A DNA stretch of 64,000 bases from Marchantia polymorpha subsp. ruderalis (lineage: Eukaryota; Streptophyta; Marchantiopsida; Marchantiales; Marchantiaceae): positions 12,050,501 through 12,114,500 of the forward strand of contig AP031356.1 of NCBI GenBank assembly GCA_037833965.1, given 5' to 3'. The notes beneath the pieces were generated by a model. It did not search any database and was not told the origin of the DNA. It worked only from the letters and a program-made list of their open reading frames with translations. Positions 1 through 64,000 of this stretch are shown here, piece after piece (the stretch's first letter is position 1; the number at the start of each line of letters is the position of its first letter). The position numbers were made by a program, and so were the translations under genes.

Positions 1-472
1 CTTGAGCCACATCCGCATTAGGAACATCAAGTGTTTCAGCTAAAAACTTGGTGACAACACTCTTCACCTCTTCCTTCTCAGATTCAGGTAGACCAGAAAT
101 TCTCACATTCTTTCTACGAGCAAATTGATTAGTCTTTTCAATCTCTTGCTCTTGACTTAAAGAGATATGAGCAGACTTAGTGGCTTCTGCATAAGATTTC
201 ATCTTCACCTCTAGACTTTCAACCACTTCATGCAATCTAGGAGTAGCAGCAGTGGAAGCTTGAGAACCAACTTTCTCCTGGATATCCTCTACGTGTTCTG
301 AAATATCAACCATAATCTTCTTGAAACTCTTTTGAGAGAGCTTCAACTCTCTAATTTCATATTGAGCTGCAATTAAAGTAGAGCTCTGTACCTTGAACTC
401 TGCACGTAGTACTTTCAACTCTTCCAAAACCGTTTGCAACAGATTGAGTATGAAATTGTCTTGAGACGCCAT
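1..472 (-). CDS. LINE-C ORF1, N-terminal part, runs off the left edge
   Basis: Open from ATG at 472 to the window edge, reading MASQDNFILNLL at the start. The first ~110 residues are a heptad-rich coiled coil. An RRM-like domain then begins with RKNVRISGLPE and runs through KSVVTKFLAETLDVPNADVAQ at the edge. This is the RNA-binding, trimer-forming ORF1 protein typical of LINEs, which coats the element RNA. The next LINE-C ORF1 piece, at 21532-21911, supplies the missing C-terminal type. The start is supported by the LINE-C monomer array beginning immediately upstream at 473. No break is seen in the visible part. Confidence 0.85.
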   Translation of the reverse strand, partial: MASQDNFILNLLQTVLEELKVLRAEFKVQSSTLIAAQYEIRELKLSQKSFKKIMVDISEHVEDIQEKVGSQASTAATPRLHEVVESLEVKMKSYAEATKSAHISLSQEQEIEKTNQFARRKNVRISGLPESEKEEVKSVVTKFLAETLDVPNADVAQ

Positions 473-1746
473 TGAAAAGCTCAGAACTCCAAGGCACGTC
501 AACTTCTCGCTCCGAATGGCATTCTGCTTGAAATTTTGCACGCTGATGCGCCCTGCCCTACTCCAGCGTTCCACTCAATTTCAGCTCCAGATCACTCCGA
601 ACGTAGAAGATACAGCTCCCGTAAGAATCTCTTGCCCTCAAATCTTGTAACTCAAAGCTCGAAACTCAAAATTGGACGCACTGTGACTCTGAAACTCCGT
701 TCGACCTAAAAATTGACACGCTTGAGCGCTCTACCCAACGTCACAACGCCACAAAATTTCAGCCCCCGTTCACACTCGAGCCCAAAGTTACGGCCCCTGC
801 AAGATTTGGCCCTCCCCTCTCAAAAAGCTCAGACCTCCAAGACACGTCAACTTCTTGCTCCGAATGGCGTTCTGCTTGAAATTTTGCACGCTGATGCGCC
901 CTGCCTTACTCCAGCGTTCCACCAAGTTTCAGCTCCATTTCACCCCGAACGTAGAAGATACAGCTCCCGTAAGAATCTCTTGCCCTCAAATCTTGAAACT
1001 CAAAGCTCGAAAATCAAAATTGGACGCACTCTGACTCTGAAACTCCGTTCGACCTGAAAATTGACACGCTTGAGCGCTCTACCCAACGTCAGAACGCCAC
1101 AAAATTTCAGCCCCCGTTCACACTCGAGCCCAAAGTTACGGCCCCTACAAGATTTGGCCCTCCCCTCTCAAAAAGCTCAGACCTCCAAGACATGTCTACT
1201 TCTCGCTCCGAATGGCGTTCTGCTTGAAATTTTGCAGGCTGATGCGCCTTGCCCTACTTCAGCGTTCCACCAAGTTTGAGCTCCAGATCACTCCGAACGT
1301 AGAAGATACAGCTCCCGTAAGAATCTCTTGCCCTCAAATCTTGAAACTCAAAGCTCGAAACTGAAAATTGGACGCACTGTGACTTTGAAACTCCGTTCGA
1401 CCTGAAAATTGACACGCTTGAGCGCTCTACCTAACGTCACAACGCCACAAAATTTCAGCCTCCGTTCACACTCGAGCCCAAAGTTACGGCCTCTGCAAGA
1501 TTCGGCCCTCCCCTCTCAAAAAGCTCAGTCCTCCAAGACACGTCAACTTCTCGCTCCGATTGGCGTTCTGCTTGAAATTTTGCAGGCTGATGCGCCTTGC
1601 CCTACTCCAGCGTTCCACCAAGTTTCAGCTCCAGATCACTCCGAACGTAGAAGATACAGCTCCCGTAAGAATCTCTTGCCCTCAAATCTTGAAACTCAAA
1701 GCTCGAAACTCAAAATTGGACGCACTGTGACTCTGAAACTCCGTTC
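473..1746 (-). repeat. LINE-C 5' UTR monomer array, 348-bp unit, ~3.7 copies
   Basis: Tandem units recur every ~348 bp; the landmark GAATGGCGTTCTGCTTGAAA falls near 514, 862, 1210 and 1558. Each unit is an ancient dimer of ~174-bp halves: both halves carry a GCGCYCT-like box, an ACCCAACG-like stretch and CAAATTTCAGC. The array abuts the ORF1 start at 472, so in element sense it is the 5' leader. Open frames of 72-122 aa across it are by-products of the repeat. Confidence 0.85.
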
Positions 1747-1831
1747 AGAGTTGGATTGTTTGTATTGTGTTTTTTAGCCTTTTGACCCTTTGGATCCCAC
1801 GGGCTTGATCTATTTACCATTTACCATTTAC
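1747..1831 (+). mobile_element. Minimal 5'-truncated LINE 3' end
   Basis: Only the last ~85 bp of a LINE: end of the 3' UTR (GGATTGTTTGTATTGTG), the conserved hairpin with one variant (TGGATCCC), and the tail TTTACCATTTACCATTTA. It joins a LINE-C monomer on the left and an inverted LINE-A 5' end on the right. Confidence 0.85.
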
Positions 1832-1993
1832 AAAACCGTTTGCACAAGATTGAGAAGTTTGTTTTCAGAATCCATCATGAACCCAACTTTGCAAGATGTT
1901 ACACAAGCTCAAAGTTTCGGAATAAAAACTTCTTGACTGCAGCTCCGTTGGGGCTGAAAATTTGCAAGTATGTGCGCACGGCCGTCGTGAAAA
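1832..1993 (-). mobile_element. Inverted LINE-A 5' end (ORF1 start plus last monomer)
   Basis: Reverse complement of the LINE-A ORF1 start (MMDSENKLLNLVQT, ATG near 1878) and of the ORF1-proximal 165-bp monomer. At ~1993 the sequence flips into plus-strand LINE-A monomers, making a head-to-head fold-back with 1994-2420. Confidence 0.8.
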
Positions 1994-2374
1994 GTTGTCA
2001 TTTCGAAACTTTAAGTTTAGGGATTTGAGCATGAATCTTGCGGGGGCCATATCTTCTTGCTGGAGTGTCAACAGGAGCTGAGATTTAGTGAGCTTGTTCA
2101 CAACGGCCGGGCGCACATACCTGCAAATTTTCAGCCCCAACGGAGCTGCTGTCAAGAAGTTGTCATTTCGAAACTTTGAGTTTAGGAATTTGAGCATGAA
2201 TCTTGCGGGGGCCATATCTTCTTGTTGGAGTGTCAACAGGAGCTGAGATTTGGCGGGCTTGTTCACGACGGCCGGGCGCACATACCTGCAAATTTTCAGC
2301 CCCAACGGAGCTGCTGTCAAGAAGTTTTCATTCCGAAACTTTGAGCTTGTGTAACATCTTGCAAAGTTGGGTTC
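1994..2374 (+). repeat. LINE-A 5' UTR monomers, 165-bp unit
   Basis: About 2.3 units; the core CCTGCAAATTTTCAGC recurs at ~2120 and ~2285. The array runs straight into the ORF1 leader and ATG at 2375. The same arrangement is seen before LINE-A3 (5640) and LINE-A1 (24546). Confidence 0.85.
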
Positions 2375-3109
2375 ATGATGGATTCTGAAAACAAACTTCT
2401 CAATCTTGTGCAAACGGTTTTGGAGGAATTGAAAGTGCTACGCCAAGAATTCAAGGCACAAAATGTTGCTTTGACTGCTGCAAAGAATGAAATCAGGGAG
2501 TTAAAGATTTCTCACAAAAGTTTTGAGAAGATCATGCTCCAAATCTCTGGATCTGTTGAGGACATTCAAGACAAGGTTGGTTCTCAAGCTTCTACTGTTA
2601 CTACTCCTGCTTTGCATGAATTGGTTGAAACTCTTGAAATGAAAATGAAGTCTTATGCTGAAGCTACCAAGTCTGCTCATATCTCTTTCTGTCAAGAGCA
2701 AGAGATTGAAAAGGCTAATCAATTTGCTCGTATGAAGAATTTGAGGATTTCGGGTCTTCCTGAATCTGAGAAGGAAGAGGTGAAGAGTGTGGTCACCAAG
2801 TTTTTGACTGAAACACTTGATGTTCCTAATTCGGATTTGGCTCATGCTTATCGTATTGGCAACAAAGGCGCACAACCTCGTGCCATTATTGTTAAGTTTG
2901 TAGATCAAGCTCAACGTGATATGGCTTTAGCTAACAAGGCCATTCTCAAGGGACGGAGGATTTGGTTAGATCCAGATCTTACACCTCTTCAAGTTGAAGC
3001 AAGGAGGAAGGAGCTTGCAAAAGTCAAAGAAGCTCAAGATGCAGGTTTTGTAGCTTATCTACGTGATAGTCAAGCTATTATCACCAAGGAGATTACTGAA
3101 GGAGATTAG
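2375..3109 (+). CDS. LINE-A2 ORF1, C-terminus replaced by an insertion
   Basis: Begins MMDSENKLLNLVQTVLEEL. Residues ~5-110 are coiled coil. An RRM-like domain follows (NLRISGLPESE, then IIVKFVDQAQRDMALANK), then the C-terminal segment LTPLQVEARRKELAKVKEAQ. The native frame ends RRRQSST; here a 140-bp insertion after ACCAAG (3088) makes it end KEITEGD at 3109. Otherwise nearly identical to the intact LINE-A1 ORF1 (245 aa). Role: RNA-binding chaperone of the LINE ribonucleoprotein. Confidence 0.8.
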   Translation: MMDSENKLLNLVQTVLEELKVLRQEFKAQNVALTAAKNEIRELKISHKSFEKIMLQISGSVEDIQDKVGSQASTVTTPALHELVETLEMKMKSYAEATKSAHISFCQEQEIEKANQFARMKNLRISGLPESEKEEVKSVVTKFLTETLDVPNSDLAHAYRIGNKGAQPRAIIVKFVDQAQRDMALANKAILKGRRIWLDPDLTPLQVEARRKELAKVKEAQDAGFVAYLRDSQAIITKEITEGD

Positions 3110-3228
3110 CGGCTAATGGCCATTCCGGCTCCGCCACCTCAATCTGCATCCATTGAGAGTTGAACTAAGGACCTCCCGCTTACAAAACGCGTGCTCTAGC
3201 CGACTGAGCTATAGAAGCTCAGCTCAAG
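3089..3228 (-). mobile_element. tRNA-derived insertion, SINE-like
   Basis: A 140-bp stretch absent from the other LINE-A copies, flanked by the 4-bp duplication CAAG (3085-3088 and 3225-3228). Read on the minus strand it has a 10-nt leader, a 74-nt tRNA-Thr-like body and ~56 nt of unrelated sequence (GGTGGCGGAGCCGGAATGGC). No LINE-type tail or oligo-A is visible. Either a tRNA-headed SINE or a one-off retroposed tRNA chimera. Confidence 0.65.
3145..3218 (-). tRNA. tRNA-Thr(UGU)-like pseudogene
   Basis: The 74-nt minus-strand sequence starts GCTTCTA TA GCTC AGTCGGCTA GAGC, with a good D arm. The anticodon loop is TTTGTAA with TGT at 3182-3184, and the T-loop is TTCAACT. Mismatches: one in the acceptor stem (GCTTCTA against TGGATGC), one in the anticodon stem (CGCGT against GCGGG), two in the T stem. 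It ends in A with no CCA and no nearby T-run terminator. A decayed copy, probably not functional. Confidence 0.6.
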
Positions 3229-3249
3229 AGGAGGAGACAATCATCAACC

Positions 3250-3285
3250 TAGCAATCCAAGAGATTGAGGGTGTTGATGTGGACA
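3250..3285 (+). promoter_or_regulatory. LINE-A2 ORF1/ORF2 TAG junction
   Basis: Same junction as in LINE-A1: TCAACC TAG CAATCC, with the downstream frame continuing toward the ORF2 start. The ORF2 portion is cut at ~3277 by the internal deletion. Confidence 0.6.
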
Positions 3286-3699
3286 TTTCCAAGACCTCTT
3301 GAGTGGTACTACTTTGAGCCTTGATCCACATACATCTAGTTTGCAACTAACTGAGTTGCTCCAAAACTCTGCTTCTAAGTTCTTTTTGAGACATAAGACC
3401 AGGAGAGCTAGAGGTCTTCCTTGCAATGGATGGTTTGACTTTGATTGCAAGCAAGCGAGGGCGAGATCACTTGATAAATCCTTGGATCTTCACAATCGGC
3501 TGATTATGACAAGACTTTACAAAGACTTGGTGAAGTCCAAGAAACGAGCATTTTTGAGGCAGAAGCAAGATTGCTTGACAAAGGAGCTCTTGGAGAATCC
3601 CAAATCCTTTTGGAGGCGGTTGGTAGTACGATCTTCTAAACTTACTCTTGATCCCAAGTCTTTGATTTCTTTTGCTGAAAAGCTTTATTTCTTTCCCAA

Positions 3700-3754
3700 A
3701 GCCTTTTGACCCTTTGGGTCCCACGGGCTTGATCCATTTACCATTTACCATTTA
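3700..3754 (+). mobile_element. 55-bp LINE insertion: hairpin plus tail only
   Basis: Begins exactly at the base of the 3' hairpin (AGCC) and ends in three tail heptamers. Target duplication CCAA at 3696-3699 and 3755-3758. Interrupts the LINE-A2 reverse transcriptase. Confidence 0.9.
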
Positions 3755-4619
3755 CCAATGTTGCATCTATGCCACATTGTGAAGGAAATCCAGGCTTATT
3801 TTCAGAAGTTGAAGTGATGACTCAACTCAGACAATTGGCAAATGGTAAATGTGAGGATTTGGATGGGCTTTCCATTGAACTTCTCAAGTGGGGAGGAGAT
3901 GCTATTGGGCCTATACTCACAAAAGTGTTAGAGGATGCTGCTATTCATGGCTTTCCTTCATCTTGGTCTCTACGGAAGATTGTTCCTATTCACAAATCTG
4001 GGAGCAAGGCCTTGGTGACAAACTATCGCACTATCATGGTGGGTAGTATTTTTGCCAAGTTATTTGGCAAATTGGTGGAGTCAAAGTTGAGCACATGGGC
4101 TGAATCTTGTCAGAAGAGAGCGCGGTTCCAAGCTGGTTTTCGTCCTACATTCAACACTATAGACCATATCTTGGTTTTACGTGTTCTATGGGAGAAATCC
4201 AAGGGTAATGGAAAAGCTTTGTTTTGTGCCTTCATTGATTTCAAGAAAGCTTTTGACACAGTACCTCGTGAGCTTTTATGGCAAAGATTGCAAACCATTG
4301 GAGTACCATCAGATCTCTTGGCAGCGGTGGCAGCATTATACCACTCAGTTCGGGCCAAGATCAACACTTCTCAAACCGAAGAGATTATCAGCACCATTGG
4401 AGTCATTCAAGGTTGTCCTCTCTCTCCCACTCTCTTTGGAGTTTTCATAGATGATATAGAAAGGTGGTTGGAGGATTGTGATAGCGAAGGTGTTAAACTT
4501 GGAGGCTTTGTCATCAAAGCTCTTTTGTATGCAGATGATGTCATATTACTAGCACGTGATGCCACTAGTTTACAGAAACACCTCGACACTTTGGCTAGCT
4601 TTTGTACTCAAAATCAGAT

Positions 4620-4690
4620 TGTATTGTGTTTTTTAGCCTTTTGAGCCTTTGGGTCCCACGGGCTTGATCTATTTACCATTTACCATTTAC
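4620..4690 (+). mobile_element. 71-bp LINE 3'-end insertion
   Basis: Short 3' UTR end, hairpin (variant TTGAGCCTTTGGG) and tail. Perfect 5-bp target duplication CAGAT at 4615-4619 and 4691-4695. Interrupts LINE-A2 just after YADD. Confidence 0.9.
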
Positions 4691-4803
4691 CAGATGGAAG
4701 TCAATTTGGAGAAGTCCAAAGTCATTCTTGTGGGCACTAGATCCAAGCTCTCTTTCTGTTACAAAGGATTAGAGTTGGAACAAGTGAAAAGTTACAAATA
4801 TTT

Positions 4804-4821
4804 GGTAAATGGTAAATGGTA
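4804..4821 (-). mobile_element. 18-bp solo tail insertion
   Basis: Only GGTAAATGGTAAATGGTA, with duplication ATTT at 4800-4803 and 4822-4825. Intact LINE-A copies read ATATTTGGGC here. No unique LINE sequence was carried. Confidence 0.8.
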
Positions 4822-4997
4822 ATTTGGGCATTGATTTCTCATCTGATTATAGTTGGGCACTTTGTGTGCAAAAGAGGTTAGAAGCTGGTTTCAAAGCTCT
4901 ATATTCATTGCTTAATAGATGTAGAGGAGCTCATCTAGTGTCTTGGAGTCTTAGGAAATTCTTATTCAGGAGCTTAGTGTTTCCCGTTATCTTATAC

Positions 4998-5070
4998 AAG
5001 GATCACAAGAGACTCTAGACCACAAACTATCTCTACTTTCTTCAAAAGAGTGAGAAGACAAGAAACTATC
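4998..5070 (-). mobile_element. Inverted LINE-A endonuclease fragment
   Basis: Reverse complement of LINE-A1 ~25795-25865 (around CTAGAGTCTCTTGTGATCC), joined directly to the end of LINE-A2 and the start of LINE-A3. No tail or target duplication, so a rearrangement junction and not an insertion. Confidence 0.7.
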
Positions 5071-5640
5071 AAATTTGAACTTTGAAATTGAAACTTTGGT
5101 CATTTCAAAACTTTGAGTTTAGGGATTTGATCATGAATCTTGCGGAGTCCATATCTTCTTACTGGAGTGTCAACGGGAGCTGAGATCTGGTGGGCTTGTT
5201 CACAACGGCCGGGCAAACATACCTGCAAATTTTCAGCCCCAACGGAGCTGCTGTCAAGAAGTTGTCATTTCGAAACTTTGAGTTTAGCGATTTGAGCATG
5301 AATCTTGCGGAGGCCATATCTTCTTGCTGGAGTGTCAACGGGAGCTGAGATTTAATGGGCTTGTTCACGACGGCCGGGCGCATATACCTGCAAATTTTAA
5401 GCCCCAACGGTGCTGCTGTCAAGAAGTTGTCATTTCAAAACTTTGAGTTTAGGGATTTGAGCATGAATCTAGCGGAGGCCATATCTTCTTGCTGGAGTGT
5501 CAACAGGAGTTGAGATTTGGTGGGCTTGTTCACGACGGCCGGGCGCACATACCTGCAAATTTTCAGCCCCAACGGAGCTGCTGTCAAGAAGTTTTCATTT
5601 CAAAACTTTGAGCTTGTGTAACATCTTGCAAAGTTGGGTT
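5071..5640 (+). repeat. LINE-A3 5' UTR monomers, 165-bp unit
   Basis: About 3.3 units of the LINE-A monomer with point differences, each containing the GGCCGGGCG box and CCTGCAAATTTT core. Contiguous with ORF1. Confidence 0.85.
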
Positions 5641-5641
5641 C

Positions 5642-6001
5642 ATGATGGATTCTGAAAACAAACTTCTCAATCTTGTGCAAACGGTTTTGGAGGAATTGAA
5701 AGTGCTACGCCAAGAATTCAAGGCACAAAATGTTGCTTTGACTGCTGCAAAGAATGAAATCAGGGAGTTAAAGATTTCTCACAAAAGTTTTGAGAAGATC
5801 ATGCTCCAAATCTCTGGATCTGTTGAGGACATTCAAGACAAGGTTGGTTCTCAAGCTTCTACTGTTACTACTCCTGCTTTGCATGAAGTGGTTGAAACTC
5901 TAGAGGTGAAAATGAAGTCCTATGCTGAAGCTACCAAGTCTGCTCATATCTCTTTCTGTCAAGAGCAAGAGATTGAAAAGGCTAATCAATTTGCTCGTAT
6001 G
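5642..6001 (+). pseudogene. LINE-A3 ORF1, split by nested insertions
   Basis: Encodes residues 1-120 of ORF1, ending inside the domain boundary QFARM. The rest continues at 10705-10786 and 10871-11151 after insertion of LINE-B4/B5 and of an 84-bp fragment, and reaches the TAG at 19591-19593 after LINE-B1. Apart from the insertions the coding sequence is almost unchanged from LINE-A1, so the insertions are recent. Confidence 0.85.
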
Positions 6002-6259
6002 GTAAATGGTAAATGGTAAATGGTAAATAGATCAAGCCCGTGGGACCCAAAGGGTCAAAAGGCTAAAAAACACAAACAAACAATCCAACTCCAAACTATG
6101 AGAGAACCAAAAGAACCCCCTAGCTAGTGCCCAAAGCACTAAAACGGTAACTAATAATATCTCTAATGTAACAACCTAAATCATAAGGCTCGAGTTGAAG
6201 CAGAGAAAAGAAATTCTCGACATCAACTTTATGCGCTACTCGAATCTCTATATATCTAG
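6002..6259 (-). mobile_element. LINE-B4, 3' segment
   Basis: Four tail heptamers, hairpin, 3' UTR and the end of ORF2 (YRSSALGTS) on the minus strand. It breaks at TATATATCTAG, which resumes as TAGTACAAG at 8358. So B4 = 6002-6259 plus 8358-10704, with LINE-B5 inside. Inserted in LINE-A3 ORF1. Confidence 0.85.
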
Positions 6260-6297
6260 CTACACCATCGTCAAAACCTTCTCTTGATTCCGAGTCT

Positions 6298-8235
6298 TTG
6301 GTAGCTTTTGCCGAAAAGCTCTATTTCTTTCCAGAAGCCACATCTATGCCATATTGCGAAGCAACACCTGGATTATTTTCGGAAGGAGAGGTGATGACTA
6401 TTCTCCGAAAATTAGCAAATGGCAAATGTGAGGATTTAGATGGCTTGTCCATTGAACTTATCAAGTGGGGAGGAGATTGTATTGGACCGGTTCTCACTAA
6501 GCTTTTGGAAGATGCTATGGTTCACGGTTTTCCATCAACTTGGTCCATGCGGAAGATTGTTCCTATTCATAAATCAGGAAGGAAGAACATGGTGACAAAC
6601 TATCGCACCATCATGGTTGGTAGTGTTTTTGCCAAGTTGTTTGGGAAGTTGGTAGAATCGAAGTTGAGCACATGGACAGAGGATTTTCAGAAGAGAGCAA
6701 AGGCCCAAGCCGGTTTTCGTCCTACATACAACACTATTGACCATATTTTGGCCTTACGTGTTTTATGGGAGAAATCCAAGGGCAATGGGAAAGCTTTATT
6801 TTGTGCCTTCATCGATTTGAAGAAAGCTTTTGATACTGTTCCTCGAAAGCTTTTATGGGAAAGACTACAAGACATTGGAGTACCGGCTAATCTACTCGGA
6901 GCTGTGGCCACTTTATACACTTCAGTTCGAGCTAAGATTGATGCCTCTCAGCCTCAAGAGATCTCGAGCACCATTGGAGTTATTCAAGGTTGTCCTCTCT
7001 CTCCTACTCTATTCGGAATATTCATAGATGATATAGAAAGGTGGTTGGATGATTGTGAGAGTGAAGGAGTCAAACTTGGAGACTTTGTGATCAAAGCTCT
7101 TTTGTACGCAGATGATATCATATTACTAGCACGTGATGCAATTAGTTTACAGAAACACCTTGATACTTTGGCTAGCTTTTGTACTCGAAATCAGATGGAG
7201 GTCAATCTGGAAAAATCAAAGATCATTCTTGTGGGCACTAGATCCAAGTTCTCTTTCTTTTACAAGGGACTAGAATTGGAACAAGTGAAGAGTTACAAAT
7301 ATTTAGGCATTGATTTTTCTCAGAATTATAGTTGGGCACTTTGTGTACAAAAGAGAGTAGAAGCTGGTTACAAAGCTCTATATTCATTGTTAAATCGATG
7401 TAGAAGAGCCCATCTAGTATCTTGGAGTCTTAGGAAATTTTTACTTAGGAGTTTAGTGTTGCCGGTGGTTCTATATGGGACACAAGTGTGGGGTCCTGGC
7501 AGTAAGAAGACAAGTTAGGAGCGTGTGGAGAGGGTGCAAAAGATCTTCTTACAAGAAGAGTTAGGTGTAAGGAACCAAACTCCTTATGCTATTCTTCTTG
7601 CGGAAACCGGTTGTCTACCTCTTGAGGCTGAAGCTCTCTACTTGACCATCACTTATATTAGAAGGGTGAGATCTCTTGATGCTTCTCGACTTCCTCTTCA
7701 TGCTTTGCGTGCCACACGTTCCAAGGGATGGTTTGCAGATGTGATGACTTGGTCTTTGAGGTGGAATGTGACGGAATTGGATTGGGATCTGCAACCTATG
7801 GCCCTTCGCGAGCGTATTAAGGAGGAGTTTCTCAACATCATTTGGAGGAGAGGAGGCACTAAAATGCAGTTTTATCAACTTCATGTGAATCCTATGCTTA
7901 TTTATTGTGAGCAAGGGTACCTTGTTGCAGAGATTGCTACATCTTTACGTCATATTATTGCCAGGCATAGAACAGGATCTCATAGGCTTGGAATTGAGGA
8001 AGGACGTTGGTTGAATATTGATAGGAGTGAACGGATTTGTAGGCTATGTGATGGGAGAAATGTTGAGGATGAAGAGCATGTGTTTATTACTTGTACTAGA
8101 TATATAGAGATTCGAGTGGCGCATAAAGTTGATGTCGAGAATTTCTTTTCTCTGCTTCAACTCGAGCCTTATGATTTAGGTTGTTACATTAGAGATATTA
8201 TTAGTTACCGTTCTAGTGCTTTGGGCACTAGCTAG
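6298..8235 (+). pseudogene. LINE-B5 ORF2 (RT and zinc knuckle), one stop
   Basis: Frame from SLVAFAEKLYFFPEA through RT motifs (VTNYRTIMVGSVFAKL, FIDLKKAFDTV, GVIQGCPLSPTLFGIFIDD, YADD) to the knuckle ICRLC..EEHVFITC and the terminal YRSSALGTS. A single TGG-to-TAG change at 7516-7518 (KTSWERVE in other copies) splits it. The endonuclease was lost by 5' truncation. Very close to LINE-B1. Confidence 0.85.
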
Positions 8236-8357
8236 GGGGTTCTTTTGGTTCTCTCCTAGTTTGGAGTTGGATTGTTTGTATTGTGTTTTTTAGCCTTTTG
8301 ACCCTTTGGGTCCCACGGGCTTGATCTATTTACCATTTACCATTACCATTTACCATT
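8236..8357 (+). other. LINE-B5 3' UTR with hairpin and tail
   Basis: After TAG at 8233-8235: GGGGTTCTTTTGGTTCTC, then GGATTGTTTGTATTGTG, the hairpin (AGCC..GACCC TTT GGGTC..GGGCT), TTGATCTA and the TTTACCA tail. This layout repeats at every A and B 3' end in the window. Confidence 0.8.
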
Positions 8358-10694
8358 TAGTACAAGTAATAAACACATGCTCTTCATCCTCAACATTTCT
8401 CCCATCACATAGCCTACAAATCCGTTCACTCCTATCAATATTCAACCAACGTCCTTCCTCAATTCCAAGCCTATGAGATCCTGTTCTATGCCTGGCAATA
8501 ATATGACGTAAAGATGTAGCAATCTCTGCAACAAGGTATCCTTGCTCACTATAAATAAGCATAGGATTCACATGAAGTTGATAAAACTGCATTTTAGTGC
8601 CTCCTCTCCTCCAAATGATGTTGAGAAACTCCTCCTTAATACGCTTGCGAAGGGCCATAGGTTGCAGATCCCAATCCAATTCCGTCACATTCCACCTCAA
8701 AGACCAAGTCATCACATCTGCAAACCATCCCTTGGAACGTGTGGCACGCAAAGCATGAAGAGGAAGTCGAGAAGCATCAAGAGATCTCACCCTTCTAATA
8801 TAAGTGATGGTCAAGTAGAGAGCTTCAGCATCAAGAGGTAGACAACCGGTTTCCGCAAGAAGAATAGCATAAGGAGTTTGGTTCCTTACACTTAACTCTT
8901 CTTGTAAGAAGATCTTTTGCACCCTCTCCACACGCTCCCAACTTGTCTTCTTACTACCAAGACCCCACACTTGTGTCCCATATAGAACCACCGGCAACAC
9001 TAAACTCCTAAATAAAAATTTCCTAAGACTCCAAGATACTAGATGAGCTCTTCTACATTGATTTAACAATGAATATAGAGCTTTGTAACCAGCTTCTACT
9101 CTCTTTTGTACACAAAGTGCCCAACTATAATTCTGAGAAAAATCAATGCCTAAATATTTGTAACTCTTCACTTGCTCCAATTCTAGTCCCTTGTAAAAGA
9201 GAGAGAACTTGGATCTAGTGCCCACAAGAATGATCTTTGATTTTTCCAGATTGACCTCCATCTGATTTCGAGTACAAAAGCTAGCCAAAGTATCAAGGTG
9301 TTTCTGTAAACTAATTGCATCACGTGCTAGTAATATGATATCATCTGCATACAAAAGAGCTTTGATCACAAAGTCTCCAAGTTTGACTCCTTCACTCTCA
9401 CAATCATCCAACCACCTTTCTATATCATCTATGAATATTCCGAATAGAGTAGGAGAGAGAGGACAACCTTGAATAACTCCAATGGTGCTCGAGATCTCTT
9501 GAGGCTGAGAGGCATCAATCTTAGCTCGAACTGAAGTGTATAAAGTGGCCACAGCTCCGAGTAGATTAGCCGGTACTCCAATGTCTTGTAGTCTTTCCCA
9601 TAAAAGCTTTCGAGGAACAGTATCAAAAGCTTTCTTCAAATCGATGAAGGCACAAAATAAAGCTTTCCCATTGCCCTTGGATTTCTCCCATAAAACACGT
9701 AAGGCCAAAATATGGTCAATAGTGTTGTATGTAGGACGAAAACCGGCTTGGGCCTTTGCTCTCTTCTGAAAATCCTCTGTCCATGTGCTCAACTTCGATT
9801 CTACCAACTTCCCAAACAACTTGGCAAAAACACTACCAACCATGATGGTGCGATAGTTTGTCACCATGTCCTTCCTTCCTGATTTATGAATAAGAACAAT
9901 CTTCCGCATGGACCAAGTTGATGGAAAACCATTTACCATTTACCATGAACCGTAGCATCTTCCAAAAGCTTAGTGAGAACCGGTCCAATACAATCTCCTC
10001 CCCACTTGATAAGTTCAATGGACAAGCCATCTAAATCCTCACATTTGCCATTTGCTAATTTTCGGACAATAGTCATCACCTCTCCTTCCGAAAATAATCC
10101 AGGTGTTGCTTCGCAATATGGCATAGATGTGGCTTCTGGAAAGAAATAGAGCTTTTCGGCAAAAGCTACCAAAGACTCGGAATCAAGAGAAGGTTTTGAC
10201 GATGGTGTAGCTAATCGTCTCCAAAAGGACTTGGGATCCTTCATCAGGTCCTTTGTCAAGGATTCTTGCTTTCGTCTTAAGAAAGCTCGTTTCTTAGACT
10301 TCACCAAGTCTTTGTATATCCTTGTCAAAAGAAGCCGACTTTGAATATCCAAAGACCTATCAACAGACCTTGCCCTTGCTAGCTTGCATTCGGAGTCAAA
10401 CCATCCATTGCAAGGTAGCCCCTTAGCAATCCTAGTACTATGCCTCAAAAAGAACTTCGATGCAGAAGTTTTGAGCAATTCTATGAGCTGTAAACTAGCG
10501 GTATGCGAATCTGGACTCCATATGGTGTGAGTCAAAAGATCTTGTAGATGTTCTGTATAAAGGTCTCTTTTACAAGAATCTAAGCGAAACTTGGGAGAAG
10601 CTAAAAGAGATTGGCAAGGTGAAGTAGAGATTGATTTTGACATTGAAAGTGTGAACAAAAGAGGTGCATGATCTGATTCAGGTTGAGGATCCAA
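8358..10694 (-). pseudogene. LINE-B4 ORF2 remnant
   Basis: Two overlapping frames (10694-9933 and 9939-8350) are one former ORF2, split by the 14-bp tail insertion. Domains present: endonuclease C-terminal edge (SDHAP), linker, full reverse transcriptase with YADD and most of the C-terminal region. The last part lies at 6002-6259. Confidence 0.85.
9931..9944 (+). mobile_element. 14-bp solo tail insertion in LINE-B4
   Basis: ATTTACCATTTACC, exactly two heptamers, placed between GAAAACC and ATGAACC. Sibling copies (43910-43930, 50280) read GAAAACCATGAACC uninterrupted. Confidence 0.8.
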
Positions 10695-10704
10695 AACATC
10701 AAAA

Positions 10705-10786
10705 GAAGAATGTGAGGATTTCGGGTCTACCTGAATCTGAGAAGGAAGAGGTGAAGAGTGTGGTCACCAAGTTTTTGACTCAAACA
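10705..10786 (+). mobile_element. LINE-A3, segment 2 (ORF1 RRM)
   Basis: Continues ORF1 of LINE-A3 (AAGAATGTGAGGATTTCGGG) up to AAACA at 10786, where an 84-bp LINE fragment interrupts. Confidence 0.8.
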
Positions 10787-10870
10787 TGGTAAATGGTAAA
10801 TGGTAAATAGATCAAGCCCGTGGGACCCAAAGGGTCAAAAGGCTAAAAAACACAATACAAACAATCCAAC
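10787..10870 (-). mobile_element. 84-bp LINE 3'-end insertion in LINE-A3
   Basis: Tail, hairpin and ~35 bp of 3' UTR on the minus strand. Duplication AACA at 10783-10786 and 10871-10874. Interrupts ORF1. Confidence 0.85.
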
Positions 10871-11151
10871 AACACTTGATGTTGCTAATCCGGATTTGGC
10901 TCATGCTTATCGTATTGGCAACAAAGGCACACAACCTCGTGCCATTATTGTTAAGTTTGTGGATCAAGCTCAAAGTGATATGGCTTTAGCTAACAAGGCC
11001 ATTCTCAAGGGACGGAGGATTTGGTTAGATCCAGATCTTACACCTCTTCAAGTTGAAGCAAGGAGGAAGGAGCTTGCAAAAGTCAAAGAAGCTCAAGATG
11101 CAGGTTTTGTAGCTTATCTACGTGATAGTCAAGCTATTATCACCAAGAGGA
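10871..11151 (+). mobile_element. LINE-A3, segment 3 (ORF1 C-terminus)
   Basis: ORF1 residues from TLDVANPDLAHAYRIGNK to QAIITKR, ending ACCAAGAGGA. The next bases (GGAGACAATCATC) are found at ~19570, on the far side of full-length LINE-B1. Confidence 0.85.
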
Positions 11152-11266
11152 ATGGTAAATGGTAAATGGTAAATAGATCAAGCCCGTGGGACCCAAAGGG
11201 TCAAAAGGCTAAAAAACACAATACAAACAATCCAACTCCAAACTAGGAGAGAACCAAAAGAACCCC

Positions 11267-14200
11267 CTAGCTAGTGCCCAAAGCACTAGAACGGTAACTA
11301 ATAATATCTCTAATGTAACAACCTAAATCATAAGGCTCGAGTTGAAGCAGAGAAAAGAAATTCTCGACATCAACTTTATGCGCCACTCGAATCTCTATAT
11401 ATCTAGTACAAGTAATAAACACATGCTCTTCATCCTCAACATTTCTCCCATCACATAGCCTACAAATCCGTTCACTCCTATCAATATTCAACCAACGTCC
11501 TTCCTCAATTCCAAGCCTATGAGATCCTGTTCTATGCCTGGCAATAATATGACGTAAAGATGTAGCAATCTCTGCAACAAGGTACCCTTGCTCACAATAA
11601 ATAAGCATAGGATTCACATGAAGTTGATAAAACTGCATTTTAGTGCCTCCTCTCCTCCAAATGATGTTGAGAAACTCCTCCTTAATACGCTCGCGAAGGG
11701 CCATAGGTTGAAGATCCCAATCCAATTCCGTCACATTCCATCTCAAAGACCAAGTCATCACATCTGCAAACCATCCCTTGGAACGTGTGGCACGCAAAGC
11801 ATGAAGAGGAAGTCGAGAAGCATCAAGAGATCTCACCCTTCTAATATAAGTGATGGTCAAGTAAAGAGCTTCAGCCTCAAGAGGTAGACAACCGGTTTCC
11901 GCAAGAAGAATAGCATAAGGAGTTTGTTTCCTTACACCTAACTCTTCTTGTAAGAAGATCTTTTGCACCCTCTCCACACGCTCCCAACTTGTCTTCTTAC
12001 TGCCAGGACCCCACACTTGTGTCCCATATAGAACCACCGGCAACACTAAACTCCTAAATAAAAATTTCCTAAGACTCCAAGATACTAGATGAGCTCTTCT
12101 ACATCGATTTAACAATGAATATAGAGCTTTGTAACCAGCTTCTACTCTCTTTTGTAAAAATGGTAAAATGGTAAAATGGTAAAATGTACACAAAGTGCCC
12201 AACTATAATTCTGAGAAAAATCAATGCCTAAATATTTGTAACTCTTCACTTGTTCCAATTCTAGTCCCTTGTAAAAGAGAGAGAACTTGGATCTAGTGCC
12301 CACAAGAATGATCTTTGATTTTTCCAGATTGACCTCCATCTGATTTGAAGTACAAAAGCTAGCCAAAGTATCAAGGTGTTTCTGTAAACTAATTGCATCA
12401 CGTGCTAGTAATATGATATCATCTGCGTACAAAAGAGCTTTGATCACAAAGTCTCCAAGTTTGACTCCTTCACTCTCACAATCATCCAACCACCTTTCTA
12501 TATCATCTATGAATATTCCGAATAGAGTAGGAGAGAGAGGACAACCTTGAATAACTCCAATGGTGCTCGAGATCTCTTGAGGCTGAGAGGCATCAATCTT
12601 AGCTCGAACTGAAGTGTATAAAGTGGCCACAGCTCCGAGTAGATTAGCCGGTACTCCAATGTTTTGTAGTCTTTCCCATAAAAGCTTTCGAGGAACAGTA
12701 TCAAAAGCTTTCTTCAAATCGATGAAGGCACAAAATAAAGCTTTCCCATTGCCCTTGGATTTCTCCCATAAAACACGTAAGGCCAAAATATGGTCAATAG
12801 TGTTGTATGTAGGACGAAAACCGGCTTGGGCCTTTGCTCTCTTCTGAAAATCCTCTGTCCATGTGCTCAACTTCGATTCTACCAACTTCCCAAACAACTT
12901 GGCAAAAACACTACCAACCATGATGGTGCGATAGTTTGTCACCATGTCCTTCCTTCCTGATTTATGAATAGGAACAATCTTCCGCATGGACCAAGTTGAT
13001 GGAAAACCGTGAACCATAGCATCTTCCAAAAGCTTAGTGAGAACCGGTCCAATACAATCTTCTCCCCACTTGATAAGTTCAATGGACAAGCCATCTAAAT
13101 CCTCACATTTGCCATTTGCTAATTTTCGGACAATAGTCATCACCTCTCCTTCCGAAAATAATCCAGGTGTTGCTTCGCAATATGGCATAGATGTGGCTTC
13201 TGGAAAGAAATAGAGCTTTTCGGCAAAAGCTACCAAAGACTCGGAATCAAGAGAAGGTTTTGACGATGGTGTAGCTAATCGTCTCCAAAAGGACTTGGGA
13301 TCCTTCATCAGGTCCTTTGTCAAGGATTCTTGCTTTCGTCTTAAGAAAGCTCGTTTCTTAGACTTCACCAAGTCTTTGTATATCCTTGTCAAAAGAAGCC
13401 GACTTTGAATATCCAAAGACCTATCAACAGACCTTGCCCTTGCTAGCTTGCATTCGGAGTCAAACCATCCATTGCAAGGTAGCCCCTTAGCAATCCTAGT
13501 ACTATGCCTCAAAAAGAACTTCGATGCAGAAGTTTTGAGCAATTCTATGAGCTGTAAACTAGCGGTATGCGAATCTGGACTCCATATGGTGTGAGTCAAA
13601 AGATCTTGTAGATGTTCTGCATAAAGGTCTCTTTTACAAGGATCTAAGCGAAACTTGGGAGAAGGTAAAAGAGATTGGCAAGGTGAAGTAGAGATTGATT
13701 TTGACATTGAAAGTGTGAACAAAAGAGGTGCATGATCTGATTCAGGTTGAGGATCCAAAACATCAAAATTGGAGATCAGAGAGGTACTAACCAAGGAAGA
13801 CAAGAGAAAATCTATTGTGCTAGCACCGGTAGGGGAAAAACAAGTATTGGACTGAGAGTTGGGAAAGCGAGAGGTTCCATTGAGAACCTTCAAGTTACAA
13901 GTGGCTCCAAATGTCAAAAAGTGCTCTGTCAAAGAGTTTGTGGAAGGATCAAAAGAGGTTCTAGACCACAAACTATCGTAAATTTCTTCAAAGATAGAAG
14001 AAGCCAAGGGATCACTAAATTGAGTAAATTGAGCACAACGTATACGAGCATTGAAATCTCTAGCAAGAAAGACATCCCCTTTACTTTGGAATCTAAGAAC
14101 ATCTTCAATAAGCCGATGGAATGGTTCACTTCGGTTGCAAAAGCGTGTTGAGTAGATACCCATGGACAATGGTGCAAAATAACAAATTGCCAAATAGCAA

Positions 14201-14523
14201 TAAGATCCTCCAACCACCCCGAGACGTAGCCAATGATACTGTCCACCAACATCTTGAGCTTCTAGATGTATGAGAGGTAGAAGATGAGACCTGATGAAAG
14301 TAGCAATACCTCCTTGACCCCTTCCCGCATGTTGTCTTCTCTGGTTCCATGTCGACCCCACCAAGGTAAACCCTTCCAACTCAGCAATAGTATTGCTTTC
14401 ATGTTCCCAAGTCTCCACAATGTTGATGACGTCAGCCATCTTCCAAATCGGAGCAGCACTCACATACTTTGTTGTTGAAAGTCCTCGGATATTCCACACC
14501 AACACCCTTATCTTCTCGGATTG
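11267..14523 (-). pseudogene. LINE-B1 ORF2 (EN-RT-CCHC), one 28-bp insertion
   Basis: Same frame as ORF1 across the TAG. Endonuclease motifs: VWNIRGL, VETWEHES, FNARI and SDHAPLLF; the usual GDFNARI reads ARDFNARI here, a change in a conserved glycine. RT motifs: VTNYRTIMVGS, QAGFRP, FIDLKKAFDTV, GVIQGCPLSPTLFG, YADD. The C-terminal knuckle is ICRLC..EEHVFITC, end YRSSALGTS. The 28-bp insertion at 12157-12184 shifts the frame after WALCV, giving pieces 14505-12142 and 12202-11267. No ATG occurs before the catalytic WN; the first Met is 22 codons into the domain. Confidence 0.85.
12157..12184 (-). mobile_element. 28-bp solo tail insertion (octamer form)
   Basis: Three AAAATGGT octamers plus AAAA, flanked by TGTA at 12153-12156 and 12185-12188. 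The identical insertion at the identical place is in LINE-B3 (49435-49462), so it was inherited and did not recur. Confidence 0.85.
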
Positions 14524-15279
14524 CTATGTTGACGACACCCTCCTCCTCTGAGTAACGATTGCTCTCCCATCGTGTAAATAAGCAACAAAACCCGATTCTT
14601 GAGCCTCTTTTACCTTCGCAAGCTCCTTTCTCCTAACTTCCACTTGTAGAGGAGTCAGATCAGGATCCAACCATATTCTACGTCCCTTTAACATAGCCTT
14701 ATTAGCCAAGGCAACATCACGTTGAGTTTGATTGACAAACTTCACTATAATACCACGAGGTTGAGCTCCCTTGTTTCCAATACGAAAAGCTTGAGCCAAT
14801 TCCGCATTGGACACCTGAAGTGTTTCATCCAAAAACTTGGTGACAACACTCTTGACATCTTCATTCTCTATTTCAGGTAAACCTGAAATTCTCACATTCT
14901 TCCTACGTGCAAGCTGGTTGGACTTTTCAATCTCTTGTTCTTGACAAAAAGAGATTTGAGCAGCCTTTGTAGCTTCAGCGTAGGATTTGATCTTCAAATC
15001 TAAGCTTTCGACCACCTCATGCAATCTAGGACTATTCGCACTTGTCATCTGAGAGCATACCTTCCCTTGGATGTCATCCACAGATTTAGATACATCCCAC
15101 ATCACACCCACACTATCCTTGAACACCTTCTCCACGTTCTTCTGTGATCCCTTCAACTCTCGAATTTGATTATGTGCGAGAGTTAAAGCAGCCTGTTGCA
15201 TCTTGAATTCATGTCGAAGTTCCTTCAATTCTTCGAAAATTGTTTGCAGAAGCTGAAAAATATCGTCTTGAGAAGCCAT
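14524..15279 (-). CDS. LINE-B1 ORF1 protein
   Basis: 251 codons, MASQDDIFQLLQTIFEEL to RRRVSST, then TAG. Residues ~5-125 are coiled coil (FEELKELRHEFKMQQAAL and further heptads). An RRM-like fold follows at ~130-205 (KNVRISGLPEIE, IIVKFVNQTQRDVALANK), then the C-terminal domain (LTPLQVEVRRKELAKVKEAQ). About six residues longer than LINE-A ORF1 in the coiled coil. Open with no defect. Start fixed by the monomer leader immediately upstream and by the same start in LINE-B2. Confidence 0.9.
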   Translation of the reverse strand: MASQDDIFQLLQTIFEELKELRHEFKMQQAALTLAHNQIRELKGSQKNVEKVFKDSVGVMWDVSKSVDDIQGKVCSQMTSANSPRLHEVVESLDLKIKSYAEATKAAQISFCQEQEIEKSNQLARRKNVRISGLPEIENEDVKSVVTKFLDETLQVSNAELAQAFRIGNKGAQPRGIIVKFVNQTQRDVALANKAMLKGRRIWLDPDLTPLQVEVRRKELAKVKEAQESGFVAYLHDGRAIVTQRRRVSST

Positions 15280-16010
15280 GTCGTATCAACCGAAACACTC
15301 TAAATTCTAGATCGAAGCACCAAAAAATATCGTAACTTCTCACTTAAGCCTCCATGCACCTTCAAACTTGATGAGCTTCTGCCAAATATCAATCCCATAG
15401 TCCTCAAAAATTTTCAGCCTCAGATCATGCTTTGTCGAAAAGATAAAAATGTCTGAACATTTTTGTGACCACCTGAGCACTCGAGATAAAAAGTCGAAAC
15501 TCAAAATGGTCTGTAACTTCTGATTCAAGCGTCCGTTGACCTTCAAATTTTTTATGCTACTGCCAAATATTGATCTCCAAGTCCTCAAAAATTTTCAGCC
15601 TCAAATCATGCTTTGTCGAAAAGATAAAAATGTCTGAACATTTTTCTGACCACCGGAACACTCGAAACAAAAAGTCAAAACTCCAAATGGGCTGTAACTT
15701 CTGACTCAAGCGTCCGTTGACCTTAAAACTTTTTATGCTACTGCCAAATATTGATCTCCAAGTCCCCAAAAATTTTCAGCCTCAGATCATGCTTCGTCAA
15801 AAAGATAAAAATGTCTGAACATTTTTGTGACCACCCGAACACTCGAAACAAAAAGTCGAAACTCCAAATGGGCTGTAACTTCTGAATCAAGCGTCCGTTC
15901 ACCTTCAAACTTTTTATGCTACTGCCGAATATTATTCTCCAAGTCTCAAAAAATTTTCACCCTCAGATCATACTTCACCAAAAAGATAAAAATGTCTGAA
16001 CATTTTTGTG
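15280..16010 (-). repeat. LINE-B proximal 5' monomers, 181-bp unit
   Basis: Four units, landmark AAAATGTCTGAACATTTTTG near 15446, 15627, 15808 and 15989. Lies between ORF1 and the distal array. The unit contains the near-palindrome CAAAAATTTTCAGCCTC. Confidence 0.85.
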
Positions 16011-19000
16011 ACCACGTGAAACACTCCCAATTGACACTTTTCGCTGAAGAAATTCGTGAACTTCTGCGTCCCAACTCCAAAATGCGTGAAATTTTGCAGG
16101 CTGGAGCGCGCTACCCAACTCCACGTCCCTGCAAATTTCCAGCTTCCGTGGACACTCAGACGCGAAGATACGATCTCTGCAAGAAACGATCTCGAACCCA
16201 ACACTCGAAAACTCCAACTCGAAACTTGAGAAATCCGTGAACTTCGGCGTCGCAACTCCAAAATGCGTGAAATTTTGCAGGCTGGAGCGCGCTACCCAAC
16301 TCCACGCCCCTGCAAATTTTCAGCTTCCGTGGACACTCAGACGCGAAGATACGATCTCTGCAAGAAACGATCTCGACCCCAACACTCGAAAACTCCAACT
16401 CGAAACTTGAGAAATCCGTGAACTTCGGCGTCCCAACTCCAAAATGCGTGAAATTTTGCAGGCTGGAGCGCGCTACCCAACTCCACGCCCCTGCAAATTT
16501 TCAGCTTCCGTGGACACTCAGACGCGAAGATACGATCTCTGCAAGAAACGATCTCGACCCCAACACTCGAAAACTCCAACTCGAAACTTGAGAAATCCGT
16601 GAACTTCGGCGTACCAATTCCAAAATGCGTGAAATTTTGCAGGCTGGAGCGCGCTACCCAACTCCACGTCCCTGCAAATTTTCAGCTTCCGTGGACACTC
16701 AGACGCGAAGATACGATCTCTGCAAGAAACGATCTCGACCCCAACACTCGAAAACTCCAACTCGAAACTTGAGAAATCCGTGAACTTCGGCGTCCCAACT
16801 CCAAAATGCGTGAAATTTTGCAGGCTGGAGCGCGCTACCCAACTCCACGCCCCTGCAAATTTTCAGCTTCCGTGGACACTCAGAGGCGAAGATACGATCT
16901 CTGCAAGAAACGATCTCGACCCCAACACTCGAAAACTCCAACTCGAAACTTGAGAAATCCGTGAACTTCGGCGTCCCAACTCCAAAATGCGTGAAATTTT
17001 GCAGGCTAGAGCGCGCTACCCAACTCCACGCCCCTGCAAATTTTCAGCTTCCGTGGACACTCAGACGCGAAGATACGATCTCTGCAAGAAACGATCTCGA
17101 CCCCAACACTCGAAAACTCCAACTCGAAACTTGAGAAATCCGTGAACTTCGGCGTCCCAATTCCAAAATGCGTGAAATTTTGCAGGCTGGAGCGCGCTAC
17201 CCAACTCCACGCCCCTGCAAATTTTCAGCTTCCGTGGACACTCAGACGCGAAGATACGATCTCTGCAAGAAACGATCTCGACCCCAACACTCGAAAACTC
17301 CAACTCGAAACTTGAGAAATCCGTGAACTTCGGCGTCGCAACTCCAAAATGCGTGAAATTTTGCAGGCTGGAGCGCGCTACCCAACTCCACGCCCCTGCA
17401 AATTTTCAGCTTCCGTGGACACTCAGACGCGAAGATACGATATCTGCAAGAAACGATCTCGACCCCAACACTCAAAAACTCCAACTCGAAACTTGAGAAA
17501 TCCGTGAACTTCGGCGTCCCAACTCCAAAATGCGTGAAATTTTGCAGGCTGGAGCGCGCTACCCAACTCCACGCCCCTGCAAATTTTCAGCTTCCGTGGA
17601 CACTCAGACGCGAAGATACGATCTCTGCAAGAAACGATCTCGACCCCAACACTCAAAAACTCCAACTCGAAACTTGAGAAATCCGTGAACTTGGGCGTCC
17701 CAACTCCAAAATGCGTGAAATTTTGCAGGCTGGAGCGCGCTACCCAACTCCACGTCACTGCAAATGTTCAGCTTCCGTGGACACTCAGACGCGAAGATAC
17801 GATCTCTGCAAGAAACGATCTCGACCCCAACACTCAAAAACTCCAACTCGAAACTTGAGAAATCCGTGAACTTCGGCGTCCCAACTCCAAAATGCGTGAA
17901 ATTTTGCAGGCTAGAGCGCGCTACCCAACTCCACGCCCCTGCAAATTTTCAGCTTCCGTGGACACTCAGACGCGAAGATACGATCTCTGCAAGAAACGAT
18001 CTCGACCCCAACACTCGAAAACTCCAACTCGAAACTTGAGAAATCCGTGAACTTCGGCGTCCCAATTCCAAAATGCGTGAAATTTTGCAGGCTGGAGCGC
18101 GCTACCCAACTCCACGTCCCTGCAAATTTTCAGCTTCCGTGGACACTCAGACGCGAAGATACGATCTCTGCAAGAAACGATCTCGACCCCAACACTCGAA
18201 AACTCCAACTCGAAACTTGAGAAATCCGTGAACTTCGGCGTCCCAATTCCAAAATGCGTGAAATTTTGCAGGCTGGAGCGCGCTACCCAACTCCACGTCC
18301 CTGCAAATTTTCAGCTTTCGTGGACACTCAGACGCGAAGATACGATCTCTGCAAGAAACGATCTCGACCCCAACACTCGAAAACTCCAACTCGAAACTTG
18401 AGAAATCCGTGAACTTCGGCGTCCCAACTCCAAAATGCGTGAAATTTTGCAGGCTAGAGCGCGCTACCCAACTTCACGCCCCTGCAAATTTTCAGCTTCC
18501 GTGGACACTCAGACGAGAAGATACGATCTCTGCAAGAAACGATCTCGACCCCAACACTCGAAAACTCCAACTCGAAACTTGAGAAATCCGTGAACTTCGG
18601 CGTCCCAATTCCAAAATGCGTGAAATTTTGCAGGCTGGAGCGCGCTACCCAACTCCACGCCCCTGCAAATTTTCAGCTTCCGTGGACACTCAGACGCGAA
18701 GATACGATCTCTGCAAGAAACGATCTCGACCCCAACACTCGAAAACTCCAACTCGAAACTTGAGAAATCCGTGAACTTCGGCGTCGCAACTCCAAAATGC
18801 GTGAAATTTTGCAGGCTGGAGCGCGCTACCCAACTCCACGCCCCTGCAAATTTTCAGCTTCCGTGGACACTCAGACGCGAAGATACGATATCTGCAAGAA
18901 ACGATCTCGACCCCAACACTCAAAAACTCCAACTCGAAACTTGAGAAATCCGTGAACTTCGGAGTCCCAACTCCAAAATGCGTGAAATTTTGCAGGCTGG

Positions 19001-19389
19001 AGCGCGCTACCCAACTCCACGCCCCTGCAAATTTTCAGCTTCCGTGGACACTCAGACGCGAAGATACGATCTCTGCAAGAAACGATCTCGACCCCAACAC
19101 TCAAAAACTCCAACTCGAAACTTGAGAAATCCGTGAACTTCGGCGTCCCAACTCCAAAATGCGTGAAATTTTGCAGGCTGGAGCGCGCTACCCAACTCCA
19201 CGTCACTGCAAATGTTCAGCTTCCGTGGACACTCAGACGCGAAGATACGATCTCTGCAAGAAACGATCTCGACCCCAACACTCAAAAACTCCAACTCGAA
19301 ACTTGAGAAATCCGTGAACTTCGGCGGCGCAACTCCAAAATGCGTGAAATTTTGCAGGCTGGAGCGCGCTACCCAACTCCGCGTCCCTG
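16011..19389 (-). repeat. LINE-B distal 5' monomer array, 181 bp x ~18.5
   Basis: GAAATTTTGCAGGCT occurs 19 times from 16089 to 19347 at exact 181-bp spacing. Units differ by a few substitutions and no length change. A 1448-bp (8-unit) segment is repeated: rare variants at 17007, 17242-17484 and 17754 recur at 18455, 18690-18932 and 19202. Repeated 80-aa minus-strand frames here are side effects of the repeat. Confidence 0.9.
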
Positions 19390-19566
19390 GAATATTTGTA
19401 ACTTTTCACTTGTTCCAACTCTAATCCTTTGTAACAGAAAGAGAGCTTGGATCTAGTGCCCACAAGAATGACTTTGGACTTCTCCAAATTGACTTCCATC
19501 TGATTTTGAGTACAAAAGCTAGCCAAAGTGTTGAGGTGTTTCTGTAAAGAAACACCTCAACACTCC
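19390..19566 (-). mobile_element. Inverted LINE-A RT fragment with perfect fold-back
   Basis: Minus-strand copy of the segment found at ~20620-20780, then a palindrome: GTGTTGAGGTGTTTCT, GTAA, AGAAACACCTCAACAC. It shares the rare CTCAACAC variant (other LINE-A copies have CTCGACAC) with LINE-A3 at ~20625, so its template was probably LINE-A3 itself. Confidence 0.75.
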
Positions 19567-21520
19567 TGGAGGAGGAGACAATCATCAACCTAGCAATCCA
19601 AGAGATTGAGGGTGTTGATGTGGAACATAAGAGGCCTATCTACGACTAAGTATGTGAGTGCACATCCGATTTGGAAGATGGCGGACATCCTCAACATTGT
19701 TGAAACTTGGGAGCATGAAAGTAATGTTATTGGAGAGATACAAGGTTTTACTCTGGTGGGATCTACTTGGAACCATAGAAATCGACGAGCAGGAAGAGGC
19801 TTTGGAGGCATTGCTACTTTCATCAGATCTGAACTTCTTCCTATGATACATTTGGAAAGCCAAGATATTGGGAAACAATATCATTGGCTTCGTCTTGGAT
19901 CGATTGGAGGATCTTACAGTTATTTGGCAGTTTGTTACTTTGCACCATTATCCATGCAGATCTACTCCACAAGCACTTGCAATCGAAGTCAACCATTCCA
20001 TCGGCTCATAGGAGATGTTCTCAAATATCAAGACAAAGGTGAAGTTTTTCTTGTTGGAGACTTCAATGCCCGCATACGTTCCGCTCAATTTACACAATTT
20101 GATAGTTGGAGGTCTTGGTGGAGTCAAAGTTGAGCACATGGGCTGAATCTTGTCAGAAGAGAGCGCGGTTCCAAGCTGGTTTTCGTCCTACATTCAACAC
20201 TATAGACCATATCTTGGTTTTACGTGTTCTATGGGAGAAATCCAAGGGCAATGAAAAAGCTTTGTTTTGTGCCTTCATTGATTTCAAGAAAGCTTTTGAC
20301 ACAGTACCTCGTGAGCTTTTATGGAAAAGATTGCAAACCATTGGAGTACCATCAGATCTCTTGGCAGCGGTGGCTGCATTATACCACTCAGTTCGGGCCA
20401 AGATCAACACTTCTCAAACCGAAGAGATTATCAGCACCATTGGAGTCATTCAAGGTTGTCCTCTCTCTCCCACTCTCTTTGGAGTTTTCATAGATGATAT
20501 AGAAAGGTGGTTGGAGGATTGTGATAGCGAAGGTGTTAAACTTGGAGGCTTTGTCATCAAAGCTCTTTTGTATGCAGATGATGTCATATTACTAGCACGT
20601 GATGCCACTAGTTTACAGAAACACCTCAACACTTTGGCTAGCTTTTGTACTCAAAATCAGATGGAAGTCAATTTGGAGAAGTCCAAAGTCATTCTTGTGG
20701 GCACTAGATCCAAGCTCTCTTTCTGTTACAAAGGATTAGAGTTGGAACAAGTGAAAAGTTACAAATATTTGGGCATTGATTTCTCATCTGATTATAGTTG
20801 GGCACTTTGTGTGCAAAAGAGGGTAGAAGCTGGTTTCAAAGCTCTATATTCATTGCTAAATAGATGTAGAGGAGCTCATCTAGTGTCTTGGAGTCTTAGG
20901 AAATTCTTATTCAGGAGCTTAGTGTTTCTCGTTATCTTATATGGAACACAAGTGTGGGGTCCTGGTTGTACGAAGACAGGTTGGCAGCGTTTGGAGAGGG
21001 TGCAAAAGATCTTCTTACAAGAAGAATTGGGTGTGAGGACCCAAACTTCTTATGCAATTCTTCTTGCGGAAACAGGTTGTCTACCTCTTGAGGCTGAAGC
21101 TCTCTTTTTGACTATCACTTACGTCAAAAGAGTGAGATCTCTTGATGCTTCTCGACTTCCTCTTGAAGCTTTGCGTGCCACACGTCCCAAGGGTTGGTTT
21201 GCAGATGTGGTGACTTGGTCTTTGAGGTGGAATGTGACGGAACTCGATTGGAATTTGCAACCTATTGCCCTACGCGAGCGTATTAAGGAGGAATTTCTCA
21301 GCATTATGTGGAGCACACGAGGCACCAAGATGCAGTTTTATCAACTTCATGTGAATCCTATGCTTGTTTATTGTGAGCAAGGATATTTACTTGCAGAGAT
21401 ATCTACTTCTTTACGTCATATTATTGCTAGACATAGAACTGGATCTCATAGTCTTGGGATTGAAGAAGGGCGTTGGTTGAACATTGATAGGAGTGAACGT
21501 ATTTGTAAGCTATGTGATGT
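19567..21520 (+). mobile_element. LINE-A3, segment 4 (ORF2, internally deleted)
   Basis: Resumes with the ORF1 end and TAG at 19591-19593, the ORF2 endonuclease N-terminal half to ~20104 (GDFNARIRSAQFTQFD), then jumps ~1.13 kb to the RT (GGVESKLSTW, ~20113). It continues through YADD (~20577) to the first half of the knuckle (ERICKLCD) at 21520. Confidence 0.85.
19618..20133 (+). pseudogene. LINE-A3 ORF2, endonuclease N-terminal half
   Basis: Starts MWNIRGLSTTKYVS. Contains VETWEHES, GGIATFIRSEL, VCYFAP and GDFNARI, and stops soon after the deletion junction at ~20104. Lacks the SDH catalytic motif. Confidence 0.8.
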
Positions 21521-21911
21521 GATGCTATGTAGAAAGAATGTGAGAATTTCTGGTCTACCTGAATCTGAGAAGGAAGAGGTGAAGAGTGTTGTCACCAAGT
21601 TTTTAGCTGAAACACTTGATGTTCCTAATGCGGATGTGGCTCAAGCTTTTCGCATTGGAACCATAGGAACTCAACCTCGAGCCATCATAGTTAAGTTCAA
21701 TGACCAAACTCAACGTGATACAGCTTTAGCCAACAAAGTTGTACTCAAAGGACGTAGGATTTGGTTAGATCCCGATCTCACACCTCTACAAGTAGAGGCA
21801 AGGAGAAAGGAGCTTGCAAAAGTCAAAGAAGCTCAAGATGCTGGATTTTTTGCTTATCTTCGTGATGGACAAGCAATTGTCACTCAAAGGAAGAGACAAT
21901 CATCCACATAG
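20106..21911 (+). pseudogene. Chimeric frame: LINE-A RT fused to LINE-C ORF1 C-terminus
   Basis: A 601-codon open frame. Residues ~1-470 are LINE-A3 RT and thumb region (VESKLSTW, QAGFRP, FKKAFDTV, YADD) up to RICKLCD. A junction VMLC leads into LINE-C ORF1 RRM and C-terminal domain (RKNVRISGLPESE to RKRQSST). The RT lacks its first motifs. The fusion arose by a junction at ~21521-21531 that happens to keep frame. No promoter is evident; probably accidental. Confidence 0.8.
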
Positions 21912-22352
21912 AGACAATCATCCACATTCTCAATTATCAGAGCAAAGGTGAAGTTTTTCTGGTTGGAGATTTCAATGCTCGAATAGGTTGTGCACAATTT
22001 ACTCAAGTTGGTGATCTCTTGGGTTCTCCCTCCTTTGAAGAACTTGAAGATAGTATGTGGTGTAGAAAGTCTTCTGATATTTGTACAAATCCTTTGACAT
22101 AACACTTTCTAACCTTTGGAGCCACATGTAATTTCAAAGTTCTCAACGGTATCTCTCTCTTTCCCAACTCCCTTTCCAATACGTGCTTTTCTCCTACAGG
22201 TGTTAGCACCATTGATTATCTTCTATCTTCAGCCACTCATAGCTCTTTTATTTCGAAATTTGATATTCTAGAACCTCAGCCAGAGTCAGATCATGCACCT
22301 CTCTTATTTACTCTCTTGTTATCAAAAACAATCCCTCTCTCTCCATGCCATT
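21525..22352 (+). mobile_element. LINE-C copy, segment 1 (ORF1 end and part of endonuclease)
   Basis: LINE-C ORF1 C-terminal part to 21911, an 18-bp direct duplication (units starting ~21893 and ~21911), a jump to the second half of the endonuclease (GEVFLVGDFNARIGCAQ; SDHAPLLF at ~22290), then interruption at CCATT (22348-22352) by C'. Continues at 23139-24105 and 28623-28665. One in-frame stop is visible near 22099 (PLT, stop, HFLTFG). Confidence 0.8.
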
Positions 22353-23133
22353 GTGAGAAACCAAACCTCATATGCTATTCTTCTTGCGGAAACAGGTTGT
22401 TTACCTCTAGAGGCTGAAGCTCTATACTTGACCATCACTTACATCACAAGGGTGAGATCTCTTGATGCTTCTCGCCTTCCTCCTCAGGCTTTGAGTGCCA
22501 CACGTGCCAAAGGATGGTTAGCGGATGTGATAACTTGGTCTTTGAGGTGGAATGTGACGGAACGCGATTGGGACCTACAACCTATAGCACTACGTGAACG
22601 TCTAAAGGAGGAGTTTCTGAACATTATTTGGAGCAAGCGCGGCACCAAGATGCAGTTTTATCAACTTCATGTGAATCCTATGCTTGTTTATTGTGAACAT
22701 GATTACCTACTTGCAGGAATCTCTACGTCCTTACGTCATATTATTGCTAGGCATAGAACTGGATCTCATAGGCTAGGAATTGAGGAAGGACGTTGGCTTA
22801 ATATTGATAGGAGTCAACGTATTTGTAGGCTATGTGATGGAAGAGAAGTTGAGGATGAAGAGCATGTATTTCTTACTTGTACTAGATATGCAGAGATTAG
22901 AGTGACTCATAATATAGATGTAGAGAATTTTCATTCTTTGTTACAGTTAGTTCCTTTTGATTTAGGTTGTTATATTAGGGACATTATTAGTTATCGTTCT
23001 AGTGCTCTTGGCACTAGCTAGGGTTTGGCCTTTGGGGTCTTTTCCCTTGTTTGTGGCTGTCGCTTGTATTGTGTTTTCCAGCCTTTTGACCCTTTGGGTC
23101 CCCCGGGCTTGATCTATTACCATTTACCATTTA
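22353..23133 (+). mobile_element. LINE-C', 5'-truncated copy inserted in LINE-C
   Basis: ORF2 C-terminal third (VRNQTSYAILLAETGC to YRSSALGTS, stop at ~23019-23021), the C-type 3' UTR (GGGTTTGGCCTTTGGGG), hairpin and tail. Target duplication CCATT at 22348-22352 and 23134-23138. The frame in the insert is open. The knuckle is ICRLC..EEHVFLTC. Confidence 0.9.
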
Positions 23134-23138
23134 CCATT

Positions 23139-24105
23139 CTGTTTTAACTTCTCCCAAGTTTCGTTTAGATCCTAGTAAGAAAGAGTTGTACATGTTACAT
23201 TTTCAAAACCTTTTGACTCACACTTCATGGAGCCTTGATCCACATACAGCGAGTGGGCAATTAATAGAGTTGCTGAAAGACACTGCTTCTAAGTTCTTTT
23301 TGCGGCACAAGGATCGAAGAGCTAGGGGGCTTCCTTGCAATGGATGGTTTGACTTGGATTGTAAGCAAGCGAGGATGAGATCAGTTGACAAGTCTTTGGA
23401 TTTCCAAAGTCGGCTTACCTTGACAAGGCTTTACAAAGACTTGGTGAAGTCTAAAAAAAGAGCTTTTTTGAGGACGAAGCAGGAATCCTTGACAAAGGAG
23501 TTGATGGAGAATCCCAAATCCTTTTGGAGACGGTTAGCTGTAAGGTCTTCAAAACCTACTCTTGATCCCAAGAGTTTGATTGACTTTGCTGAAAAGCTTT
23601 ATTTCTTTCCCAACGCTGCATCAATGCCTTGTTGTGAAGGAACATCAGGCTTATTTTCTGAATCAGAGGTGATGACTCAAGTTAGAAAATTAGCAAATGG
23701 TAAATCGGAGGATTTGGATGGTCTCTCTATTGAACTTTTGAAGTGGGGAGGAGATCTTATTGGACCGAGACTCACCAAAGCGTTAGAGAATGCAGCTATG
23801 TATGGTTTTCCTTCAGCTTGGTCATTACGGAAGATTGTGCCTATTCACAAGTCAGGAAGGAAGGACTTGGTGACAAACTATCGCACTATCATGGTGGGTA
23901 GTGTTTTTGCCAAGTTGTTTGGCAAATTGGTGGAGTCAAAGTTGAGCACATGGACTGAATCTCACCGAAAGAGAGCGCGGTTTCAAGCAGGCTTTCGCCC
24001 CACATACAACACCATTGACCATATCTTGGCTTTGCGTGTTTTATGGGAGAAGTCAAAGGGCAATGGCAAAGCTTTGTTTTGCGCCTTCATTGATTTTAAG
24101 AAAGC
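23139..24105 (+). mobile_element. LINE-C copy, segment 2 (linker and RT N-terminal part)
   Basis: From CTGTTTTAACTTCTCCC to GATTTTAAGAAAGC, encoding the linker (FFLRHKDRRARGLPCNGWFD) and first RT motifs (VTNYRTIMVGS, QAGFRP, FIDFKKA). LINE-A1 interrupts at AAAGC (24105). The remaining bases TTTTGACACTGTACC follow at 28623. Confidence 0.9.
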
Positions 24106-24490
24106 ACAACGGCCGGGCGCATATACCTGCAAATTTTCAGCCCCAACGGAGCTGCTGTCAAGAAGTTGTCATTTCGAAACTTTGAGTTTAGGGATTTGAG
24201 CATGAATCTTGCGGAGGCCATATCTTCTTGCTGGAGTGTCAACGGGAGCTGAGATTTGGTGGGCTTGTTGACGACGGCCGGGCGCACATACCTGCAAATT
24301 TTCAGCCCCAACGGAGCTGGTGTCAAGAAGTTGTCATTTCGAAACTTTGAGTTTAGGGATTTGAGCATGAATCTAGCGGAGGCCATATCTTCTTGCTGGA
24401 GTGTCAACGGGAGCTGAGATTTGGTGGGCTTGTTGACGACGGCCGGGCGCACATACCTGCAAATTTTCAGCCCCAACGGAGCTGCTGTCA
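24106..24490 (+). promoter_or_regulatory. LINE-A1 5' UTR: ~2.4 tandem 165-bp monomers
   Basis: Cores CCTGCAAATTTTCAGC near 24128, 24293 and 24458, 165 bp apart, then a ~55-bp leader to the ORF1 ATG. Because the array lies inside the insertion boundaries it is part of the mobile element. By analogy with rodent L1 monomers it is a likely internal promoter (inference). Confidence 0.75.
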
Positions 24491-24545
24491 AGAAGTTTTC
24501 ATTTCGAAACTTTGAGCTTGTGTAACATCTTGCAAAGTTGGGTTC

Positions 24546-25283
24546 ATGATGGATTCTGAAAACAAACTTCTCAATCTTGTGCAAACGGTTTTGGAGGAAT
24601 TGAAAGTGCTACGCCAAGAATTCAAGGCACAAAATGTTGCTTTGACTGCTGCAAAGAATGAAATCAGGGAGTTGAAGATTTCTCACAAAAGTTTTGAGAA
24701 GATCATGCTCCAAATCTCTGGATCTGTTGAGGACATTCAAGACAAGGTTGGTTCTCAAGCTTCTACTGTTACTACTCCTGCTTTGCATGAAGTGGTTGAA
24801 ACTCTAGAGGTGAAAATGAAGTCCTATGCTGAAGCTACCAAGTCTGCTCATATCTCTTTCTGTCAAGAGCAAGAGATTGAAAAGGCTAATCAATTTGCTC
24901 GTATGAAGAATGTGAGGATTTCGGGTCTACCTGAATCTGAGAAAGAAGAGGTGAAGAGTGTGGTCACCAAGTTTTTGACTGAAACACTTGATGTTGCTAA
25001 TCCGGATTTGGCTCATGCTTATCGTATTGGCAACAAAGGCACACAACCTCGTGCCATTATTGTTAAGTTTGTGGATCAAGCTCAACGTGATATGGCTTTA
25101 GCTAACAAGGCCATTCTCAAGGGACGGAGGATTTGGTTAGATCCAGATCTTACACCTCTTCAAGTTGAAGCAAGGAGGAAGGAGCTTGCAAAAGTCAAAG
25201 AAGCTCAAGATGCAGGTTTTGTAGCTTATCTACGTGATAGTCAAGCTATTATCACCAAGAGGAGGAGACAATCATCAACCTAG
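24546..25283 (+). CDS. LINE-A1 ORF1 protein
   Basis: 245 residues, intact. N-terminal coiled coil (~5-110; heptads LLNLVQTVLEELKVLRQEF and IRELKISHKSFEKIM). RRM-like domain ~120-195 with KNVRISGLPESE and IIVKFVDQAQRDMALANK. Basic C-terminal segment LTPLQVEARRKELAKVKEAQ. Fits LINE ORF1 RNA-binding chaperones that form the ribonucleoprotein with element RNA. It ends RRRQSST at TAG 25281-25283, and the same frame stays open into ORF2. Start: first ATG of two (ATGATGG), right after the monomer leader. Confidence 0.93.
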   Translation: MMDSENKLLNLVQTVLEELKVLRQEFKAQNVALTAAKNEIRELKISHKSFEKIMLQISGSVEDIQDKVGSQASTVTTPALHEVVETLEVKMKSYAEATKSAHISFCQEQEIEKANQFARMKNVRISGLPESEKEEVKSVVTKFLTETLDVANPDLAHAYRIGNKGTQPRAIIVKFVDQAQRDMALANKAILKGRRIWLDPDLTPLQVEARRKELAKVKEAQDAGFVAYLRDSQAIITKRRRQSST

Positions 25284-25292
25284 CAATCCAAG
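25281..25292 (+). promoter_or_regulatory. Candidate read-through stop between ORF1 and ORF2
   Basis: ACC TAG CAA TCC, frame 0 on both sides. TAG followed by CAA resembles the leaky-stop context CARYYA of plant RNA viruses, with the last base different. Conserved in LINE-A2 (3250), A3 (19591), B1 (14526), B2 (29981) and B3 (51804). Confidence 0.6.
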
Positions 25293-25307
25293 AGATTGAG
25301 GGTGTTG

Positions 25308-28300
25308 ATGTGGAACATAAGAGGCCTATCTACGACTAAGTATGTGAGTGCACATCCGATTTGGAAGATGGCGGACATCCTCAACATTGTTGAGACTTGG
25401 GAGCATGAAAGTAATGTTATTGGAGAGATACAAGGTTTTACTCTGGTGGGATCTACTTGGAACCATAGAAATCGACGAGCAGGAAGAGGCTTTGGAGGCA
25501 TTGCTACTTTCATCAGATCTGAACTTCTTCCTATGATACATTTGGAAAGCCAAGATATTGGGAAACAATATCATTGGCTTCGTCTTGGATCGATTGGAGG
25601 ATCTTACAGTTATTTGGCAGTTTGTTACTTTGCACCATTATCCATGCAAATCTACTCCACAAGCACTTGCAATCGAAGTCAACCATTCCATCGGCTCATA
25701 GGAGATGTTCTCAAATATCAAGACAAAGGTGAAGTTTTTCTTGTTGGAGACTTCAATGCCCGCATACGTTCTGCTCAATTTACACAATTTGATAGTTCCT
25801 TGTCTTCCCACTCTTTTGAAGAAAGTAGAGATAGTTTGTGGTCTAGAGTCTCTTGTGATCCTTGTACAAATGATTTGACTGAGCATTTCTTGACTTTTGG
25901 AGCCACTTGTAATCTGAAAGTTCTTAATGGTGTTTCTTTCTTTCCCAACTCTCACTCCAATACATGTTTTTCCTCTACTGGTGTTAGCACTATAGATTAT
26001 CTTTTGTCCTCTGCCACTAATAGTTCATTTATCTCAGCATTTGATATTCTAGAGCCTCAACCAGAATCAGATCATACACCTCTTTTATTCACTCTTTTGT
26101 TGTCAACGTCAATCCCTCTCCCTACATGTCACTATGTTTCTACTTCCCCCAAGTTTTGTCTAGATGCTAGTAAGAAGCAACTTTATAGTGAACATTTCCA
26201 AGACCTCTTGACTTGTACTACTTGGAGCCTTGATCCACATACATCTAGTTTGCAACTAACTGAGTTGCTCCAAAACTCTGCTTCTAAGTTCTTTTTGAGA
26301 CATAAGACCAGGAGAGCTAGAGGTCTTCCTTGCAATGGATGGTTTGACTTTGATTGCAAGCAAGCGAGGGCGAAATCACTTGATAAATCCTTGGATCTTC
26401 ACAATCGGTTGATTATGACAAGACTTTACAAAGACTTGGTGAAGTCCAAGAAACGAGCATTTTTGAGGCAGAAGCAAGAGTGCTTGACAAAGGAGCTCTT
26501 GGAGAATCCCAAATCCTTTTGGAGGCGGTTGGCAGTACGATCTTCTAAACCTACTCTTGATCCCAAGTCTTTGATTTCTTTTGCTGAAAAGCTTTATTTC
26601 TTTCCCAATGTTGCATCTATGCCACATTGTGAAGGAAATCCAGGCTTATTTTCAGAAGTTGAAGTGATGACTCAACTTAGACAATTGGCAAATGGTAAAT
26701 GTGAGGATTTGGATGGGCTTTCCATTGAACTTCTCAAGTGGGGAGGAGATGCTATTGGGCCTATACTCACAAAAGTGTTAGAGGATGCTGCTATTCATGG
26801 CTTTCCTTCATCTTGGTCTCTACGGAAGATTGTTCCTATTCACAAATCTGGGAGCAAGGCCTTGGTGACAAACTATCGCACTATCATGGTGGGTAGTATT
26901 TTTGCCAAGTTATTTGGCAAATTGGTGGAGTCAAAGTTGAGCACATGGGCTGAATCTTGTCAGAAGAGAGCGCGGTTCCAAGCTGGTTTTCGTCCTACAT
27001 TCAACACTATAGACCATATCTTGGTTTTACGTGTTCTATGGGAGAAATCCAAGGGTAATGGAAAAGCTTTATTTTGTGCCTTCATTGATTTCAAGAAAGC
27101 TTTTGACACAGTACCTCGTGAGCTTTTATGGCAAAGATTGCAAGCCATTGGAGTACCATCAGATCTCTTGGCAGCGGTGGCTGCATTATACCACTCAGTT
27201 CGGGCCAAGATCAACACTTCTCATACCGAAGAGATTATCAGCACCATTGGAGTCATTCAAGGTTGTCCTCTCTCTCCCACTCTCTTTGGAGTTTTCATAG
27301 ATGATATAGAAAGGTGGTTGGAGGATTGTGATAGCGAAGGTGTTAAACTTGGAGGCTTTGTCATCAAAGCTCTTTTGTATGCAGATGATGTCATATTACT
27401 AGCACGTGATGCCACTAGTTTACAGAAACACCTCGACACTTTGGCTAGCTTTTGTACTCAAAATCAGATGGAAGTCAATTTGGAGAAGTCCAAAGTCATT
27501 CTTGTGGGCACTAGATCCAAGCTCTCTTTCTGTTACAAAGGATTAGAGTTGGAACAAGTGAAAAGTTACAAATATTTGGGCATTGATTTCTCATCTGATT
27601 ATAGTTGGGCACTTTGTGTGCAAAAGAGGGTAGAAGCTGGTTTCAAAGCTCTATATTCATTGCTAAATAGATGTAGAGGAGCTCATCTAGTGTCTTGGAG
27701 TCTTAGGATATTCTTATTCAGGAGCTTAGTGTTTCCCGTTATCTTATATGGAACACAAGTGTGGGGTCCTGGTTGTACGAAGACAGGTTGGCAGCGTTTG
27801 GAGAGGGTACAAAAGATCTTCTTACAAGAAGAATTGGGTGTGAGGACCCAAACTTCTTATGCAATTCTTCTTGCGGAAACAGGTTGTCTACCTCTTGAGG
27901 CTGAAGCTCTCTTTTTGACTATCACTTACGTCAAAAGAGTGAGATCTCTTGATGCTTCTCGACTTCCTCTTGAAGCTTTGCGTGCCACACGTCCCAAGGG
28001 TTGGTTTGCAGATGTGGTGACTTGGTCTTTGAGGTGGAATGTGACGGAACTTGATTGGAATTTGCAACCTATTGCCCTACGCGAGCGTATTAGGGAGGAA
28101 TTTCTCAGCATTATGTGGAGCACACGAGGCACCAAGATGCAGTTTTATCAACTTCATGTGAATCCTATGCTTGTTTATTGCGAGCAAGGATATTTACTTG
28201 CAGAGATATCTACTTCTTTACGTAATATTATTGCTAGACATAGAACTGGATCTCATAGTCTTGGGATTGAAGAAGGGCGTTGGTTGAACATTGATAGGAG

Positions 28301-28508
28301 TGAACGTATTTGTAGGCTATGTGATGGAAGAAAAGTTGAGGATGAAGAGCATGTATTTCTTACTTGTTCTAGGTATGTAGAGATTCGAGTGGCGCATAAA
28401 GTTGATGTCGAGAATTTCTTTTCTCTGCTTCAACTCGAGCCTTATGATTTAGGTTGTTACATTAGAGATATTATTAGTTACCGTTCTAGTGTTTTGGGCA
28501 CTAGCTAG
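25308..28508 (+). CDS. LINE-A1 ORF2 polyprotein: endonuclease, reverse transcriptase, CCHC
   Basis: 1066 residues from ATG 25308; 1074 if made by read-through from 25284. Endonuclease: WN (2-3), E29, GDFN (D148) and SDH (H256), which would nick target DNA. Linker ~270-480. Reverse transcriptase: NYRTIMVGS, QAGFRP, FIDFKKAFD (D594), QGCPLSPTLFG and YADD (691-694), which copies the RNA from the nick. C-terminal knuckle C1002-x2-C1005-x9-H1015-x4-C1020. No RNase H domain seen. Length and order fit APE-type LINEs. I cannot assign the clade with confidence; the QAGFRPTFNTIDHI motif is not that of typical flowering-plant L1. Confidence 0.93.
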   Translation: MWNIRGLSTTKYVSAHPIWKMADILNIVETWEHESNVIGEIQGFTLVGSTWNHRNRRAGRGFGGIATFIRSELLPMIHLESQDIGKQYHWLRLGSIGGSYSYLAVCYFAPLSMQIYSTSTCNRSQPFHRLIGDVLKYQDKGEVFLVGDFNARIRSAQFTQFDSSLSSHSFEESRDSLWSRVSCDPCTNDLTEHFLTFGATCNLKVLNGVSFFPNSHSNTCFSSTGVSTIDYLLSSATNSSFISAFDILEPQPESDHTPLLFTLLLSTSIPLPTCHYVSTSPKFCLDASKKQLYSEHFQDLLTCTTWSLDPHTSSLQLTELLQNSASKFFLRHKTRRARGLPCNGWFDFDCKQARAKSLDKSLDLHNRLIMTRLYKDLVKSKKRAFLRQKQECLTKELLENPKSFWRRLAVRSSKPTLDPKSLISFAEKLYFFPNVASMPHCEGNPGLFSEVEVMTQLRQLANGKCEDLDGLSIELLKWGGDAIGPILTKVLEDAAIHGFPSSWSLRKIVPIHKSGSKALVTNYRTIMVGSIFAKLFGKLVESKLSTWAESCQKRARFQAGFRPTFNTIDHILVLRVLWEKSKGNGKALFCAFIDFKKAFDTVPRELLWQRLQAIGVPSDLLAAVAALYHSVRAKINTSHTEEIISTIGVIQGCPLSPTLFGVFIDDIERWLEDCDSEGVKLGGFVIKALLYADDVILLARDATSLQKHLDTLASFCTQNQMEVNLEKSKVILVGTRSKLSFCYKGLELEQVKSYKYLGIDFSSDYSWALCVQKRVEAGFKALYSLLNRCRGAHLVSWSLRIFLFRSLVFPVILYGTQVWGPGCTKTGWQRLERVQKIFLQEELGVRTQTSYAILLAETGCLPLEAEALFLTITYVKRVRSLDASRLPLEALRATRPKGWFADVVTWSLRWNVTELDWNLQPIALRERIREEFLSIMWSTRGTKMQFYQLHVNPMLVYCEQGYLLAEISTSLRNIIARHRTGSHSLGIEEGRWLNIDRSERICRLCDGRKVEDEEHVFLTCSRYVEIRVAHKVDVENFFSLLQLEPYDLGCYIRDIISYRSSVLGTS

Positions 28509-28622
28509 GGGGTTCTTTTGGTTCTCTCCTAGTTTGGAGTTGGATTGTTTGTATTGTGTTTTTTAGCCTTTTGACCCTTTGGGTCCCACGGGCTTGATCT
28601 ATTTACCATTTACCATTTACCA
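28509..28622 (+). other. LINE-A1 3' UTR, conserved hairpin and heptamer tail
   Basis: Short UTR, then a two-tier stem-loop (outer AGCC with GGCT, inner GACCC with GGGTC around TTT), TTGATCTA and three TTTACCA heptamers. The last ~70 bp are shared by A, B and C although the sequence before them differs in C, marking it as the RT recognition end. Confidence 0.75.
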
Positions 28623-28665
28623 TTTTGACACTGTACCTCGTGAGCTATTATGGGAAAGGCTGCAA
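28623..28665 (+). mobile_element. LINE-C copy, segment 3
   Basis: TTTTGACACTGTACCTCGTG continues the reverse transcriptase codons interrupted at 24105 (KKAFDTVPRELLWERLQ). It ends at a junction with an inverted LINE-A ORF1 fragment. Confidence 0.85.
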
Positions 28666-28981
28666 GCATAGGACTTCATTTTCACCTCAAGAGTTTCAAC
28701 CACTTCATGCAAAGCAGGAGTAGTAACAGTAGAAGCTTGAGAATGGTAAATGGTAAATGGTAAATAGATCAAGAACCAACCTTGTCTTGAATGTCCTCAA
28801 CAGATCCAGAGATTTGGAGCATGATCTTCTCAAAACTTTTGTGAGAAATCTTCAACTCCCTGATTTCATTCTTTGCAGCAGTCAAAGCAACATTTTGTGC
28901 CTTGAATTCTTGGCGTAGCACTTTCAATTCCTCCAAAACCGTTTGCACAAGATTGAGAAGTTTGTTTTCAGAATCCATCAT
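28666..28981 (-). mobile_element. LINE-A ORF1 N-terminal fragment
   Basis: Minus strand, ATG at 28981 (MMDSENKLL) to about residue 95, interrupted at 28744-28772 by a tail insertion. No monomer upstream: at 28982 it joins LINE-B2 directly. Confidence 0.85.
28744..28772 (-). mobile_element. 29-bp LINE insertion: tail plus 8 nt
   Basis: Three heptamers followed by TAGATCAA only, with GAA duplicated on each side (28741-28743, 28773-28775). Shows truncation within 8 nt of the tail. Confidence 0.8.
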
Positions 28982-28983
28982 GC

Positions 28984-29978
28984 AGCAATTTGAGCAATTC
29001 TATGAGCTGTAAACTAGCGGTATGCGAATCTGGACTCCATATGGTGTGAGTCAAAAGATCTTGTAGATGTTCTGCATAAAGGTCTCTTTTACAAGGATCT
29101 AAGCGAAACTTGGGAGAAGCTAAAAGATATTGGCGAGGTGAAGTAGAGATTGATTTTGACATTGAAAGTGTGAACAAAAGAGGTGCATGATCTGATTCAG
29201 GTTGAGGATCCAAAACATCAAAATTGGAGATCAGAGAGGTACTAACCAAGGAAGACAAGAGAAAATCTATTGTGCTAGCACCGGTAGAGGAAAAACAAGT
29301 ATTGGACTGAGAGTTGGGAAAGCGAGAGGTTCCATTGAGAACCTTCAAGTTACAAGTGGCTCCAAATGTCAAAAAGTGTTCTGTCAAAGAGTTTGTGGAA
29401 GGATCAAAAGAGGTTCTAGACCACAAGCTATCGTAAATTTCTTCAAACATAGAAGAAGCCAAGGGATCACTAAATTGAGTAAATTGAGCACAACGTATAC
29501 GAGCATTGAAATCTCCAGCAAGAAAGACATCCCCTTTACTTTGGAATCTAAGAACATCTTCAATAAGCCGATGGAATGGTTCACTTCGGTTGCAAAAGCG
29601 TGTTGAGTAGATACCCATGGACAATGGTGCAAAATAACAAATTGCCAAATAGCAATAAGATCCTCCAACCACCCCGAGACGTAGCCAATGATACTGTCCA
29701 CCAACATCTTGAGCTTCTAGATGTATGAGAGGTAGAAGATGAGACCTGATGAAAGTAGCAATACCTCCTTGACCCCTTCCCGCATGTTGTCTTCTCTGGT
29801 TCCATGTCGACCCCACCAAGGTAAACCCTTCCAACTCAGCAATAGTATTGCTTTCATGTTCCCAAGTCTCCACAATGTTGATGACGTCAGCCATCTTCCA
29901 AATCGGAGCAGCACTCACATACTTTGTTGTTGAAAGTCCTCGGATATTCCACACCAACACCCTTATCTTCTCGGATTG
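28984..29978 (-). pseudogene. LINE-B2 ORF2, endonuclease part
   Basis: VWNIRGLSTTKYVS, VETWEHES, LAGDFNARI and SDHAPLLF all present. The frame is open to the truncation in the linker (SLQLIELLK). As in B1 there is no ATG before VWNIRG. Retains the normal GDFNARI that B1 lacks. Confidence 0.85.
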
Positions 29979-30734
29979 CTATGTTGACGACACCCTCCTC
30001 CTCTGAGTAACGATTGCTCTCCCATCGTGTAAATAAGCAACAAAACCCGATTCTTGAGCCTCTTTTACCTTCGCAAGCTCCTTTCTCCTAACTTCCACTT
30101 GTAGAGGAGTCAGATCAGGATCCAACCATATTCTACGTCCCTTTAACATAGCCTTATTAGCCAAGGCAACATCACGTTGAGTTTGATTGACAAACTTCAC
30201 TATAATACCACGAGGTTGAGCTCCCTTGTTTCCAATACGAAAAGCTTGAGCCAATTCCGCATTGGACACCTGAAGTGTTTCATCCAAAAACTTGGTGACA
30301 ACACTCTTGACATCTTCATTCTCTATTTCAGGTAAACCTGAAATTCTCACATTCTTCCTACGTGCAAGCTGGTTGGACTTTTCAATCTCTTGTTCTTGAC
30401 AAAAAGAGATTTGAGCAGCCTTTGTAGCTTCAGCGTAGGATTTGATCTTCAAATCTAAGCTTTCGACCACCTCATGCAATCTAGGACTATCCGCACTTGT
30501 CATCTGAGAGCATACCTTCCCTTGGATGTCATCCACAGATTTAGATACATCCCACATCACACCCACACTATCCTTGAACACCTTCTCCACGTTCTTCTGT
30601 GATCCCTTCAACTCTCGAATTTGATTATGTGCGAGAGTTAAAGCAGCCTGTTGCATCTTGAATTCATGTCGAAGTTCCTTCAATTCTTCGAAAATTGTTT
30701 GCAGAAGCTGAAAAATATCGTCTTGAGAAGCCAT
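29979..30734 (-). CDS. LINE-B2 ORF1 protein
   Basis: 251 codons, open, one residue different from LINE-B1 ORF1 (SADSPRLHE against SANSPRLHE). Coiled coil, RRM-like and C-terminal domains as in B1. Ends RRRVSST then TAG CAA TCC. Proximal monomers lie directly upstream, which fixes the start. Confidence 0.9.
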   Translation of the reverse strand: MASQDDIFQLLQTIFEELKELRHEFKMQQAALTLAHNQIRELKGSQKNVEKVFKDSVGVMWDVSKSVDDIQGKVCSQMTSADSPRLHEVVESLDLKIKSYAEATKAAQISFCQEQEIEKSNQLARRKNVRISGLPEIENEDVKSVVTKFLDETLQVSNAELAQAFRIGNKGAQPRGIIVKFVNQTQRDVALANKAMLKGRRIWLDPDLTPLQVEVRRKELAKVKEAQESGFVAYLHDGRAIVTQRRRVSST

Positions 30735-31633
30735 GTCGTATCAACTTCCGTATCAACCGAAACACTCTAAATTCTAGGTCAAAACACCAAAAAATATCGT
30801 AACTTCTCACTCAAGCCTCCATGCACCTTCAAACTTAATGAGCTTCTGCCGAATATCAATCACCAAGTCCTCAAAAATTTTCAGCCTCAGATCATGCTTT
30901 GTCAAAAAGATAAAAATGTCTGAACATTTTTGTGACCACCTGAACACTCAAAACAAAAAGTCGAAACTCCAAATGGGCTGTAACTTCTGACTCAAGCGTC
31001 CGTCCACCTTCACACTTTTTATGCTACTGCAAAATATTGATCTCCAAGTCCCTAAAAATTTTCAGCCTCAGATCATGCTTTGTCAAAAAGATAAAAATGT
31101 CTGAACATTTTTGTGACCACCGGAACACTCGAAACAAAAAGTCGAAACTCCAAATGGGCTGTAACTTCTGACTCAAGCGTCCATTCACCTTCAAACTTTT
31201 TATGCTACTGCCAAATATTGATCTCCAAGTCCCCAAACATTTTCAGCCTCAGATCATGCTTCGTCAAAAAAATAAAAATGTCTGAACATTTTTGTGACCA
31301 CCGGAACACTCGAAACAAAAAGTCGAAACTCCAAATGGGCTGTAACTTCTGACTCTAGCGTCCATTCACCTTCAAACTTTTTATGCTACTGCCCAATATT
31401 GATCTCCAAGTCCTCAAACATTTTCAGCCTCAGATCATGCTTCGTCAAAAAAAAAAAAATGTCTGAACATTTTTGTGACCACCGGAACACTCGAAACAAA
31501 AAGTCGAAACTCCAAATGGGCTGTAACTTCTGACTCAAGCGTCCGTTCAGCTTCAAACTTTTTATGCTACTGCCAAATATTGATCTCCAAGTCCCCAAAA
31601 ATTTTCAGCCTTAGATCATGCTTTGTCGAAAAG
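30735..31633 (-). repeat. LINE-B2 proximal 5' monomers, 181 bp x ~5
   Basis: Landmark AAAATGTCTGAACATTTTTG near 30915, 31096, 31278, 31459. Cut at GTCGAAAAG (31633) by the LINE 3'-end array. Confidence 0.85.
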
Positions 31634-32813
31634 AAACACAATACAAACAATCCAACTCCAAACTAGGAGAGAACCAAAAGAACCCCCTAGCTAGTGCCCA
31701 AATCACTAGAACGGTAACTAATAATATCTCTAATGTAACAACTTAATCATAGGGCTCGAGTTGAAGCAGAGAAAAGAAATTCTCGACATCAACTTTATGC
31801 GCCACTCGAATCTCTACATACCTAGAACAAGTAAGAAATACATGCTCTTCATCCTCAACTTTTCTTCCATCACATAGCCTACAAATACGTTCACTCCTAT
31901 CAATGTTCAACCAACGCCCTTCTTCAATCCCAAGATTATGAGATCCAGTTCTATGTCTAGCAATAATATGACATAAAGAAGTAGATATCTCTGCAAGTAA
32001 ATGGTAAATGGTAAATAGATCAAGCCCGTGGGACCCAAAGGGTCAAAAGGCTAAAAAACACAATACAAACAATCCAACTCCAAACTAGGAGAGAACCAAA
32101 AGAACCCCCTAGCTAGTGCCCAAATCACTAGAACGGTAACTAATAATATCTCTAATGTAACAACTTAATCATAGGGCTCGAGTTGAAGCAGAGAAAAGAA
32201 ATTCTCGACATCAACTTTATGCGCCACTCGAATCTCTACATACCTAGAACAAGTAAGAAATACATGCTCTTCATCCTCAACTTTTCTTCCATCACATAGC
32301 CTACAAATACGTTCACTCCTATCAATGTTCAACCAACGCCCTTCTTCAATCCCAAGATTATGAGATCCAGTTCTATGTCTAGCAATAATATGACATAAAG
32401 AAGTAGATATCTCTGCAAGTAAATGGTAAATGGTAAATAGATCAAGCCCGTGGGACCCAAAGGGTCAAAAGGCTAAAAAACACAATACAAACAATCCAAC
32501 TCCAAACTAGGAGAGAACCAAAAGAACCCCCTAGCTAGTGCCCAAATCACTAGAACGGTAACTAATAATATCTCTAATGTAACAACTTAATCATAGGGCT
32601 CGAGTTGAAGCAGAGAAAAGAAATTCTTGACATCAACTTTATGCGCCACTCGAATCTCTACATACCTAGAACAAGTAAGAAATACATGCTCTTCATCCTC
32701 AACTTTTCTTCCATCACATAGCCTACAAATACGTTCACTCCTATCAATGTTCAACCAACGCCCTTCTTCAATCCCAAGACTATGAGATCTAGTTCTATGT
32801 CTAGCAATAATAT
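31634..32813 (-). repeat. Tandem array of LINE-A 3' ends, 423-bp unit x ~2.8
   Basis: Three head-to-tail copies of the LINE-A terminal region (ORF2 end, 3' UTR, hairpin, tail), with ACACAATACAAAC at ~31636, 32059 and 32482. Units share private variants (CCCAAATCACTAG, AACTTAATCATAGGG) and an identical junction CTGCAAGTAAATGG, so they arose by tandem duplication of one truncated copy. Confidence 0.85.
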
Positions 32814-33040
32814 GAAGATAAGGGTGTTGGTGTGGAATATCCGAGGACTTTCAACAGATTTGGAGATTTAATGGGCTTGTTCTAGACGGCCGAGCGCACA
32901 TACCTGCAAAGTTTCAGCCCCAACGGAGCTACTGTCAAGAAGTTGTCATTTCGAAACTTTGAGTTTAGGGATTTGAGCATGAATCTTGCGGCGGCCATAT
33001 CTTCTTGCTGGAGTGTCAACAGGAGCTGAGATTTGGTAAG
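32814..33040 (+). mobile_element. LINE-B ORF2 start fused to a LINE-A monomer
   Basis: 32816-32855 matches the LINE-B ORF2 start (TGTGGAATATCCGAGG). 32856-33040 is one LINE-A monomer with several substitutions (GACGGCCGAGCGCACATACC). Both junctions lack tail sequence. Confidence 0.75.
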
Positions 33041-35624
33041 CATGCACCTTCAAACTTGATGAGCTTCTGCCGAATATCAATCTCCAAGTCCTCAAAAATT
33101 TTCAGCCTCAGATCATGTTTTGTCGAAAAGATAAAAATGTCTGAACATTTTTGTGACCACCTGAACACTCGAAACAAAAAGTCGAAACTCCAAATGGGCT
33201 GTAACTTCTGACTTAAGCTTCCGTTCACCTTCAAACTTTTTATGCTACTGCCAAATATTGATCTCCAAGTCCCCAAAAATTTTCAGCCTCAGATCATGCT
33301 TCGTCGAAAAGATAAAAATGTCTGAACATTTTTGTGACCACCGGAACACTCGAAACAAAAAATCGAAACTCCAAATGGTCTGTAACTTCTGACTCAAGCG
33401 TCCGTTTACCTTCAAACTTTTTATGCTACTGCCAAATATTGATCTCCAAGTCCCCAAACATTTTCAGCCTCAGATCATGCTTCGTCAAAAAGATAAAAAT
33501 GTCTGAACATTTTTGTGACTCTTAGAACACTCAAAACAAAAAGTCAAAACTCCAAATGGGCTGTTACTTCTGATTCAAGCGTCCATTCACCTTCAAACGT
33601 TTTCTGCTTATGCTGAATATTAATCTCCAAGTCCTCAAAAATTTTTAGCCTCAGATCATGCTTCGTCGAAAAGATAAAAATGTCTGAACATTTTTGTGAC
33701 TCTCGAAACACTCAAAACAAAAAGTCGAAACTCCAAATGGGCTGTTATTTCTGATTCAAGCATCCATTCATCTTCAAACTTTTTCTGCTTCTGCCGAATA
33801 TTAATCTCCAAGTCATTAAAAAGTTTTAGCCTCAGATCATGCTTCGTCGAAAAGATAAAAATGTCTGACATTTTTGTGACCACCGGAACACTCGAAACAA
33901 AAAGTCGAAACTCCAAATGGGCTGTAACTTCTGACTCAAGCTTCCGTTCACCTTCAAACTTTTTATGCTACTACCGAATATTGATCTCCAAGTCCCCAAA
34001 AATTTTCAGCCTCAGATCATGCTTCGTCAAAAAGATAAAAATGTCTGAACATTTTTGTGACCACCGGAACACTCGAAACAAAAAGTCAAAACTCCAAATG
34101 GGCTGTTACTTCTGATTCAAGCGTCCGTTCACCTTCAAACTTTTTATGCTACTGCCGAATATTGATCTCCAAGTCCCAAAAAAATTTCAGTCTCAGATCA
34201 TGCTTCGTCGAAAAGATAAAAATGTCTGAACATTTTTGTGACCACCGGAACACTCGAAACAAAAAGTTAAAACTCAAAATGGGCTTTAACTTCTGACTCA
34301 AGCTTCCGTTCACCTTCAAACTTTTTATGCTACTGCCGAATATTGATCATCAAATCCCCAAAAATTTTCAGCCTCAGATCATACTTCGTCAAAAAGATAA
34401 AAATGTCTGAACATTTTTGTGACCTCCGGAACACTCGAAACAAAAAGTCGAAACTCCAAATGGGCTGTGACTTCTGACTCAAGCGTCCGTTCACCTTCAA
34501 ACTTTTTATGCTACTGCCGAATATTGACCTCCAAGTCCTCAAAAATTTTCAGTCTCAGATCATGCTTCGTCAAAAAGATAAAAATGTCTGAACATTTTTG
34601 TGACCACCGGAACACTCGAAACAAAAAGTCGAAACTCCAAATGGGCTGTAACTTCTGACTCAAGCGTCTGTTCACCTTCAAACTTTTTATGCTACTACTG
34701 AATATTGATCTCCAAGTTCTAAAAAAATTTCAGCCTCAGATCATACTTCGTCAAAAAGATAAAAATGTCTGAACATTTTTGTGACCACGTGAAAACACTC
34801 ACAATTGACACTCTTCGCTGAAGAAATTCGTGAACTTTGGCGTCCCAACTCCAAAATGCGTCAAATTTTGCAGGCTGGAGGACGCTACCGAACTCCACGC
34901 CCCTGCAAATTTTCAGCTTCCGTGGACACTCAAACGCGAAGAAACAATCTCTGCAAGAAACGATATCAACCCCAACACTCGAAAACTCCAACTCGAAACT
35001 TGAGAAATCCGTGAACTTCGGCGGCCCAACTCTAAAATGCGTGAAATTTTGCAGGCTGGAGCGCGCTACCCAACTCCACGCCCCTGCAAATTTTCAGCTT
35101 CCGTGGACACTCAAACGCGAAGAAACGATCTCTGCAAGAAACGATCTCGACCCCAACACTCGAAAACTCCAACTCGAAACTTGAGAAATCCGTGAACTTC
35201 GGCGGCCCAACTCCAAAATGCGTCAAATTTTGCAGGCTGGGGCGCGCTACCGAACTCCACGCCCCTGCAAATTTTCAGATTCCGTGGACACTCAAACACG
35301 AAGAAACAATCTCTGCAAGAAACGATCTCGACCCCAACACTCGAAAACTCCAACTCCAAACTTGAGAAATCCGTGAACTTCGGCGTCGCAAATCCAAAAT
35401 GCGTCAAATTTTGCAGGCTCGAGCGCGCTATCGAACTCCACGCCCCTGCAAATTTTCAGCTTCCGTGGACACTCAGACGCGAAGAAACTATCTCTGCAAG
35501 AAACGATCTCGACCCCAACACTCGAAAACTCCAACTCGAAACTTGAGAAATCCGTGAACTTCGGCGTCGCAAATCCAAAATGCGTGAAATTTTGCAGGCT
35601 GGAGCGCGCTACCGAACTCCACGC
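33041..35624 (-). repeat. Orphan LINE-B 5' monomer array (proximal then distal)
   Basis: 33041-~34790 holds ~9.7 proximal 181-bp units starting with the ORF1-adjacent one (CATGCACCTTCAAACTTGATG). At ~34790 the array switches to distal units (GAAATTTTGCAGGCT-like, ~4.6 units) to 35624. The switch sequence (GTGACCACGTGAAA then CAATTGACAC) is the same as in LINE-B1 (~16010) and B3 (~53480). No ORF1 is attached. Several units here are more diverged than in B1. Confidence 0.85.
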
Positions 35625-36316
35625 TTGATTGCAAGCAAGCGAGGGCGAGATCACTTGATAAATCCTTGGATCTTCACAATCGGTTGATTATGACAAGACT
35701 TTACAAAGACTTGGTGAAGTCCAAGAAACGAGCATTTTTGAGGCAGAAGCAAGAGTGCTTGACAAAGGAGCTCTTGGAGAATCCCAAATCCTTTTGGAGG
35801 CGGTTGGCAGTACGATCTTCTAAACCTACTCTTGATCCCAAGTCTTTGATTTCTTTTGCTGAAAAGCTTTATTTCTTTCCCAATGTTGCATCTATGCCAC
35901 ATTGTGAAGGAAATCCAGGCTTATTTTCAGAAGTTGAAGTGATGACTCAACTCAGACAATTGGCAAATGGTAAATGTGAGGATTTGGATGGGCTTTCCAT
36001 TGAACTTCTCAAGTGGGGAGGAGATGCTATTGGGCCTATACTCACGAAAGTGTTAGAGGATGCTGCTATTCATGGCTTTCCTTCATCTTGGTCTCTACGG
36101 AAGATTGTTCCTATTCACAAATCTGGGAGCAAGGCCTTGGTGACAAATTATCGCACTATCATGGTGGTTAGTATTTTTGCCAAGTTATTTGGCAAATTGG
36201 TGGAGTCAAAGTTGAGCACATGGGCTGAATCTTGTCAGAAGAGAGCGCGGTTCCAAGCTGGTTTTTGTCCTACATTCAACACTATAGACCATATCTTGGT
36301 TTTACGTGTTCTATGT
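35625..36316 (+). mobile_element. LINE-A RT fragment
   Basis: Linker to the RT N-terminal motifs (DLHNRLIMTRLYKDLV to NTIDHILVLRVL). Open. Carries MVVSIF and QAGFCP changes in RT motifs. Lacks both element ends. Confidence 0.85.
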
Positions 36317-36356
36317 TTTACGTGTTCTATGTCTCTATGTTCTATGTTCTATGTTA
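36317..36356. other. Stuttered filler at a LINE-A/LINE-B junction
   Basis: Iterations of TTCTATG and TTTTACGTGTTCTATG copied from the adjacent LINE-A end. Looks like slippage during cDNA synthesis or end joining. Confidence 0.6.
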
Positions 36357-37973
36357 TGTAGTGTTTTTGCCAAGTTGTTTGGGAAGTTGGTAGAATCGAA
36401 GTTGAGCACATGGATAGAGGATTTTCAAAAGAGAGCAAAGACCCAAGCCGGTTTTCGTCCTACATACAACACTATTGACCATATTTTGGCCTTACGTGTT
36501 TTATGGGAGAAATCCAAGGGCAATGGGAAAGCTTTATTTTGTGCCTTCATCGATTTGAAGAAAGCTTTTGATACTGTTCCTCGAAAGCTTTTATGGGAAA
36601 GACTACAAGACATTGGAGTACCGGCTAATCTACTCGGAGCTGTGGCCACTTTATACACTTAAGTTCGAGCTAAGATTGATGCCTCTCAGCCTCAAGAGAT
36701 CTCGAGCACCATTGGAGTTATTCAAGGTTGTACTCTCTCTCCTACTCTATTCGGAATATTCATAGATGATATAGAAAGGTGGTTAGATGATTGTGAGACT
36801 GAAGGAGTCAAACTTGGAGACTTTGTGATCAAAGCTCTGTTGTATGCAGATGATATCATATTACTAGCACGTGATGCAATTAGTTTCCAGAAACACCTTG
36901 ATACTTTGGCTAGCTTTTGTACTCGAAATCAGATGGAGGTCAATCTGGAAAAATCAAAGATCATTCTTGTGGGCACTAGATCCAAGTTCTTTCTCTTTTA
37001 CAAGGGACTAGAATTGGAACAAGTTAAGAGTTACAAATATTTAGGCATTGATTTTTCTCAGAATTATAGTTGGGCACTTTGTGTACAAAAGAGAGTAGAA
37101 GCTGGTTACAAAGCTCTATATTCATTGTTAAATCGATGTAGAAGAGCTCATCTAGTATCTTGGAGTCTTAGGAAATTTTTATTTAGGAGTTTAGTGTTGC
37201 CGGTGGTTCTATATGGGACACAAGTGTGGGGTCCTGGCAGTAAGAAGACAAGTTGGGAGCGTGTGGAGAGGGTGCAAAAGATCTTCTTACAAGAAGAGTT
37301 AGGTGTAAGGAACCAAACTCCTTATGCTATTCTTCTTGCGGAAACCGGTTGTCTACCTCCTGAGGCTGAAGCTCTCTACTTGATCATCACTTATATTAGA
37401 AGGGTGAGATCTCTTGATGCTTCTCGACTTCCTCTTCATGCTTTGCGTGCCACACGTTCCAAGGGATGGTTTGCAGATGTGATGACTTGGTCTTTGAGGT
37501 GGAATGTGACGGAATTGGATTGGGATCTTCAACCTATGGCCCTTCGCGAGCGTATTAAGGAGGAGTTTCTCAACATCATTTGGAGGAGAGGAGGCACTTA
37601 AATGCAGTTTTATCAACTTCATGTGAATCCTATGCTTATTTATTGTGAGCAAGGGTACCTTGTTGCAGAGATTGCTACATCTTTACGTCATATTATTGCC
37701 AGGCATAGAACAGGATCTCATAGGCTTGGAATTGAGGAAGGACGTTGGTTGAATATTGATAGGAGTGAACGGATTTGTACGCTATGTGATGGGAGAAATG
37801 TTGAGGATGAAGAGCATGTGTTTATTACTTGTACTAGATATATAGAGATTCGAGTAGCGCATAAAGTTGATGTCGAGAATTTCTTTTCTCTGCTTCAACT
37901 TGAGCCTTATGATTTAGGTTGTTACATTAGAGATATTATTAGTTACCGTTCTAGTGCTTTGGGCACTAGCTAG
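36357..37973 (+). pseudogene. LINE-B ORF2 RT and C-terminus
   Basis: Three frame segments (to 36662, 36825-37601, 37602-37973), one former reading frame broken by stops at ~36660 and 37599-37601. Knuckle ICTLC..EEHVFITC, end YRSSALGTS. Confidence 0.8.
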
Positions 37974-38080
37974 GGGGTTCTTTTGGTTCTCTCCTAGTTT
38001 GGAGTTGGATTGTTTGTATTGTGTTTTTTAGACTTTTGACCCTTTGGGTCCCACGGGCTTGATCTATTTACCATTTACCA
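36357..38080 (+). mobile_element. LINE-B copy, 5'-truncated, with tail
   Basis: From RT motif SVFAKLFGKLVESKL to the tail. In-frame TAA codons at ~36660 and 37599-37601 (the latter shared with the copy at 44371-45745) and altered positions (GCTLSPT for GCPLSPT) make it inactive. YADD is present. Confidence 0.85.
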
Positions 38081-39255
38081 TATGGGAGAAATCCAAGGGT
38101 AATGGAAAAGCTTTGTTTTGTGCCTTCATTGATTTCAAGAAAGCTTTTGACACAGTACCTCGTGAGCTTTTATGGCAAAGATTGCAAACCATTGGAGTAC
38201 CATCAGATCTCTTGGCAGCGGTGGCTGCATTATACCACTCAGTTCGGGCCAAGATCAACACTTCTCAAACCGAAGAGATTATCAGCACCATTGGAGTCAT
38301 TCAAGGTTGTCCTCTCTCTCCCACTCTCTTTGGAGTTTTCATAGATGATATAGAAAGGTGGTTGGAGGATTGTGATAGCGAAGGTGTTAAACTTGGAGGC
38401 TTTGTCATCAAAGCTCTTTTGTATGGTAAATGGTAAATGGTAAATAGATCAAGCCCGTGGGACCCAAAGAGTCAAAAGGCTAAAAAACACAAATGATGAT
38501 GCAGATGCTCATAGTATGCAGATGATGTCATATTACTAGCACGTGATGCCACTAGTTTACAGAAACACCTCGACACTTTGGCTAGCTTTTGTACTCAAAA
38601 TCAGATGGAAGTCAATTTGGAGAAGTCCAAAGTCATTCTTGTGGGCACTAGATCCAAGCTCTCTTTTTGTTACAAAGGATTAGAGTTGGAACAAGTGAAA
38701 AGTTACAAATATTTGGGCATTGATTTCTCATCTGATTATAATTGGGCACTTTGTGTGCAAAAGAGGGTAGAAGCTGGTTTCAAAGCTCTATATTCATTGC
38801 TAAATAGATGTAGAGGAGCTCATCTAGTGTCTTGGAGTCTTAGGAAATTCTTATTCAGGAGCTTAGTGTTTTCCGTTATCTTATATGGAACACAAGTGTT
38901 GGGTCCTGGTTGTAAGAAGACAGGTTGGCAGCGTTTGGAGAGGGTGCAAAAGATCTTCTTACAAGAAGAATTGGGTGTGAGGACCCAAACTTCTTATGCA
39001 ATTCTTCTTGCGGAAACACGTTGTCTAGCTCTTGAGGCTGAAGCTCTTTTTTTGACTATCACTTACGTCAAAAGAGTGAGATCTCTTGATGCTTCTCGAC
39101 TTCCTCTTGAAGCTTTGCGTGCCACACGTCCCAAGGGTTGGTTTGCAGATGTGGTGACTTGGTCTTTGAGGTGGAATGTGACGGAACTCGATTGGAATTT
39201 GCAACCTATTGCCCTACGTGAGCGTATCAAGGAGGAATTTCTCAGCATTATGTGG
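38081..39255 (+). mobile_element. LINE-A RT fragment, left arm of a 1.17-kb palindrome
   Basis: From TATGGGAGAAATCC to CATTATGTGG, with no own tail. Contains the 88-bp insertion 38426-38513, also present in the inverted right arm (40499-40586). Arms: 38085-39254 and ~39757-40931, spacer ~0.5 kb. Confidence 0.85.
38426..38513 (-). mobile_element. 88-bp LINE 3'-end insertion with filler
   Basis: Tail, hairpin (variant AAAGAGTC) and TTTTTTGTG-side UTR, followed by ~20 bp filler resembling the adjacent target (GATGATGCAGATGCTC). Duplication GTATG at 38421-38425 and 38514-38518. Same event as 40499-40586. Confidence 0.85.
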
Positions 39256-39366
39256 TAAATGGTAAATGGTAAATAGATCAAGCCCGTGGGACCCAAAGGG
39301 TCAAAAGGCTAAAAAACACAATACAAACAATCCAACCCCAAACTAGGAGAGAACCAAAAGAACCCC

Positions 39367-41824
39367 CTAGCTAGTGCCCAAAGCACTAGAACGGTAACTA
39401 ATAATATCTCTAATGTAACAACCTAAATCATAAGGCTCGAGTTGAAGCAGAGAAAAGAAATTCTCGACATCAACTTTATGCGCCACTCGAATCTCTACAT
39501 ACCTAGAACAAGTAAGAAATACATGCTCTTCATCCTCAACTTTTCTTCCATCACATAGCCTACAAATACGTTCACTCCTATCAATGTTCAACCAACGCCC
39601 TTCTTCAATCCCAAGACTATGAGATCCAGTTCTATGTCTAGCAATAATATGACGTAAAGAAGTAGATATCTCTGCAAGTAAGTATCCTTGCTCACAATAA
39701 ACAAGCATAGGATTCACATGAAGTTGATAAAACTGCATCTTGGTGCCTCGTGTGCTCCACATAATGCTGAGAAATTCCTCCTTAATACGCTCGCGTAGGG
39801 CAATAGGTTGCAAATTCCAATCGAGTTCCGTCACATTCCACCTCAAAGACCAAGTCACCACATCTGCAAACCAACCCTTGGGACATGTGGCACGCAAAGC
39901 TTCAAGAGGAAGTCGAGAAGCATCAAGAGATCTCACTCTTTTGACATAAGTGATAGTCAAGAAGAGAGCTTCCGCCTCAAGAGGTAGACAACCTGTTTCC
40001 GCAAGAAGAATTGCATAAGAAGTTTGGGTCCTCACACCCAATTCTTCTTGTAAGAAGATCTTTTGCACCCTCTCCAAACGCTGCCAACCTGTCTTCTTAC
40101 AACCAGGACCCCACACTTGTGTTCCATATAAGATAACGGAAAACACTAAGCTCCTGAATAAGAATTTCCTAAGACTCCAAGACACTAGATGAGCTCCTCT
40201 ACATCTATTTAGCAATGAATATAGAGCTTTGAAACCAGCTTCTACCCTCTTTTGCACACAAAGTGCCCAATTATAATCAGATGAGAAATCAATGCCCAAA
40301 TATTTGTAACTTTTCAATTGTTCCAACTCTAATCCTTTGTAACAAAAAGAGAGCTTGGATCTAATGCCCACAAGAATGACTTTGGACTTCTCCAAATTGA
40401 CTTCCATCTGATTTTGAGTACAAAAGCTAGCCAAAGTGTCGAGGTGTTTCTGTAAACTAGTGGCATCACGTGCTAGTAATATGACATCATCTGCATACTA
40501 TGAGCATCTGCATCATCATTTGTGTTTTTTAGCCTTTTGACTCTTTGGGTCCCACGGGCTTGATCTATTTACCATTTACCATTTACCATACAAAAGAGCT
40601 TTGATGACAAAGCCTCCAAGTTTAACACCTTCGCTATCACAATCCTCCAACCACCTTTCTATATCATCTATGAAAACTCCAAAGAGAGTGGGAGAGAGAG
40701 GACAACCTTGAATGACTCCAATGGTGCTGATAATCTCTTTGGTTTGAGAAGTGTTGATCTTGGCCCGAACTAAGTGGTATAATGTAGCCACCGCTGCCAA
40801 GAGATCTGATGGTACTCCAATGGTTTGCAATCTTTGCCATAAAAGCTCACGAGGTACTGTGTCAAAAGCTTTCTTGAAATCAATGAAGGCACAAAACAAA
40901 GCTTTTCCATTACCCTTGGATTTCTCCCATAGAACACGTAAAACCAAGATATGGTCTATAGTGTTGAATGTAGGACGAAAACCAGCTTGGAACCGCGCTC
41001 TCTTTTGACAAGATTCAGCCCATGTGCTCAACTTTGACTCCACCAATTTGCCAAATAACTTGGCAAAAATACTACCCACCATGATAGTGCGATAGTTTGT
41101 CACCAAGGCCTTGCTCCCAGATTTGTGAATAGGAACAATCTTCCGTAGAGACCAAGATGAAGGAAAGCCATGAATAGCAGCATCCTCTAACACTTTCGTG
41201 AGTATAGGCCCAATAGCATCTCCTCCCCACTTGAGAAGTTCAATGGAAAGCCCATCCAAATCCTCACATTTACCATTTGCCAATTGTCTGAGTTGAGTCA
41301 TCACTTCAACTTCTGAAAATAAGCCTGGATTTCCTTCACAATGTGGCATAGATGCAACATTGGGAAAGAAATAAAGCTTTTCAGCAAAAGAAATCAAAGA
41401 CTTGGGATCAAGAGTAGGTTTAGAAGATCGTACTGCCAACCGCCTCCAAAAGGATTTGGGATTCTCCAAGAGCTCCTTTGTCAAGCACTCTTGCTTCTGC
41501 CTCAAAAATGCTCGTATTGTGAAGATCCAAGGATTTATCAAGTGATTTCGCCCTCGCTTGCTTGCAATCAAAGTCAAACCATCCATTGCAAGGAAGACCT
41601 CTAGCTCTCCTGGTCTTATGTCTCAAAAAGAACTTAGAAGCAGAGTTTTGGAGCAACTCAGTTAGTTGCAAACTAGATGTATGTGGATCAAGGCTCCAAG
41701 TAGTACAAGTCAAGAGGTCTTGGAAATGTTCACTATAAAGTTGCTTCTTACTAGCATCTAAACAAAACTTGGGGGAAGTAGAAACATAGTGACATGTAGG
41801 GAGAGGGATTGACGTTGACAACAA
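39367..41824 (-). pseudogene. LINE-A ORF2 remnant
   Basis: Segments 41824-41420, 41586-40576 and 40434-39367 are one ORF2 from before the RT to the end, split by a small deletion and by the 88-bp insertion, which falls inside the YADD codons. Knuckle and C-terminus intact. Confidence 0.8.
40499..40586 (+). mobile_element. 88-bp LINE 3'-end insertion (mirror copy)
   Basis: Identical event to 38426-38513, including the filler. Duplication CATAC at 40494-40498 and 40587-40591. Confidence 0.85.
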
Positions 41825-41843
41825 AAGAGTGAATAAAAGAGGA

Positions 41844-42030
41844 GTAAGAATCTCTTGCCCTCAAATCTTGAAACTCAAAGCTCAAAACTCAAAATTGGAC
41901 GCACTATGACTCTGAAACTCCGTTCAATCTGAAAATTGACAGGCTTCAGCGCTCTACCCAACGTCACAACGCCACAAAATTTCAGCCCCCGTTCACACTC
42001 AAGCCCAAAGTTACAGCCCGTGCAAGTTAC
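41844..42030 (-). repeat. LINE-C monomer fragment
   Basis: About half of one 348-bp unit (GTAAGAATCTCTTGCCCTC onward) between a LINE-A and a LINE-B piece. Confidence 0.8.
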
Positions 42031-42474
42031 GGCCCATATTGCGAAGCAACACCTGGATTATTTTCGGAAGGAGAGGTGATGACTATTCTCCAAAAATTAG
42101 CAAATGGCAAATGTGAGGATTTAGATGGCTTGTCCATTGAACTTATCAAGTGGGGAGGAGATTGTATTGGACCGGTTCTCACTAAGCTTTTGGAAGATGC
42201 TATGGTTCATGGTTTTCCATCAACTTGGTCCATGCGGAAGATTGTTCCTATTCATAAATCAGGAAGGAAGGACGTGGTGACAAACTATCGCACCATCATG
42301 GTTGGTAGTGTTTTTGCCAAGTTGTTTGGGAAGTTGGTAGAATCGAAGTTGATCACATGGACAGAGGATTTTCAAAAGAGAGCAAAGACCCAAGCCGGTT
42401 TTCGTCCTACATACAACACTATTGACCATATTTTGGCCTTACGTGTTTTATGGGAGAAATCCAAGGGCAATGGG
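42031..42474 (+). mobile_element. LINE-B RT fragment
   Basis: CCATATTGCGAAGCAACACC to GGGCAATGGG, RT N-terminal motifs (VTNYRTIMVGS to LWEKSKGNG). Open. Its right end is the insertion point of the next minus-strand copy. Confidence 0.85.
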
Positions 42475-42898
42475 TAATGGTAAATGGTAAATAGATCAAG
42501 CCCGTGGGACCCAAAGGGTCAAAAGGCTAAAAAACACAATACAAACAATCCAACTCCAAACTAGGAGAGAACCAAAAGAACCCCCTAGCTAGTGCCCAAA
42601 GCACTAGAACGGTAACTAATAATATCTCTAACGTAACAACCTAAATCATAAGGCTCGAGTTGAAGCAGAGAAAAGAAATTCTTGACATCAACTTTATGCG
42701 CCACTCGAATCTCTACATACCTAGAACAAGTAAGAAATACATGCTCTTCATCCTCAACTTTTTTTCCATCACATAGCCTACAAATACGTTCACTCCTATC
42801 AATGTTCAACCAACGCCCTTCTTCAATCCCAAGACTATGGGATCCAGTTCTATGTCTAGCAATAATATGACGTAAAGATGTAGCAATCTCTGCAACAA
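42475..42898 (-). mobile_element. LINE 3' end, left arm of a tail-out palindrome
   Basis: Tail on the left, LINE-A type ORF2 end (GKKVEDEEHVFLTC, KVDVKNFF), changing to LINE-B type (LVAEIATS) at its 5' end. Meets an opposite copy head to head at ~42898. Confidence 0.85.
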
Positions 42899-43414
42899 GG
42901 TGAGCATTATGTGGAGCACACAAGGCACCAAGATGCAGTTTTATCAATTTCATGTGAATCCTATGCTTGTTTATTGTGAGCAAGGATACTTACTTGAAGA
43001 GATATCTACTTCTTTACGTCATATTATTGCTAGACATAGAACTGGATCCCATAGTCTTGGGATTGAAGAAGGGCGTTGGTTGAACATTGATAGGAGTGAA
43101 CGTATTTGTAGGCTATGTGATGGAAAAAAAGTTGAGGATGAAGAGCATGTATTTCTTACTTGTTCTAGGTATGTAGAGATTCGAGTGGCGCATAAAGTTG
43201 ATGTCAAGAATTTCTTTTCTCTGCTTCAACTCGAGCCTTATGATTTAGGTTGTTACATTAGAGATATTATTAGTTACCGTTCTAGTGCTTTGGTCACTAG
43301 CTAGGGGGTTCTTTTGGTTCTCTCCTAGTTTGGAGTTGGATTGTTTGTATTGTGTTTTTTAGCCTTTTGACCCTTTGGGTCCCACGGGCTTGATCTATTT
43401 ACCATTTACCATTT
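42899..43414 (+). mobile_element. LINE-A 3' end, right arm of a tail-out palindrome
   Basis: From AGCATTATGTGGAGC to tail at 43414. Shares the private changes GKKVED and VDVKNFF with the left arm, so both arms come from one template. Ends YRSSALVTS. Confidence 0.85.
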
Positions 43415-44370
43415 ACCATATGAATATTCCGAATAGAGTAGGAGAGAGAGGACAACCTTGAATAACTCCAATGGTGCTCGAGATCTCTTGAGGCTGAGAG
43501 GCATCAATCTTAGCTCGAACTGAAGTGTATAAAGTGGCCACAGCTCCGAGTAGATTAGCCGGTACTCCAATGTCTTGTAGTCTTTCCCATAAAAGCTTTC
43601 GAGGAACAGTATCAGAAGCTTTCTTCAAATCGATGAAGGCACAAAATAAAGCTTTCCCATTGCCCTTGGATTTCTCCCATAAAACACGTAAGGCCAAAAT
43701 ATGGTCAATAGTGTTCTATGTAGGACGAAAACCGGCTTGGGCCTTTGCTCTCTTCTGAAAATCCTCTGTCCATGTGCTCAACTTCGATTCTACCAACTTC
43801 CCAAACAACTTGGCAAAAACACTACCAACCATGATGGTGCGATAGTTTGTCACCACGTCCTTCCTTCCTGATTTATGAATAGGAACAATCTTCCGCATGG
43901 ACCAAGTTGATGGAAAACCATGAACCATAGCATCTTCCAAAAGCTTAGTGAGAACCGGTCCAATACAATCTCCTCCCCACTTGATAAGTTCAATGGACAA
44001 GCCATATAAATCCTCACATTTGCCATTTGCTACTTTTCGGAGAATAGTCTTCACCTCTCCTTCCGAAAATAATCCAGGTGTTGCTTCGCAATATGGCAGA
44101 TGTGGCTTCTGGAAAGAAATAGAGCTTTTCGGCAAAAGCTACCAAAGACTCGGAATCAAGAGAAGGTTTTGACGGTGGTGTAGCTAATCGTCTCCAAAAG
44201 GACTTGGGATCCTTCATCAGGTCCTTTGTCAAGGATTCTTGCTTTCTTCTTAAGAAAGCTCGTTTCTTAGACTTCACCAAGTCTTTGTATATCCTTGTCA
44301 AAAGAAGCCGACTTTGAATATCCAAAGACCTATCAACAGACCTTGCCCTTGCTAGCTTGCATTCGGAAAA
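43415..44370 (-). mobile_element. LINE-B 5' part of a twin-primed (5'-inverted) copy
   Basis: Inverted segment from the linker (~44370) to the RT break GGAATATTCATA (43415). The 3' part continues from the same point at 44395 on the plus strand. Frame disrupted near 44095 (PEATSAILRS). Confidence 0.85.
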
Positions 44371-45745
44371 ATCCACCTTTCTATATCATCTATGCATTTG
44401 CATAGATGATATAGAAAGGTGGTTAGATGATTGTGAGAGTGAAGGAGTCAAACTTGGAGACTTTGTGATCAAAGCTCTGTTGTATGCAGATGATATCATA
44501 TTACTAGCACGTGATGCAATTAGTTTCCAGAAACAACTTGATACTTTGGCTAGCTTTTGTACTCGAAATCAGATGGAGGTCAATCTGGAAAAATCAAAGA
44601 TCATTCTTGTGGGCACTAGATCCAAGTTCTCTCTTTTACAAGGGACTAGAATTGGAACAAGTTAAGAGTTACAAATATTTAGGCATTGATTTTTCTCAGA
44701 ATTATAGTTGGGCACTTTGTGTACAAAAGAGAGTAGAAGCTGGTTACAAAGCTCTATATTCATTGTTAAATCGATGTAGAAGAGCTCATCTAGTATCTTG
44801 GAGTCTTAGGAAATTTTTATTTAGGAGTTTAGTGTTGCCGGTGATTCCATTTACCATTTACCATTTACCATATGGGACACAAGTGTGGGGTCCTGGCAGT
44901 AAGAAGACAAGTTGGGAGCGTGTGGAGAGGGTGCAAAAGATCTTCTTACAAGAAGAGTTAGGTGTAAGGAACCAAACTCCTTATGCTATTCTTCTTGCGG
45001 AAACCGGTTGTCTACCTCTTGAGGCTGAAGCTCTCTACTTGACCATCACTTATATTGGAAGGGTGAGATCTCTTGATGCTTCTCGACTTCCTCTTCATGC
45101 TTTGCGTGCCACACGTTCCAAGGGATGGTTTGCAGATGTGATGACTTGGTCTTTGAGGTGGAATGTGACGGAATTGGATTGGGATCTGCAACCTATGGCC
45201 CTTTGCGAGCGTATTAAGGAGGAGTTTCTCAACATCATTTGGAGGAGAGGAGGCACTTAAATGCAGTTTTATCAACTTCATGTGAATCCTATGCTTATTT
45301 ATTGTGAGCAAGGGTACCTTGTTGCAGAGATTGCTACATCTTTACATCATATTATTGCCAGCCATAGAACAGGATCTCATAGGCTTGGAATTGAGGAAGG
45401 ACGTTGGTTGAATATTGATAGGAGTGAACGGATTTGTAGGCTATGTGATGGGAGAAATGTTGAGGATGAAGAGCATGTGTTTATTACTTGTACTAGATAT
45501 ATAGAGATTCGAGTAGCGCATAAAGTTGATGTCGAGAATTTCTTTTCTCTGCTTCAACTCGAGCCTTATGATTTAGGTTGTTACATTAGAGATATTATTA
45601 GTTACCGTTCTAGTGCTTTGAGCACTAGCTAGGGGGTTCTTTTGGTTCTCTCCTAGTTTGGAGTTGGATTGTTTGTATTGTGTTTTTTAGACTTTTGACC
45701 CTTTGGGTCCCACGGGCTTGATCCATTTACCATTTACCATTTACC
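44371..45745 (+). mobile_element. LINE-B 3' part of the twin-primed copy, with tail
   Basis: After a 25-bp snap-back (44380-44420, CCACCTTTCTATATC and its complement) the RT continues from CATAGATGATATAG through YADD to YRSSALSTS and the tail at 45745. Defects: a 3-bp-scale deletion near 44630 shifting frame, a solo tail insertion at ~44849-44870, and TAA at 45258-45260 shared with the copy at 36357. Confidence 0.85.
44849..44870 (+). mobile_element. ~22-bp solo tail insertion
   Basis: CATTTACCATTTACCATTTA-type tail between GTGATTC and TATGGGACAC; siblings read GTGGTTCTATATGGGAC. Frame is kept but adds residues to the thumb region. Confidence 0.75.
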
Positions 45746-47195
45746 AAGATTCGGCCCTCTCCTCTCAAAAAGCTCAGACCTCCAAGGCACGTCAACTTCT
45801 TGCTCCGAATGGCGTTGTGCTTGAAATTTTGCAGGCTGATGCGCCCTGCCCTACTCCAGCGTTGCACTAAATTTCAGCTCCAGATCACTCCGAACGTAGA
45901 AGATACAGCTCCCGTAAGAATCTCTTGCCCTCAAATCTTGAAACTCAAAGCTCGAAACTCAAAATTGGACGCACTGTGACTCTGAAACTCCGTTCGATCT
46001 GAAAATTGACAGGCTTGAGCGCTCTACCTAACGTCACAACGCCACAAAATTTCAGCTCCCGTTCACACTCGAGCCTAAAGTTACAGCCCCTGCAAGATTT
46101 GGCCCTCTCCTCTCAAAAAGCTCAGACCTCCAAGGCACGTGAACTTCTTGCTCCGAATGGCGTTCTACTTTAAATTTTGCAGGCTGATGCGCCCTGCCCT
46201 ACTCCAGCGTTCCACTAAATTTCAGCTCCAGATCACTCCGAATGTAGAAGATACAGCTCCCGTAAGAATCTCTTGCCCTCAAATCTTGAAACTCAAAGCT
46301 CGAAACTCAAAATTGGACGCACTGTGACTCTGAAACTCCGTTTAACCTGAAAATTAAAAGATTTGAGCGCTCTACTCAACGTCACAACGCCACAAAATTT
46401 CAGCCCCCGTTCACACTCGAGCCCAAAGTTACGGACCCTTCAAGATTCGGCCCTCCCCTCTCAAAAAGCTCAGACCTCCAAGGCAAGTCAACTTCTTGCT
46501 CCGAATGGCGTTCTGCTTGAAATTTTGCAGGCTGATGCGCCCTGCCCTACTCCAGCGTTGCACCAAATTTCAGCTCCAGATCACTCCGAACGTAGAAGAT
46601 ACAGCTCCCGTAAAAATCTCTTGCCCTCAAATCTTGAAACTCAAAGCTCGAAACTCAAAATTGGACGCACTATGACTCTGAAACTCCGTTCAACCTGAAA
46701 ATTGACAGGCTTCAGCGCTCTACCCAACGTCATAACGCCACAAAATTTCAGCCCCCGTTCACACTCGAGCCTAAAGTTACGGCCCGTGCAAGATTCGGCC
46801 CTCCCCTCTCAAAAAGCTCAGACCTCCAAGGCACGTCAACTTCTTGCTCCGAAAGGCGTTGTGCTTGAAATTTTGCAGGCTGATGCGCCCTGCCCTACTC
46901 CAGCGTTGCACCAAATTTCAGCTCCAGATCACTCCGAACCTAGAAGATACAGCTCCCGTAAGAATCTCTTGCCCTCAAATCTTGAAACTCAAAGCTCGAA
47001 ACTCAAAATTGGACGCACTGTGACTCTGAAACTCCGTTCAATCTGAAAATTGACAGGCTTGAACGCTCTACCTAACGTCACAACGCCACAAAAGTTCAGC
47101 CCCCGTTCACACTCGAGCCCAAAGTTACGGCCCCTGCAAGATTCGGCCCTCTCCTCTCAAAAAGCTCAGACCTCCAAGGCACGTCAACTTTTTGC
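45746..47195 (-). repeat. LINE-C 5' monomer array, 348 bp x ~4.2
   Basis: Landmark GCTTGAAATTTTGCAGGCT-like sites near 45820, 46168, 46516, 46864. No LINE-C ORF1 attached. Units differ from 473-1746 by shared substitutions (GGCACGTCAACTTCTTGCTC), so a distinct lineage. Confidence 0.85.
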
Positions 47196-48436
47196 TATGA
47201 GATCCAGTTCTATGCCTAGCAATAATATGACGTAAAGAAGTAGATATCTCTGCAAGTAAGTATCCTTGCTCACAATAAACAAGCATAGGATTCACATGAA
47301 GTTGATAAAACTGCATCTTGGTGTCTCGTCTGCTCCACATAATGCTCAGAAATTCCTCCTTAATACGCTCGCGTAGGGCAATAGGTTGCAAATTCCAATC
47401 CAGTTCCATCACATTCCACCTCAAAGACCAAGTCACCACATCTGCAAACCAACCCTTGGGACGTGTGGCACGCAAAGCTTCAAGAGGAAGTCGAGAAGCA
47501 TCAAGAGATCTCACTCTTTTGACGTAAGTGATAGTCAAAAAGAGAGCTTAAGCCTCAAGAGGTAGACAACCTGTTTCCGCAAGAAGAATTGCATAAGAAG
47601 TTTGGGTCCTCACACCCAATTCTTCTTGTAAGAAGATCTTTTGCACCCTCTCCAAACGCTGCCAACCTGTCTTCTTACAACCAGGACCCCACACTTGTGT
47701 TCCATATAAGATAACGGAAAACACTAAGCTCCTGAATAAGAATTTCCTAAGACTCCAAGACACTAGATGAGCTCCTCTACATCTATTTAGCAATGAATAT
47801 AGAGCTTTGAAACCAGCTTCTACCCTCTTTTGCACACAAAGTGCCCAACTATAATCAGATGAGAAATCAATGCCCAAATATTTGTAACTTTTCACTTGTT
47901 CCAACTCTAATCCTTTGTAATAGAAAGAGAGCTTGGATCTAGTGCCCACAAGAATGACTTTGTACTTCTCCAAATTGACTTCCATCTGATTTTGAGTACA
48001 AAAGCTAGCCAAAGTGTCAAGGTGTTTCTGTAAACTAGTGGCATCAAATGCTAGTAATATGACATCATCTGCATACAAAAGAGCTTTGATGACAAAGCCT
48101 CCAAGTTTAACACCTTCGCTATCACAATCCTCCAACCACCTTTCTATATCATCTATAAAAACTCCAAAGAGAGTGGGAGAGAAAGTACAATCTTGAATGA
48201 CTCCAATGGTGCTGATAATCTCTTTGGTTTGAGAAGTGTTGATCTTGGCCCGAACTGAGTGGTATTATGCAGCCACCGCTGCCAAGAGATCTGATGGTAC
48301 TCCAATGGTTTGCAATCTTTGCCATAAAAGCTCAGGAGGTACTGTGTCAAAAGCTTTCTTGAAATCAATGAAGGCACAAAACAAAGCTTTTCCATTACCC
48401 TTGGATTTCTCCCATAGAACACGTAAAAACCAAGAT
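47196..48436 (-). mobile_element. LINE-A RT fragment
   Basis: Minus strand from LRVLWEKSKG (~48430) to the C-terminal region (HRTGSHS, 47197). Frame breaks near 48190 and 47545 (TAA in LEA*ALF). YADD present. Carries LLAFDATS and SPTLFGVF-side changes. No tail. Confidence 0.85.
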
Positions 48437-48544
48437 ATGGTAAATGGTAAATAGATCAAGCCCGTGGGACCCAAAGGGTCAAAAGGCTAAAAAACACAAT
48501 ACAAACAATCCAACTCCAAACTAGGAGAGAACCAAAAGAACCCC

Positions 48545-51500
48545 CTAGCTAGTGCCCAAAGCACTAGAACGGTAAATAATAATATCTCTAATGTAACAAC
48601 CTAAATCATAAGGCTCGAGTTGAAGCAGAGAAAAGAAATTCTCGACATCAACTTTATGCGCCACTCGAATCTCTATATATCTAGTACAAGTAATAAACAC
48701 ATGCTCTTCATCCTCAACATTTCTCCCATCACATAGCCTACAAATCCGTTCACTCCTATCAATATTCAACCAACGTCCTTCCTCAATTCCAAGCCTATGA
48801 GATCCTGTTCTATGCCTGGCAATAATATGACGTAAAGATGTAGCAATCTCTGCAACAAGGTACCCTTGCTCACAATAAATAAGCATAGGATTCACATGAA
48901 GTTGATAAAACTGCATTTTAGTGCCTCCTCTCCTCCAAATGATGTTGAGAAACTCCTCCTTAATACGCTCGCGAAGGGCCATAGGTTGAAGATCCCAATC
49001 CAATTCCGTCACATTCCATCTCAAAGACCAAGTCATCACATCTGCAAACCATCCCTTGGAACGTGTGGCACGCAAAGCATGAAGAGGAAGTCGAGAAGCA
49101 TCAAGAGATCTCACCCTTCTAATATAAGTGATGGTCAAGTAGAGAGCTTCAGCCTCAAGAGGTAGACAACCGGTTTCCGCAAGAAGAATAGCATAAGGAG
49201 TTTGTTTCCTTACACCTAACTCTTCTTGTAAGAAGATCTTTTGCACCCTCTCCACACGCTCCCAACTTGTCTTCTTACTGCCAGGACCCCACACTTGTGT
49301 CCCATATAGAACCACCGGCAACACTAAACTCCTAAATAAAAATTTCCTAAGACTCCAAGATACTAGATGAGCTCTTCTACATCGATTTAACAATGAATAT
49401 AGAGCTTTGTAACCAGCTTCTACTCTCTTTTGTAAAAATGGTAAAATGGTAAAATGGTAAAATGTACACAAAGTGCCCAACTATAATTCTGAGAAAAATC
49501 AATGCCTAAATATTTGTAACTCTTCACTTGTTCCAATTCTAGTCCCTTGTAAAAGAGAGAGAACTTGGATCTAGTGCCCATAAGAATGATCTTTGATTTT
49601 TCCAGATTGACCTCCATCTGATTTGGAGTACAAAAGCTAGCCAAAGTATCAAGGTGTTTTTGTAAACTAATTGCATCACGTGCTAGTAATATGATATCAT
49701 CTGCGTACAAAAGAGCTTTGATCACAAAGTCTCCAAGTTTGACTCCTTCACTCTCACAATCATCCAACCACCTTTCTATATCATCTATGAATATTCCGAA
49801 TAGAGTAGGAGAGAGAGGACAACCTTGAATAACTCCAATGGTGCTCGAGATCTCTTGAGGCTGAGAGGCATCATTCTTAGCTCGAACTGAAGTGTATAAA
49901 GTGGCCACAGCTCCGAGTAGATTAGCCGGTACTCCAATGTCTTGTAGTCTTTCCCATAAAAGCTTTCGAGGAACAGTATCAAAAGCTTTCTTCAAATCGA
50001 TGAAGGCACAAAATAAAGCTTTCCCATTGCCCTTGGATTTCTCCCATAAAACACGTAAGGCCAAAATATGGTCAATAGTGTTGTATGTAGGACGAAAACC
50101 GGCTTGGGTCTTTGCTCTCTTCTGAAAATCCTCTATCCATGTGCTCAACTTCGATTCTACCAACTTCCCAAACAACTTGGCAAAAACACTACCAACCATG
50201 ATGGTGCGATAGTTTGTCACCACGTCCTTCCTTCCTGATTTATGAATAGGAACAATCTTCCGCATGGACCAAGTTGATGGAAAACCATGAACCATAGCAT
50301 CTTCCAAAAGCTTAGTGAGAACCGGTCCAATACAATCTCCTCCCCACTTGATAAGTTCAATGGACAAGCCATCTAAATCCTCACATTTGCCATTTGCTAA
50401 TTTTTGGAGAATAGTCTTCACCTCTCCTTCCGAAAATAATCCAGGTGTTGCTTCGCAATATGGCATAGATGTGGCTTCTGGAAAGAAATAGAGCTTTTCG
50501 GCAAAAGCTACCAAAGACTCGGAATCAAGAGAAGGTTTTGACGATGGTGTAGCTAATCGTCTCCAAAAGGACTTGGGATCCTTCATCAGGTCCTTTGTCA
50601 AGGATTCTTGCTTTCGTCTTAAGAAAGCTCGTTTCTTAGACTTCACCAAGTCTTTGTATATCCTTGTCAAAAGAAGCCGACTTTGAATATCCAAAGACCT
50701 ATCAACAGAACTTGCCCTTGCTAGCTTGCATTCGGAGTCAAACCATCCATTGCAAGGTAGCCCCTTAGCAATCCTAGTACTATGCCTCAAAAAGAACTTC
50801 GATGCAGAAGTTTTGAGCAATTCTATGAGCTGTAAACTAGCGGTATGCGAATCTGGACTCCATATGGTGTGAGTCAAAAGATCTTGTAGATGTTCTTCAT
50901 AAAGGTCTCTTTTACAAGGATCTAAGCGAAACTTGGGAGAAGCTAAAAGAGATTGGCAAGGTGAAGTAGAGATTGATTTTGACATTGAAAGTGTGAACAA
51001 AAGAGGTGCATGATCTGATTCAGGTTGAGGATCCAAAACATCAAAATTGGAGATCAGAGAGGTACTAACCAAGGAAGACAAGAGAAAATCTATTGCGCTA
51101 GCACCGGTAGGGGAAAAACAAGTATTGGACTGAGAGTTGGGAAAGCGAGAGGTTCCATTGAGAACCTTCAAGTTACAAGTGGCTCCAAATGTCAAAAAGT
51201 GCTCTGTCAAAGAGTTTGTGGAAGGATCAAAAGAGGTTCTAGACCACAAGCTATCGTAAATTTCTTCAAACATAGAAGAAGCCAAGGGATCACTAAATTG
51301 AGTAAATTGAGCACAACGTATACGAGCATTGAAATCTCCAGCCAGAAAGACATCCCCTTTACTTTGGAATCTAAGAACATCTTCAATAAGCCGATGGAAT
51401 GGTTCACTTCGGTTGCAAAAGCGTGTTGAGTAGATACCCATGGACAATGGTGCAAAATAACAAATTGCCAAATAGCAATAAGATCCTCCAACCACCCCGA

Positions 51501-51801
51501 GACGTAGCCAATGATACTGTCCACCAACATCTTGAGCTTCTAGATGTATGAGAGGTAGAAGATGAGACCTGATGAAAGTAGCAATACCTCCTTGACCCCT
51601 TCCCGCATGTTGTCTTCTCTGGTTCCATGTCGACCCCACCAAGGTAAACCCTTCCAACTCAGCAATAGTATTGCTTTCATGTTCCCAAGTCTCCACAATG
51701 TTGATGACGTCAGCCATCTTCCAAATCGGAGCAGCACTCACATACTTTGTTGTTGAAAGTCCTCGGATATTCCACACCAACACCCTTATCTTCTCGGATT
51801 G
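48545..51801 (-). pseudogene. LINE-B3 ORF2
   Basis: EN (VWNIRGL, GDFNARI, SDHAPLLF), RT (FIDLKKAFDTV, QGCPLSPTLFG, YADD) and knuckle (ICRLC..EEHVFITC) complete, split at 49435-49462 by the 28-bp insertion into 51783-49420 and 49480-48545. GDFNARI is normal, unlike B1. Confidence 0.85.
49435..49462 (-). mobile_element. 28-bp octamer tail insertion (same as in B1)
   Basis: AAAATGGT x3 plus AAAA, flanked by TGTA 49431-49434 and 49463-49466. Confidence 0.85.
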
Positions 51802-52143
51802 CTATGTTGACGACACCCTCCTCCTCTGAGTAACGATTGCTCTCCCATCCTGTAAATAAGCAACAAAACCCGATTCTTGAGCCTCTTTTACCTTCGCAAG
51901 CTCCTTTCTCCTAACTTCCACTTGTAGAGGAGTCAGATCAGGATCCAACCATATTCTACGTCCCTTTAACATAGCCTTATTAGCCAAGGCAACATCACGT
52001 TGAGTTTGATTGACAAACTTCACTATAATACCACGAGGTTGAGCTCCCTTGTTTCCAATACGAAAAGCTTGAGCCAATTCCGCATTGGAAACCTGAAGTG
52101 TTTCATCCAAAAACTTGGTGACAACACTCTTGACATGCTTCAC
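51802..52143 (-). pseudogene. LINE-B3 ORF1, N-terminal half deleted
   Basis: Residues from KSVVTKFLDETLQVSNAE to RRRVSST remain (C-terminal half of the RRM and the end). The coiled coil is gone; the frame joins proximal monomer sequence at ~52138. The TAG CAA TCC junction to ORF2 is intact. Confidence 0.85.
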
Positions 52144-53987
52144 ACATGACAGTTTTCAGCCTCCGATCATGCTTCGTCGAAAAGATAAAAATGTCTGAAC
52201 ATTTTTGTGACCACCTAAACACTCGAAACAAAAAGTTGAAACTCCAAATGGGCTGTAACTTCTGACTCAAGAGTCCATTCACCTTCAAACTTTTTATGCT
52301 ACTGCCGAATATTGATCTCCAAGTCCTCAAAAATTTTCAGCCTCAAATCATGATTTGTCGAAAAGATAAAAATGTCTAAACATTTTTGTGACCACCTAAA
52401 CACTCGAGATAAAAAGTCGAAACTCAAAATGGGCTGTAACTTCTGACTCAAGCGTCCGTTCACCTTCAATCTTTTTATGCTACTGCCGAATATTAATCTC
52501 CAAGTCCTCAAAAATTTTCAGCCTCAGATCATGCTTCGTCGAAAAGATAAAAATGTCTGAACATTTTTGTGACCTCCGGAACACGCGAAACAAAAAGTTG
52601 AAACTCAAAATGGGCTGTTACTTCTGACTCAAGCGTCCGTTCACCTTCAAACTTTTTATGCTACTGCCGAATATTGATCTCCAAGTCCCAAAAAAATTTC
52701 AGTCTCAGATCATGCTTCGTCGAAAAGATAAAAATGTCTGAACATTTTTGTGACCACCGGAACACTCGAAACAAAAAGTTAAAACTCAAAATGGGCTTTA
52801 ACTTCTGACTCAAGCGTCCGTTCACCTTCAAACTTTTTATGCTACTGCCGAATATTGATCATCAAGTCCCCAAAAATTTTCAGCCTCAGATCATACTTCG
52901 TCAAAAAGATAAAAATGTCTGAACATTTTTGTGACCACCGGAACACTCGAAACAAAAAGTCGAAACTCCAAATGGGCTGTGACTTCTGACTCAAGCGTCC
53001 GTTCACCTTCAAACTTTTTATGCTACTGCCGAATATTGACCTCCAAGTCCTCAAAAATTTTCAGTCTCAGATCATGCTTCGTCAAAAAGATAAAAATGTC
53101 TGAACATTTTTGTGACCACCGGAACACTCGAAACAAAAAGTCGAAACTCCAAATGGGCTGTAACTTCTGACTCAAGCGTCTGTTCACCTTCAAACTTTTT
53201 ATGCTACTGCCGAATATTGATCATCAAGTCCCCAAAAATTTTCAGCCTCAGATCATGCTTCCTCAAAAAGACAAAAATGTCTGAACATTTTTGTGACCCC
53301 CCAAACACTCAAAACAAAAAGTCGAAACTCCAAATGGGCTGTAACTTCTGACTCAAGCGTCCGTTTACCTTCACACTTTTTATGCTACTGCCGAATATTG
53401 ATCTCCAAGTCCCCAAAAATTTTCAGCCTCAGATCATACTTCGTCAAAAAGATAAAAATGTGTGAACATTTTTGTGACCACGTAAAACACTCGCAATTGA
53501 CACTCTTCGCTGAAGAAATTCGTGAACTTCGGCGTGCCAACTCCAAAATGCGTGCAATTTTGCAGGCTGGAGCGCGCTACCCAACTTCACGCCCCTGCAA
53601 ATTTTCAGCTTCCTTGGACACTCACACGCGAAGAAATGATCTCTGCAAGAAACGATCTCGACCCCAACACTCGAAAACTCCAACTCGAAACTTGAGAAAT
53701 CCATGAACTTCGGCGTCCCAACTCCAAAATGCGTGAAATTTTGCAGGCTAGAGCGCGCTACCCAACTCCACGCATCTGCAAATTTTCAGCTTCCGTGGAC
53801 ACTCACACGCGAAGAAACAATCTTTGCAAAAAACGATCTCGACCCCAACACTCGAAAACTCCAACTCGAAACTTGAGAAATCCGTGAACTTCGGCGTCCC
53901 AACTCCAAAATGCGTGAAATTTTGCAGGCTGGAGCGCGCTACCCAACTCCACGCCCCTGCAAATTTTCAGCTTCCGTGGACACTTAG
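52144..53987 (-). repeat. LINE-B3 5' monomers (proximal x~7, distal x~3)
   Basis: 181-bp units; proximal landmark AAAATGTCTGAACATTTTTG repeats to ~53280. Switch to the distal type at ~53476 with the same transition sequence as B1. Distal part truncated at 53987 by a LINE-A fragment. Confidence 0.85.
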
Positions 53988-54422
53988 ACAAATGATTTGA
54001 CTGAGCATTTCTTGACTTTTGGAGCCACTTGTAATCTGAAAGTTCTCAATGGTGTTTCTTTCTTTCCCAACTCTCACTCCAATACATGTTTTTCCTCTAC
54101 CGGTGTTAGCACTATAGATTATCTTTTGTCCTCTGCCACTAATAGTTCATTTATCTCAGCGTTTGATATTCTAGAGCCTCAACCAGAATCAGATCATACA
54201 ACTCTTTTATTTACTCTTTTGTTGTCAACGTCAATCCTTCTCCCTACATGTCACTATGTTTCTACTTCCCCCAAGTTTTGTTTAGATGTTAGTAAGAAGC
54301 AACTTTATAGTGAACATTTCCAAGACCTCTTGACTTGTACTACTTGGAGCCTTGATCCACATACATCTAGTTTGTAACTAACAGAGTTGCTCCAAAACTC
54401 TGCTTCTAAGTTCTTCTAAGTT
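53988..54422 (+). mobile_element. LINE-A endonuclease C-terminal fragment
   Basis: ACAAATGATTTGACTGAGC to a short stutter CTTCTAAGTTCTTCTAAG. Encodes EHFLTFGATCN to SDHTTLLF and the linker, with a stop (SL*LTELL) near 54377. Confidence 0.8.
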
Positions 54423-55470
54423 CTAAACTTGAAGGTTCTCAATGGAACCTCTCGCTTTCCCAACTCTCAGTCCAATACTTGTTTTTCCCCTACCGATGCT
54501 AGCACAATAGATTTTCTCTTGTCTTCCTTGGTTAGTACCTCTCTGATCTCCAATTTTGATGTTTTGGATCCTCAACCTGAATCAGATCATGCACCTCTTT
54601 TGTTCACACTTTCAATGTCAAAATCAATCTCTACTTCACCTTGCCAATCTCTTTTAGCTTCTCCCAAGTTTCGCTTAGATCCTTGTAAAAGAGACCTTTA
54701 TGCAGAACATCTACAAGATCTTTTGACTCACACCATATGGAGTCCAGATTCGCATACCGCTAGTTTACAGCTCATAGAATTGCTCAAAACTTCTGCATCG
54801 AAGTTCTTTTTGAGGCATAGTACTAGGATTGCTAAGGGGCTACCTTGCAATGGATGGTTTGACTCCGAATGCAAGCTAGCAAGGGCAAGGTCTGTTGATA
54901 GGTCTTTGGATATTCAAAGTCGGCTTCTTTTGACAAGGATATACAAAGACTTGGTGAAGTCTAAGAAACGAGCTTTCTTAAGACGAAAGCAAGAATCCTT
55001 GACAAAGGACCTGATGAAGGATCCCAAGTCCTTTTGGAGACGATTAGCTACACCATCGTCAAAACCTTCTCTTGATTCCGAGTCTTTGGTAGCTTTTGCC
55101 GAAAAGCTCTATTTCTTTCCAGAAGCCACATCTGCCATATTGCGAAGCAACACCTGGATTATTTTCGGAAGGAGAGGTGATGACTATTCTCCGAAAATTA
55201 GCAAATGGCAAATGTGAGGATTTAGATGGCTTGTCCATTGAACTTATCAAGTGGGGAGGAGATTGTATTGGACCGATTCTCACTAAGCATGCGGAAGATT
55301 GTTCCTATTCATAAATCAGGAAGGAAGTACGTGGTGACAAACTATCGCACCATCATGGTTGGTAGTGTTTTTGCCAAGTTGTTTGGGAAGTTGGTAGAAT
55401 CGAAGTTGAGCACATGGACAGAGGATTTTCAGAAGAGAGCAAAGGCCCAAGCCGGTTTTCGTCCTACATA
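54423..55470 (+). mobile_element. LINE-B EN/linker/RT fragment, internally deleted
   Basis: From NLKVLNGTSRFPNSQ through SDHAPLLF and the linker to the RT N-terminus. Frame break near 55131 (PEATSAILRS, the same change as at 44095, so shared ancestry) and a ~40-bp deletion at ~55288 (LTKH joined to MRKIVPIHKSG). Ends at QAGFRPTY. Confidence 0.82.
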
Positions 55471-55951
55471 CAAAAAGCTCCTCAAATCCTCTCAAAAAGC
55501 TCAGACCTCCAAGACACGTCAACTTCTCGCTCCGAATGGTGTTCTGCTTGAAATTTTGCAGGCTGATGCGCCCTGCCCTACTCCAGCGTTTCACCAAATT
55601 GTAGCTCCAGATCACTCCGAACGTAGAAGATACAGCTCCCGTAAGAATCTCTTGCCCTCAAATCTTGAAACTCAAAGCTCAAAACTCAAAATTGGACGCA
55701 CTCTGACTCCAAAACTCCGTTCGACCTGAAAATTGACAAGCTTGAGCGCTCTACCCAACGTCACAACGCCACAAAATTTCAGCCTCCGTTCACACTTGAG
55801 CTCAAAGTTACGGCCCCTGCAAGATTCGGCCCTCCCCTCTCAAAAAGCTCAGACCTCCAAGACACGTCAACTTCTCGCTCCAAATGGCGTTCTGCTTGAA
55901 ATTTTGCAGGCTGATGCGCCCTGCCCTACTCCAACGTTCCACTAAATTTAG
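55471..55951 (-). repeat. LINE-C monomers, ~1.4 units
   Basis: 348-bp type (CTCAAAAAGCTCAGACCTCC twice, ~55490 and ~55838). Confidence 0.85.
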
Positions 55952-56302
55952 GAGTTGAACATTGATAGGAGTGAACGTATTTGTAGGCTATGTGATGGAA
56001 GAAAAGTTGAGGATGAAGAGCATGTATTTCTTACTTGTACTAGGTATGTAGAGATTAGAGTGGCTCATAAAGTTGTAGTTGAGAATTTTTATTCTTTGCT
56101 TCAGCTTGAACCTTATGATTTAGGTTCTTACATTAGGGACATTATTAGTTATCGTTCTAGTGCTCTTGGCACTAGCTAGGGTTTGGCCTTTGGGGTCTTT
56201 TCCCTTGTTTGTGGCTGTCGCTTGTATTGTGTTTTTCAGCCTTTTGACCCTTTGGGTCCCCCGGGCTTGATCTATTACCATTTACCATTTACCATTTACC
56301 AT
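55952..56302 (+). mobile_element. LINE-C 3' end with tail
   Basis: Knuckle ICRLC..EEHVFLTC, end YRSSALGTS (stop ~56177-56179), C-type 3' UTR, hairpin with CCCCCGGGC, tail. Confidence 0.88.
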
Positions 56303-56459
56303 TAGGGATGTTATTAGTTACCGTTCTAGTGCTTTGGACACTAGCTAGGGGGTTCTTTTGATTCTCTCCTTGTTTGGAGTTGGTTTCTTTGTATTGTGTT
56401 TTTTAGCCTTTTGACCCTTTGGGTCCCACGGGCTTGATCTATTTACCATTACCATTACC
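56303..56459 (+). mobile_element. LINE-B-like 3' end, ~155 bp
   Basis: ATTAGGGATGTTATTAGTTACC, end of ORF2, 3' UTR with differences (TTGATTCTCTCC, GTTGGTTTC), hairpin and an irregular tail. Confidence 0.8.
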
Positions 56460-57147
56460 TATTAGAAGGGTGATATCTCTTGATGCTTCTCGACTTCCTC
56501 TTCATGCTTTGCGTGCCACACGTTCCAAGGGATGGTTTGCAGATGTGATGACTTGGTCTTTGAGGTGGAATGTGACGGAATTGGATTGGGATCTGCAACC
56601 TATGGCCCTTCGCGAGCCTATTAAGGAGGAGTTTCTCAACATCATTTGGAGGAGAGGAGTCACTAAAATGCAGTTTTATCAACTTCATGTGAATCCTATG
56701 CTTATTTATTGTGAGCAAGGGTACCTTGTTGCAGAGATCGCTACATCTTTACGTTATATTATTGCCAGACATAGAACATGATCTCATAGGCTTGGAATTG
56801 AGGAAGGACGTTGGTTGAATATTGATAGGAGTGAACGGATTTGTAGGCTATGTGATGGGAGAAATGTTGAGGATGAAAAGCATGTGTTTATTACTTGTAC
56901 TAGATATATAGAGATTCGAGTGGCGAATAAAGTTGATGTCGAGAATTTCTTTTCTCTACTTCAACTCGAGCCTTATGATTTAGGTTGTTACATTAGAGAT
57001 ATTATTAGTTACCGTTCTAGTGCTTTGGGCACTAGCTATGAGGTTCTTTTGGTTCTCTCCTAGTTTGGAGTTGGATTGTTTGTATTGTGTTTTTTAGCCT
57101 TTTGACCCTTTGGGTCCCATGGGCTTGATCTATTTACCATTTACCAC
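56460..57147 (+). mobile_element. LINE-B 3' end, ~690 bp
   Basis: From RRVISLDASRLPLHA to tail. Stop near 56779-56781 (HRT then TGA). Knuckle ICRLC..EKHVFITC. End YRSSALGTSYE with a lost native stop. Confidence 0.85.
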
Positions 57148-57360
57148 ATTGAAATATTTGAAATTTACAATAAAATTTTTGAACTGTGAAATAAAATTGT
57201 TGAAATTTATAGTGAAATCTTTGAACTGTACACTGAAATCATTGAAATTTACAATGAAATCGTCAAAAATATTGAAATCTCTAAAGTTTATAGTAAAATC
57301 GTTGAAAATGTTGATCCGTGAAAATCCTCTGAAAAAGTGCGTACTTAAGTGGGAGCTTAC
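57148..57360. repeat. AT-rich degenerate minisatellite
   Basis: Irregular repeats of ~36-42 bp built on GAAATTTAYARTRAAATC. Read forward it gives repeated LKFIVKSLN-like peptides, a consequence of the repeat. Sits exactly between two LINE fragments. Origin unknown. Confidence 0.6.
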
Positions 57361-58047
57361 TTGACCATCACTTATATTAGAAGGGTGAAATCTCTTGATG
57401 CTTCTCGTCTTACTCTTCATGCTTTGCATGCCACAAGTTCCAAGACATGGTTTGCAGATGTGATGACTTGGTCTTTAAGTAGAATGTGACGGAACTGGAT
57501 TGTGATCTACAACCTATGGCCCAATGGAGAGCAATTTCTCAACATCATATGAAGCAGACGAAACACCAAAATGCAGTTTTATCAACTTCATGTGAATCCT
57601 ATGCTTATTTATTGTGAGCAAGGATATCTTGTTGCTGAGATCTATACATATTTACGTCATATTATTGCCATATCATAGACTTCAAATTGAAGAATGACGT
57701 TGGTTGAATATTGATAGAAGTAAACGGGTTTGTAGACTATGTGATGGGAGAAATGTTGAGTATGAAGAACATGTGTTTCTTACTTGTACTAGATATATAG
57801 AGATTAGATTGGCTCATAAAGTTATTGTTGAAAAAATCTATTCTTTGCTTGGTAAATGGTAAATGCTTCAACTTGAATCTTATGATTTAGGTTGTTATAT
57901 TAGAGATATTATTAATTATCGTTCTAATGCTCTTGGCACTAGCCAGTGTGTTCTTTTGGTTCTTTACTATATTGGTATTCGATTTTTTGTAAAGTGTTTT
58001 TGGACCTTTGGGTACCACGGGCTGATCTATTTACCATTTACTATATT
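57361..58047 (+). mobile_element. Old, diverged LINE copy at the edge of the nest
   Basis: Matches ORF2 C-terminal region and 3' end (LTITYIRRV-like, knuckle region, TTTTTGGACCTTTGGGTACC hairpin remnant, tail), with many substitutions and indels. Clearly older than all other copies. Marks the border to unique host DNA. Confidence 0.8.
57851..57864 (-). mobile_element. 14-bp solo tail insertion in the old LINE
   Basis: GGTAAATGGTAAAT flanked by GCTT at 57847-57850 and 57865-57868. The uninterrupted reading CTTTGCTTCAACTTGA matches other copies. Confidence 0.85.
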
Positions 58048-60457
58048 ATGTTACATCCCTATACAGTAGATAGGGATTTCTGCATTTACTTGGCCCGGTA
58101 GATTGGAGGAAACTGTCGTGTGCGTTCAGTAGTGCATGCTATATGTTTGGAAACGAGCCATCGACTTACATTGCAATCGTACGTTTCTAGCCACAATAAT
58201 ACGACTAACCAGCGTTCTAATCTTTACGACAGGAACCTTACCCTCTTATGATACTATGCATGTAAGAGCTTGCCGTCACTCTTGTGTCTCGAAAGAGCAA
58301 CTCAAAGATCATAGGAAGGATTCCAACAAGGGGAGAGAGAACCGCTAAATTTAATCCTCTCAATAGAATCCGTGGTGCTTAGGCTAAGGCCTTTTTTCCT
58401 CGCGGGGGAAGATAATAGAAGGCAATTTAAATAATAAATGACCAGGTCTTGAGCAGAAAGGCGTGGGGGACTGATCGATCGGTGCTTCGACATGGAACTC
58501 TCGGGGTCAATATTGGATAGAATGAACCCTAAACCCTTGGGAATCCAGTAGAGGAGGAAAGCTGTGGCAATCTACGATGACGCCGATTGATTCTCGTAAC
58601 TGAAGCTTCAATTCAGCTTGTCGCGTGTAGGATAACTCGACGGAGTTCCTTTCGATTCACACGGAAAACCTCGAGATACTTCTGGTGTCGAATGCACATT
58701 CCCAAACGTTGCAGTGCGTGATTTTGCATCAGACTTTTCGCACAGTTTTTGAAAAGGACGATTCTCGATTCTGCTTTTTTAGAGTGGGCCAAGCAGCAAA
58801 AGTCTGTATCCCTTTGTTTCACTCCCATCTCCTTTTCTGTTGGACCGTTGCTGCTTTCGGTGATGATGGTTGCCAGAGATCTCTCTTTGGCCCCATTATC
58901 CAACTGACGACCGAATTGAACCCTGTGACGAGTTGAGTCTTTAAATTTGTCAAGGCAAGAGTCTTTTCCAAACCCCATCTGAGCCTGTCCTAGACCGGCG
59001 GTACCTGTCACCACTGCGGCTTTAAGCTAAAGTCCAAACACAAGATTGCTCCAGAAGATTTGTAGCCTCCAGAGACAAATCTGCCTCCAGCGACGGACAC
59101 ACCTTTTTCAACCAGGGCTGACAAATTCTCTCTTTCTCGAGTCTCCAGGCAAGAAATTCATTCAAGTGGGGCAGATGTCCCGACATCAGTCTCGAATCTT
59201 GTACGATGAAGGCCCATCAGCTGTGATGACTCAAATGATAGAAGAGGAAAGGCAAAGTGGTGGAAACCCAGCCAGACCTTTTATTGCTGGTTTGTACACA
59301 TGTATCATCATGATGAAAGAAAAGGTACCGGTGTTGGTGTGCGTAGGAGGAGGTCTTCGGACTGAACGTCCGATCAGGACAAATTGACTATGGAAGCATA
59401 AAGCGTCTCAGAGCGGATTGGTGGCAGATTTCGCTTGAAAACAGGACAGGTGAAAGAGCTGAGGTCGAGGTATTGAAAAGGTTCACTTGAGGTACATGAA
59501 AAGGTTATCAGGAGACCACAACTTGATCGAGCGAATGACCAGCTGAACCCGCACGGTCATTCGTTCGTACTATATATTCTATGCCGAGTACGTATCTACT
59601 TGGACATCTGTGGTCTACCCAAGTCGCACCCAAATCCTCGTTGCCGACCACGATCATCCAGCAAGCTTTTGCACACAAGGATCAACACGTCCAGAAATAG
59701 CGGGGTGTCGGTAAGGAGCTTCCATGTGGTGACAGTGGGCATAAGCCTGTGGCGTGAAGAAAGTGGGAGTGACAGTGGGCATACGGCCTGACATGGCACT
59801 GCATGGGCCTCTGCCCACTTGCACTCCGTATTGTTATCTCATGGAGAACTTCTGCTCATCTCCTACTCATGATCATCGATTTCATCGTCGTTGTCGGGGG
59901 TCGAAGCTCCAGCGACCGTAACTAATAGGAGAATCGGAAGCTCGCAGCTATCCTACACTGTCTGCCTACACGCCTACACACCTAACCCTGCCGATCCACA
60001 CCCATGCTGACTACCATGGAGCAGACTCAGATCTTGCTGTATTTGTACAAAATGGTGACAACTAATGACTAAAGCACTACACATCTTCCACACCATCACC
60101 AAGCTCAACCACACCTCGATCTACGCGAGGGAATCGAACAGGTCCGAACAGGCTCTGTCATCTCATTTTTTGGTGTTGTGATGTACCTGCAAGCGCCTAT
60201 TTTATACAACAAATAACAAATCTCCCAGCCCACAGGTTTCTACTTCGATTCCATGGACGGGGCGCCTCGAGCTCAATCTCTCTACCTCTAGTATGGACAT
60301 CTATCAATCAATCTATCCAGGGCACTCCGGCCACTATTATATACACTAGCACATTACATGGACAGTTGGACAGATTTGCATAGTCCTAAACGCACACGCA
60401 ATCAGCGCGATCATGCTTCTGTTACCATGTCGGTCGGTCGGTCTGCAGCGGATGGGC
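58048..60457. other. Host intergenic DNA, no supported gene
   Basis: Composition changes at 58048 and no LINE sequence is seen. Open frames up to 133 codons (58613-59014 minus, 59046-59387 plus) show no recognisable domain or motif. A 16-bp direct repeat AGTGACAGTGGGCATA occurs near 59728 and 59768. The part next to 60457 should contain the 3' UTR of the host gene; no clear AATAAA was located. Confidence 0.5.
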
Positions 60458-61698
60458 TTAGTAATTGTAGAAGCAAGCGCTATTCGCGTTGAGTAGACAG
60501 CGAGCCCTCGCGGCGATCACATTATCGCGTCCCTTCGTTGCCACTTCGAACTGTGCCAAGTACCGGTTCTGCTTGCCCTCGTTGACCAGCGGCGGCTCAT
60601 TCAGGTAGGCGAATTTGCTCTTGGTCCACCTGCACCACGCCCAACAACGTTCGTTAGTCCCCGCGCACCCAACTACTACTACTGTACTACGACGATGGCA
60701 CATCTCTCGCTCACGCTCACAGAACGCCCAGAAGAGGACTGCGTGACGAGCCTCACGCAGTCCACGGTCTCGGCGGCGAACGTCGAAACGAAAGACGCCC
60801 ACACTCTAACGCATTCTCACTCACCAGTCCGCTTTGCGACCCTTGCCCGCGTCTTGAGGACCATTGAGCGTCGGTGCCGACGGGAGGAGGCTCACGGCGC
60901 CTTCTTTGATGTCGTAGCTGTCGTCGTTCATCTCGAATTTCTGCACAACCGAGGCGTCGTGGTCAATGGCGCCATGGAGGAACAGGGTCGGTGCGGGGAC
61001 GGCGTAAACCTCACGGTGTTGGGCTCTGGGGGCGTGCCCGTGCGAGCGCTCCGAGTCTTAATTTCGACTGCCGTGGTAGAAGCAACGAAGGGAGAGAAGG
61101 GAGGACAGCGTAGAAATACGTACTTGGTATGCCTTGAAAAAGCCAGCGGCCATTTGCGCTTCCTCGAGATGCTCCTTGATGGAGTTTTCCTTGGCACGCC
61201 AGTATCTGGTAACTTCGTCATTGGTCATGGATGACGTAGATCGCTTCAGAGCCGCTGCAACACAAACGTAAACCACGTTGAGTTAAAAAGTTCGTTCGAT
61301 TCTACGGACAAGAGCGGTACGAGAAACGAGCGCTCTCAGCCTTCCGAGCCCAAGAAACACACGACGGTATGCGAGTGACGGGAAATCCCACTGCCACCGG
61401 AGGCAGCGGGTTTCCAGGGCTTCGGACAGCTACGTGTCCTTCTCGGCACTCGATAGCTGCCGCAAGGCCGCTCTCGTTGCAGAATTGCAATTCTGCAACA
61501 ATTCTCTCCGAGCGGTGCCAGTCGAGGGGCAATCATGTTTTGGAAGGAAGTCTAATTCGCTGCTCGATTACAGTCGCTTCGTGATCTATTCACAGGAATG
61601 CAGCAGCAATTGTGCGATTCAGTGGCACGAGAAGAAAACCACGCACCTTGCTGGGCGTTTCTGGGCTTGGTCTGCCAGCCGGCCATCAGAGAGCCCAT
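60458..61698 (-). CDS. Plant-specific protein of unknown function, four exons
   Basis: Minus-strand gene; exons 61698-61647, 61254-61120, 61023-60825 and 60629-60458 (558 nt, 185 aa). Starts MGSLMAGWQTKPRNAQQ, then AALKRSTSSMTNDEVTRYWRAKE, a middle with FLHGAIDHDASVV, then DWWTKSKFAYLNEPP and the end NANSACFYNY. I recognise the MGSLMAGW start, the D-E-V-x-x-Y-W-R motif and the WWT-S-x-A-x-LNEPP motif as a conserved plant family without known function. Introns begin GT and end AG (GTGCGT/TTGCAG, GTATTT/CAGAG, GTGAGT/GTGCAG). The second intron is uncertain: a stronger donor CAA|GTACGT paired with CGGAG|CGC would also stay in frame and change ~8 residues. No membrane segment or signal peptide. 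Confidence 0.8.
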
Positions 61699-62597
61699 CC
61701 TCCCGGGTCAAAGACCTTGCCGTATTGCGGGTGCAGGATTGCGAGTACAGGCAGCTGCGGCCGAGAGCTAAGGATATCGCCCCTGATCGAAACGGAGTCG
61801 CTCACGAAGTCCACTCCGCACGCTCTCTTCAGCTTGGAAATTTCTCTACCACCCCGACAATGACTGGTCTCGGCGCCTAAAATACTGACTTCACGGTCGC
61901 AGCGCAGCGAACAGTGTCGAGCCGAATTCGCGCTCCTTTGGCTCCTCGGCCGTCGGTCTTCTCGTGGCGACTCTTCTTCTCCTGTCACGAAACTCTTCTT
62001 CCGGGCTCACACCAGCGCTGGAAAATAAGGAAAATATACGCGCAACTGTCACGAGAGAAGCGAGCTGTTCTGGATCTGATCGTCTGATGATGCTGATGAT
62101 TGATCTATCTGGCACAATCGTCACTCAATTCCGCCTGCACTGAACTGGAATTTAATCTATTGGTAGCTCCTGGGACTGCTGGCTCGGCTCGTTCGTTCGT
62201 TTCGCTGGGTTGGTATGGGTTCGTTCGGACTCGGACGATCGTCCACGGCGACTGATGAGCTCCTTAATCAGCGCAATTCCTCCCCGCTGCCTGCAATCTA
62301 TCGGTTGAGTGCTGATCCAAGTATGACCTCGTCTTGCTGCTGCTCGTCTCTGTGCGTCCCTGCACTTGTGGGTGGCGAGATTTGCATTGCCATGCCGGCC
62401 TCTTATTCCAATTCCTCCCCCTCGCCGCTAATTTCGTCCCCGGGCCGGCTCGTCTGACGTGGCCCAGGTCCACCTGGACGTCGAATGTCGTCCGGCTGAC
62501 CTGTCACTATGCTCGTGATTGCTCTCTTTAGTGCTCCCGCCTCTTCTCCTTACCTTCCTCACTTCGACTGATATCGAAACTATTTAATTCTGTATTT
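61699..62597. promoter_or_regulatory. GC-rich upstream region of the host gene
   Basis: Probable 5' UTR and promoter of the minus-strand gene; no TATA box could be placed. Open frames here on both strands are short and lack known motifs, as expected for GC-rich noncoding DNA. Confidence 0.45.
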
Positions 62598-62614
62598 AAT
62601 GGTAAATGGTAAAT
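62598..62614 (-). mobile_element. Isolated tail heptamers in host DNA
   Basis: TGGTAAATGGTAAATGG, the LINE tail sequence on the minus strand, ~4.5 kb outside the nest and with no LINE sequence attached. Probably a solo tail insertion; a clear duplication is not visible. Confidence 0.55.
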
Positions 62615-64000
62615 GGAGGGCTCCGTAACGTGTGATAAAGGATAAAAAACCCCTTCAGTTCATAAAAAAAAATGGGTGGTATGAGCCCAGGTCCCAATAT
62701 TATCATAAATTGAATTATGTAAGTTTACTCACATGTCTTCACTACCTAAATTAAGAACTCGATTCACTTTTGAAACATATATCAACTAACTTGGTTACTA
62801 TACTATGAAGTACACCAACCGTTACTGTACAGCCAGCTTTGGGTGATGTAATAAGTAGAACAATTGATACTTCTTGACTAAAGTAAATCACAGATAGTGT
62901 GCAATCACCGTATCAGAATTGCACAGATCGATAAATCACATAAAAATCTAGATTATCATTGCACACATCGCTTATGTCAGGGTTTAATCAGGGTTAAATC
63001 AGGGTTAACTGGTGTTCTAGAAATATTTGATCAATCTGCTCATTGTTCGGACATGTTTATTAATATATCCCAGTGACCATTAAGTGTCGAATAAACAAAC
63101 AGAAGGATGGGGATATCCATCAAGGCCTGCATGGAAATCTAGTGTATATCATGCCAAGCTCCTCGTTTGATTGTCGAAGACTTTTTAACACAGCATATGC
63201 TGCCGCACTTGTCCCACCAGCATTAGTTTTCCTTCAGACTGACGCCAGCTCGACGAGTGGTGTTACTTTCTGAATTGGCGATCATCAGGACACTCTAGCA
63301 TGCGTGGAGGGTCCTCAAATTACATGGAGGATAGAGACGTGGTCGTTCCCCCGTTCGTCCCCTGATTCCCTCATTTGATTGACTTTCTAGAAACAGATTT
63401 GACGATTACTATCTCTAGCTGTGGTTATGACAGGCTAAATGAGTTGAAAATTTGTCAGAAAGAATTTGTGCTTGAGACAGCTTAACTGATTGAGGCCATC
63501 CTCTTTTTTGTGAATGGTGCCATCGCTTCTTTTTACACTAATGTGTTAAAGAAAGGATAAGTAGATTGGACAAATTTCTCACTATGATACTTTCGGGCTA
63601 GCTCCAGATTTCCGTTTGATTTCTTCCTTGTATTGCTTGATGGGTCTTTCCATCTTTTCTTATCCACTCGGCATCGTTTCACCAGTCAAAGACAAGATAA
63701 TCAGATCAAATGCCCTATGTGGTGTATGTAGGACTAAAACTACAACTATGATTAAAGACACAGAATATGAGCTAAGTTGACTATAGTGCAGTACAGGGAT
63801 GTAATCTTGGCTAAGCTGTCCTCTTTTGTGTGTGTCAGGTGGTAACTACTGGTATTTTAACAGTAATTACAGACAGGAGACCAGAAGATATTTGAGATGC
63901 TCTTTGTTTGTGTCTGTAAAACGCTAAGGAAGATTCCGAGATAACTGGGGCTCAAAACCTACAAAGCAAGCAAAGAAAATTTTTTGAGCAACAGATGACT
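62615..64000. other. AT-rich host DNA, nothing supported
   Basis: No open frame above 66 codons and no recognisable element. An 11-bp repeat TCAGGGTTAAA occurs three times at ~62978-63009. Confidence 0.5.

Follow-up and report, generated by a model that had tools for sequence, protein, structure and literature searches.

What are the satellite-like tandem repeats that precede the open reading frames of Marchantia polymorpha LINEs? Our analysis favours, with a probability of about 0.7, a reading in which three related families of L1-like LINEs carry these monomers as a 5' UTR that transposes with them, most likely functioning as tandem promoter units for RNA polymerase II. Wherever the element goes, its monomers go too; they occupy a fixed site before ORF1 and vary in number, their five types resemble one another, they bear signs of local amplification, and the 5' ends of insertions fall at non-random positions within them. 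Transcription starting from the monomers and a role for their motifs are what we infer.

LINE-A1 and the monomer arrays of the window

The window, a stretch of 64,000 nucleotides (C7:12050501-12114500) from a genome of 241.5 Mb in 9 contigs, holds a LINE nested in another LINE (Table 1). The host sequence reads ...AAGAAAGC to 24105 and then TTTTGACAC from about 28623, the unbroken order GAAAGCTTTTGACAC being present in A1's own reverse transcriptase; when the host is aligned by self-BLAST to other pieces of LINEs, ten alignments end at 24105. The exact junction can be placed only to within a few bases, and it shows no visible target-site duplication. Nesting of A1 in this host, as the original prediction had it, is thereby confirmed. 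TRF reports a 165-bp unit repeated 2.5 times at 24109-24516 with 97% matches, and this array and the split at 24105/~28623 agree with the further claim that the monomers lie within the insertion limits and moved with the element.

The order of monomers, leader and ORF1 had also been predicted for the other copies. It recurs in families A, B and D, but the host, which had been named LINE-C, itself carries no monomers within the window and belongs to the 348-bp family D (its segment 21530-21911 is 98.7% D ORF1). The B elements do carry tandem 181-bp monomers before ORF1, but of two kinds in a fixed order.

Table 1. Positions of LINE-A1, its host and the other monomer arrays in the window
Feature	Position	Strand	Remark
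LINE-A1, uninterrupted LINE	24106-28622	+	inside D-family LINE
A1 5' UTR, ~2.5 tandem A monomers of 165 bp	24106..24516	+	
Unique 29-bp leader, from end of A monomers to ORF1	24517..24545	+	anchor sequence, found at 58 places
A1 ORF1, 245 aa	24546..25283	+	coiled coil and RRM, predicted L1 ORF1p fold
A1 ORF2, 1070 aa	25296..28508	+	endonuclease and reverse transcriptase
A1 3' UTR and (ATTTACC)n tail	28509..28622	+	without poly(A)
Host LINE-C, of family D and mosaic in itself	21530..24105	+	split by A1
Host LINE-C, resumption	28623..28670	+	TTTTGACAC
D monomers, 348 bp x3.7	475..1746	-	before ORF1D at 1-435
Inverted A monomer piece and ORF1A fragment	1905..1988	-	head-to-head with A3
A3, A monomers x2.1	1992..2345	+	before ORF1 2375-3109
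A2, A monomers x3.1	5099..5612	+	before ORF1 whose match ends near 6001
B1 monomers, 181 bp x3.8	15333..16026	-	before ORF1B 14524-15279
B2 monomers, 181 bp x18.5	16048..19397	-	22 bp upstream of B1 array
B1 monomers x4.6	30800..31634	-	before ORF1B 29979-30734
A monomer fragment	32885..33037	+	adjoins B1 array
B1 monomers x9.6	33045..34796	-	without adjoining ORF1
B2 monomers x4.4	34822..35624	-	upstream of B1 array 33045..34796
D monomers x4.2	45745..47196	-	without adjoining ORF1
B1 monomers x7.4	52153..53496	-	adjoins ORF1B, which is present from base 417 onward
B2 monomers x2.6	53514..53984	-	upstream of B1 array 52153..53496
D monomers x1.3	55488..55949	-	without adjoining ORF1

Other features of the window concern LINE ends. 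A 422-bp unit built of LINE 3' ends is repeated 2.8 times at 99% at 31634-32815, and a heptamer tail, (ATTTACC)n or a rotation of it, replaces poly(A) at the LINE 3' ends at 28601-28625, 44847-44871 and 56275-56303. LINE 5' ends stand head to head, a few to about 50 bases apart, at 1905-2345 of the window, at index 50462-51185 of the C7 block and on C6 near 12816476; such pairs, consisting of two A ends or of a B2 and a D end, are possibly 5' inversions or insertions next to another array.

Families, junctions and copies across the genome

In each of the three related families, ORF1 is directly preceded by tandem monomers particular to that family: a 165-bp unit in A, two 181-bp types in fixed order in B and a 348-bp dimer in D. 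With the D halves counted separately, the resulting five types align at 48-64% identity and have motifs in common, running per unit of ~165-181 bp in the order TATCTT, ~20 bp, GCTGAAA, CAAAATTTCA, GAGTTT; judged by this alignment, they are diverged relatives of one another.

In two LINE blocks, junctions were surveyed over 254.5 kb (204.5 kb of C7 and 50 kb of C1), with arrays counted by eye and three overlapping cross-matches left out (mD at 118940 and 124716, mA at 146536). The family's own ORF1 begins 27 bp downstream in 18 of 22 A arrays, 54 or 66 bp downstream in 6 of 8 B1 arrays and 37-40 bp downstream in 3 of 7 D arrays, and all six B2 arrays are followed by a B1 array after 18-26 bp. 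The remaining A, B1 and D arrays have no ORF1 start at the expected distance, some being visibly interrupted or fragments. Within the same 254.5 kb, all TRF rows with a period of 100-500 bp and more than two copies are these monomers or doubles of them, the 422-bp LINE-3'-end repeat (x2.8) being the sole exception. Thus, of the expectation that monomers always end at ORF1 and vary in number, the variation was found (from 84 bp to 1368 bp or more among A copies, up to 18.5 copies in B2), and the adjacency holds for most A and B1 arrays and for three of the seven D arrays surveyed.

Across the genome, the best 40 places for the A1 5' UTR form one cluster per contig, C3 having one extra place about 1 Mb away, and the 181-bp and 348-bp arrays cluster similarly, with a few outside. 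At least 10 of the best 43 ORF2 copies lie outside the LINE blocks. The upstream stretch was read for 20 of these 43, chosen as lying outside the blocks or as having no monomer match in the A1 5' UTR listing, a choice that is biased, if anything, against the monomer claim. A leader is present in 16 of the 20, all 16 with monomers; the other four (L031, L044, L046, L048) have neither leader nor monomers in the stretch read and are thus truncated or interrupted. A full-length copy without monomers, which the original prediction had named as a refutation, was therefore not encountered among the copies read. Among the eight ORF2 copies read outside the blocks, seven have both leader and monomers.

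Altogether, monomers (at least 84 bp) were found at 58 of 58 distinct leader-bearing A places, comprising 25 chosen by 5' UTR match (L002-L006 and 20 further), the 16 reached via ORF2 and 17 in the C7 and C1 blocks. The 5' flanks of five outside loci (L029, L030, L032, L034, L035) have no LINE-block match at E 1e-10, and as L029 and L030 share one junction, they represent four independent outside copies with monomers adjoining non-LINE DNA.

Several copies point to duplication of larger segments. On C1 (chrU), two LINE pairs at 2.60 and 2.97 Mb are exactly 366,083 bp apart, with the same 5' junction at L029 and L030, probably a segmental duplication. On C9 at 10.40-10.76 Mb, many matches recur at a distance of exactly 131,730 bp (10471879 and 10603609, for instance), which points to a segmental duplication within the LINE block. 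Three ORF1B copies on C5 (15973848-15987311) have a spacing of exactly 6,514 bp, perhaps the result of tandem amplification of a unit as long as an entire LINE. L038 (C2) and L039 (C3) have an identical 30-bp 5' flank, while further out their flanks match different LINE pieces.

Insertion 5' ends, array growth and rival readings

Where within the monomer do insertions begin? After removal of same-flank repeats and of arrays running off the stretch, 51 of the 55 distinct junction strings of A, 25 of 26 of B2 and 25 of 26 of D were kept. A Kuiper test on native phases rejects uniformity in all three families (A, p<=0.006, n=51; B2, p<=0.0004, n=25; D, p<=0.0034, n=25). On a common alignment the values are p<=0.0005 (A), 0.00025 (B2) and 0.00125 (D), somewhat favourable because gap columns of A fall in the empty arc, for which reason the native phases are preferred. 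A narrow-window scan reaches significance in B2 and D but fails to do so in A (p 0.09-0.51), and an emptiest-arc test reaches it in A and B2 but not in D (p 0.21). Columns 80-124 of the common alignment hold 17 of the 25 B2 ends and 13 of the 17 ends in the first D half; the A ends are spread more widely, with 43 of 51 in columns 28-124. Six of them, at columns 28-30, follow the start of TATCTT by 28-30 bp, whereas the preceding 28 bp hold only four. As the A and B2 ends differ (KS p 0.016), a single common start point is unsupported. Some 5' ends lie at T tracts next to T-rich flanks, so that a joining bias could contribute.

Non-random 5' ends in all three families are as expected if each monomer had a start site; in mouse L1, the 5' truncation site in a monomer is taken as the start site of the parent in passages of one study (PMC6454616). 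The phases thus strengthen the case for promoter function. They could instead mark where reverse transcriptase stopped or microhomology guided joining, with the monomers perhaps still being promoters, an explanation that we consider a serious if rather unlikely contender. It would account for the T runs at B2 phase 85 (5/25 ends) and A phases 28-29 (4/51) and for the several flanks that end in T, but not readily for the other T runs of the A monomer, which lie in a sparse stretch (phases 72-142, 8/51 ends), whereas the same aligned stretch holds those 17/25 B2 and 13/17 first-D-half ends.

If the monomers are promoters, each ~165-181-bp unit with the common motif order could start transcription, and an RNA begun in an upstream monomer would carry the monomers below it, which target-primed reverse transcription would copy into the new site. 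A copy losing some upstream monomers would still keep a working promoter, and array length could be regained by local monomer duplication. Tandem promoter monomers would answer a general LINE problem, the loss of the promoter on 5' truncation.

A different role, in targeting or chromatin and not in transcription, would have the monomers as nucleosome-sized repeats captured from a centromeric satellite, which hold the LINE in centromeric chromatin. The units of 165-181 bp are indeed close to nucleosome size, and the best copies lie in one block per contig, which suggests that the LINE blocks are the centromeres. Moreover, a specific LINE family is described as bordering the centromeres of M. 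polymorpha (Montgomery et al., 2020, as cited in passages of PMC9516144 and PMC12885004), and the elements described here are probably the same. We nevertheless find this role unlikely as an alternative, since the at least 10 of the best 43 ORF2 copies outside the blocks, seven of the eight read having leader and monomers, speak against it, and it predicts neither the constant site before ORF1 nor the 5'-end phases; it is in any case compatible with a promoter role and not exclusive of it.

As for the growth of the arrays, monomers are more alike within a copy (identity 0.954) than between copies at the same position (0.934, proximal unit left out), and in L040, which has eight monomers, alternate units are identical. 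This likeness and the two-unit pattern make local duplication a probable further source of array growth; no higher-order structure was found in the B2 array of 18.5 copies, identity being flat by lag with a slight rise at lag 8. Such apparent local expansion, together with the tandem two-copy LINE pieces also present in the blocks, would fit a passive by-product, in which repeated template jumping or 5'-end slippage at insertion leaves functionless tandem copies. That five diverged types in three families have all kept the tandem state, the common motifs and the fixed site before ORF1, and that 0 of 58 leader-bearing copies are without monomers, makes this quite improbable.

The last question is whether the monomers exist apart from LINEs. 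Forty D arrays were drawn from the matches listed, weak cross-matches of 73-85% being left out. Among these matches, ORF1D lies within 20 bp of the array end in 31, and two further arrays that were read (L109, L113) also adjoin it, giving 33 of 40; seven are not tied to an ORF1. The longest D arrays listed, ~7.9 kb on C4 (L111) and 6.2 kb on C9 (L110), both adjoin ORF1D. When the A monomer alone served as query, 45 arrays could be delimited by eye, of which 41 end at the leader-start phase and four are not tied to ORF1. For B2, a listed ORF1B, from the best 40 of 491 candidates, lies within 2.5 kb of 18 of 39 arrays, the other 21 being unpaired. Large LINE-free arrays, named in the original prediction as a possible main home of the monomers, were thus not found among the arrays examined and are rejected in this role for the matches listed. 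Although arrays can reach considerable length (3.3 kb in B2, 6.2 and 7.9 kb in D), a coincidental adjacency of LINEs that entered independent satellite arrays is refuted for arrays tied to an ORF1 and overall scarcely credible, given the ORF1D beside the longest D arrays listed, the constant offset of the junction to ORF1 and the monomers on copies in non-LINE DNA; we rejected it on the ORF1-adjoining D arrays and the monomer-bearing copies outside the blocks.

Classification and known systems

The proteins of the element are L1-like. ORF2 has an AP-type endonuclease and a reverse transcriptase, with matches to Pfam Exo_endo_phos (3.4e-9) and RVT_1 (3.3e-33), and its PDB matches to LINE-1 ORF2p (1.1e-22) and R2 proteins (2.3e-22) are so nearly equal that they cannot separate L1 from R2. 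By sequence, ORF1 has no Pfam family at the cut-off and one PDB match (E 0.66). Its AF2 model (mean pLDDT 83.5, pTM 0.44) combines a long coiled coil with an RRM and a C-terminal domain, and a Foldseek search against the PDB puts human L1 ORF1p at ranks 1-11 (best E 2.4e-9); the predicted fold of ORF1 is hence that of human L1 ORF1p. Among ORF1 relatives, the named ones with 77-95% identity are M. polymorpha proteins, and relatives at 40-43% occur in Riccia sorocarpa and R. fluitans (P0065, P0067, P0068). Five uninterrupted A copies were listed; in neither of the two whose targets were compared by eye was a target-site duplication seen. The tail is (ATTTACC)n, and mammalian-L1-type poly(A) was not encountered. 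On the ORF1 model and the ORF2 sequence, we call the element L1-like and do not assign it to the L1 clade.

Stacks of monomers resemble satellite DNA. A 162-bp Marchantia centromere satellite and the LINE are named separately, without mention of 5' monomers, in the passages of PMC9516144 and PMC12885004; no array with a 162-bp period was found by period search in the 254.5 kb of the two LINE blocks. We tentatively suggest, as a possibility that is less than even, that the centromeric satellite-like DNA of Marchantia consists of LINE promoters: insertions would seed nucleosome-sized arrays that local duplication turns into satellite, the published 162-bp repeat being a member or offspring. Retrotransposon promoter and centromere DNA would then be one sequence. 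The elements would also offer a path from LINE to satellite where a model plant presumably has its centromeres, and programs that locate centromeres by tandem repeats may be picking up the 5' UTRs of LINEs.

The titles and abstract openings of the best-ranked literature matches, with subscription literature largely outside, name no plant LINE with monomers. Among plant LINEs, Celine of poplar is likewise enriched in centromeres, but the passages of its description give a 635-bp 5' UTR without mention of repeats, a poly(A) tail, DUF4283 in ORF1 and target-site duplications (PMC11288735). Zepp and ZeppL of green algae are, like the Marchantia element, L1-type LINEs in centromere clusters, but the centromeres of two Chlorella species are reported to have no tandem satellite, and UTR and promoter go unmentioned in that paper (PMC11005252).

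The Marchantia LINEs have the rodent-type layout, with tandem monomers directly before ORF1 in a number that varies between copies, and also the rodent-type preference for certain 5'-end positions in the monomer (by Kuiper test in all families, by narrow-window scan in B2 and D, not in A). Mouse L1 is a LINE with L1 ORF1p and ORF2p. As described in passages of PMC6454616 (see also PMC9022269), L1MdA, Gf and Tf carry a variable number of ~200-bp tandem monomers of several types before ORF1. The Marchantia LINEs resemble these in the variable tandem monomers upstream of ORF1, the several types and the 5' ends within monomers; they differ in the plant host, in monomer motifs of their own (mouse monomers not being part of the comparison), in the two types in fixed order of family B, in the heptamer tail and in their concentration in presumed centromeres. 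Rat L1Rn also has tandem repeats in its promoter region, but of ~600-bp units seen in few elements, and the passages of this source describe L1 monomers in rodents only (PMC6454616). Thus, centromere-bordering LINEs of M. polymorpha and promoter monomers of mouse L1 were known, whereas a plant LINE with monomers was not seen among the best-ranked literature matches. Our data are best read as showing, in a plant LINE that is L1-like, a monomeric promoter resembling that of rodent L1, probably an independent invention, its independence from the rodent monomers being likewise an interpretation; a plant element with three evidently akin monomer families would then be a convergent second case for testing the monomer idea.
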